From IMG/VR virus record IMGVR_UViG_3300027983_000068, positions 1-32,237 of that record: a DNA stretch of 32,237 nucleotides; one strand, given 5' to 3'. Positions 1 through 32,237 of the stretch are shown piece by piece; position 1 is the first letter of the stretch; each line of letters starts with the position of its first letter. The position numbers were made by a program, and so were the translations under genes. Below the pieces are notes generated by a model. That model was not told where the DNA came from and did no database searches. It saw only the letters and a program-made list of their open reading frames with translations. Source of the stretch: a virus.

Positions 1-23
1 GTCGCTCCTTGCTTTCGAGATTC

Positions 24-398
24 TTACTCGACCCCACCCTCGGTTTTGTTCCTTCCATCCTTGCTTTTGTTTCTAAGTTCGAGTGCACGCCGGATGTTGC
101 AGGAGCGATGAGCGGGTGCCAGTAGACTGTCCGGGTCGTCGGGTGTGACGTGGTCGGCCTGCCAAGGGTCTCCCGGTATGGCTCCTTGGCCGCAGAGCCA
201 GCACTGCTCCGCTGTGTCTCGGATTTGCTTGGCTCGAACGCGGTAGTTCCCTTTGTACAGCGAGCGTTTGCCCTTGTCCCTCTGGTGGTCTGCTGTGCGA
301 GCGTAGAGCGCTGCGCAGTCGTCGCACCGGCTGGGGTTCCGCATCAGGACACCGCACTCTAGGCACGGTTTGCGGAAACGGTGGGGGCTCATTGGCAC
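24..398 (-). CDS. HNH endonuclease
   Basis: This is a small HNH nuclease of 124 aa. It has an N-terminal zinc-knuckle-like region (CLEC and CDDC pairs, residues about 13-30) and a C-terminal HNH core: a CWLC pair, ADHVTP (the metal-binding DH), then APAHRSCNIRRA with the last His and Asn. In many siphophages an HNH protein of this size is encoded next to terminase and helps cos cleavage and packaging. Its place at the very left edge, with terminase missing and the portal at the other edge, fits that role, but this is inference. The frame opens with GTG at 398; an in-frame ATG at 392 is equally possible, and neither has a clear Shine-Dalgarno. It is separated by about 40 nt from the gene before it and is last in the visible operon. 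Confidence 0.85.
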   Translation of the reverse strand: MPMSPHRFRKPCLECGVLMRNPSRCDDCAALYARTADHQRDKGKRSLYKGNYRVRAKQIRDTAEQCWLCGQGAIPGDPWQADHVTPDDPDSLLAPAHRSCNIRRALELRNKSKDGRNKTEGGVE

Positions 399-439
399 GC
401 GATTGTAAAACTCAGGACCCAGTCAACCATGTCAGGGGC

Positions 440-1051
440 CTATTCCGCAATTACATTCGCGAGTTTCGACCAGACGTCGTACGACCAGATGGCGCCGCAG
501 GTGTGGCAGGTGGCGGATTTATCTGGGCTGAGCCTGAGCCGGCCGGTACACCGGGTGTCTCCTTCGGATACCTTCGGGCACCGTGGCGGTTTCGTTTTGC
601 GGACGGAACCGTTGACTACTTGGATTAACGAGTCGTGTCCGTGTTTGATCTCGAGTGTCAGGTCTCCGGCTGCTGGGTGGTGGCAGGCCCACCAGTCTGC
701 GAGCGTGAGGAGTTTGTTGCAGAGCCCGAGGACGTCGGTTGGTGTTTCGCTCCTGAGGTCGCAGCGGTCGATGAGGTCTTCGACCCATGGTGTCAGGACC
801 GACCGGATGTCGGTCCTCTTGTCGAGTAGCGACAAGACGTGGAGGTTTGCTGGTGTGCCTCCTGATGTGGATCGGGTTGGCCGTTCGGTTTCGATTTTGA
901 CTGGTACTTTGAGCCAGTCGGTTTGTCCGAGGAGGGCGTGGAGTTTGGGGATTTCGCGGAGTCGTTTGACTGTGAACAGCAGGCAGTATTCGCAGATGAC
1001 CCAGTCGTCTTCTTTCTCACCTTCGCAGGCTGCGCATCTGGTGGTGGTCAT
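440..1051 (-). CDS. Two-zinc-finger protein of unknown function
   Basis: A 203-aa protein with a CxxC pair at residues 6-9 (CAAC), a second at about 20-23 (CEYC), and a C-terminal set made of a CPK..C region and CHTC followed by GAIWSYDVW, which looks like a treble-clef or zinc-ribbon end. The middle is helical and has no motif I recognise. Start ATG at 1051 is chosen because it forms an ATGA overlap with the dUTPase stop (1048-1051), as elsewhere in this operon. Similar zinc-ribbon proteins occur near HNH/terminase ends of actinophage genomes, so nucleic-acid binding is likely, but no specific role can be claimed. I checked it as a candidate DatZ and found no HD-phosphohydrolase motif. Confidence 0.8.
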   Translation of the reverse strand: MTTTRCAACEGEKEDDWVICEYCLLFTVKRLREIPKLHALLGQTDWLKVPVKIETERPTRSTSGGTPANLHVLSLLDKRTDIRSVLTPWVEDLIDRCDLRSETPTDVLGLCNKLLTLADWWACHHPAAGDLTLEIKHGHDSLIQVVNGSVRKTKPPRCPKVSEGDTRCTGRLRLSPDKSATCHTCGAIWSYDVWSKLANVIAE

Positions 1052-1473
1052 CGGCCGGTGCTCCCGAATCCTTGGTCGCCTCTGGTGGTCGAGGGGAGTT
1101 CTTTGACGCCGTAGATCTCGGTGCGTGCTGTGAGGTTCGGCATGACTACGAGTTGGGCTATCCGTTCGCCTTTCTTGAGGTGGATGTCGTTGGTGCTTGT
1201 GTTGGTGACGGTGGCGTACAGCGGCCCGGTGTACCCGGTGTCGATGATGCCTTGTTCGACTCGGAGCCCTCGGTGTTTGTAGGTGCTGCTGCGTCCACAG
1301 AGGAGCAGCCATGTCCCTTCTGGTGCTTTGACTGAGCACCCAAGGTCGATGTCTGTGACGGATTCGGCCCACGCTATTTGGTCTTCGACTACGTACAGGT
1401 CGAGGCCGGCGTCGTCGTCGTGTGCACGGGTTGGTGGTTGGCCGGTGTAGAACAGCCGCAGGGGTTGGTTCAT
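1048..1473 (-). CDS. dut: dUTPase (trimeric dUTP diphosphatase)
   Basis: Hydrolyses dUTP to dUMP and PPi, which keeps uracil out of phage DNA and feeds dTMP synthesis. All five family motifs are present in the 141-aa product: AGLDLY (motif 1), GRSS (2), GIIDTGYTGPL with the catalytic Asp (3), KKGERIAQLVV (4) and the P-loop-like RGDQGFGSTGR at the C-terminus (5). Length is normal for the homotrimeric class. A longer reading frame extends upstream, but the start ATG at 1473 is fixed by the N-terminal family match (NQPLRLFYTG) and by ATGA overlaps at both ends. It lies in the purZ operon, so it probably acts with the neighbouring nucleotide enzymes in shaping the dNTP pool. Confidence 0.96.
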   Translation of the reverse strand: MNQPLRLFYTGQPPTRAHDDDAGLDLYVVEDQIAWAESVTDIDLGCSVKAPEGTWLLLCGRSSTYKHRGLRVEQGIIDTGYTGPLYATVTNTSTNDIHLKKGERIAQLVVMPNLTARTEIYGVKELPSTTRGDQGFGSTGR

Positions 1474-1862
1474 TGGGACATCTCCTTGGTTAGTGAGTCG
1501 ATGGCGTGGTCCATGTTGCTGTGCGTCTCTAGTCTTAGGTAGGCGAGGGTCCATGAGGGTTTTAGGTTTGGTGCGTAGATGGCTGTTGGTATCCCGTGCA
1601 GTTGGGCGTGTTGGATCTCTAGGATCACACCGATGGTGAGCACTGTTGGTGTGAGGAGCGCTAGGAGCCCGTCGCATTCTTCGAGGAGTGCGAGGTTGGC
1701 CGCTTGGAGGACCGGGGAGGGGCTGGTGTCTCTCGGGACCCTCCAACCCGCTGAGGGGTCGAAGACTGCGCAGGAGACCCTAAGGAGGGACGCTCTGGCC
1801 CAGTCTTTGTGTGTGTCGGTCCCTTGGTCGATTGCTGACGCTAGGTAGATTACTTTTGTCAT
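1470..1862 (-). CDS. Nucleoside 2-deoxyribosyltransferase-like protein
   Basis: A 130-aa protein that looks like the nucleoside deoxyribosyltransferase / deoxynucleotide N-hydrolase superfamily. It opens with a beta strand and substrate loop (VIYLASAIDQGT), has an Asp-containing segment (EECDGLLALL) and the typical VILEIQHAQLHGIPTAIY block, whose Glu matches the catalytic nucleophile of the family. Members either swap bases between deoxyribosides or cleave the N-glycosidic bond of deoxynucleoside monophosphates. The start ATG at 1862 overlaps the MazG-like stop by ATGA; a longer frame upstream is a shadow. Being in one coupled operon with purZ and the MazG-like gene suggests a role in the purine deoxynucleotide pool, possibly removing a competing deoxyadenosine species. 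The substrate cannot be read from the sequence. Confidence 0.65.
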   Translation of the reverse strand: MTKVIYLASAIDQGTDTHKDWARASLLRVSCAVFDPSAGWRVPRDTSPSPVLQAANLALLEECDGLLALLTPTVLTIGVILEIQHAQLHGIPTAIYAPNLKPSWTLAYLRLETHSNMDHAIDSLTKEMSQ

Positions 1863-2212
1863 TTCCCGGGTCCTTTCGGGTGCTCGCTGGCTGCGACTGG
1901 TCCGGGCCAGCCTTTGACGTTCCTGACGCGTTGCGCCATCCTCGCGTAGATGGCGATGTCGTGCCACGAGTCGTCACTGGGTGCGATCCCGTCGGCGTAC
2001 GCTCCCATGACTCGGGCGATCTTCCCGAGTGTGTAGAAGGCGATCCCGAGTTCTTCGGGTTCGACTTTGCCTCGCAGTTCGGGTTTGAGCATCAGCATCA
2101 CATCGCCGATGATTTTGAGGTCGTGGGAGCCGTATTCGATCACTTTGGGGAGTAGCGATGCGAGTTCGTTGTCGGTGGTGTCTTCCCACCACGTCTCTAG
2201 GTAGTTGCTCAT
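1859..2212 (-). CDS. MazG-like NTP pyrophosphohydrolase, MazZ candidate
   Basis: A 117-aa all-alpha protein of the phage MazG-like group. Visible signatures are EYGSHD at residues 26-31, EELGIAFYTLGKIARVMGAY at about 53-72 and PSDDSWHDIAIYARM at about 78-92; their acidic residues match the metal-binding helices of all-alpha NTP pyrophosphatases. MazG enzymes turn NTP or dNTP into NMP and PPi. In cyanophage S-2L the MazZ member makes dGMP from dGTP, which is the PurZ substrate. Here the gene starts (ATG 2212) inside the stop of purZ with an ATGA overlap, so the two are translationally coupled. The MazZ assignment rests on that coupling and on PurZ identity; the MazG-like fold itself is more secure than the substrate. 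Confidence 0.7.
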   Translation of the reverse strand: MSNYLETWWEDTTDNELASLLPKVIEYGSHDLKIIGDVMLMLKPELRGKVEPEELGIAFYTLGKIARVMGAYADGIAPSDDSWHDIAIYARMAQRVRNVKGWPGPVAASEHPKGPGK

Positions 2213-3270
2213 GCCCAATCTCCTGCCACTGTGTCGGGTCCGGTCCCTACGAGGCTCACTAACGCCCCGCATTCGCGTTGGACGTCTAGGATGGTTTGTT
2301 GTGCACGGCCGGGCAGTTGGTCTAGTGGCCCGGTCCAGTTGGCTACTTCTGGTATGGCGTGGTCCAGCATGGTTAGGCAGATCGAGACGTGGGCCCCTGC
2401 TCCGTTGGCTTGTATTGCGTCTCGGACGAGTTCGGAGTCCCACGCACCGACCCGGCGTACTTTCCGGGTGACGGTGGTGAGTTCGGGTTCGAGGTTGAGT
2501 TCTGCCCATGTGGTTTCGCCTTTGAGTGGTCCGCTGTTACCTGAGACGCGGATTGGGTTGGCTCTGGCGACGACGTACACGTGGAAGTCGTCGATGTTGT
2601 CTGCCCATGGGCTGAGTCCGGCTGCGGCTAGGAAGTCCACTGCTCTGGCGTCGCCGGAGGTGCACTGTGGGTAGTGGCCGGCGTGGAGGCCGAGCCCGTA
2701 CCCTTGGGTCCCTTCGATGACTACGTGGTGCTCGTCGTCCAGTGCGGCTCTGAGGACTGCTGCTGTGTCTGCGGCTGGTGGTCTGTTCAGTATGGTTTCT
2801 TGGTCCCAGATCCGTGCTGTGCGCATGAGCCGTTCTGCTCTGGCGGCCCCGATGCCTTTGCCGGTGGAGCCGAGTCGCTCGTTGAGTCCGGCCCATGTCT
2901 CGGTGGTGATGTGGTGCGGTTCGAGGATGGTGGCTTGCCAGTCTATGTAGAGCCGGTCCCAGACTGGGTGGCCGTGTTGCTCGAGGAGTGTGGCCTCGTG
3001 GGTGAGTACTGAGATGTCGATCTCGGAGCCGGCTGCGATGACCAGTTGGGCTTGGTGGTTGGTTACTGCGGCGACTGGGATGGTCCTGAGTCGCCATGGG
3101 GTCCGGGGTCCTTCGGGTCCTTGGCCGAGGACGGTGTGGCCGGCGTTGGGTCCTCCGATCCGGACGCATGTGACGGGTTGGTTTCTTTGCTTGGTGAGGT
3201 GGCCGGCGATGGCTCCTTTGCCTTCGGAGCCGTATTGCCCTCCGACGACTACTGACAGTTTGCTGTTCAT
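2209..3270 (-). CDS. purZ: PurZ-type N6-succino-2-amino-dAMP synthase (adenylosuccinate synthetase homologue)
   Basis: A 353-aa homologue of adenylosuccinate synthetase, shorter than cellular PurA (about 430 aa). The first loop reads GGQYGSEGKGAIAGHL (residues 10-25): Ser15 replaces the catalytic Asp of the PurA motif GDEGKG, the change reported for phage PurZ. Other family blocks remain: RIGGPNAGHTV, the STGKGIG region, IEGTQGYGLGLHAGHYP (PurA has EGAQG..LD..GTYP), SGNSGPL in place of the GxGPxPTE loop, and RRVGAWD with CLTMLD. PurZ joins dGMP and aspartate, using ATP or dATP, to make the succino-precursor of 2-amino-dAMP. ATG 3270 is chosen for its GGAAGG site 8 nt upstream and for the family N-terminus; the in-frame extension upstream is low-complexity. 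The gene is first in a coupled operon with the MazG-like, deoxyribosyltransferase-like and dUTPase genes. Confidence 0.88.
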   Translation of the reverse strand: MNSKLSVVVGGQYGSEGKGAIAGHLTKQRNQPVTCVRIGGPNAGHTVLGQGPEGPRTPWRLRTIPVAAVTNHQAQLVIAAGSEIDISVLTHEATLLEQHGHPVWDRLYIDWQATILEPHHITTETWAGLNERLGSTGKGIGAARAERLMRTARIWDQETILNRPPAADTAAVLRAALDDEHHVVIEGTQGYGLGLHAGHYPQCTSGDARAVDFLAAAGLSPWADNIDDFHVYVVARANPIRVSGNSGPLKGETTWAELNLEPELTTVTRKVRRVGAWDSELVRDAIQANGAGAHVSICLTMLDHAIPEVANWTGPLDQLPGRAQQTILDVQRECGALVSLVGTGPDTVAGDWA

Positions 3271-3310
3271 TGTGGTGCCTTCCTGTTGTGGTGGTGGTGG
3301 TGGTGGTGCG

Positions 3311-3344
3311 ATTCTACTCTGACGCAGCGAAGTAAGTGTACACT
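3311..3344 (-). promoter_or_regulatory. Candidate purZ promoter with a 10-bp palindrome
   Basis: On the minus strand a TAGAAT hexamer (3316-3311) lies about 40 nt before the purZ ATG. The perfect palindrome AGTGTACACT (3335-3344) sits about 18 nt upstream, where a -35 element or an operator would be. No good -35 consensus is seen, so a regulator bound to the palindrome could matter. Inference from position and motif only. Confidence 0.35.
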
Positions 3345-3413
3345 GGGTTGTTGGTTTTGTTGTTGTTGTTTTGGTTGTTGTCGGTACTCCCGGGACGACC
3401 ACTGTTGTTGGGA

Positions 3414-3435
3414 CCCCCCCCTGAAAGGGGGGGGG
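3414..3435. repeat. C8-TGAAA-G9 homopolymer hairpin
   Basis: Eight C (3414-3421), a five-base loop, then nine G (3427-3435) form an all-G/C stem in the purZ upstream region. On the minus strand it would be a very stable RNA hairpin without a following U-run. Homopolymer lengths are prone to sequencing error. Confidence 0.7.
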
Positions 3436-3474
3436 TTCTCCGACAGTACCCGTGGGGCCCGGTCGCAGGGTGTC

Positions 3475-3595
3475 CGTCGGTGGTGGGCTGTTGGTGCTGT
3501 TGGTGGGCTGTTGTTGGTCCGATCAACAGTTCGGTCCACAGGTCGTCCACAGGCTGTTGGTGCTGTTGTCAACAGCCCATCAACAGCCCAACAGT
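3475..3595. other. Repeat-rich candidate replication origin
   Basis: The 325-bp gap 3271-3595 between purZ and the primase-helicase has no credible gene. Its right part holds nine copies of CTGTTG or its complement CAACAG in about 120 bp. It includes the perfect 7+1+7 palindrome GCTGTTGTCAACAGC (3562-3576) and two GTCCACAG octamers 11 bp apart (3534-3541 and 3545-3552) that resemble the TCCACA half of a DnaA box. Its left part has a T/G-only run on the plus strand (about 3346-3382). Iteron-like repeats next to a primase-helicase gene suggest an origin; a cluster of regulator sites for the flanking genes is the alternative. Confidence 0.5.
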
Positions 3596-5731
3596 TCATT
3601 GGATTAGTCCTCGGGCGTCGCGCAGTTGGTGTCCGTCGTAGTGTTTGAGTAGCCTGACGGTGGCGCCTTTCCCGGGTTCGGTTTGTTGGATCTCGAGGTA
3701 CCCGTCGGTGTCGAGTTCGTCTAGGGCTCGGTCTAGTGTGTGGCGTTTGTATGCGCTTGTGATTGTGAGGGCGTCCCTAATGCTTTTGCGGCTTGGGGCT
3801 GTCCATTGGTCTAATTCTGTTAAGTAGGTGGAGACTGCGGTCATGGCGCTGGTCGGTTTGATTTTCCCTTCGGCTGTTGCTGTTGCTAGTTCTATGCGTG
3901 TGTTTGTGAACTCTGGGTCTGTGGAGTCGATGATGTAGTCGCCTGCGAGCCGCCCGACCGAGTGGGCTCGTACTTGGCCGTGGCGGTCTTTCTCGATTGT
4001 GAGGCGGATTTTCCCGATGTGCCCGGGTGCTGGTGGGTCGATGGCTTCGCAGGACAGGTAACTGCCGTCGATGACTCGTTTCTTGGCGATCCCGCCGATG
4101 GCGTACCCGCTGGCACGTCCGTCGGTCCCTTTGGGTAGGTGGTCGATTGTGATGACGCAGGCTCCGAGTTTGTGTGCGAGGGGTTTGAGCATGGCGCGCA
4201 TCGCTGTGGTGAGTTCGTCGTTGTCGACCGTTTTGGCTCCTAGCATCGGCATGAGTTCGCCTAGGCTGTCAATGACGACGATGTCGGGCCGGTACCGTGT
4301 CATCTCGGTGAGGAATGCGACGAGCCCGGTTCGGTCTTCTGGTTCGTAGATCCGGAAGTGGCTTGGGTTGCCGATTTTCTCGGGGTTGGCGCCTAGTAGT
4401 AGGAGCCTCTCGGCGATTTCTTCGGCGCCGTTGTGGTCGATGTCGAGGTACACGGCGGTTTTCCCCGCTGCGAATCCTTGGGCGATGGTGGTTTGGGCGA
4501 TCCAACTTTTGGCGGTCTCGGGGTCTCCGAATAGCCCGTTGATCCGGCCGGCGTAGAAGAGTGCGTGTCCGGCTTCGGTGGCGAGGTACTCGGGCTGTAA
4601 CGGCGGGCGCCTCTCACCCGTCAATACCCAAGAGAGGTCAGCGTAGGTATCTCCGGGGGCCTCGGACGGCTCGGTGGTGTTCTCGGGCCCCGGAGGGCTC
4701 TCGAGGCCTCGGAAGGCCTCCGTGAGGTCTTTGAGGATTGTCTCGCTGGCTGGCCGGTCCCCAAACCCGCCACCGGCCAGTTCCTTAGCCGCAGCCCGGA
4801 AATCCCCAGCGTGCCCGAGCCACGTGTAAGCAGCGAACTTCGACAGTGGCTGCTCGGTCGGGAACACGGTCGAACTCGAGAACACGAACAGGTGGTCACC
4901 GGGCCCCCCAGTGGTCGCACTGACACCGTCAGCCTTCCCCGGGCGCCTCCAGTAACCCTGCGGGTTGCCGTCCCGTTGCGCAGTGAAAACCCGCACCCAA
5001 CCGGCCGGTACCAAGATGTCGTCCCAAGTGGTCGCCGATGCGTACTGGTCCCCGGGCGAGTGACCGTCCCGGGTCGCGTTAGCCTCGGCACTGTACACCG
5101 GTTCGTCCCACACCGGCCGGTCGTCCAACGCGATCGTGAGCAGTTGGTGTAACGAGTCACGCTCCGCACCAGTCACCTCGGCGATCGACTCCGGGCCCCG
5201 AGTCAAGAACTCATACCGGCTCCCGGGTTGGTGACCGACCCGGGCCGGTGTCGGTGCGACGATAGCGAAACCACCCTCACCACGGGTCTCCGCAAGGATC
5301 TTCTTAGTCTGGTCGTACGCCAACCGCGTGTTAGGCAGTGCGGGTTCGTCAGTGACACGGACGTACATGTGCAAACCGCCACCAGCGCTACGACCCGAGC
5401 ACCCGTTGATCACCCTGTTCAGTAGATCGGTGGTCCCCTGTGCGTGGGCTGTGGCCAGTAACGCGTCCATAGCGCCGGCCGCGATCGAGGGGCCTTCCAC
5501 TTCCAGCAACTCCAACCGGCCAGAGACACGACCAGTGATCACACCGATCCCGTCGTAGTCCCCGGACTCGAGCCACTCCAGAACTTGGAGCCAAGACGGC
5601 CGTTCGTTCTGGTACTTGGACCAACTGGTGTGTGGCCGTTTCGAGCGGTCTTGGTGGCTGGGTACGACGCAGCAACCCGCGTCGTACCACGCGTGGGCCG
5701 CGTCCAACAGCGTGGTCTGTGCAGTGTTCAC
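3596..5731 (-). CDS. Primase-polymerase/helicase fusion
   Basis: A 711-aa replication protein. The N-terminal part (about 1-210) is a bifunctional primase/polymerase (AEP, PrimPol) domain: GIGVITGRVSG, then LELLEVEG (residues 73-80), where a Glu-x-Glu (77, 79) stands in the place of the usual metal-binding Asp pair, and GGGLHMYVRV with His121. The C-terminal part (about 385-610) is a RecA-like RepA/AAA_25 helicase: Walker A-like GDPETAKSW (402-410; Ala instead of the usual second Gly), Walker B IVVIDS (484-489) and ITIDHLPK. The last 100 residues look like a winged helix (SAYKRHTLDRALDELDTDGYL). It starts with GTG overlapping the upstream stop (GTGA). In S-2L a PrimPol copies Z-containing DNA and no PolA is visible here, so this may be the phage's own polymerase. 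Confidence 0.88.
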   Translation of the reverse strand: MNTAQTTLLDAAHAWYDAGCCVVPSHQDRSKRPHTSWSKYQNERPSWLQVLEWLESGDYDGIGVITGRVSGRLELLEVEGPSIAAGAMDALLATAHAQGTTDLLNRVINGCSGRSAGGGLHMYVRVTDEPALPNTRLAYDQTKKILAETRGEGGFAIVAPTPARVGHQPGSRYEFLTRGPESIAEVTGAERDSLHQLLTIALDDRPVWDEPVYSAEANATRDGHSPGDQYASATTWDDILVPAGWVRVFTAQRDGNPQGYWRRPGKADGVSATTGGPGDHLFVFSSSTVFPTEQPLSKFAAYTWLGHAGDFRAAAKELAGGGFGDRPASETILKDLTEAFRGLESPPGPENTTEPSEAPGDTYADLSWVLTGERRPPLQPEYLATEAGHALFYAGRINGLFGDPETAKSWIAQTTIAQGFAAGKTAVYLDIDHNGAEEIAERLLLLGANPEKIGNPSHFRIYEPEDRTGLVAFLTEMTRYRPDIVVIDSLGELMPMLGAKTVDNDELTTAMRAMLKPLAHKLGACVITIDHLPKGTDGRASGYAIGGIAKKRVIDGSYLSCEAIDPPAPGHIGKIRLTIEKDRHGQVRAHSVGRLAGDYIIDSTDPEFTNTRIELATATAEGKIKPTSAMTAVSTYLTELDQWTAPSRKSIRDALTITSAYKRHTLDRALDELDTDGYLEIQQTEPGKGATVRLLKHYDGHQLRDARGLIQ

Positions 5732-6009
5732 GAACCCACCTGCAGATCCGTCGGTACCACTAGGCCTTCGTATTGCGCGGCGCTTTTGCGTTGGCGTTTC
5801 CTCTTTGCACGGTCGGCACCGTCGCTGATAACGTCAGTGAGTGCAGAGACGGCATGTGAAAGTTCGCCTTCCCACTCGGGTGTGTACGGATCGAACAGGA
5901 ACGTGGCCTGCACCTCCACCATGCCTCCGGTTCGTCTAACCGAGTCGATAGTGAGCAGCGTTAGGCGCTCGGGGCTCAGTGGTCGCGGTTCGCGGTACGG
6001 GTCGCTCAT
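5728..6009 (-). CDS. Hypothetical 93-aa protein
   Basis: Unrecognised. The N-terminus is proline- and charge-rich (PYREPRPLSPERL), the middle is strand-like (VEVQATFLFD), and a basic patch (RAKRKRQRK) sits at about residues 69-77, which could bind nucleic acid. It ends in a GTGA overlap with the primase-helicase gene, so it is probably co-translated with it and may be a replication accessory. Its ATG at 6009 is reached by an ATGA overlap from a 14-codon leader ORF that has the better ribosome-binding site. Confidence 0.7.
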   Translation of the reverse strand: MSDPYREPRPLSPERLTLLTIDSVRRTGGMVEVQATFLFDPYTPEWEGELSHAVSALTDVISDGADRAKRKRQRKSAAQYEGLVVPTDLQVGS

Positions 6010-6050
6010 CGCTTCGCCGCCGCTCGGGTGTTTGTTTTGTCTTCGTTCAT
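6006..6050 (-). CDS. 14-codon leader ORF
   Basis: A tiny frame reading MNEDKTNTRAAAKR, preceded by a strong site (AAGGGGAGTACGGA) and ending in an ATGA overlap with the 93-aa gene that has no good site of its own. It looks like a translation-coupling leader peptide. The product may be irrelevant and translation itself the function. It is also possible that the 93-aa gene starts elsewhere and this frame is chance. Confidence 0.5.
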   Translation of the reverse strand: MNEDKTNTRAAAKR

Positions 6051-6135
6051 TCCGTACTCCCCTTAGTTCCGTGGTGGCGAGTGGCCGGGCCGGTCGTTAC
6101 TGCACAACCCGACCACTCGGTTCTTGGTGTGACTG

Positions 6136-6582
6136 TTAGAACGGTACTGGTGTCGCCCCGACCATACCCAGTGCGGTTTGCAGGTCGTTCAGACCCCCAA
6201 CTGCTGGTGCTGCTGCGACGGCACCCGACGCCCGCCCGTCCATGTAAGCCTTCGCTTTAGCCACAGCCTCCGGGCTGGTACTGGCGTCCTGCAAGATCCA
6301 AGGTGCGGTCTGCCCGGGCTTCGCCACTCCCTTACTCATCAAACCCAGTACCATCGTCCCGACGCGCGAACGTAACGAACCGACCAGCACGGTGGAGAAC
6401 CAAAGGACCTCCTCGTGCGTGGTCTGGTCTGTGATGTCGTGCACCGTGCAGCGCACGGCGTCACTGTCACCCATCTGAGTGACCATGCTGGTGATGTACT
6501 CGGTCGGTTCCACCACCAGTAGGTGGCCTTCGACTTCGGCTGGTTTTAGTACTGATCCTGCGGCTGGTGCTTGGAACTCCAT
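6136..6582 (-). CDS. Putative ssDNA-binding or recombination accessory protein
   Basis: A 148-aa protein beginning MEFQAPAAGSVLKPAEVEGH, with a beta-rich core (HLLVVEP, DAVRCTVHDI, EVLWFSTVLVGSL) and a GQTAPWILQD segment before a low-complexity Ala/Gly tail. Proteins of this layout are commonly found next to Cas4-family exonucleases in actinophages and look OB-fold-like, so ssDNA binding is a reasonable guess. I cannot show catalytic or DNA-binding residues. It has a good AGGAGG site 6 nt before ATG 6582 and follows the Cas4-like gene by 37 nt. The 126 bp after it (6010-6135) hold only the leader ORF. Confidence 0.65.
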   Translation of the reverse strand: MEFQAPAAGSVLKPAEVEGHLLVVEPTEYITSMVTQMGDSDAVRCTVHDITDQTTHEEVLWFSTVLVGSLRSRVGTMVLGLMSKGVAKPGQTAPWILQDASTSPEAVAKAKAYMDGRASGAVAAAPAVGGLNDLQTALGMVGATPVPF

Positions 6583-6619
6583 TTTTGTCCTCCTGTGATT
6601 GGTGTTGCCTACCGCCCAG

Positions 6620-7408
6620 TTAGGCGGGAGTGTATGGGGTTAGTGGTTTGGTCTTCTGCATAGCGCGCACTTGGTACGCCACTGTCGCTAGGGCCCAACC
6701 GAGTTCGAGGTCCAAGATGTAGAGGTCGCATTTCGCTTGGCCTGCTGGCAGGTGGATCAGGAGCCCCTCAGTTAGGGACACACCCAACTCGCCGAGCGAC
6801 TTGGTGCGGCCGGTGTCGGGTGAGTATGGTGTCCCGTGTGCGTAGATCCCGATTTGGGTGGTGGAGCCGTGTGGGTATTTCGGTTCGTTCTGCCCGGTTT
6901 TGATGTCTGCCACCATCACGCGGCCGTCCGGGAGTCGCACGATCCGGTCGAAAGTCCCCGCTGCTTTGATCTCGTCACAAACGATGAACAACTCCGCAGC
7001 GACGATCTCGATCTTCTCCATGGCGTACACGTAGGCGCACACGTCTTCGTGGTACTCGGACGCCACGAACGTCTTGTCGTAGGTCCCCGCGTCCCACGCC
7101 TCGGTCAGTGAGTGTAACGCGGTCCCGGTGTTCGCTGCCGCGTCGGACTTCGCCGCTGCCATGGCTTTCTCCACGGCGTCACCAACTGCGCGTTTGTCCT
7201 CACGGTTCGACCCGATCAACGAGATCAAATCCGGACGGACACTCAAACCCAGAGCGGTCTGCCTACACATCCACTTCGCTAGAGCGGTTTTATCGTCCAG
7301 TGTCTTAGCGAGTGTGGACACTCGGGTGTAAGGCTCCGCCTTACCACCACCGGCCGGCTCGATCATCGGCCGGCCCCACCGGTCTCTCAACAACTCGGTC
7401 ACTGCCAT
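6620..7408 (-). CDS. Cas4/RecB-family PD-(D/E)XK exonuclease
   Basis: A 262-aa nuclease, probably a DNA end-processing exonuclease for recombination or replication. The core motif is seen in AGTFDRIVRLPDG (motif II Asp) and VMVADIKTG (motif III D-x-K), followed by TTQIGIYAHG with the Gln/Tyr of motif IV. An upstream His in NTGTALHSL fits the RecB-like motif I. The four-Cys iron-sulphur set of true Cas4 is not evident, so RecB-like is the safer name. ATG 7408 follows AAGGAG by 5 nt. It sits between a resolvase-like gene and a putative ssDNA-binding protein, a usual actinophage recombination cluster. Confidence 0.82.
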   Translation of the reverse strand: MAVTELLRDRWGRPMIEPAGGGKAEPYTRVSTLAKTLDDKTALAKWMCRQTALGLSVRPDLISLIGSNREDKRAVGDAVEKAMAAAKSDAAANTGTALHSLTEAWDAGTYDKTFVASEYHEDVCAYVYAMEKIEIVAAELFIVCDEIKAAGTFDRIVRLPDGRVMVADIKTGQNEPKYPHGSTTQIGIYAHGTPYSPDTGRTKSLGELGVSLTEGLLIHLPAGQAKCDLYILDLELGWALATVAYQVRAMQKTKPLTPYTPA

Positions 7409-7410
7409 GT

Positions 7411-7773
7411 TTATTCTCCTTCGGTTTGGGTTTGCAGGTCCCCGTAGCCTACGGCCCGGAGTAAGTTCACTAGGTCTGACAGCGGGAGTACAGCCGGCCA
7501 GTCCGCGATGGTGGACGGCCCGACCCCGTCAGGTCGGACGACCCCGAGGCGCAAGTCCACACCGTCGGTGCGGTCGGTCATCTGCCGGATCAAACCGACA
7601 AGGTTGATATTCCTGCGGGCTTTGACCTCCCAGTCGAGCCCGACCGTCCCGGTGATATCGGTTCCTTTCCTCCCAGCGCCAGCGCTGGCGGCGTAGGGGA
7701 ACCCGTGCTGCTGCAAGTACTCAGCCACGATGCTCTGGGTCGCGTAACCCCGGTACTTCCGGCTTTGGCTCAT
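7411..7773 (-). CDS. Holliday junction resolvase-like nuclease
   Basis: A 120-aa PD-(D/E)XK protein. The order is typical of the archaeal-type/phage resolvase group: an N-terminal helix (YATQSIVAEYLQQHGFP), then GAGRKGTDITG with the metal Asp, then LDWEVKARRN with the E-x-K pair. It should cut branched DNA during recombination or before packaging. The start ATG 7773 overlaps the upstream stop by ATGA; a longer frame to 7803 is unlikely. The Cas4-like gene follows after 2 nt and its ribosome site is inside this gene's end. Confidence 0.75.
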   Translation of the reverse strand: MSQSRKYRGYATQSIVAEYLQQHGFPYAASAGAGRKGTDITGTVGLDWEVKARRNINLVGLIRQMTDRTDGVDLRLGVVRPDGVGPSTIADWPAVLPLSDLVNLLRAVGYGDLQTQTEGE

Positions 7774-7958
7774 TCGAGGTCTCCTGAAGAGTTGTGCGTC
7801 CACATGTGCGCGATGTAGTCGGTGGCGTCACCAACGGCAGTGACCTGACATTTCCTGCGGAACCAGCCACTCAGGTCCACTTCGATTGTGAGGACTGGGA
7901 TCTCACCGGCGCAGACCGGGCAGACCGCGTACAAATGCTGCGCGGCCAGTTTGGTCAT
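7770..7958 (-). CDS. Small zinc-binding-like protein
   Basis: A 62-aa protein with CPVC at about residues 13-16, a further Cys (RRKCQV) and a His-rich C-terminus (HMWTH). This could bind zinc in a CCC/H or CCHH manner. The start at ATG 7958 rather than the in-frame ATG 7967 is preferred because it makes an ATGA overlap with the upstream membrane protein. Function unknown. Confidence 0.65.
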   Translation of the reverse strand: MTKLAAQHLYAVCPVCAGEIPVLTIEVDLSGWFRRKCQVTAVGDATDYIAHMWTHNSSGDLE

Positions 7959-8125
7959 GTGCGCCATACGCCGACCGCGTCCTCGACTCGTCGGATCTGG
8001 CGTTGGCGGTGTGCTTGGATCTGGCGTTGGCGTTTGATCTCGCCATTAGCCCCGACCCAGTAACAAACGAAACCGATACCGGCGTAAGTCGCCAGCAGGA
8101 TCGTGATCGTGATTGCTGCTTCCAT
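7955..8125 (-). CDS. Small single-pass membrane protein
   Basis: A 56-aa product with a hydrophobic N-terminal segment (about residues 4-24, ITITILLATYAGIGFVCYWV) and a very basic, Gln-rich tail in which RQRQI occurs twice. The duplication is also visible in DNA as a repeated gatctggcgttggcg. ATG 8125 is preceded by GGAGAGG, and the stop overlaps the next gene by ATGA. It probably sits in the host membrane with a charged cytoplasmic tail. Function unknown. Confidence 0.7.
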   Translation of the reverse strand: MEAAITITILLATYAGIGFVCYWVGANGEIKRQRQIQAHRQRQIRRVEDAVGVWRT

Positions 8126-8174
8126 CTTGGTGCCTCTCCGTGGTGGGTTTGGGATTGTGCAGTTCGTGGTGGTG

Positions 8175-8215
8175 GGTGCGGGGCCCTAGCCCTTGTGGGG
8201 CCCGAGCCCCGCACC
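8175..8215 (-). terminator. Hairpin between small ORF and membrane-protein gene
   Basis: Perfect 10-bp arms (8175-8184 and 8206-8215, GGTGCGGGGC and its complement) in a 139-bp gap between genes. There is no U-run on the minus-strand side, so it is more likely a Rho-dependent, attenuating or processing hairpin than a classic intrinsic terminator. Confidence 0.45.
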
Positions 8216-8264
8216 GGCCGGTCGCGGTCTTTCTGGGGTCAGCGTCCCGGCCACGCGGTCCGGA

Positions 8265-8525
8265 TCAAGGGGAGATCAGGGACCGCGATTCTGCGTAACG
8301 CTCCAACCAGTCCCTGCGCAAGCCAGAACTGGGGAACGTACTCAAAGTGTTGTCGTACTTGTCGGTTGTTGAGATCACAACGGCCGCCCAGACGCTCGCT
8401 GGGAGGTCCACCGTGTAGACGACCTCGTCGAGGTCCCGCTGCCAAATGGTGACGTTGCTGGGTAACGGCCGGGTTAGGCAGTGGTCCACTGTCGCGTGCA
8501 GGTATTGGAACTTCGCTGGTATCAC
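8265..8525 (-). CDS. Hypothetical 86-aa protein
   Basis: Unrecognised protein, starting with GTG 8525 that overlaps the purB stop as GTGA. It has alternating strand-like segments (VTIWQRDLDEVVYTVDL, VWAAVVISTT) and no Cys pairs, signal peptide or membrane segment. Coupling to purB suggests co-expression with it but says nothing about function. A hairpin and a 139-bp gap follow. Confidence 0.65.
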   Translation of the reverse strand: MIPAKFQYLHATVDHCLTRPLPSNVTIWQRDLDEVVYTVDLPASVWAAVVISTTDKYDNTLSTFPSSGLRRDWLERYAESRSLISP

Positions 8526-9733
8526 AGGGCTCCTTCGGGTTGTGGTGTTCTCGGTTGTGGTGGTGAGTAGAAGAACAACGCGTCGAGCATCGCCAACGCC
8601 GGCTCGGGCTGGTCAGAGTTCCCGTCGGCGTAGATCCGGCGTGCGTGGCGTTGGGCCTCGGCGTACGGGTACCCGGCCAGTTGTAACGCGGTCTGGACCG
8701 AGTGCATCAGGACCCCGGTCCCTCCAGCCAAGTTGGTCGCAGCCCGTGGTACGTCCACGTGTAGCGACTCCAGTATCTCGGTCAGTTGGACGGTCATGTA
8801 GTGCAGCGTGCCACACATCAGAGGTAAGTAGGTCTTCTCGACGCTGGAATGCGCCATGTCCCGGTCGTGCCACTGCGCCACTCCAGCGGCCAGCGGTTCG
8901 TACCCGGAGCGCACGACACGCGCCAACCCGCAGATCCTCTCCAACCGGTTCGGGTTGATTTTGTGAGCCATGGCGCTGGAACTGGACCCGCCGACCTCGA
9001 GCACCTCCGATACGGATTCGTGCGCTAACAGCCGCAACTCGAGCGCGACAGCCTCCAGAAATGACGCCGCCACACCAGCAACACCGGCCCAGTGCGCCAA
9101 CCCGTCGCGCATGTAGATCTGGGTGGAGACCTGTGCGGGTGCGAGCCCGAGCGCTAACGCTGCGGACATCTCCACCTCCCGGGTCGTGTGCAGGTAAGTA
9201 CCGACCGGGCCGCTGATCTTGCAGATCGCGACCCCAGCCCGTGCGTCCCACAGTCGCTCGCTGCAACGCTCCGCTCCACGGGCCCAATAATCGAATAGGT
9301 GCCCGTAGGTCGATGGTGCTGCGACCTGCCCGTGTGTACGGCCGAGCCTTGGTGTGCCACGGTGCTCGGTGGTCATGCGTTCCAACTGGAGCATCAGATC
9401 GCCGAGCGAGTCGACCAGTACGGTGGTGGCGTCGCGCATCCGCACGCCGAGCGCCGTGTCGGTGATGTCGCTGCTGGTCAGACCTAAGTGGACGTGGTCG
9501 ACTCCCCACGCCTCGAGGAACCCGACCAGTTCGTGGCCGCAGCGTTCCGTGGCGGCCACCCAATCTTCGAGTTCCGGGCCCGCTGTGTTCTCAGCGTTGG
9601 CGAGCCAGTGGTCTGGTGCGTGCCCGTGCCCGACCTGTGCACGTAGGACCTCGACCTCGACGGTACGCCACAACTCCAGTGTGTACTCGTCGGACCAAAT
9701 GCTGGTCATCGCAGGCGTCGTGTAATTGTTCAC
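8522..9733 (-). CDS. purB: Adenylosuccinate lyase
   Basis: A 403-aa member of the fumarase/aspartase superfamily that removes fumarate from succino-purine nucleotides. Key blocks: YTTPAMTSIWSDE at the N-terminus, GLTSSDITDTAL (84-95), GRTHGQVAAPST (131-142; His134 matches the general-acid His of the RTHG motif) and the flexible signature loop GGSSSSAMAHKINP (248-261) with the catalytic Ser and Lys. The loop has Ala where most PurB have Pro (AMPHK) and Ile before Asn. It starts with GTG 9733, 8 nt after a GGGAGG site and overlapping the upstream stop (GTGA). With PurZ in the same genome its likely substrate is N6-succino-2-amino-dAMP, giving 2-amino-dAMP; normal adenylosuccinate is also possible. 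Confidence 0.92.
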   Translation of the reverse strand: MNNYTTPAMTSIWSDEYTLELWRTVEVEVLRAQVGHGHAPDHWLANAENTAGPELEDWVAATERCGHELVGFLEAWGVDHVHLGLTSSDITDTALGVRMRDATTVLVDSLGDLMLQLERMTTEHRGTPRLGRTHGQVAAPSTYGHLFDYWARGAERCSERLWDARAGVAICKISGPVGTYLHTTREVEMSAALALGLAPAQVSTQIYMRDGLAHWAGVAGVAASFLEAVALELRLLAHESVSEVLEVGGSSSSAMAHKINPNRLERICGLARVVRSGYEPLAAGVAQWHDRDMAHSSVEKTYLPLMCGTLHYMTVQLTEILESLHVDVPRAATNLAGGTGVLMHSVQTALQLAGYPYAEAQRHARRIYADGNSDQPEPALAMLDALFFYSPPQPRTPQPEGAL

Positions 9734-9951
9734 GTGAGGACCTCCCAAGTGTCGATCTGCGGATAAGCCTTGCAAAGGTCGCGTTTCACCTCGGAGTAGT
9801 AACCGTGCATCCAAGCGATCCCGTCCTCCGGGATATCACCTCTCCAGTAGTAATCCGCCGGGACGAACGCCCAAGACGCGTACCCGCGTGGCTTGCGACC
9901 GTGAGCGAACACGAACTTCGAGATGTTGAATTGCGCACCCACGTCACTCAC
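9730..9951 (-). CDS. Hypothetical 73-aa protein
   Basis: Unrecognised, aromatic-rich protein (YASWAFVPADYYWRGD, IAWMHGYYSEV). The start is read as GTG 9951 in the junction GGTGAGTGACGTG, giving VSDVGAQF and an 8-bp overlap with the upstream gene. The same junction and MSDV-type N-terminus recur at two other gene pairs in this region. A GTG at 9942 is the alternative. It ends in a GTGA overlap with purB. Confidence 0.6.
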   Translation of the reverse strand: MSDVGAQFNISKFVFAHGRKPRGYASWAFVPADYYWRGDIPEDGIAWMHGYYSEVKRDLCKAYPQIDTWEVLT

Positions 9952-10420
9952 CCACCGGGATGAGCGTCGTGTTGTGACTGCGTGACCAATTACGTTGGTG
10001 CTCGTCGCAAATCGGGGCATCCAGCGAATTGAGATGCACCATCCAAGTGGCTTTGTTTGGTGTCGTCCGGGTCCGGGTCTCGAACTCGCAATCCCAGCAT
10101 GCTTCCCCGGGGCTAGCCGACGACGCAACGGGGACCTCGATCTGGAGTGCGCTGCGTACCACGTCCCTAACGAACTCCGGTGTGCTGGTGCCCTCGACCG
10201 TCACGCAAGTGACGACCTCCCGGCGGCCGTCGTACAGAGTGACTTCGACCCCGGACGCTTCGACCACGACCTCGACGGTGCGCTCGTCACCGAGATCCGT
10301 CTCGCGGACCAGTATCGCGTCTGGGCTCATGTCGTTCTCGACCTCGTAACCCAAGTCCTCGAGGGCCTGCGTGATCTCGTCCACGAGTGTTGCCTCGTTG
10401 TGTGTGCTGACTGCGTTCAT
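9944..10420 (-). CDS. Cassette-1 gene: 158-aa protein with zinc-like C-terminus
   Basis: First gene behind promoter element 1. The N-terminal ~100 residues (TQALEDLGYEVENDM, VEVVVEASGVEVTLYDGRR, TSTPEFVRDVVRSAL) resemble in pattern the ~95-aa proteins that follow elements 3 and 4 or lie beside them. The C-terminus adds CWDCEFE and an ICDEHQ segment that could hold zinc. ATG 10420 is fixed by GGGAGA at the end of the repeat element. Function unknown. It precedes the 73-aa gene and purB, so element 1 may also drive purB and the replication genes. Confidence 0.75.
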   Translation of the reverse strand: MNAVSTHNEATLVDEITQALEDLGYEVENDMSPDAILVRETDLGDERTVEVVVEASGVEVTLYDGRREVVTCVTVEGTSTPEFVRDVVRSALQIEVPVASSASPGEACWDCEFETRTRTTPNKATWMVHLNSLDAPICDEHQRNWSRSHNTTLIPVGE

Positions 10421-10530
10421 TTCGTATCTCCCTTGGTTTGCGGCCACGACCCCTCGCGACCTGTTAGGAACAGCCTACCATGCGGCCCCGGACGGGCCTA
10501 ACACTGGTACCCTCCCGGCGTGTCACACCC
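10421..10530 (-). promoter_or_regulatory. Promoter/operator/5'UTR element, copy 1
   Basis: Minus-strand order: TTAGGC (-35 region), 18 nt, extended -10 TGG-TAGGCT (10480-10472), then a 20-nt hairpin (10461-10442) and GGGAGA before ATG 10420. Inverted heptamers TGTTAGG/CCTAACA lie at 10497-10503 and 10462-10468 with exactly 28 bp between, as in the other four copies. The most diverged copy in its spacer and ribosome-site flank. Confidence 0.8.
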
Positions 10531-10645
10531 GGCCCAGTACCCAGACCACGACCAGCGTGGTCGCGGCTCCGAGAGCCGCACACCACGAGACGAACACCAG
10601 CAGAATGGCCGAGTTCCAGATGCGGAGTTGCGTTTGGGCTTTCAT
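10523..10645 (-). CDS. 40-aa single-pass membrane protein
   Basis: A short product, MKAQTQLRIWNSAILLVFVS followed by more hydrophobic sequence to a WVLGRV end, with one long transmembrane helix after a short basic N-terminus. ATG 10645 overlaps the stop of the Rpf-like gene by ATGA. Its 3' end touches promoter element 1. It could assist the secreted muralytic protein encoded just upstream, as small holin-like or accessory membrane proteins do, but this is only a context guess. Confidence 0.65.
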   Translation of the reverse strand: MKAQTQLRIWNSAILLVFVSWCAALGAATTLVVVWVLGRV

Positions 10646-11247
10646 GCCGTGCACCCGGCGGTCTTCCAGTTGGTCGCGGCCCAGTGGTCCCGGCCGGCCC
10701 CGTGGTCCCAAACCAGCCAGAACGCCATGTCTTGCCAGTACGCGGCCCAGTTGTTCGTCTTGGTGGCGCGCAGTTTCTTACCGATCTGCACGGCTGCGGA
10801 CTTGGGTAGCATCCTGCGCAGTTCGCGTTGGACCATCCACCCTGCACCGACCGCCATAGCGGTCGAGAGTTGGTACGCACCCCGGTATTTCCCGGTCCCG
10901 GTGTTAGCGCCGTAAGCGTCGCGCGATTCGTGCCAACGGATACAAACCCGGGTCTTCTCGTCTGCCCGGTCGTACCACCGGCCGGTGTACAGGCTTTTGC
11001 CGTTGGAGAGTTTCTGCCCTCGCTCCACCACTGGTATCGCGATCGAGCCCGCCGCAGGAGGACCGTACACGCCGGTCATGTACGTGACCCCGGGTCGCTT
11101 GGGTTGGTTGTAAATGTCGGTGTGAGGGCCTTCCCGCCCGATCCCCTGCAACTGGGCTGGTGGCGTGTAATCGCCGTCCGCCGTGGCCGGTGCTGCCGTG
11201 GCGAGCGGGAGCGTGGCTGCGAGCGCCACCACAGCAAGCCGTTTCAT
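10642..11247 (-). CDS. Secreted Rpf/lysozyme-like protein
   Basis: A 201-aa protein with a clear signal peptide (MKRLAVVALAATLPLATAAP, cleavage probably after ATA near residue 23). The C-terminal half has RVCIRWHESRDAYGANTG..KYRGAYQLS (residues about 100-128), the layout of resuscitation-promoting-factor / transglycosylase domains, with Glu107 as the catalytic candidate. Such enzymes cleave peptidoglycan glycan strands. It is in the small-gene array, away from the lysis cassette, so it may act on the wall of the infected cell or its surroundings rather than in timed lysis. ATG 11247 overlaps the upstream stop (ATGA). Confidence 0.75.
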   Translation of the reverse strand: MKRLAVVALAATLPLATAAPATADGDYTPPAQLQGIGREGPHTDIYNQPKRPGVTYMTGVYGPPAAGSIAIPVVERGQKLSNGKSLYTGRWYDRADEKTRVCIRWHESRDAYGANTGTGKYRGAYQLSTAMAVGAGWMVQRELRRMLPKSAAVQIGKKLRATKTNNWAAYWQDMAFWLVWDHGAGRDHWAATNWKTAGCTA

Positions 11248-11438
11248 TTCGGCACGTCCGGGTTCTGACCGTTCGCCATCTGGAACATCTGCACGGTGAA
11301 AGCCTCCGCACCCTGCTGGGACCAGCCCTGATCTAGGAACTGTTGTTTCACTCCGGTCGCCATGGACACGTAGTTAGCGGCCGCTTCCACCAGAACCATC
11401 AGGCTCTCGGTGTCGTACTCCGGCGTTTCTTTTTTCAT
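11244..11438 (-). CDS. Hypothetical 64-aa protein
   Basis: Small acidic/neutral helical protein (TESLMVLVEAAANYVSMATGV, then a Gln-rich stretch and VQMFQMANG). No recognised motif. ATG 11438 is preferred over GTG 11441 because it leaves better spacing from the GGAGAG site. It ends in an ATGA overlap with the Rpf-like gene. Confidence 0.6.
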   Translation of the reverse strand: MKKETPEYDTESLMVLVEAAANYVSMATGVKQQFLDQGWSQQGAEAFTVQMFQMANGQNPDVPK

Positions 11439-11447
11439 CACGCTCTC

Positions 11448-11684
11448 CTAATCCGACAGGTCGATCATAGGCCAGAGGCACCCGAGGCATACGGCCCCGG
11501 TCTCGGTGTCAGCCCAAGGGCTCATGCATTCGTTCGGTGCAGCGTGGACGGTTGTTTTACAAACGACGCACAGGATGTGGGTCCACGAGCGAGGGTCGTC
11601 CTCGTCGATGCTGTCCGTGATCCAAGTGTGCAGCACGGGCTCGGTGGTCCACTGCGACACCGGGACGTACGACACGTCACTCAC
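11448..11684 (-). CDS. Hypothetical 78-aa protein with two CxxC pairs
   Basis: Contains CVVCKTTV at about residues 39-46 and CLGCLW near the end, a likely zinc-binding pair of knuckles, with acidic and aromatic surroundings. It starts at GTG 11684 in the GGTGAGTGACGTG junction with an 8-bp overlap of the upstream gene and reads MSDVSYVP. Unknown function. Confidence 0.65.
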   Translation of the reverse strand: MSDVSYVPVSQWTTEPVLHTWITDSIDEDDPRSWTHILCVVCKTTVHAAPNECMSPWADTETGAVCLGCLWPMIDLSD

Positions 11685-11892
11685 CGTCCCATTCCAACGT
11701 CAAATTACCCAACTCGATCCAGCCTTCCGACACCCCGTCGCTCCAACGGATCGCCGGGTACTCCTTGCCAAAATGCCTCCACATGAACGGCCTACCAAAT
11801 TGCAAAACAGGGCCGTTGCGCTTACCTTCAGCGTCCAGTTGCCACGCGAATCGTCCACTGTTTGCGACGGCTCCATCCCATGTCACAGTCAT
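11677..11892 (-). CDS. Hypothetical 71-aa protein
   Basis: Trp- and Gly-rich, strand-like protein (MTVTWDGAV, GRFAWQLDAEGKRNGPVLQF, WIELGNLTLEWDGE). ATG 11892 is chosen because the GGGAG site is 8 nt upstream; the in-frame GTG at 11901 would overlap that site. Its C-terminal DGE* contains the GGTGAGTGACGTG junction of the next gene. Unknown function. Confidence 0.6.
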   Translation of the reverse strand: MTVTWDGAVANSGRFAWQLDAEGKRNGPVLQFGRPFMWRHFGKEYPAIRWSDGVSEGWIELGNLTLEWDGE

Positions 11893-11893
11893 G

Positions 11894-12115
11894 TCACTCA
11901 CTCCCTTGGTTTATCCGTGACTCGGCATCAGCCGTGGCACTGGCCCGGGTCCAATGGTAAGAATATTCAAACACCTCGTCGTTCTTGTATACGGCCCAAG
12001 CGACCGAACAATTCCGTCCGCACTCGCAGTAGGTTTTAACCTCCACGCGGGGGTCGACCTTGGAAACATACCAACCGGGCATGACCCTCGTCCACTTACT
12101 CACGTCACTCACCAT
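11894..12115 (-). CDS. Hypothetical 73-aa protein
   Basis: N-terminus MVSDVSKWTRVMPGWYVSKV, with the middle CECGRNCSVAW giving three close Cys, then an aromatic segment (VFEYSYHW). The start is ATG 12115 or GTG 12112 in the recurrent GGTGAGTGACGTG junction, overlapping the upstream gene by 11 or 8 bp. A metal-binding Cys cluster is possible. Unknown function. Confidence 0.6.
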   Translation of the reverse strand: MVSDVSKWTRVMPGWYVSKVDPRVEVKTYCECGRNCSVAWAVYKNDEVFEYSYHWTRASATADAESRINQGSE

Positions 12116-12359
12116 CCCAAGACTCGCCAGCATAAGACGGGTCGAAATCGGCCGGAGAGTTGTGCGGGTAGCGGAATCGGAGTGCCTCGTCGCGGTCGAG
12201 CGCCGCGTCCCAATGGGAATCGCAACGCGGTATCAGCGTGCCCGTGCCCGACAGTGACTCGCGAGGCTCAGTCGGGCCCCCACACCCACCCTTGTACCAG
12301 TCCAAGCACCCACTCCCCTCGAGAGCGAGCACCGATTCGTGGAGTCCCCGGCCGCTCAT
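12105..12359 (-). CDS. Conserved 84-aa actinophage-type protein
   Basis: The layout GSGCLDW..GGCGGPTE, IPRCDSHWDAALDRDEALR and SPADFDPSYAGESWDGE matches a family of small proteins common in actinobacteria and their phages, which I recognise by pattern but for which no function is known. The Cys/His residues could bind zinc. ATG 12359 overlaps the upstream TGA by one base (TGATG). It ends in the GGTGAGTGACGTG junction. Confidence 0.7.
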   Translation of the reverse strand: MSGRGLHESVLALEGSGCLDWYKGGCGGPTEPRESLSGTGTLIPRCDSHWDAALDRDEALRFRYPHNSPADFDPSYAGESWDGE

Positions 12360-12679
12360 CACGCCACCTCCGCTTCCAGAATGCGGACCTCGGACGTGGC
12401 CCAACGCCAACCGTAGTGGCTCAATTCTGACTCGGTCAGCGACGCTTCCCACAGGGCTTCCCACTGGATCGAATGCGCGACTTGCGCCTCGGCGCGTTTG
12501 GTCATCTGCGCGTGGCGCTTCGCTGCGAGGTCGGCGCTGCCACACCACGAGACCATGTCGCTCTTACCACCGGAGTTGTTGGTGAGTGTGGCGACCACGG
12601 CGTGTGTGTACCGGTGGTTCTGGCTGTTCCTACGGTAGACATGGCCGGTGTCCGTGTCGAGTGCTGTGTGTCGGTTCAT
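12359..12679 (-). CDS. Cassette-2 gene: 106-aa protein, paralogue of the 15675-15959 gene
   Basis: First gene behind promoter element 2. It starts MNRHTALDTDTGHVYRRNSQ and then YTHAVVATL and ends SEVRILEAEVA. The gene behind element 5 starts MNKHTATNPTTGRVYTRNSK, continues YSHVVVADF and ends FEVQILEAEVA, and the DNA around both stops is nearly identical, so the two are paralogues. A third, more distant relative lies at 13660-13965. The ATG follows AAGGGAG in the repeat. Function unknown. Confidence 0.8.
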   Translation of the reverse strand: MNRHTALDTDTGHVYRRNSQNHRYTHAVVATLTNNSGGKSDMVSWCGSADLAAKRHAQMTKRAEAQVAHSIQWEALWEASLTESELSHYGWRWATSEVRILEAEVA

Positions 12680-12785
12680 TTGATTCTCCCTTGTTAGCGG
12701 CCACGACCCCTCGCGACCTGTTAGGAACAGTCTATCATCCCGGAACCCGGAGCCCTAACACCAATACCCTCCCGGCGCGTCGGAC
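12680..12785 (-). promoter_or_regulatory. Promoter/operator/5'UTR element, copy 2
   Basis: TTAGGG, 18 nt, extended -10 TGA-TAGACT (about 12737-12729), then the 20-nt hairpin (12718-12699) and AAGGGAG. Heptamer pair at 12754-12760 and 12719-12725 with a 28-bp gap. The sequence from the -35 upstream (CGCGCCGGGAGGGTATTGG) is also conserved in other copies. Confidence 0.85.
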
Positions 12786-12789
12786 CCGG

Positions 12790-13089
12790 TCAGGTCCTAA
12801 CCCCGGGGCCCCTCGGCTGCCGGCCGGTCCTCTGCCGGCCGGCAGACCTCCGGACCTCCGCAGTACTGACACCACCCCAAATCCCATACTGCACCCAAGG
12901 CGTCGCGACAGCGAACTCGAGGCACTGGACCCGGACCGGACACCAACCGCAGATCGCTTTGGCCTTCTCCCGGGCGGCCGACTGCTCCTCGGAGACGCCA
13001 TCTGGGAAGAACAACTCCGGATCGACACCGATACACAGAGCGTCGTCCATCCACTGGTGAGCCACGTCGCCCGTCCACTGGTAAGTCAC
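12790..13089 (-). CDS. WhiB-family iron-sulphur regulator
   Basis: A 99-aa WhiB-like protein. The four cluster Cys are at residues 19, 47, 50 and 56 (DDALCIG, ICGWCPVRVQC), followed by the turn YGIWGGVS (68-75) and a basic Arg-rich tail that would contact DNA or sigma factor. WhiB proteins bind a 4Fe-4S cluster and act with the primary sigma factor in actinobacteria; phage copies can interfere with host WhiB control or switch phage genes. GTG 13089 overlaps the upstream stop (GTGA). The 3' end contains the perfect palindrome CTGCCGGCCGGCAG (12832-12845), and element 2 follows at once. Confidence 0.93.
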   Translation of the reverse strand: MTYQWTGDVAHQWMDDALCIGVDPELFFPDGVSEEQSAAREKAKAICGWCPVRVQCLEFAVATPWVQYGIWGGVSTAEVRRSAGRQRTGRQPRGPGVRT

Positions 13090-13286
13090 GTAACCCCGGG
13101 CCGTTTGATCCGCAGGACGGTGCCTTCTTTGACGTTGAGAACCCGGTGGTGGTGGAAATCCTCAGTGACATCGTCGAGGTGACGGACGGCCTCCTCCCGG
13201 ATTCGCGTGGCGTAGTAGGTCACGTACACGTACCCAGTCCGTGACTTCTGGCAAAGATAGTACGCGTCGAAAGTGTCAGCGGCCAT
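13086..13286 (-). CDS. Hypothetical 66-aa protein
   Basis: Tyr-rich N-terminus (DAYYLCQKSRTGYVYVTYYA), then a His run (EDFHHHRVL) and basic end. ATG 13286 is read as the start, overlapping the 53-aa gene by 11 bp; an in-frame GTG at 13295 is the alternative. It ends in a GTGA overlap with whiB. Its opening (tag of an aromatic strand plus TG-VYV) recalls the cassette-2/-5 paralogues but too weakly to call homology. Confidence 0.55.
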   Translation of the reverse strand: MAADTFDAYYLCQKSRTGYVYVTYYATRIREEAVRHLDDVTEDFHHHRVLNVKEGTVLRIKRPGVT

Positions 13287-13437
13287 GACAGTCACACTCG
13301 CAGACCTGCAGCGCTCTATCCCAGTCTGAGATGTAACTGGACCTGCAACCCTCGTGGTCTACCTCGGGCCCGGGTAGGCACCAACCGAACAGCCGAGGTG
13401 CGGCTGCCCGGTCGGTACTCGGGTCACGGGAGGTCAT
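13276..13437 (-). CDS. Small Cys-rich 53-aa protein
   Basis: A short frame, MTSRDPSTDRAAAPRLFGWC onward, with Cys at about residues 20, 31, 46, 48 and 50 and a terminal CECDCHGR. The CxCxCH end is a pattern of small metal-binding proteins in actinobacteria. It overlaps both neighbours (14 bp and 11 bp) and fills what would otherwise be a 137-bp hole in a fully packed gene array. The ribosome site is weak. Confidence 0.55.
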   Translation of the reverse strand: MTSRDPSTDRAAAPRLFGWCLPGPEVDHEGCRSSYISDWDRALQVCECDCHGR

Positions 13438-13660
13438 TGTAGCCACGGTCTTCTAGGTACATGGTCACTGCATGCTGGGCGACGGCCAAATCCGGGAGGA
13501 GATCGCGCAGCAGTTCGAGGTCGTTCGACTGGACCGCTGCGTCGCAGAGCCTCAACAGTTCGCGTGTCCGGGAGAAGTCCCGGCGTAGCGAAGTCTTACT
13601 GAGAGCAGCACCGGACCATTGGTTTCTGGGGATGAATGACCGTTCGGTTGATGAGGTCAT
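13424..13660 (-). CDS. Hypothetical 78-aa helical protein
   Basis: A charged helical protein (SRTRELLRLCDAAVQSNDLE, LLRDLLPDLAVAQHAVTMYL) with no recognised domain. Start ATG 13660 (TGATG overlap with the upstream stop) or GTG 13663. A protein-protein or nucleic-acid-binding helical bundle is plausible. Unknown function. Confidence 0.6.
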   Translation of the reverse strand: MTSSTERSFIPRNQWSGAALSKTSLRRDFSRTRELLRLCDAAVQSNDLELLRDLLPDLAVAQHAVTMYLEDRGYNDLP

Positions 13661-13965
13661 CACTCCACCTCCGTCAGTACCGTTACGGCCCGAGCCTCGA
13701 CGATGTGGCCACCCGCTCCGAACAGGAACGGCTGCTCCAACGCTGCCAGCCGGCCGTGGCTGGCGAGCAACGCTGGGATCCCCCGCTCGAACTTGGCGTG
13801 CTTCTTCTCGGCCAGCGCCTCAGTGCCCGACCATGAGAACTCCCGGGCCCGGACCCTCCCGGTGTTGTATGTGACTTCGAGGAAGGTGACCCGGGTGAAA
13901 ACCCCGGGTGTGGTGATCCGGTATTCGTGCCCGGTGGCTGGGTGCGTCGCGATGAAAGTAGTCAT
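13660..13965 (-). CDS. 101-aa protein, distant relative of the cassette-2/-5 family
   Basis: Begins MTTFIATHPATGHEYRI, close to the MN.HTA...TG.VY.RNS opening of the two MN(R/K)HTA proteins, followed by a strand-like FTRVTFLEVTYNTGRVRAREF and a helix with Lys (ALAEKKHAKFERG). The middle parts align in pattern (a Trp/Ser turn, then LAEK.. helix). GGAGG is 7 nt before ATG 13965. It follows the 94-aa gene by 1 nt. Function unknown. Confidence 0.65.
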   Translation of the reverse strand: MTTFIATHPATGHEYRITTPGVFTRVTFLEVTYNTGRVRAREFSWSGTEALAEKKHAKFERGIPALLASHGRLAALEQPFLFGAGGHIVEARAVTVLTEVE

Positions 13966-13966
13966 T

Positions 13967-14251
13967 TCAGACCTCCAAGTAACCGAAAGCGGCCAAGGCG
14001 ACTGCGGTCGCAGTGACAACCCCGGAGAGCCGAGTTGCGGAGACTGCAGTGATCCCGCGCAAGTGGCAGATTAAGACGTGGCCATCGGCCTCGTGGATCT
14101 CCACGTGTGGGTTGGCCCCTGTGTCGTTCCGGTAGGCACGGATCGTGCCCATGTCGCTTACGAGGACTGTGAGGTCCTCGGTCTCGAGGATCTCGACCGT
14201 GTCAGCGAAGAGGAACGCCCGGTCTTGTGTGCTTGCTGCGTATGTTGTCAT
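13967..14251 (-). CDS. Cassette-3 gene: 94-aa small-protein family member
   Basis: First gene behind promoter element 3. ATG 14251 is fixed by AAGGGAGAATCAA in the repeat. The pattern (ETEDLTVLVSDMGTIRAYRN, HVEIHEADGHVLICHLRG, ATAVALAAFGYLEV) matches the 99-aa protein at 15376-15675 (VSVEFHENDGHYYVRLLHG, DAIVAAVLGYLDV), giving a shared xVEx-HE-DGH core and GYL-V end. These are probably paralogues. Function unknown. Confidence 0.75.
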   Translation of the reverse strand: MTTYAASTQDRAFLFADTVEILETEDLTVLVSDMGTIRAYRNDTGANPHVEIHEADGHVLICHLRGITAVSATRLSGVVTATAVALAAFGYLEV

Positions 14252-14358
14252 TTGATTCTCCCTTGTTAGCGGCCACGACCCCTCGCGACCTGTTAGGGTC
14301 AGCCTACCACATTAGAGCCCGGACCCCTAACACCAATACCCTCCCGGCGCGTCGAACC
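14252..14358 (-). promoter_or_regulatory. Promoter/operator/5'UTR element, copy 3
   Basis: TTAGGG, 18 nt, extended -10 TGG-TAGGCT (about 14309-14301), 20-nt hairpin at 14290-14271, AAGGGAG. Heptamers at 14326-14332 and 14291-14297, again 28 bp apart. A terminator-like hairpin stands just upstream. Confidence 0.85.
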
Positions 14359-14370
14359 CGGGTATGCAGG

Positions 14371-14402
14371 AGGAGGGACCGCCCAAACGGGCAGCCCCTC
14401 CT
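14371..14402 (-). terminator. Terminator-like hairpin before element 3
   Basis: Outer arms AGGAGGG/CCCTCCT (14371-14377, 14396-14402) and inner GCCC/GGGC (14381-14384, 14389-14392), 13 nt after the stop of the 70-aa gene. No U-run follows on the minus strand. Its design is shared with the hairpin before element 4, so it belongs to the cassette. Confidence 0.5.
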
Positions 14403-14415
14403 GTGGCGAGCGTTG

Positions 14416-14628
14416 TTACGAGTTGCGCGCTATGTACATGCACACGTCCAGCCTGCGCACGGCGCTGTTCGACGAGGTCCAGCCGGCGTATTTGTCCTTC
14501 TTGGACCGGAAGTGCTCGCACAAGTGGGACGCTTCTGGGTACGTGACCCAGTCCGGGGTCCCAAACTCTTCGATGGCTTTGCGTTGGATGAATAGAGCCC
14601 GGAGCCCGGAGCGCTGGCGTTTGTTCAT
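14416..14628 (-). CDS. Hypothetical 70-aa protein
   Basis: A basic protein (MNKRQRSGLRALFIQRKAIE, then HLCEHFRSKKDKYAGW and AVRRLDVCMYIARN). The C-terminal half could form a helix-turn-helix, but I see no firm match. ATG 14628 overlaps the upstream stop by ATGA. It is the last gene of cassette 4 and is followed by a hairpin, so transcription from element 4 probably stops or weakens here. Confidence 0.6.
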   Translation of the reverse strand: MNKRQRSGLRALFIQRKAIEEFGTPDWVTYPEASHLCEHFRSKKDKYAGWTSSNSAVRRLDVCMYIARNS

Positions 14629-14909
14629 GACAGGTCTTCGAAGTAGCGCACTACCAGACTGGCAACGAACTCAGGAGTGTAACACCCGAGCCCGGGGACT
14701 GATGACGTCTCGAACAGTTGGGCTCCGTCCCAAGCCTCGACGGTTATGGAATGGCCGGTGTCCGTGAGGAGCACCAACACGTCCGTCCCGGGTCGCGTGA
14801 CAGCGAATATCTCGGTGTCCGAGATCCGACGTGCAACTTTCAGTTTGTGGTCGAACTCGAGGGCCTCGACAACGTCGAGGACCTCCGGCCGGCCCCGGTC
14901 GGCGCTCAT
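14625..14909 (-). CDS. Hypothetical 94-aa protein of the cassette small-protein family
   Basis: The sequence contains VLVLLTDTGHSITVEAWDG, then a CYTPEFVASLVVRYFEDLS end. The 158-aa cassette-1 protein has VEVTLYDGRR and TPEFVRDVVRSAL in the same order, so a distant relation is likely. ATG 14909 overlaps the upstream stop by ATGA. Function unknown. Confidence 0.65.
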   Translation of the reverse strand: MSADRGRPEVLDVVEALEFDHKLKVARRISDTEIFAVTRPGTDVLVLLTDTGHSITVEAWDGAQLFETSSVPGLGCYTPEFVASLVVRYFEDLS

Positions 14910-15211
14910 GCGACACCACTGACACGGTCGCCGAGCAGACCCGACACGAACGACTGGATGACCCGAGACATCGGACGCAGATCGTCGAGGTCGTCCTCCC
15001 AAGCCTCGAGGATGTCCGCAGCCTGTGGGAATCGTACGAGCAACTCGGCCACGATCTCGTTGATCACGGTGTTCAGTGCTTTCATGTCGATCGTGTTGCC
15101 GATCTCGGCGGCGCGGCACTGGAGGTACCGGCCGATCCTGAGTGCGTCGAGCAGTGTTTGGTTGTTGGCCTCGCTGGTGGACCCGGTGAGCCCGGTGAGT
15201 GCTCTGTTCAT
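14906..15211 (-). CDS. Cassette-4 gene: 101-aa helical protein
   Basis: First gene behind promoter element 4 (ATG 15211, AAGGGAG in the repeat). It is mostly helical (NQTLLDALRIGRYLQCRAAE, MKALNTVINEIVAELLVRF, a very acidic EAWEDDLDDL, then VIQSFVSGLLG). No motif recognised and no resemblance to the other cassette-first genes. It is followed by two coupled genes before the next hairpin. Confidence 0.7.
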   Translation of the reverse strand: MNRALTGLTGSTSEANNQTLLDALRIGRYLQCRAAEIGNTIDMKALNTVINEIVAELLVRFPQAADILEAWEDDLDDLRPMSRVIQSFVSGLLGDRVSGVA

Positions 15212-15320
15212 TTGATTCTCCCTTGTTAGCGGCCACGACCCCTCGCGACCTGTTAGGAACAGTTTATCATCCCGGGACCCGGACCCCTAACACCAATCCC
15301 CCTGCTGGCGTGTCGAGCCC
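15212..15320 (-). promoter_or_regulatory. Promoter/operator/5'UTR element, copy 4
   Basis: TTAGGG, 18 nt, extended -10 TGA-TAAACT (about 15269-15261), the best -10 of the five, then hairpin 15250-15231 and AAGGGAG. Heptamers at 15286-15292 and 15251-15257, 28 bp apart. Confidence 0.87.
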
Positions 15321-15332
15321 GGACATACGGAA

Positions 15333-15360
15333 GGAGGGCCGCCCGTCTGGGCGACCCTCC
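15333..15360 (-). terminator. Terminator-like hairpin before element 4
   Basis: GGAGGG/CCCTCC outer arms (15333-15338, 15355-15360) with inner CGCCC/GGGCG, 15 nt after a stop codon. Only a short TT follows. Same two-part design as the hairpin at 14371-14402. Confidence 0.5.
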
Positions 15361-15375
15361 CGTGCCGAACTGGTA

Positions 15376-15675
15376 CTAGACGTCCAAGTAGCCGAGGACT
15401 GCAGCGACGATCGCGTCGTGGGACACGAGCCCACCGAACTCTGTCCACGCGACGAGCCGGCGTCCGTGCAACAACCGGACGTAGTAGTGGCCGTCGTTCT
15501 CGTGGAACTCGACGGACACGTCCTCGTTGGCGTTGTTCCGGCAGACTGCCACAACGCCCCGGGAGTGCCAAGAAACGCACACCATGCGCCAGTTCTGAAG
15601 CGACGCTGCCGCGTCCTTCAGAACCAACTCCCGATCCGCCGCTACCGCTTCCAGAATCGAGCGGTCCGAGCGCAT
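15376..15675 (-). CDS. Hypothetical 99-aa protein, paralogue of the 94-aa cassette-3 protein
   Basis: Helical start (SILEAVAADRELVLKDAAAS) then strands with CVSWHSRGVVAVCRN, DVSVEFHENDGHYYVRLLHG and the end AIVAAVLGYLDV. The VEFHE-DGH core and GYLDV terminus match the 13967-14251 protein. ATG 15675 overlaps the upstream TGA by one base (TGATG), the same junction as at 12359. The short hairpin that follows ends the cassette. Confidence 0.7.
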   Translation of the reverse strand: MRSDRSILEAVAADRELVLKDAAASLQNWRMVCVSWHSRGVVAVCRNNANEDVSVEFHENDGHYYVRLLHGRRLVAWTEFGGLVSHDAIVAAVLGYLDV

Positions 15676-15959
15676 CACGCCACCTCCGCTTCCAAGATTT
15701 GGACTTCGAACTTCGCGATGTCCAAAGGGAGAACCCCAAAATCGGAGGTCAACTTCCGCATCGCCTTCTCCGCGAGGTCGAGCCGGCTGGTCCAAGTCCC
15801 GAACTGAGGTGCGTCGTACTGGCCGCCGAGGACCACTGCCGCGACTCGGCCGTCAGTGTAGTAGAAGTCCGCAACCACGACGTGGCTGTAGGTGCGGGTC
15901 TTGCTGTTCCGCGTGTAGACCCGGCCGGTGGTCGGGTTGGTTGCTGTGTGCTTGTTCAT
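15675..15959 (-). CDS. Cassette-5 gene: 94-aa paralogue of the 12359-12679 protein
   Basis: First gene behind promoter element 5. MNKHTATNPTTGRVYTRNSK at the start, YSHVVVADFYYTDGRVAAVV, then a helix (LDLAEKAMRKLTSDFG) and the LEAEVA end. It shares start, end and 3' flanking DNA with the cassette-2 gene. The start ATG 15959 follows AAGGGAG. Function unknown; small and promoter-proximal genes of this type are often host-takeover factors, but nothing in the sequence proves it. Confidence 0.8.
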   Translation of the reverse strand: MNKHTATNPTTGRVYTRNSKTRTYSHVVVADFYYTDGRVAAVVLGGQYDAPQFGTWTSRLDLAEKAMRKLTSDFGVLPLDIAKFEVQILEAEVA

Positions 15960-16066
15960 TTGGTTCTCCCTTGATTTGCGGCCACGACCCCTCGCGACCT
16001 GTTAGGGACAGCCTACCATACGGGAACCCGGACCCCTAACACCAATCCCCTCCCGGCGCGTCGGAC
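15960..16066 (-). promoter_or_regulatory. Promoter/operator/5'UTR element, copy 5
   Basis: TTAGGG, 18 nt, extended -10 TGG-TAGGCT (about 16018-16010), hairpin 15999-15980, AAGGGAG. Heptamers at 16035-16041 and 16000-16006, 28 bp apart. It is the first promoter after the end of the structural and lysis operon, and directly borders the tandem 62-bp repeat. Confidence 0.85.
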
Positions 16067-16189
16067 CTCGGAATCCCCGCCTAATCCCCGGATTTCGAGG
16101 GATCACCGAGTATGAGACCAGCCCCGGGCTCGGAATCCCCGCCTAATCCCCGGATTTCGAGGGATCACCGAGTATGAGACCAGCCCCGG
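16067..16189. repeat. Two tandem 61-bp repeats, period 62
   Basis: Copies at 16067-16127 and 16129-16189 are identical over ctcggaatccccgcctaatc and onward to gagaccagccccgg. Each copy holds AATCCCCG twice and an ATCCC...GGGAT inverted pair. No gene is seen. They could be regulator-binding or recombination sites at the border between late genes and the promoter array. Confidence 0.9.
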
Positions 16190-16196
16190 ACACAAG

Positions 16197-16238
16197 TGTT
16201 GGGGCCCCAACCAGCCGCAGCCGATCGGAGCCCCAACA
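16197..16238. repeat. 9-bp inverted repeat containing a 12-bp palindrome
   Basis: TGTTGGGGC (16197-16205) pairs with GCCCCAACA (16230-16238), and TTGGGGCCCCAA (16199-16210) is itself a perfect palindrome. It lies in the gene-free stretch 16190-16358 after the exonuclease operon, next to an intrinsic terminator. It may be part of the termination zone. Confidence 0.6.
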
Positions 16239-16246
16239 CACACAAG

Positions 16247-16270
16247 AAAAAAACAACCCGAGAACGGGCA
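16247..16270 (-). terminator. Intrinsic terminator of the structural/lysis/exonuclease operon
   Basis: On the minus strand GCCCG-TTCT-CGGG is followed by TTGTTTTTTT: a short GC stem and a real U-run, about 90 nt after the last stop codon (16359). The best Rho-independent terminator in the window. A second stem (GGAGCC/GGCTCC, about 16290-16315) lies between the gene and this site. Confidence 0.7.
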
Positions 16271-16358
16271 AGGAGAACGCCTCCGGGAGCCTCGCGGCTC
16301 CGGCAGGCACGCTCAGGCCCCGGAGGACCTCAAGCCCTCGGAGACCCCAAGACGGCCC

Positions 16359-16589
16359 TCACTCGTCGAAATACCAAGACAAGTCCTCCGAAAGGATCGT
16401 CTCCGGCGAGCGCTCCACCTGAGCACCAAACCCGAAAACCTGACTCGGGCCCTCGACCGGCGTAACCTCAGCCAGACACGCGAGGTTCAGAGACGTAGCC
16501 AACCGCAGCAAAGCCCGGATCTCCCGGATCGAAACCTCACCATCGAACCGGACCGACACCTCACCAACCTGCACCCGCACCCCAGCCAC
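16359..16589 (-). CDS. Hypothetical 76-aa protein
   Basis: Last gene of the long late operon. It begins VRVQVGEVSVRFDGEVSIRE after the start, followed by a helix (IRALLRLATSLNLACLAEV) and an acidic end (SEDLSWYFDE). GTG 16589 is the start, overlapping the exonuclease TAG by one base (TAGTG), the same junction as the gene pair at 17577. Function unknown. It is followed by 169 bp with no gene, which holds the terminator and palindromes. Confidence 0.65.
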   Translation of the reverse strand: MAGVRVQVGEVSVRFDGEVSIREIRALLRLATSLNLACLAEVTPVEGPSQVFGFGAQVERSPETILSEDLSWYFDE

Positions 16590-17353
16590 TAGACCGGCCG
16601 CGTCTCGCCGTTGCGCAGGACCTTCGCCCAAACGCCACACCCGGAACACTGCACCAACGGCCACGAACTCGACTTCGAACGAGACAACCCATGTGGCACC
16701 AAAGCGCCAGAGCCGCAGGAGTAACACGACGACATCGAGCCCGACCACAGACCGGCATGGGGAGTTTTGATCCAAGGCTGCAGGAGCAAGAACAACTGCT
16801 CAGTGATCACGACGTCTTGGATGTTGTAACGCCGGAACTTCGCCCAAGCCTTCTCGTCACCAGCCATGACCCGGTTCCACAGTTCCATCCCGCCAGTCTC
16901 CAACTTCGAGTCCAACCCGACAGCGCTCGTCACGTAACCGAGTTTGTTACTCAGCATTTTGAAATTGCGACGCATCACAGTCAGCAGGTCCACGTGCAAC
17001 ACAGGAGACGGAGGTACCAACCCAGCGAGCAGGAACTCCCTATTCATGTGTGGGATGTCGAACCGCACGTGGTTGTAACCAACCACGATGTCGGCGTCGT
17101 TCAGAGCCTCCCACGCAGCAGCCACCATCTCTTCCTTCCCACCAGCACGCTCCGAATAGAAGAACGGCCGCTTCTCACCTAACCACTTACCAGCGAAACA
17201 CAACATCCGGGAAGGCTCCACCACTTGCGAAGTGGAGACGTTCTGATCGAACAAACCCCAGACGTACGCCAACGCCGGGCTGGTCTCGATGTCTAAGGTC
17301 AGGACGCGCGGAGGAGCCGGGACTAGCAACCCCAAACCGCTGGCCAGCGTCAT
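16589..17353 (-). CDS. DnaQ-fold 3'-5' exonuclease with C-terminal zinc ribbon
   Basis: A 254-aa RNase H-like exonuclease. It has LTLDIETS (Asp21, Glu23; Exo I), DIVVGYNHVRFDIPHMNREF with the Exo II Asp, and RRYNIQDVVITEQLFLL with the Exo III Tyr...Asp, as in the YprB-type group. The C-terminal CYSCGSGAL and VQCSGCGVW form a CxxC...CxxC zinc ribbon, not needed for the nuclease fold and perhaps for nucleic-acid binding. There is no polymerase domain, so it is a free exonuclease. ATG 17353 makes an ATGA overlap with the upstream gene. Lying in the late operon rather than near the primase-helicase is unusual, but it may still serve replication or proofreading in trans. Confidence 0.85.
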   Translation of the reverse strand: MTLASGLGLLVPAPPRVLTLDIETSPALAYVWGLFDQNVSTSQVVEPSRMLCFAGKWLGEKRPFFYSERAGGKEEMVAAAWEALNDADIVVGYNHVRFDIPHMNREFLLAGLVPPSPVLHVDLLTVMRRNFKMLSNKLGYVTSAVGLDSKLETGGMELWNRVMAGDEKAWAKFRRYNIQDVVITEQLFLLLQPWIKTPHAGLWSGSMSSCYSCGSGALVPHGLSRSKSSSWPLVQCSGCGVWAKVLRNGETRPV

Positions 17354-17577
17354 GGTTTGGGACACAGCCCGCTACGGTGAGCGTACAGCGCGCCCTTACC
17401 CACCACGACCCCGTTGTCACCACAGACCAACGAAATCCGGGAGATGCTCAAAGCGCGATCCTCGATCGCGAGCACCAACGCACCCCGGTCAGGTTCCACC
17501 AGCAAGGCCAACGCCTTACAGACCGTGCACCTCAAAGGGACGAGTTTCGCGGCGTCCAACTCCGCAGCCAAACCCAC
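17350..17577 (-). CDS. Hypothetical 75-aa protein with CxxC
   Basis: Contains LRCTVCKALALLV near residue 16 and further Cys (VCGDNG, LCPKP), a possible zinc site with hydrophobic strands (GALVLAIEDRALSIS). GTG 17577 overlaps the endolysin TAG by one base. Longer in-frame starts would run further into the endolysin and are rejected. Function unknown. It precedes the exonuclease by an ATGA overlap. Confidence 0.6.
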   Translation of the reverse strand: MGLAAELDAAKLVPLRCTVCKALALLVEPDRGALVLAIEDRALSISRISLVCGDNGVVVGKGALYAHRSGLCPKP

Positions 17578-18062
17578 TAAGCAGCCCTCAGTCGTCTCCA
17601 CCAAGTAAGCCGGGTTTTCAACCGCTTACCTAAGATGGGCAACGGCCACAGCGCGCCGTTCTTCTCAGCAGCCGGTGTGAAAGAGATGTGGATGTGTTGC
17701 GTGTGCCCGTACCCGCTGCCACGGAACTTCCACCACGACGACTTGTACGTCCCGCTGGCGACCTTGTCCTCGTACACGACGTGCAAGACACGGTCACTAC
17801 CCGGCAGGCCAGAAGCGGCGTACTGGATCAGTTGCTTCGCGAGGTGCTTACCGTTGCGGCCCCGGCGCCACTTGCCACGGCCGAAGTTCTCATCAATATC
17901 CAGTGCGCGGACCCACCCGCGACTGTCCGGGTTGTGGTAACTGCTCCTCGATGCGTGCTCGGAGTCGCCGATACTGCCGTCGCTGGACCTGTCCCTGCCC
18001 GGGAATCGTGCGTCCAGTTGTGCGCGGAGAGTAACCCCGCCTTCCACCAGTTTCCACTTCAT
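17577..18062 (-). CDS. Endolysin, M15-like L-Ala-D-Glu peptidase
   Basis: A 161-aa peptidoglycan peptidase of the kind common in actinophage lysins. It has RDRSSDGSIGDSEHASRS (23-40), SYHNPD with His43, VRALDIDEN with the Asp pair (55, 57), and TQHIHISF with the zinc His (123/125) at the C-terminus. It cleaves the stem peptide cross-bridge region of the wall. It appears to be a single-domain enzyme with a basic C-terminal tail (KRLKTRLTWWRRLRAA) that may bind the wall. ATG 18062 overlaps the glycosidase stop by ATGA. The upstream in-frame extension of about 100 residues overlaps the glycosidase gene and is rejected. Confidence 0.88.
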   Translation of the reverse strand: MKWKLVEGGVTLRAQLDARFPGRDRSSDGSIGDSEHASRSSYHNPDSRGWVRALDIDENFGRGKWRRGRNGKHLAKQLIQYAASGLPGSDRVLHVVYEDKVASGTYKSSWWKFRGSGYGHTQHIHISFTPAAEKNGALWPLPILGKRLKTRLTWWRRLRAA

Positions 18063-18952
18063 TGTTTTGTCCTTTCGTTGGTGGCGGTCAGCCATGCGGC
18101 TGACTGCGTACCTACCGTCGTGACGACTTGCAGACCACCCAAGTCGGGCCGGTTTGCTGCGTACCAGTAGAGGAACTTGCCACCAGCGGCCGCGTACGTA
18201 TCGGCGACCAATTGCCGTGCCTTGTCTTCCGGGATCACCGGGCCGAGCAACCCGTAAGTGGTCTCCGTGATCCAGAGCCTGCTCGGTGCTCCGAGCCTCC
18301 GCATCTGCGCCACTGTACGGCGGAGCATCCACGCCCAACGGTGAGCGCCCCTCCCGACCTCCGGGTAGATGTGGCAAGTCATCGCGTCGACCGGCCAGTC
18401 CCGGCGTCGCAAAGCACGCAAGTATCTACGTGCACGCCGCATACCGCCGCTGGACTTCCGAGGCAGGACCGAAGCGGCAAGCACGAACGCGGCAGGGTCG
18501 GCCGCTTTCACGATCTCGTAGGCGCGCTCGGTCATGAGCGCCAGAGCGTTACACTGCGCAGTGGTGTACGGGTACAGGAAGTCCACCAGTTGCGGTTCGT
18601 TCCAGACCTCGTACGCTTGGATCTTGCCCTTGTACCGGGAGGCCAGTAGACCCACGAAATCGTAGAAAATCCGGAGGTCGAACGGCACCGAGTTAGTGCC
18701 CGGTCCGAGCCAAGGTGCGGCGTGTGGCTGGTCCGGGTATTTGGCCGCCCAACGCGGGCAGCCGCTGATCACGTACGTGACGTGTTTCCCTTGCGACTTA
18801 GCGACCAGTTCGTCCAGACGATCCCAGTTGTACACGCCCGGCGCGGTATGGATCTGGCACCAAGCGGCCCCCGCGTCCCAGATCCGTACGTGCGTCAGGC
18901 CCGTAGGTAACGGCTCAGTGAAATCCGGGTGCAAGCCGACTGTGCGGGTCAT
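18059..18952 (-). CDS. TIM-barrel glycoside hydrolase in the lysis cassette
   Basis: A 297-aa (beta/alpha)8 glycosidase of the GH5/GH39 clan-A kind. QAYEVWNEPQLVDF carries the acid/base Glu119 (the N-E pair), and LWITETTYG carries the likely nucleophile Glu230, with CHIYPEVG between as in the clan. There is no signal peptide. Lying between the holin and the endolysin, it is probably a second lysin that cuts a wall glycan (arabinogalactan, teichoic acid, or peptidoglycan sugar), or a tail-associated depolymerase made at the same time. The substrate is unknown. ATG 18952 overlaps the holin stop (ATGA). Confidence 0.8.
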   Translation of the reverse strand: MTRTVGLHPDFTEPLPTGLTHVRIWDAGAAWCQIHTAPGVYNWDRLDELVAKSQGKHVTYVISGCPRWAAKYPDQPHAAPWLGPGTNSVPFDLRIFYDFVGLLASRYKGKIQAYEVWNEPQLVDFLYPYTTAQCNALALMTERAYEIVKAADPAAFVLAASVLPRKSSGGMRRARRYLRALRRRDWPVDAMTCHIYPEVGRGAHRWAWMLRRTVAQMRRLGAPSRLWITETTYGLLGPVIPEDKARQLVADTYAAAGGKFLYWYAANRPDLGGLQVVTTVGTQSAAWLTATNERTKQ

Positions 18953-19167
18953 TCGATTAGGGACGGGCTCTCGGGGTCGCCGACCCCGGTGCTCGCGACG
19001 CTCATCAACAGCGAAGTCAAAGCAGCAAGAGCAGCGACGGAACCGGCCTGTGCCCAGTCGACCTCCAGTATGCCGAAGGTGTTGGCGCCGAAGAAACCAA
19101 CGAGCACCTGCGCGGCCGTGCGTACAGCACGTTCGGATGCGTCTTTCCAGAACTTAATTGTGTACAT
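18949..19167 (-). CDS. r1t-type holin
   Basis: A 72-aa holin with the family start MYTIKFWKDASERAVRTAAQ, one hydrophobic segment (VLVGFFGANTFGILEV), a short DWAQAGS turn and a second segment (AALAALTSLLMSVAST), ending in GDPESPSLIE. This is the typical order of the r1t holins of Gram-positive phages. It makes membrane lesions that free the endolysin. GAGAGG is 5 nt before ATG 19167. Confidence 0.9.
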   Translation of the reverse strand: MYTIKFWKDASERAVRTAAQVLVGFFGANTFGILEVDWAQAGSVAALAALTSLLMSVASTGVGDPESPSLIE

Positions 19168-19185
19168 GTTCGCCTCTCGGTTGGG

Positions 19186-19205
19186 AGCCGCACGTGAGTG
19201 CGGCT
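19186..19205 (-). repeat. 8-bp stem, 4-nt loop hairpin before the holin
   Basis: AGCCGCAC-tcac-GTGCGGCT is perfect, in the 55-nt gap before the holin ribosome site. It could slow transcription or hide upstream ends so that the holin and lysin are expressed differently from tail genes. No U-run, so not a classical terminator. Confidence 0.6.
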
Positions 19206-19222
19206 AGTTGGGGTTCTCCGTG

Positions 19223-19525
19223 TCAGATGCCACGGAAGAAAGTCAAACCGACAGCGATGAGAGCGATCACCGTGGCGATCGAGGGGATGCTCCACACGCG
19301 CATCTGCATAGCGCGCATCTGCGCAGTCAAATCGGCGACGTCCTTGGTGAGTTCGGCGAGGCTGGAGTCCAACTTCTCTTGTGACTCCACACTGCGCAGA
19401 CGACTCTCATGGTCGGACAACAACTTGGTGTGTTGCGCCTGCACCGTCATCGCCTCCGTTAGTCGTTTGTCAATACTCAGGAGGAGTTCGTACATTTTTT
19501 GGGTTGTGACCACAACTTCGCTCAT
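19223..19525 (-). CDS. Coiled-coil protein with C-terminal membrane segment
   Basis: A 100-aa product. Residues about 10-75 are a heptad-like helix with charged spacing (LLLSIDKRLTEAMTVQAQ, SVESQEKLDSSLAELTKD), followed by one transmembrane helix (IPSIATVIALIAVGLTFF) at the C-terminus. This is a common second protein near holins in actinophages, perhaps a holin regulator or spanin-like partner. ATG 19525 overlaps the upstream stop (ATGA). Role is inferred from place and shape. Confidence 0.7.
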   Translation of the reverse strand: MSEVVVTTQKMYELLLSIDKRLTEAMTVQAQHTKLLSDHESRLRSVESQEKLDSSLAELTKDVADLTAQMRAMQMRVWSIPSIATVIALIAVGLTFFRGI

Positions 19526-19776
19526 GGCTCCACCACTGGGCTAACGAATTCGTCGAGTACGGGGTCATACGTCATTCCTTGGCCCGCGTACTGGCCCCTA
19601 AAATTGTTGTTGTACGACGTGAGTAGCCACACCCCTTCGAGTCCGAGCGAGTGCTGGTAGGCGTTCGCTGCCGCTTCGACTTCTGTAGTAAAGTCGCCGT
19701 CGTCGGGCAGGTCGCTGTTGTTAAGTACGTGGACTTCCCGCACTACGTCTTCGCTGATGCGTGCCACATGTGCCAT
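19522..19776 (-). CDS. Small structural-type protein
   Basis: An 84-aa protein. The opening MAHVARISEDVVREVHVLNN, the middle WLLTSYNNNFRGQYAGQGMT and YDPVLDEFVSP match a widespread small virion-associated family best known from marine phages (opening MAHFAKI..., WVQTSYN...Y AGIG..YD). It usually lies next to tail-fibre genes. Function unproven. ATG 19776; it follows the glycine-rich gene stop by one base. Confidence 0.7.
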   Translation of the reverse strand: MAHVARISEDVVREVHVLNNSDLPDDGDFTTEVEAAANAYQHSLGLEGVWLLTSYNNNFRGQYAGQGMTYDPVLDEFVSPVVEP

Positions 19777-20919
19777 TTAGACCACCGCCCTTATTATGAG
19801 TAAACCGGAACCGCCAGCGGCTCCGTAGTAGCCTACTGTTGTTGAGTTACCACCACCACCACCGCCGCCACCTAGATTAGTCCCGCCTGCCGTGGCATTG
19901 TTGGCATTAACACCTCCCGTACCTCCACCGCCTGACCCTCCAGCACCGTTATTTGATGCGCTTTGTTTGTTGCCTGCACCCCCGCCACCGGCCCGCGTGA
20001 CACTTGTGCCCGTGATGCTGTTCGCCGCACCTGCTCCACCATTCTGATTAGTGGCCGCCGCCGATCCACCACCACCGCCACCCATAGCACCGCCACCACT
20101 CATAGCACCGTCAAAACCTTGTCCTGTTACGCCAGCGCCACCGGCGATCTCGTGTCCCGATCCGCCACCGCCTGATCCTCCCGGCCCTCCGACTTGATCG
20201 ACGTTGCCACCACCCGGCCCTCCTCCGACAGAGTAGTAATTGGAAACATAAGTCGCCCCACCCGGATTACCTTTGCCCCCTGTCGGCGCATTACCGCCAG
20301 CGCCAATTACGACCGTAAAAGTTCCCTCTGCGACGTACAGGGTTGTTGAATAAAAATGCCCACCAGCACCACCGCCGCCGCCTTGGTTGAAACTCCCACC
20401 ACCTCCCGCACCGACAAGCAACATGGTGACGAAACCGGCCCGGTCAAAGGTAACGCTGCCATTCCCCGTATAGGTGATGTACTTGTACGAGATTCCACCA
20501 GACGAGAATGTGCCGGTAGCCGCGTTCGTGAAGTTCGCTGCACCCGGCGTACCGTCACCAGAGGAGAAAGGGATGAACGTCCATGTGTTTGACGCTGTGC
20601 GGACTAGGCTTCCCCCCTTAGACGTCTCAAGAGTCAACGGTGTGCCGTTGATAGTGACATCGGCAGCCGGTGTGATCGTCACAGTGCCAGCACCAAGGTT
20701 CAGGAAGTTCAGTTGCGTGTTGTCTGCCCACGACACAGAGGCTTGCGCGGGGATTGTGAGTGTCACGGCTGACGCATTGGACAGCGTGACGGTTTTCCCG
20801 GCGTCCAGTAGGACGGCGGTGTAGGTCGTGCCGGTTTGCGTGTTTTGTGTTGGTGCGCCGATCATCGCGTTCAGATCGACCGCTGTCAAAACGTCAGCGG
20901 CTGCGAATGGATATGCCAT
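19777..20919 (-). CDS. Glycine-rich tail tip/receptor-binding-type protein
   Basis: A 380-aa protein with an N-terminal third containing strands (TVTLSNASAVTLTIPAQASV) and a C-terminal part of about 240 residues with many G-runs (GGGGGSFNQGGGGGAGG, GGGPGGGN, AGGGGAGN), ending SGLLIIRAVV. Gly-rich regions of this kind form polyglycine-II sandwiches in phage adhesins such as Salmonella phage S16 gp38. It may bind the host surface at the tail tip. AGGAAGGA is 5 nt before ATG 20919. The Gly codons make a repetitive, recombination-prone tract. Confidence 0.75.
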   Translation of the reverse strand: MAYPFAAADVLTAVDLNAMIGAPTQNTQTGTTYTAVLLDAGKTVTLSNASAVTLTIPAQASVSWADNTQLNFLNLGAGTVTITPAADVTINGTPLTLETSKGGSLVRTASNTWTFIPFSSGDGTPGAANFTNAATGTFSSGGISYKYITYTGNGSVTFDRAGFVTMLLVGAGGGGSFNQGGGGGAGGHFYSTTLYVAEGTFTVVIGAGGNAPTGGKGNPGGATYVSNYYSVGGGPGGGNVDQVGGPGGSGGGGSGHEIAGGAGVTGQGFDGAMSGGGAMGGGGGGSAAATNQNGGAGAANSITGTSVTRAGGGGAGNKQSASNNGAGGSGGGGTGGVNANNATAGGTNLGGGGGGGGNSTTVGYYGAAGGSGLLIIRAVV

Positions 20920-20930
20920 GTCATTCCTTC

Positions 20931-22145
20931 CTAGAATGCCAGAATGTTGTTACCGAGTACACCGAAAACGAGATCATCAAGAATGAAACCAGCAGCAGTC
21001 TCGCTCATCGTGAACGACACCGTGCGACGAGCAGGAGTGCCAGCAAACTCGACACCATCGATAGTAACCAACTGGCTGAGCGCATCACCAACACCGTTCG
21101 GCGTCCACGTCACCGTCACCACATCGCCAAGTTCGAGCCCCAACACCAACTGCTGGTCCTCCACCGTGAGCCCGTCGAGGCCCACCACAATCTGGTCGAC
21201 CCGGTAACGAGGCCCCGAGTACAGACCGGTCTGCCAATCGGCGAACGTCTGCGCGTCAGACTGGCTAGCGAGCAGAGTGTCGTAATTCTGATCGAGAGTC
21301 CCATACCGGTTGATCGAGTCCTCATCGACAGACGTAGCCGTACCAGCAACTCCAGTACCGCCGTAGTACGTGACCGTGACAAGATTGGTCATCTCTTCGG
21401 TACCGTACTCCACCGAGATGTCAGAGAAACCGATACCGCCAGTGCCGAAAGTCACCGCCGACGATGCATCCTGCAAGTCAGCACGATCACGAAACACCAC
21501 ATCACCAGTAGCACCAACATAGAACGCCCCCGGGTCCGACAGTGAGATTTTGTTCAGGTAATCCAACGCCTTCGACTTACCGTCTTCCACCACGTCGGCG
21601 TCCAACGTTGCTTTCCCGGGTGAGATTTGGCGTCTGTCCGTTGGCCAACCGACACCAGTGAGCACCCGGTCGATCCGCGCACCGGTCAGTTCCGCGATGC
21701 CGGTCCCCGCTGTCACAGTCGGCTGGACCAACAACGACAAGCCATCGACACAAGAAACCTGCGCCGTGCTGTCACCCGACAGTGAATAGTCGTAGTTCCA
21801 GTCAGCGACCAAACCCGTGTACAGGACCACACCTGCATCTGAGATTTTTATTTGCTTGCGAGGTACGAGAGACCCGTAGTACGGGCTCTCCGTGTTGGTC
21901 GGGTCGTAGATCCGGTCTCGGTTGTCCACCACCAGATTCGCGTTGCCCGAAATGAACTTGTCCAGTTGCCTGTTGCGGCCGCGCCTGACCGACACCTTCC
22001 GTACCGTGCTGGTGATATCGACAAGGACATCACCAGCAAGCAAGAACAGCGTATTGTCGAGGACACCCTTGGCCGGGTCGTCTAACGTGAAGAAACTACC
22101 GAGCCCGTTCGCTGCGAGGTCGAAAGCGACCTCCACCTGCACCAT
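20931..22145 (-). CDS. Minor tail (baseplate hub-like) protein
   Basis: A 404-aa protein directly after the tape measure gene. The N-terminus has VRKVSVRRGRNRQLDKF and NANLVVDNRDRIYDPTN with SLVPRKQIKI, a pattern shared by actinophage minor tail / Dit-like hub proteins, followed by strand-rich domains (VSCVDGLSLLVQ, DAGAFYVG-like, VTVTYYGGTG). It should sit at the tail tip that closes the tape measure. ATG 22145 overlaps the tape measure TGA by one base (TGATG). No catalytic motif visible. Confidence 0.82.
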   Translation of the reverse strand: MVQVEVAFDLAANGLGSFFTLDDPAKGVLDNTLFLLAGDVLVDITSTVRKVSVRRGRNRQLDKFISGNANLVVDNRDRIYDPTNTESPYYGSLVPRKQIKISDAGVVLYTGLVADWNYDYSLSGDSTAQVSCVDGLSLLVQPTVTAGTGIAELTGARIDRVLTGVGWPTDRRQISPGKATLDADVVEDGKSKALDYLNKISLSDPGAFYVGATGDVVFRDRADLQDASSAVTFGTGGIGFSDISVEYGTEEMTNLVTVTYYGGTGVAGTATSVDEDSINRYGTLDQNYDTLLASQSDAQTFADWQTGLYSGPRYRVDQIVVGLDGLTVEDQQLVLGLELGDVVTVTWTPNGVGDALSQLVTIDGVEFAGTPARRTVSFTMSETAAGFILDDLVFGVLGNNILAF

Positions 22146-25100
22146 CAGGTTGCTTTCGCGTACACAGCGCCGTTAGCGGACTCGAACTTGGACAGGTAAT
22201 TCACGATCTCCTCACCGATCTGGCGTGGATCGCCAACCCCGGTGTTGATAGTGATCGAGTAGTTGTTCCCGCCAACACCACCACCGCGACCCAACGGGAT
22301 CACGGCCTCCGGGCCGGCCTCACCAATGAGAGCCAACGTGGGCGTAGTTACGATACCGCCAGCGGCCATCTTAGGGACGTTGGCAGGGACCGTGATACTA
22401 GCGCCGCTCGGAGGGTTGATGTACTTGTAGACGACGTCGATGGAGATCGTCGTTTTCAATTGGTTCTTAGCGAACTGTTTGAAAGACGCGGCTTCCTTGG
22501 CGATCCGTGCCTTGGCGTCGGCGATCATCTGCAGCGCAGACGCGTCGCCGACCTTGGCGAACGCCGCAGCCATCGGTACACCGAGCAGGGTCTCGGTCAG
22601 TGTTGCGAGGGCTTGGTACTGCGTGTCCAGTTGGGTGAGCATCTCCGGGTTCGCCGCTAAATAATCGGCTAACGCCAACGCTGCTTTCGCGTCCATGGTC
22701 AGGATCTTCTGAGCGAGAGCCTCCGGCATGTTGGTCATCACACCGGACTCGGCCAGTGCAGTGACAGCAGACGCTTGGTTGGTCAGGTCGCCGAGGATCA
22801 GGCTGACGATCTGCTCGGGAGTGAGCGGGTTGCCTTCCGCGTCGGTCTGTTGGAAGTCGATCTTGCCCATGATCGTGTCGACAACCGAAGACGCATACGA
22901 ATCTAGAGCAGCCCGGGCTTGGCTGATGATCTGGGTCTGCCCAGTGACGATCTTCTTGAAAGACTCCATCCGGGACTCGAACTCCTTAGCCACTTTGCCA
23001 GTAAGTTCTTTAGTTTTCCCGGTGATCGAGACGTTGAGCAGGTCCAACTCCTCACTGACAGCCGCAGCGATCTTCTTCCACACGACGCGCACAGACTCGA
23101 CCGCCTTCGCAGCGGCACCACCACCCGGTGGTGGGACCGGGACCGGGACCGGGATTAGCGGGTCGGGAGTGCCAGACCCGGGGACCGGGGTTCGCCGTTT
23201 CGGACCTTCAGCCCCAGCGATACTCCTGTTGTACGCCTCGACAGCGTTACGGCCTAACTGATCCGCAGTGGCGTTCAGACCCGGGCCCAACGCGGACAAC
23301 GCAGCAGTGGTGTTCCTACCGAACCGAGCCACACCTACGGTGGCGGTCGGGCTGGACCACGCAGTGGTAGCGCTGTCGACCATGCCTTGGCCGATCCGGG
23401 TTCCTTCTTTCGAGATTTTGTCAGCCGCATCACCGATCGCCTTCTCGGTGTTCTTCTTGAAAGTACCGAACGCGGCTTGCGCGTCCCGGAGTTTGTCACC
23501 CAGACCCGGGACCCAACCCATCATCAGCACAGCACCGTCCAGTACCTTCCCGGCCATGGAAGTGAAATGCGAGACCACGGGTTTCACGACGTTGTTCAGG
23601 ACGAACGGAGCAAACTTGGACCACGCCACGATCATCGTGCCTATGTAACCGATCAGGACGATGATCGCCTTACCGAGGACAACCGCCAACACTACCGCTA
23701 GGGCCTCGATGATCGGCAGTAACGGTTTGATTATCGGGAGGAGCGCAGCCAACAGGACCTCAGTCAACTCGCCCAACGGGATAAGCAACGCCATGACCGA
23801 GGCCAGCAGCGGAGCGAGCGACTCGATCAGTGACAAGACAACATCGACCACGGTCTCGATGATCGGCCACGCGGCATCCAGTATGCCGAACACTACCTGT
23901 ATCAGAGGACCGATCAGAGGTGTCACCACAGCGAGCAGCCGGACTAGGATATCAGCGACTTTCCCGATGATCTTCGCTACCAGCGGACCGATAGCACCCG
24001 CCAGAGCGCCAAGCACACCCAGCAGCGGAGCGATCGCTGGGATCAGAGCATCGACGGCGTCCAGCAGGACGTCGGCCAGAATCGTGCTGACCTTGGTCAG
24101 CACAGCCACCAAAGGTGCCATCAAAGGCTCCATCGCTTTGAAAACGTCCGCCAGCACCAAGAACTTCTGGGCGAACAACTCGACCAGAGGAGTGAGAGAC
24201 GCACCCAATTCGACAAGCGAGTTCTTAACAGTGGCGAAAGACTGTTGCAGTTTGAAAGCCGAAGTCTCAGCCGTCGCGGAGAAAGCCTCGTCCAGCACGC
24301 CAGTGCTGTCGGCCATACTGTCGAAAATCGCAGCGGTCCCATCGGCGTTAGTGCCGAGGAGGTCCATCACACCGGTCAGGGCCCGGACGTTCCCGAAGAA
24401 CTTACTGGTCGCGACCGTGTTACCGTCGAACGCACCAACCATCGTCTGCAGAGTGGGCAGCAGCCCCTCGTCTTGCAATTGCTTGCGCAGCCCCTCGTAC
24501 GACAGACCGACCGAAGCCAAAGCCTTCGCACCCTTCGGTGTCTCTTTGGTGAGAGACGAGAGGATACCGCGCACTTGGGTGGCGGCTTGGCTAGCGTCAG
24601 TACCAGTACGCGACATGGAAGCGAAAGCAGCACCGATCTCGTCAAACCCGACGCCCAAAGCGCTGGCGATCGGGAGCACCGCGCCCATCGCACCAGCCAA
24701 CTCAGCCGGTGCCAGTTTCCCCTCACGCACGGCATTCGTTAACACGTCCGTAGCGCCCGAAGCGCTAAGAACATCAGAGCCGTACGCGTTCATAGCCGAA
24801 GTCGCTAAGTCCGCGATCACGTTCACTTCTCCCAGCCCCGCAGCGCTGGCTTTCAGAGACGCTTCTAACGTCTCCATCGCATCAGTACCACGCAGACCAG
24901 CAGACTGGATGAAAAACATAGCGTCGGCCGCTTGCGTCGCGGTCTTACCGAACTCGCTCGCCAGATCGATGACGGGCTGCCGCATCTTCTCGATCTCACC
25001 AGCGGAAATACCAACCAAACCCTGGATCTTGGACAGCGAAGTCTCGAAATCCATCGCCATCTTGCCGGCCGCAACACCAACAGCAGCAGCAGCCGCGACA

Positions 25101-25255
25101 GCAGCAACACTGACAGCAGCCAGAGCGATCCCGGCCTTCTTACCGAACGCCGCCATCGAACCGGTGCTCTTGTTACCGAACTGCCCGATCTCACGTTGGG
25201 CCCGAGCGACGTCCTTGCCGTCCCACTTACCGACGAAAGAGACAACAACAGCCAC
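22145..25255 (-). CDS. Tape measure protein
   Basis: The longest gene (1036 aa), the ruler for tail length. The N-terminal part has FETSLSKIQGLVGISAGEIE, QAADAMFFIQSAGLRG and a TP901-type core (ADLATSAMNAYGSDVL), then several long hydrophobic helices (about residues 360-560, e.g. LAGAIGPLVAKIIGKVADIL), a Pro-rich link (PVPVPVPPPGGG) and a coiled end (GEAGPEAVIPLGRGGG). At about 1.5 A per residue the tail would be near 155 nm (inference). The start is GTG 25255 with AGGAGAG 6 nt upstream. Confidence 0.96.
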   Translation of the reverse strand: MAVVVSFVGKWDGKDVARAQREIGQFGNKSTGSMAAFGKKAGIALAAVSVAAVAAAAAVGVAAGKMAMDFETSLSKIQGLVGISAGEIEKMRQPVIDLASEFGKTATQAADAMFFIQSAGLRGTDAMETLEASLKASAAGLGEVNVIADLATSAMNAYGSDVLSASGATDVLTNAVREGKLAPAELAGAMGAVLPIASALGVGFDEIGAAFASMSRTGTDASQAATQVRGILSSLTKETPKGAKALASVGLSYEGLRKQLQDEGLLPTLQTMVGAFDGNTVATSKFFGNVRALTGVMDLLGTNADGTAAIFDSMADSTGVLDEAFSATAETSAFKLQQSFATVKNSLVELGASLTPLVELFAQKFLVLADVFKAMEPLMAPLVAVLTKVSTILADVLLDAVDALIPAIAPLLGVLGALAGAIGPLVAKIIGKVADILVRLLAVVTPLIGPLIQVVFGILDAAWPIIETVVDVVLSLIESLAPLLASVMALLIPLGELTEVLLAALLPIIKPLLPIIEALAVVLAVVLGKAIIVLIGYIGTMIVAWSKFAPFVLNNVVKPVVSHFTSMAGKVLDGAVLMMGWVPGLGDKLRDAQAAFGTFKKNTEKAIGDAADKISKEGTRIGQGMVDSATTAWSSPTATVGVARFGRNTTAALSALGPGLNATADQLGRNAVEAYNRSIAGAEGPKRRTPVPGSGTPDPLIPVPVPVPPPGGGAAAKAVESVRVVWKKIAAAVSEELDLLNVSITGKTKELTGKVAKEFESRMESFKKIVTGQTQIISQARAALDSYASSVVDTIMGKIDFQQTDAEGNPLTPEQIVSLILGDLTNQASAVTALAESGVMTNMPEALAQKILTMDAKAALALADYLAANPEMLTQLDTQYQALATLTETLLGVPMAAAFAKVGDASALQMIADAKARIAKEAASFKQFAKNQLKTTISIDVVYKYINPPSGASITVPANVPKMAAGGIVTTPTLALIGEAGPEAVIPLGRGGGVGGNNYSITINTGVGDPRQIGEEIVNYLSKFESANGAVYAKAT

Positions 25256-25256
25256 G

Positions 25257-25796
25257 TTACTCTCCTATCGTGTTGTTCAGGTAGACTTGGAGCAGACGCT
25301 CCGCCTCTTTCAGCGAACCCTCGATCTCGCGCACCGCAGCGCCCTTGTCGTCATCAAACGCTTTGAAAACACCACCACGGTCGGTGTTCGTCTTCCGGCT
25401 GTCGCCGTAATTCTTCTCACCGAACGCGTGCATGAAACTCGCGTCCGCGTTGCGACGGCCTGCCAACTCGAAAATCGAACCGGCAGGAGTCGGGTTGATA
25501 ACGCCGATGTAGTTACTGATGATCTGGCCACGTGCACGGCTGTTAGCCCGTGACAGCCGGATCGCTTTGTTGTTGCCGTCGTACGTGAGGTCGCGGCCGC
25601 CCGTGTTGGACGACCACGCACCCCAGTTACGTAACGCGTTCCCAGTGGGCAACATCCGCCTAGCGTTGTCGCGCACCTTGCCCGCTGCTTTGTTGATCCG
25701 CTTCCGGATCTCCTTCTCAGCGTCGGGCTGGAACTCCTTGAGTGCTTTCATCGTAGACTTGGCGTTTTTAACAACCACCCTGTTTTGAAACGTCAC
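25257..25796 (-). CDS. 179-aa protein between the tail chaperones and tape measure
   Basis: A basic, helical N-terminal part (MTFQNRVVVKNAKSTMKALK, KRINKAAGKVRDNARRM) followed by a strand-rich region (GAGSIFELAGRRN-like) and a charged C-terminal helix (VREIEGSLKEAERLLQVYL). It recalls HK97 gp10-type/neck proteins, but sits between the chaperones and the tape measure, where I would not expect one. GTG 25796 follows AGAGGAAG by 7 nt. It may be a minor tail or tail-assembly factor. Low certainty on function. Confidence 0.6.
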   Translation of the reverse strand: MTFQNRVVVKNAKSTMKALKEFQPDAEKEIRKRINKAAGKVRDNARRMLPTGNALRNWGAWSSNTGGRDLTYDGNNKAIRLSRANSRARGQIISNYIGVINPTPAGSIFELAGRRNADASFMHAFGEKNYGDSRKTNTDRGGVFKAFDDDKGAAVREIEGSLKEAERLLQVYLNNTIGE

Positions 25797-25800
25797 TCAG

Positions 25801-26210
25801 TCACTTCCTCTGGTTAGCCCCAATCGACCGCCACCTGATATACCGCCACATCGTGGCGATAGTTCTGGGGTCCTCGTTCGCCACGACACTCGGTGCAAGC
25901 CCGAACTCGTAAGCGATCTGGACTACGACCCAGTGGATTGAGTTTTCTCCAAAGGGACTATCTCGTCCTCGTCGCCCACTACCAACTCGGCCAGTGTGTC
26001 GAGCCAAGGGTCGAACTCCAATGTGGTTTTCTTAGTCCGGTCTAACGCGTGCCAAGCGATGAAAGACAAGTACTCGATGCGGACGTCCGTTTGGAACGCA
26101 GCAATCGGTTTGTCGTATTTCCTTTCGAACGCGACGAAATCTGGCACCGATGCTTGCACAGTGGTGCCAGACCCGTCTTCGTACACAACGCCGAGCGAGA
26201 TTTTCATCAC
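25801..26210 (-). CDS. Tail assembly chaperone GT fusion (-1 frameshift product)
   Basis: The second reading frame (down to 25801) has no credible start of its own and is read after a -1 slip on C CCT TTG (minus 25956-25950). The fusion joins the first 87 residues of the shorter chaperone, ending EDEIVPL, to GENSIHWVVVQIAYEFGLAP and another 29 residues (about 136 aa in all). The slippery heptamer agrees with X XXY YYZ in the upstream frame. Such G/GT pairs keep the tape measure soluble and recruit tail tube subunits. Translate by re-reading base 25950. Confidence 0.85.
25923..26210 (-). CDS. Tail assembly chaperone G (short form)
   Basis: A product of 95 aa with an N-terminal strand (ISLGVVYEDGSGTTVQASV), a Phe/Asp core (DFVAFERKYDKPIAAF, YLSFIAWHALDR) and an acidic C-terminus before the stop. 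It is the abundant form when no frameshift occurs. The start is GTG 26210 (8 nt after AAAGGAG) or ATG 26207. It lies between the major tail gene and the tape measure, where this pair always is. Confidence 0.85.
   Translation of the reverse strand: MMKISLGVVYEDGSGTTVQASVPDFVAFERKYDKPIAAFQTDVRIEYLSFIAWHALDRTKKTTLEFDPWLDTLAELVVGDEDEIVPLEKTQSTGS
25950..25956 (-). promoter_or_regulatory. -1 programmed ribosomal frameshift site
   Basis: Minus-strand CCCTTTG, in the upstream frame read as C CCT TTG. Slippage places the ribosome in the frame of the chaperone extension, which continues GGA GAA AAC. No strong downstream pseudoknot was folded by eye. Confidence 0.85.
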
Positions 26211-26247
26211 AGCAGGAACTCCTTTGTTGGTTGTTTGTTGCGTTTGG

Positions 26248-26661
26248 TTATGCGACGGCGCGAGTTACTGCACCCGTGATTGGCATCGAGACACTGAAAG
26301 TGGCGAGGTCGCCAACAGCAGAGTCGATCGGGCTGTACTCGGTGACTAACGCAACGAAAGTGTACGCCGGGTTAGCGGTGCCGATCGCTGCAGTCCCTTG
26401 CGGGGTCACAGAAACGGCGACGGTGCCGCCGAGGTTTGCGAAGAACACGGAGTCGATACCGGCGACCGCGAAGTCTTGGTGGAAGTCGAACGACACAGAG
26501 CCGCCTTTCAGTCCACCGATCCTTTCACGCCAACCGTCGCCACCGAAGTTGGTGGTTTCGACATCGTCTGCTTCTAACGAGATGGTGCATTGTGCGACCG
26601 AAGTGCTGACGGTGCCGCCAGCAAATACGACCACGGGATTTTTCACTACGAACTTGGCCAT
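26248..26661 (-). CDS. Major tail protein
   Basis: A 137-aa tube subunit. It has a beta-rich sequence: VVKNPVVVFAGGTVSTSVAQ, LEADDVETTNFGGDGWRERI with the typical TTNFGG turn, GGSVSFDFHQDFA and PAYTFVALVTEYSPI. This is the usual length and order of siphophage tube proteins. GGAG is 5 nt before ATG 26661. It follows the terminator gene and precedes the chaperones. Confidence 0.9.
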   Translation of the reverse strand: MAKFVVKNPVVVFAGGTVSTSVAQCTISLEADDVETTNFGGDGWRERIGGLKGGSVSFDFHQDFAVAGIDSVFFANLGGTVAVSVTPQGTAAIGTANPAYTFVALVTEYSPIDSAVGDLATFSVSMPITGAVTRAVA

Positions 26662-26676
26662 TTGGCTCCTTTGTTT

Positions 26677-27081
26677 TTACTGTGCGAACACCTGAACAAC
26701 GAACTCGGCGCTCAGGTAGATGACGTCGCCCACGTTTATTTGTTGGTAATTGCGCATTTCGCGCACTCGGAGGTCGTAGGCGTTCCCTCCGAGAGTCTTG
26801 TCAGCCTCGATCGCTTCTTTCACGCTTCCGCTTCCGCTGGGAGCGCAGTAACCGTCGAGTTTGTTCTGGGCTGTCCGTTCGTCCACGCGGCCGACGATCA
26901 GCAGCACACTGAACTCGTATTCGTCGAGTCCACGGGCGAAAGCCATGTCGAAGTTCACTGAATTGGGTTTGATCACGGCCACTGGCGGGTTCGGTTTGTC
27001 CGGTACCGTCGCAGATGTGCGTAAGTTCGGGATCGCCGACAAGTTCGCAGCGAGCGCAGTGCGCATACCACCGATACTCAT
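26677..27081 (-). CDS. Tail terminator protein
   Basis: A 134-aa protein in the position (connector - terminator - tube) of the tail terminator, which caps the tube when the tape measure is filled. Visible: an N-terminal helix (MRTALAANLSAIPNL), strands around VAVIKPNSVNF and EYEFSVLLIVGRVDERTAQN, and YLSAEFVVQVFAQ at the end. The family is weakly conserved, so the name rests mostly on order. ATG 27081 overlaps the connector stop by ATGA. Confidence 0.72.
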   Translation of the reverse strand: MSIGGMRTALAANLSAIPNLRTSATVPDKPNPPVAVIKPNSVNFDMAFARGLDEYEFSVLLIVGRVDERTAQNKLDGYCAPSGSGSVKEAIEADKTLGGNAYDLRVREMRNYQQINVGDVIYLSAEFVVQVFAQ

Positions 27082-27674
27082 GCTGAGGCGTGTTTCTTGT
27101 AAGGGCGGATCAACATCGCGACGTCCGGGTCCGTCTTGCCGACCCGCATCGCTCCCATGTCACCGAAACCAGCGACGCCCAACGGGGAATCCAGCCGTTT
27201 GTAGATCCGGCTCGCTTGGATCACGCACGCCTGCGTCACTTGAGCCGGTGTCGGTGCGAAACCGTAGTCACCCGTGATGCGGACCGTGGCCTGACCACCC
27301 CAGATCGGGATCGTGTAGGCGCCGATCATCCGCACCCTTGTGTACGGGTAGGCGCCCCCACCGGAGAGCCCGTTCAGGGGCTCCAGTTGGTAGTCGCTTG
27401 TCAGCAACGTGACCGAGAAGGCCCCGTCGCCCGTGTCGTCGAGTTCCACGGTCGTGACTGCCGTCAGGTCGTCCGTAGCCACGACGTAGGGCTCCACAGC
27501 GAGGAAAACCCGGGTGGCGTTGTCAGTCGTGTAGAAGACCCGGTCGCACTCCGCATCGATCAGCCGGCTGGCCGCATCGACGGCCATCTCGAGGAGAGCA
27601 TCTGCGAGTCCGTCTTCTATGCCCACTGCTGCTTTGATCTGCGCGAGTGTGCAGTAGCCGTTTGTTATAGCCAC
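27078..27674 (-). CDS. Head-tail connector
   Basis: A 198-aa HK97 gp6 / SPP1 gp15-type adaptor. The helical N-terminus (CTLAQIKAAVGIEDGLADAL, AVDAASRLIDAECDRVFY) leads to strand segments (DLTAVTTVELDDTGDG, VRITGDYGFAPTPAQVTQAC) and the basic C-terminal helix. It forms the ring under the portal. The start is GTG 27674 with GAGG 8 nt upstream; the longer frame is out of place. Confidence 0.8.
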   Translation of the reverse strand: MAITNGYCTLAQIKAAVGIEDGLADALLEMAVDAASRLIDAECDRVFYTTDNATRVFLAVEPYVVATDDLTAVTTVELDDTGDGAFSVTLLTSDYQLEPLNGLSGGGAYPYTRVRMIGAYTIPIWGGQATVRITGDYGFAPTPAQVTQACVIQASRIYKRLDSPLGVAGFGDMGAMRVGKTDPDVAMLIRPYKKHASA

Positions 27675-27699
27675 GCCGGGTTCCTCTCTAAAATCGTTG

Positions 27700-28908
27700 T
27701 CACAACGCCGCCAGATACGGACGCCAGTTCTCAGTCCAGATCTTGTCCGCGTCGTACAAGAGTGCGTGTTCCCGGGCCTTGTCGCTGCGGCCGCGTCCAC
27801 GTTGGTAAGCCAACTCCAAACCATCGACGATGCTCGGCACACTCGGTGTGCTGAACCACGCGAACTGGGTCGGGTCCCACCACGGTTGGTTTTCCGTGAG
27901 CCACCCTTCTCCGAGCAACTCCGGTTGCGCGGAGAAGTCATTCACTATCACTGGTGTCCCGCACGCCTGAGCCTCGAGTACCGTCAGACCGAAACCCTCA
28001 CCCATCGTGCTGGCCAGCAGCACGTCGGTGGACGTGTAGATCGCGGCCATCGCTTCGTTCGGTATGTTCGAGTGCAGTGCGTATTGGTTCACAAACTTGT
28101 ATTGTTCTTCTTTCAGCCCGACCGCTTGGATCAACGGGTCGAGCCGGATACCACCGGTGCTCCCATGGCGCTCGGTGTGGAGGTAGAGCCTTGCATCTGG
28201 GTGTCTCGCTGCGAAGATACTGAAAGCCAGCAGGTTCTCGCCCCAAGCCTTGCGCGATGGTAGGACTCCCTTGTTAGCGTTCACAAGACTGACAACGAAC
28301 TCGTCCTCGCTGAAACCCATGAGTTGCCGACCGGTCAGTACGTTGCCGCCGTTGGAGTAGGTAGCGGTCGGTGTGTACAGTTGCGTGTCGATAGCCATCG
28401 GTATGTAGGGAGATTCGATGTCTAGACGTTCGATCTCGCGCTGCCCGAACTTACTCACTGAGATCGGGGTGATGTTCGGTTTGATGAGCCTCTCCAGCAC
28501 TGCCGGTGGTACTGGCATGTGGTCGATCATCGTCCAGACGGAAGTGGGTAGTTCGTCCCACTGTGGACCCACCAAAGTCCACGCGTCGAAGAGAACGAAA
28601 ACATGAGACCGGCCGGGTGGGTGTTGCCGTTTCCAATCGGCGAAGTTCGCAGCAACGACGTCGTTACTGTAGGACTCGTACCCACGCGGGTAGATGTTGA
28701 TCCCCTCCCACTGGGTTTGCATCGCCTCGAGTCCGTAGTTCGCGATCACGGCCACGTTGTGCCCGTCCGCTTTCATGCGAGGGACGACCTGAGCGGTCTG
28801 AGTCCCGTACCCGGTCGGGGCCCAAGGTGCGTTACTGAACCAAACCGCAGTTAGCGGGTCGTCCGTGTGCTTGGAGCGCTGCGCGCTCCTCCGGTCTTCT
28901 CTGTTCAT
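27700..28908 (-). CDS. GT4-family glycosyltransferase
   Basis: A 402-aa GT-B enzyme. The N-terminal domain starts AVWFSNAPWAPTGYGTQTAQ, and the C-terminal nucleotide-sugar domain ends with MGEGFGLTVLEAQACGTPVI, the E-x7-E motif of GT4, and NDFSAQPELL. Location between the capsid gene and the connector suggests glycosylation of the capsid (or tail) shell, as described for some actinophages with such genes in their structural operons. ATG 28908 lies 98 nt after the capsid stop, with a strong hairpin between. Sugar and acceptor are unknown. Confidence 0.88.
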   Translation of the reverse strand: MNREDRRSAQRSKHTDDPLTAVWFSNAPWAPTGYGTQTAQVVPRMKADGHNVAVIANYGLEAMQTQWEGINIYPRGYESYSNDVVAANFADWKRQHPPGRSHVFVLFDAWTLVGPQWDELPTSVWTMIDHMPVPPAVLERLIKPNITPISVSKFGQREIERLDIESPYIPMAIDTQLYTPTATYSNGGNVLTGRQLMGFSEDEFVVSLVNANKGVLPSRKAWGENLLAFSIFAARHPDARLYLHTERHGSTGGIRLDPLIQAVGLKEEQYKFVNQYALHSNIPNEAMAAIYTSTDVLLASTMGEGFGLTVLEAQACGTPVIVNDFSAQPELLGEGWLTENQPWWDPTQFAWFSTPSVPSIVDGLELAYQRGRGRSDKAREHALLYDADKIWTENWRPYLAAL

Positions 28909-28952
28909 AGCAGGTTTTCCTTTCGCAGGGTCGCAGGGTTTTGGTGCGGGGA

Positions 28953-28990
28953 CCTGCTGTGACGTTGTCCTGCGCCAACGCCACAGCAGG
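28953..28990. repeat. Long hairpin between capsid and glycosyltransferase genes
   Basis: Arms CCTGCTGTG/CACAGCAGG (28953-28961, 28982-28990) plus inner CGTTG/CAACG with a single mismatched pair between, and an 8-nt loop. No U-run on the minus strand. It may cap the abundant capsid mRNA at its 3' end or lower glycosyltransferase expression. Confidence 0.7.
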
Positions 28991-29006
28991 AGTTTATTCC
29001 GCTGTG

Positions 29007-30209
29007 TTACGCGGTTCCGCCTTTGAAATGCTTGATCGCTGCAGACTGGCCAAGATTGCCATCAACACGGATACGAGCACGGAAAGCGACCTGATCACTT
29101 GTGAAGTACGCCTCGTCGGAACGAACGACTTCCACCCCACCAACTTGACGGACGTGATACGAGGACATGTCCCCGAACAGAACCGACCTTGCTGCAGAAG
29201 CAACTGCGGCGACGTACGGGTTCTCGGCGATCCGGTACCCGAGCAACTGGTTCACAGTGCCGACAGTGTCGGCAGGAGTGTACAGGTACTGGCCCGAACT
29301 GTCCTTCAGTTTGCGCACAGCACCGAGTGTGCCGCGTGACATCAGCCAAGCCGTTTGTGGACGCAAGGCGTAAGCCGTGTCCACAGAATGGGCGAGGTCG
29401 ATCAGGTTGTCCGCAGTGAAAGAACCCGTGCCGGTCGCTGTCCCGTTGGCGCCAGTAATGCCGAGGCTCGACGCGACCGAGATACCAGTCGGTTGCACAG
29501 TACCAGTTCCCAGCGTGAGTGTGCTGTTCACAGCAGTACCGATAGCAACACCGATTTGACGACCGAGGAACCCGACAAGGTCGAGACCGGAGTCTTCCAG
29601 CAACTCGCGGCTAACAACCACGAGAGTAGTGAACTTGTGAGCGCGCATCGTGATCTCGGAGAACGTAGGGTCAGAAGGCGCAAGAGTCGCGCCCTCAGCC
29701 GTTGCAGTACCCGATGGACGAGTTGCTTCCACTGGCATTTTCATGTCTTCGCCACCGGCTGTGTTCATGACAGTGAACAAACCACTGTCCAACATGGGGC
29801 CGACGTAGAGCAGGTTCTCTTGGATTACGTTGTAGAACGACTGCGGGACAACTTGGCTGTCGTCGCTTGTGTTCAGTGCGCGGCGTTCGAACATGTGCGA
29901 ACGCAACTCGCCCGACGCCAACTTCCGAAGGACATCGACGTCCGAAGTCGCCCGTTCCACGGCGCGGACCTCGGCAAGTACCTCAGGTGCGAGAGCAGCA
30001 GCCGCAACAACTTCGCGGGTGCGTTCTTCGTCCTTGCGGACTTCGGTGATGTGGGCAGCGCGCTCGTCCATGGCGGCGTTGTAGCCGTCCCAAGCCGTGC
30101 GTTCTTCCACTGACATTTCGCGCTTCTCTGTCTCCGCACGTTCGATCTGGGACCGGGCCGCGTGGAGGTCGGAGTTTTGCGCGTCGATAAGACGTTGCAA
30201 ATACGACAT
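29007..30209 (-). CDS. Major capsid protein, HK97 fold
   Basis: A 400-aa HK97-type capsid protein. The first ~110 residues are charged, helical delta-domain material (SQIERAETEKREMSVEERTA), followed by SQVVPQSFYNVIQENLLYVG, the N-arm and E-loop region, RPSGTATAEGATLAPSDPTF, and the P-domain with RAHKFTTLVVVSRELLEDSG and the A-domain (SVLFGDMSSYHVRQVGGVEV). Protease cleavage is expected near residues 105-115 (FERR ALNTSD; inference). ATG 30209 is the start. A longer frame upstream to 30299 is excluded. Confidence 0.92.
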   Translation of the reverse strand: MSYLQRLIDAQNSDLHAARSQIERAETEKREMSVEERTAWDGYNAAMDERAAHITEVRKDEERTREVVAAAALAPEVLAEVRAVERATSDVDVLRKLASGELRSHMFERRALNTSDDSQVVPQSFYNVIQENLLYVGPMLDSGLFTVMNTAGGEDMKMPVEATRPSGTATAEGATLAPSDPTFSEITMRAHKFTTLVVVSRELLEDSGLDLVGFLGRQIGVAIGTAVNSTLTLGTGTVQPTGISVASSLGITGANGTATGTGSFTADNLIDLAHSVDTAYALRPQTAWLMSRGTLGAVRKLKDSSGQYLYTPADTVGTVNQLLGYRIAENPYVAAVASAARSVLFGDMSSYHVRQVGGVEVVRSDEAYFTSDQVAFRARIRVDGNLGQSAAIKHFKGGTA

Positions 30210-30303
30210 TTGTTTCTCATTTCTTGGGTAGTTGTAGGATCGCAGGGTTAGCACCCGCAGCGGCTCCGCCACGGCAAAGTCCTCGGCTCCGAGGACCAAG
30301 AGA

Positions 30304-31032
30304 TCAGTACATGTTCAGGTGCGACTGGTGCAGGTCCAACTTCGCGGACAACACCGACAACGGGACTACGAGTTCGGCCGGCGTTGCGGGGTCTTCCAGT
30401 TGTAGGCCGTGTGCACGGTCGACCACGGTGCGCAGCAGACCAGCCTGCTCGTCCGTCAGAGTGTCGCCAGCCTCGAGCGCCGCTATAGCGTCACTGAGGG
30501 CCTCCGGGTCCGTGTCGGTCCGGTGAGCGATCTGTGTCAGGTTCCGTACGCTGGCGGTCGTTTGCGGGTACGCGGCGGTCCCAGTGACCACCGAGACCTC
30601 ATGGAGCCGCACCTCCAGTAACGTGCGGTCTTCAGGCCCAACCCACTCGTCCCTCACAGTGGAGAAACCGAACGACATCGTCCGTGTGTCGCCACGCGCA
30701 ATACTGACCGAGAGGTCACGTGCGTAGGTCGTGTCCGGGAGGTCGATCTCCGAGAACAACCCCTCCGTGCGGTTGTCCAACCGCAGGGTTTTCGCTCTGG
30801 TGCTCCCAAGCACCATCCGCTCGTCGTGATTCACATACGCACGTATGTCGTTCTTGGCTTTCAGTGACCTGTCGAATGCACCCGGCGCGATCCGCTCAGT
30901 GAAAGGCAACGGGAGACTCGGTTGGTCGTACTTCGCAGCAAACCCACCAAAAGTCATGCCGTCGCCGTTCTCAGCGGCCCGCACCTCGATTATCTCCGCG
31001 TCGAAACTGCGAAACTCGATGTTTGTACTCAT
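30304..31032 (-). CDS. Prohead protease, HK97 family
   Basis: A 242-aa serine protease that removes the capsid delta domain and itself during maturation. The catalytic blocks are YVNHDERMVLGST (His) and RTMSFGFSTV (Ser), with FGGFAAKYDQPS and ERIAPGAFDRSL before them; ASVRNL-type sequence follows. ATG 31032 is preceded by GGAGG. The frame extends upstream over the portal end, which is rejected. About 90 nt separate it from the capsid gene. Confidence 0.93.
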   Translation of the reverse strand: MSTNIEFRSFDAEIIEVRAAENGDGMTFGGFAAKYDQPSLPLPFTERIAPGAFDRSLKAKNDIRAYVNHDERMVLGSTRAKTLRLDNRTEGLFSEIDLPDTTYARDLSVSIARGDTRTMSFGFSTVRDEWVGPEDRTLLEVRLHEVSVVTGTAAYPQTTASVRNLTQIAHRTDTDPEALSDAIAALEAGDTLTDEQAGLLRTVVDRAHGLQLEDPATPAELVVPLSVLSAKLDLHQSHLNMY

Positions 31033-31051
31033 TCTGTTGCCTCCGTGTGCC

Positions 31052-32236
31052 TCATGCGTAGTCACCTTGGATACCCGCAGCGAGTATCTTCTCCAAACCT
31101 TGTAATTGTACACTCGGCAGACCGGAGTGGTCCATCGGTGGGAGGTCCAAGACAGACAAGACGTCTGCAGGGTCGAATCCGACGTTGATCATCCGCACGG
31201 CCATCTGCACTCGTTTCTCAGTCTCCACGATCGTGGCAGCGCCGAGGTCCACGTTGGCGAGCGGCACCCGAGGTTGCGAAGCCGAACCGGAATCGATCGG
31301 TGCCAGATCCTCCAACGCTCTGATGTCGTTGATCGACAAGAAACCCGCTTGGATCCCTTGTGAGTAGGCGGTGTACCGAGACGACAAATCGCCACGGAGC
31401 AGACCTTCCATACTGAAACGCAGATACGCGTCGCCCGGGAGCAGACGCGAGTAATGCTCCTCGATCTTCGCTATGTACGGGCGGAGCGTCAAAGTGACGA
31501 ACTGGATGTGTTGTTGCTCCACCGACGCGTACGACATCGAACCGGCTTGCATCACACCGAGAAGCGCCGGCTGGATTTTGAAAATCCGAGCGACCTCGAT
31601 AACAGCGAACTCCCGGGACTCGACCAGTTGTGACTGTTGCGGGTCAGAATCCATACGGTGGAACTTCGCACCACCACTCAGGATGTTCGGCCGGTGTGCG
31701 TGTTTCAAACCCTTGCTGTTCTTCTCAAACTGGTTTTTCAGGCTGGTAGCCTGCTCCTCAGTCATGTCGCCCGGGACTTCGATAATCCCACTGGACAACG
31801 TACCCGAGCCGAAATAACGAGCGCTGAAATCGTCCAGAGCACGACTGATACCGAGCACCTCGCGCAACTCGCTAACCCGGGAGATTCCTTTGATAGAACC
31901 CGGCCTCAGGAGGTCCGGGATCCAAAGGACTTCCTCGGTTGTGAGCACGCGGTTCGAATCGAAAACGAAAGTGATCGACCCATCGGCTGCAAGACGCGGC
32001 TCGACCCGCGAAGGGTCGAGGACTTTCAACGCTACGAGCAAACCGGACGGGTTGCGCAACTTCCGCACGTAGGCGTTGCCGTCGATCAATAGCGACATCA
32101 GCACCATCTGGAAGTGGTCGATCCTGCCAACACCACGGTCCGGTTCTGGGTTGTCCAGCCAATCCGGGCGAGGGTGCGGGTACCGGCGGTCGTTCTGGCG
32201 AGTGTAAGAAGAAACCGGCAGAGTCGAGATCGAATC
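31052..32236 (-). CDS. Portal protein, 5' end missing at window edge
   Basis: An HK97-type portal with at least 394 residues visible. The frame continues without a stop to base 32236: SISTLPVSSYTRQNDRRYP and PRPDWLDNPEPDRG come before MVLMSLLIDGNAYVRKLRNP, so the true start is beyond the window. Further blocks are NRVLTTEEVLWIPDLLRPGS, GILEVPGD-like SGIIEVPGDMTEEQ, FKIQPALLGVMQAGSMSYAS and HYSRLLPGDAYLRF. It forms the dodecameric DNA port of the head. The product ends 19 nt before the protease gene. Confidence 0.95.
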   Translation of the reverse strand, partial: DSISTLPVSSYTRQNDRRYPHPRPDWLDNPEPDRGVGRIDHFQMVLMSLLIDGNAYVRKLRNPSGLLVALKVLDPSRVEPRLAADGSITFVFDSNRVLTTEEVLWIPDLLRPGSIKGISRVSELREVLGISRALDDFSARYFGSGTLSSGIIEVPGDMTEEQATSLKNQFEKNSKGLKHAHRPNILSGGAKFHRMDSDPQQSQLVESREFAVIEVARIFKIQPALLGVMQAGSMSYASVEQQHIQFVTLTLRPYIAKIEEHYSRLLPGDAYLRFSMEGLLRGDLSSRYTAYSQGIQAGFLSINDIRALEDLAPIDSGSASQPRVPLANVDLGAATIVETEKRVQMAVRMINVGFDPADVLSVLDLPPMDHSGLPSVQLQGLEKILAAGIQGDYA

Positions 32237-32237
32237 T

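Follow-up and report, generated by a model that had tools for sequence, protein, structure and literature searches.

A PurZ0 gene cluster with a primase-polymerase in an actinobacteriophage record predicted to specify 2-aminoadenine DNA

The PurZ locus and its surroundings

The window, which is the whole of one virus record of 32,237 bases, contains a gene for PurZ on its minus strand (ORF 3270..2209, 353 aa). The earlier note had placed this ORF correctly at 2209-3270 without stating the strand; read on the plus strand, this stretch is broken up by many stop codons. Upstream of PurZ on the same strand lie the genes of a primase-polymerase (PrimPol), an exonuclease, a RusA-like resolvase, and a PurB-like lyase. 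PurZ, g116, DmtZ, and DutZ follow one another consecutively, and each junction is an ATGA stop-start overlap, so co-translation of these genes is very probable. The features discussed below are as follows.

24..398 (-), HNH endonuclease, following the PurZ cluster here and in relatives
1048..1473 (-), DutZ, dUTPase family, predicted dATP/dGTP/dUTP diphosphatase, overlapping DmtZ
1470..1862 (-), DmtZ, predicted NDT-like dAMP hydrolase/deoxyribose-5-phosphate transferase, overlapping g116
1859..2212 (-), g116, 117 aa, all-helical, proposed dNTP pyrophosphohydrolase with a weak MazG/DUF6378-like fold, overlapping the PurZ stop
2209..3270 (-), PurZ of the PurZ0 subgroup
3596..5731 (-), PrimPol, with an AEP domain (residues 15-185) and a RecA-like ATPase (about 392-536), the sole polymerase found in the record
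6136..6582 (-), orf148, conserved neighbor (phrog_870), probably replication-associated
6620..7408 (-), PD-(D/E)XK exonuclease
7411..7773 (-), RusA-like Holliday junction resolvase, conserved neighbor
8522..9733 (-), PurB-like adenylosuccinate lyase, predicted to convert dSMP into dZMP
12790-13089 (-), WhiB-family regulator (E 7e-19)
16589..17365 (-), DnaQ/PolB-type 3'-5' exonuclease (DNA polymerase exonuclease subunit family)
27700-28908 (-), group 1 glycosyltransferase among the head genes

The order PurB...PrimPol-PurZ-g116-DmtZ-DutZ-HNH recurs in many environmental contigs, whose relationship to the window emerged with a family alignment, which was required because a single-sequence scan of viral contigs gave no close relatives. 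The record terminates within the portal gene, leaving the genome incomplete, and no terminase was identified in its 32,237 bases. The WhiB-family gene, together with the actinophage relatives, indicates an actinobacterial host, and we hold with high confidence, as part of the explanation by Z deoxynucleotides developed below, that the window represents most of an actinobacteriophage genome. In the relative G006, a glycosyltransferase gene is likewise found near the portal gene. No tRNAs or Rfam families were detected in the window. A 128-nt leader-like element occurs five times on the minus strand (10405-10532, 12662-12789, 14234-14361, 15194-15321, and 15943-16070), leading into the start codons of small ORFs with a common ribosome-binding region, and contains the inverted repeat TGTTAGGG...CCCTAACA; it looks like a repeated promoter/operator unit. 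A perfect direct repeat of 61 nt, with 62 nt between the copies, is located at 16067-16189.

PurZ and its serine-type relatives

The reading of the 353-aa protein as PurZ, proposed in the earlier note, now finds support in its place in a tree, in a curated family model, and in the neighboring genes, and its class can be refined to PurZ0 rather than the PurZ type of S-2L and phiVC8. A maximum-likelihood tree of 68 proteins that included PurA and known PurZ places it outside PurA and inside the PurZ0 clade (37 rows, support 100/99), where it is grouped with the environmental phage proteins L018 and L094 (100/99); both ATP-type PurZ and PurA stand apart from that clade. The NCBIfam PurZ model NF038379 is matched with 325.6 bits against a cut-off of 300, while the protein stays far below the cut-offs of the PurA equivalog models (235.6 versus 368 and 160 versus 395.6). 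The protein also matches Pfam Adenylsucc_synt (E 6e-41) and the PHROG family "2-aminooxy adenylosuccinate synthetase" (E 1e-81). Its best solved relative in a PDB search is 7vf6 (E 6.5e-83), which is the PurZ0 of Gordonia phage Archimedes (PMC12884076), and the weaker matches are archaeal PurA (8e-45), phiVC8 PurZ (5e-30), and S-2L PurZ (2e-22). PADLOC assigned PurZ to no defense family.

The motif GGQYGSEGKG at residues 10-19 and the replacement of the catalytic Asp by Ser were read correctly at the outset; the Ser is S15, at the position of Asp13 in PurA. Other key residues are H45, K270, and D303, the second of which occupies the site of E. coli R303, a residue that contacts ribose O2' in PurA (PMC8342488). 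D303 lies in a TMLD motif common to archaeal PurA and other PurZ0 proteins, the counterpart in ATP-type PurZ being NFxNY, and by this likeness would belong to a guanine-type donor pocket. Taken together, S15, H45, K270, and D303/TMLD lead us to predict that the enzyme uses dGMP as its substrate and GTP as its donor. The PurZ0 structure paper reportedly points to GTP for PurZ0. One sentence of PMC12884076 assigns the ATP and GTP preferences of the two enzymes the other way round, but the introduction of the same paper states that PurZ uses ATP, which likewise points to GTP for PurZ0. The SGNSGPL loop is also present, at about residues 243-249, but the name "Asp-binding loop" given to it earlier is probably wrong, because PMC8342488 describes contacts of the aspartate with a different loop and with the counterpart of E. 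coli R303, and places the loop with the conserved Val at the sugar C2'.

Two features that had been taken as marks of PurZ lose that value. Archaeal PurA chains in the PDB have 339-340 aa, and therefore 353 aa is not short for the archaeal branch; loops similar to SGNSGPL exist in chromosomal proteins. A genome scan found GSEGKG proteins of about 330-390 aa with an SGNSGPL-like loop on bacterial and archaeal chromosomes, and all 12 of the tested genomes carrying such proteins encode full-length PurA as well. Because Ser and an SGNSGPL-like loop occur together in this large chromosomal clade, Ser, length, and loop are insufficient alone; the exchange of Asp for Ser is by itself no proof of a Z-DNA enzyme, and it is gene context that settles the matter. 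Nine chromosomal Ser-type proteins were tested with the PurZ model and reach 207-246 bits, short of the cut-off of 300; in the maximum-likelihood tree the chromosomal proteins lie outside the PurZ0 clade.

These Ser-type paralogs (loci L095-L173) are distributed over many bacterial phyla and one haloarchaeon in a conserved gene cluster, exemplified by L169:8058-11059, L102:2353-7227, and L106:8364-12156. Near the Ser-type gene are encoded a fusion of an RNase_H_2 exonuclease with an AAA_18 kinase (62 of 79 loci), a dCTP-deaminase-like protein (67/79), and sometimes a deoxynucleoside kinase (13/79). No published account of the cluster was found in the literature searched. It may constitute a cellular nucleotide-modification or defense cassette and also a source of PurZ0, whose origin the chromosomal relatives may reveal.

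Companion enzymes and the polymerase

DmtZ retains, in alignment, all of Tyr6, Asp12, Pro57, Asn77, Glu103, and Trp124, the catalytic/binding residues of Ghobes DmtZ (PMC12884076), and among 50,697 phage records it is matched only in phages of Arthrobacter and Gordonia that belong to groups with PurZ0. DutZ matches the dUTPase family (E 4e-25) and is 40-50% identical to DutZ of PurZ0 phages, and most of its 25 top matches among isolates belong to phage groups with PurZ0. The PurB-like protein, aligned to T. maritima PurB, has intact HLGLTSSD, GRTHG, and SSSAMAHKINP motifs and the fumarase-superfamily signature. Counted against the reading as a Z-DNA phage are the identities of about 28-50% between DmtZ and DutZ and their relatives in characterized phages, and the score of PurB on its best NCBIfam model, TIGR00928, which at 256.6 bits is below the cut-off of 326.2. 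Ghobes, Hiyaa, and Galactica have annotated PurB-like genes, and such genes were found in at least 35 of the 81 environmental PurZ0 loci, a minimum figure since many loci are short.

The relatives of g116 are restricted to 31 of the 50,697 phage records, apparently all of them PurZ0 phages. Their numbers by host, 18 in Microbacterium, six in Gordonia, and five in Streptomyces phages, equal the counts of PurZ matches, and the remaining two carriers, Olihed and Parvaparticeps, have PurZ directly upstream. Among environmental PurZ0 loci, g116 was present in 81 of 81 and DUF5664 in none. In the three Arthrobacter phages that were read, the slot after PurZ is occupied not by g116 but by a DUF5664-type gene, whose product is a dATP/dGTP hydrolase (PMC12884076). 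Sequence comparison gave little for g116: Pfam has no family, NCBIfam returned nothing useful, hhalign gave a probability of 0.2 against DUF5664 with non-overlapping PHROG sets, and the MazZ-type proteins of J2, ZP6, and Bm1 gave no hhalign match. Identification of g116 as MazZ or DUF5664 was accordingly rejected. The structural model is a four-helix one (pLDDT 88) with K22, E25, E53, D80, and D84 conserved (116-residue numbering). As it lacks the canonical EExxE...ExxD metal motif, g116 was not classed with MazG. Foldseek found nothing significant in the PDB for this model; the fold scores are Z 5.3 for S-2L MazZ and 3.7 for E. coli MazG, with other weak matches to iMazG, and viral DUF6378 proteins rank next after the family itself, none of these matches being strong enough to count as proof for a helical bundle. 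The positional replacement of DUF5664 together with this weak fold evidence makes a dNTP pyrophosphohydrolase the likeliest role. We thus consider it probable from the model and the position that g116 acts as such an enzyme, proposed to be of the dATP/dGTP type, which makes it a candidate for the missing enzyme of PurZ0 phages outside Arthrobacter.

Polymerases of families A, B, and C (PF00476, PF00136, and PF07733) were found neither in the window nor in 11 relatives of 32-94 kb, and DatZ (YfbR-like HD dATPase, PF12917) is absent from the same set. The Prim-Pol domain (PF09250) was present in all 27 relatives tested. PDB sequence searches with PrimPol and DmtZ gave chance or RecA-type matches only, or none. 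Exact terminal repeats of 99 bases in G006 (34,080 bases) and 123 bases in G011 (32,186 bases) are what complete, circularly permuted genomes would show; IMG/VR classes both as linear. L018 and L094, which have the closest PurZ proteins, encode PrimPols unlike that of the window, so the replication module has been exchanged independently. The PurZ0 phage group has the DNA polymerase I DpoZ-1 (PMC12884076). The DpoZ-bearing L027, L049, and L051 are nested in the maximum-likelihood tree (support 97/91) with L014, L035, and L052, in which no DpoZ was found, which suggests repeated swaps, with DpoZ probably acquired or lost on more than one occasion in PurZ0 phages. In other branches, the PurZ0 records L062, L071, L074, L086, L091, and L090 (37-94 kb) have PrimPol and no family A/B/C polymerase.

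A proposed route to Z-DNA and its relation to known systems

The window thus contains a compact, nearly self-sufficient gene set for replacing adenine with 2-aminoadenine, and the virus is very probably a Z-DNA phage, where the presence of Z in the DNA, like the activities of the enzymes, is what we infer from the genes. With high confidence, the phage would make Z deoxynucleotides using PurZ0, its own PurB, and pool enzymes, and PrimPol would copy them. PurZ0 would convert dGMP, aspartate, and GTP into dSMP, which the phage PurB would split to yield dZMP, and host kinases would convert dZMP into dZTP. DutZ and, if its proposed role is right, g116 would cut dATP and dGTP to the monophosphates, which would starve the cell of dATP and feed dGMP to PurZ, while DmtZ would destroy dAMP and could recycle the Z base into dZMP. 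PrimPol, rather than a Z-selective DpoZ, would then copy the genome with nucleotides depleted of dATP and enriched in dZTP, as in S-2L, where PrimPol combined with pool cleaning provides the precedent (PMC8065100).

That the gene is an ordinary phage-borne PurA, boosting adenine synthesis from IMP, is scarcely credible: the fold family is the same and the short body resembles that of archaeal PurA, but Ser replaces the catalytic Asp, Lys replaces R303, all PurA cut-offs are missed, and the protein lies inside the PurZ0 clade. It might instead be a phage-borne version of the chromosomal Ser-type enzymes, forming a different product and no Z-DNA, since GSEGKG and SGNSGPL are common to both and nucleotide enzymes adjoin both genes. 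This is highly improbable given the scores and tree position of the chromosomal proteins described above, and DmtZ and g116 tie the locus to PurZ0 phages.

The other alternatives concern the copying of the DNA. A DpoZ-type polymerase I could be hidden in the missing part of the genome, as the record stops inside the portal gene with no terminase identified and DNA polymerase I occurs in every isolated PurZ0 phage examined; we regard this as rather unlikely, because no PolA was found in the 11 relatives, two of which have terminal repeats, and all 11 have PrimPol. It is also conceivable that the enzymes act as proposed but that substitution is partial, the DNA holding a mixture of A and Z because PrimPol does not distinguish them. 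S-2L PrimPol indeed has no preference between dATP and dZTP (PMC8065100), and both DpoZ and DatZ are absent here, so this deserves some weight, yet it is the less probable outcome where DutZ, DmtZ, and g116 accompany PurZ, and characterized DutZ and DmtZ remove dATP and dAMP (PMC12884076). The preferred reading, in which Z-DNA appears to be copied by the primase-polymerase without a dedicated aminoadenine polymerase, differs in this from the isolated members of the class. Its stronger form, in which a nonselective PrimPol replicates fully Z-substituted genomes in several PurZ0 lineages with complete reliance on pool cleaning by DutZ, DmtZ, and g116, and in which the steps from dGTP to dZMP are all viral, seems to us evenly balanced; g116, a PurZ0 partner so far without a name, would then represent a new branch of dNTP pyrophosphohydrolase. 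If PurZ0 phages without DpoZ are truly widespread, control of the nucleotide pool alone would be a repeated solution, and the locus would offer a compact gene set for Z-DNA production in cells.

The kind of system is known, and the combination of genes is new. Phages with PurZ0 include Gordonia Ghobes and Archimedes, Arthrobacter Wayne, Streptomyces Galactica and Hiyaa, and Microbacterium phages (PMC12884076). The window resembles them in a PurZ0 of 44-53% identity, in DutZ, in DmtZ, which most of them have, and in g116, which is found outside Arthrobacter, whereas the Arthrobacter PurZ0 phages that were read carry DUF5664 in its slot; Ghobes, Hiyaa, and Galactica also share a PurB-like gene. 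Unlike the window, where none was found, the isolated PurZ0 phages examined carry a DNA polymerase I (DpoZ-1). With archaeal PurA, represented by that of P. horikoshii (5k7x/2d7u), the window PurZ shares the short body and the guanine-binding TMLD motif, but the P. horikoshii enzyme keeps the catalytic Asp and the Arg of TVTGRRRRVG, both of which are changed here. The chromosomal Ser-type paralogs share GSEGKG, the SGNSGPL-like loop, and nucleotide-metabolism neighbors, while they stand apart from the PurZ0 clade, under the PurZ cut-off, with an exonuclease-kinase fusion and dCTP-deaminase-like proteins nearby. Reliance on a Z-selective polymerase is the accepted picture for Z-DNA phages, and cyanophage S-2L, which lacks PolA, is the stated exception (PMC8342488). 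As in S-2L, PrimPol is the sole polymerase found here and pool enzymes adjoin PurZ (PMC8065100, PMC8342488). S-2L differs in having an ATP-type PurZ, DatZ, MazZ, and a PrimPol that differs in its C-terminal helicase, where the window has PurZ0, DutZ, DmtZ, g116, and a phage PurB. By this analogy, the group to which the window belongs looks like the S-2L solution realized in the PurZ0 branch with other pool enzymes.
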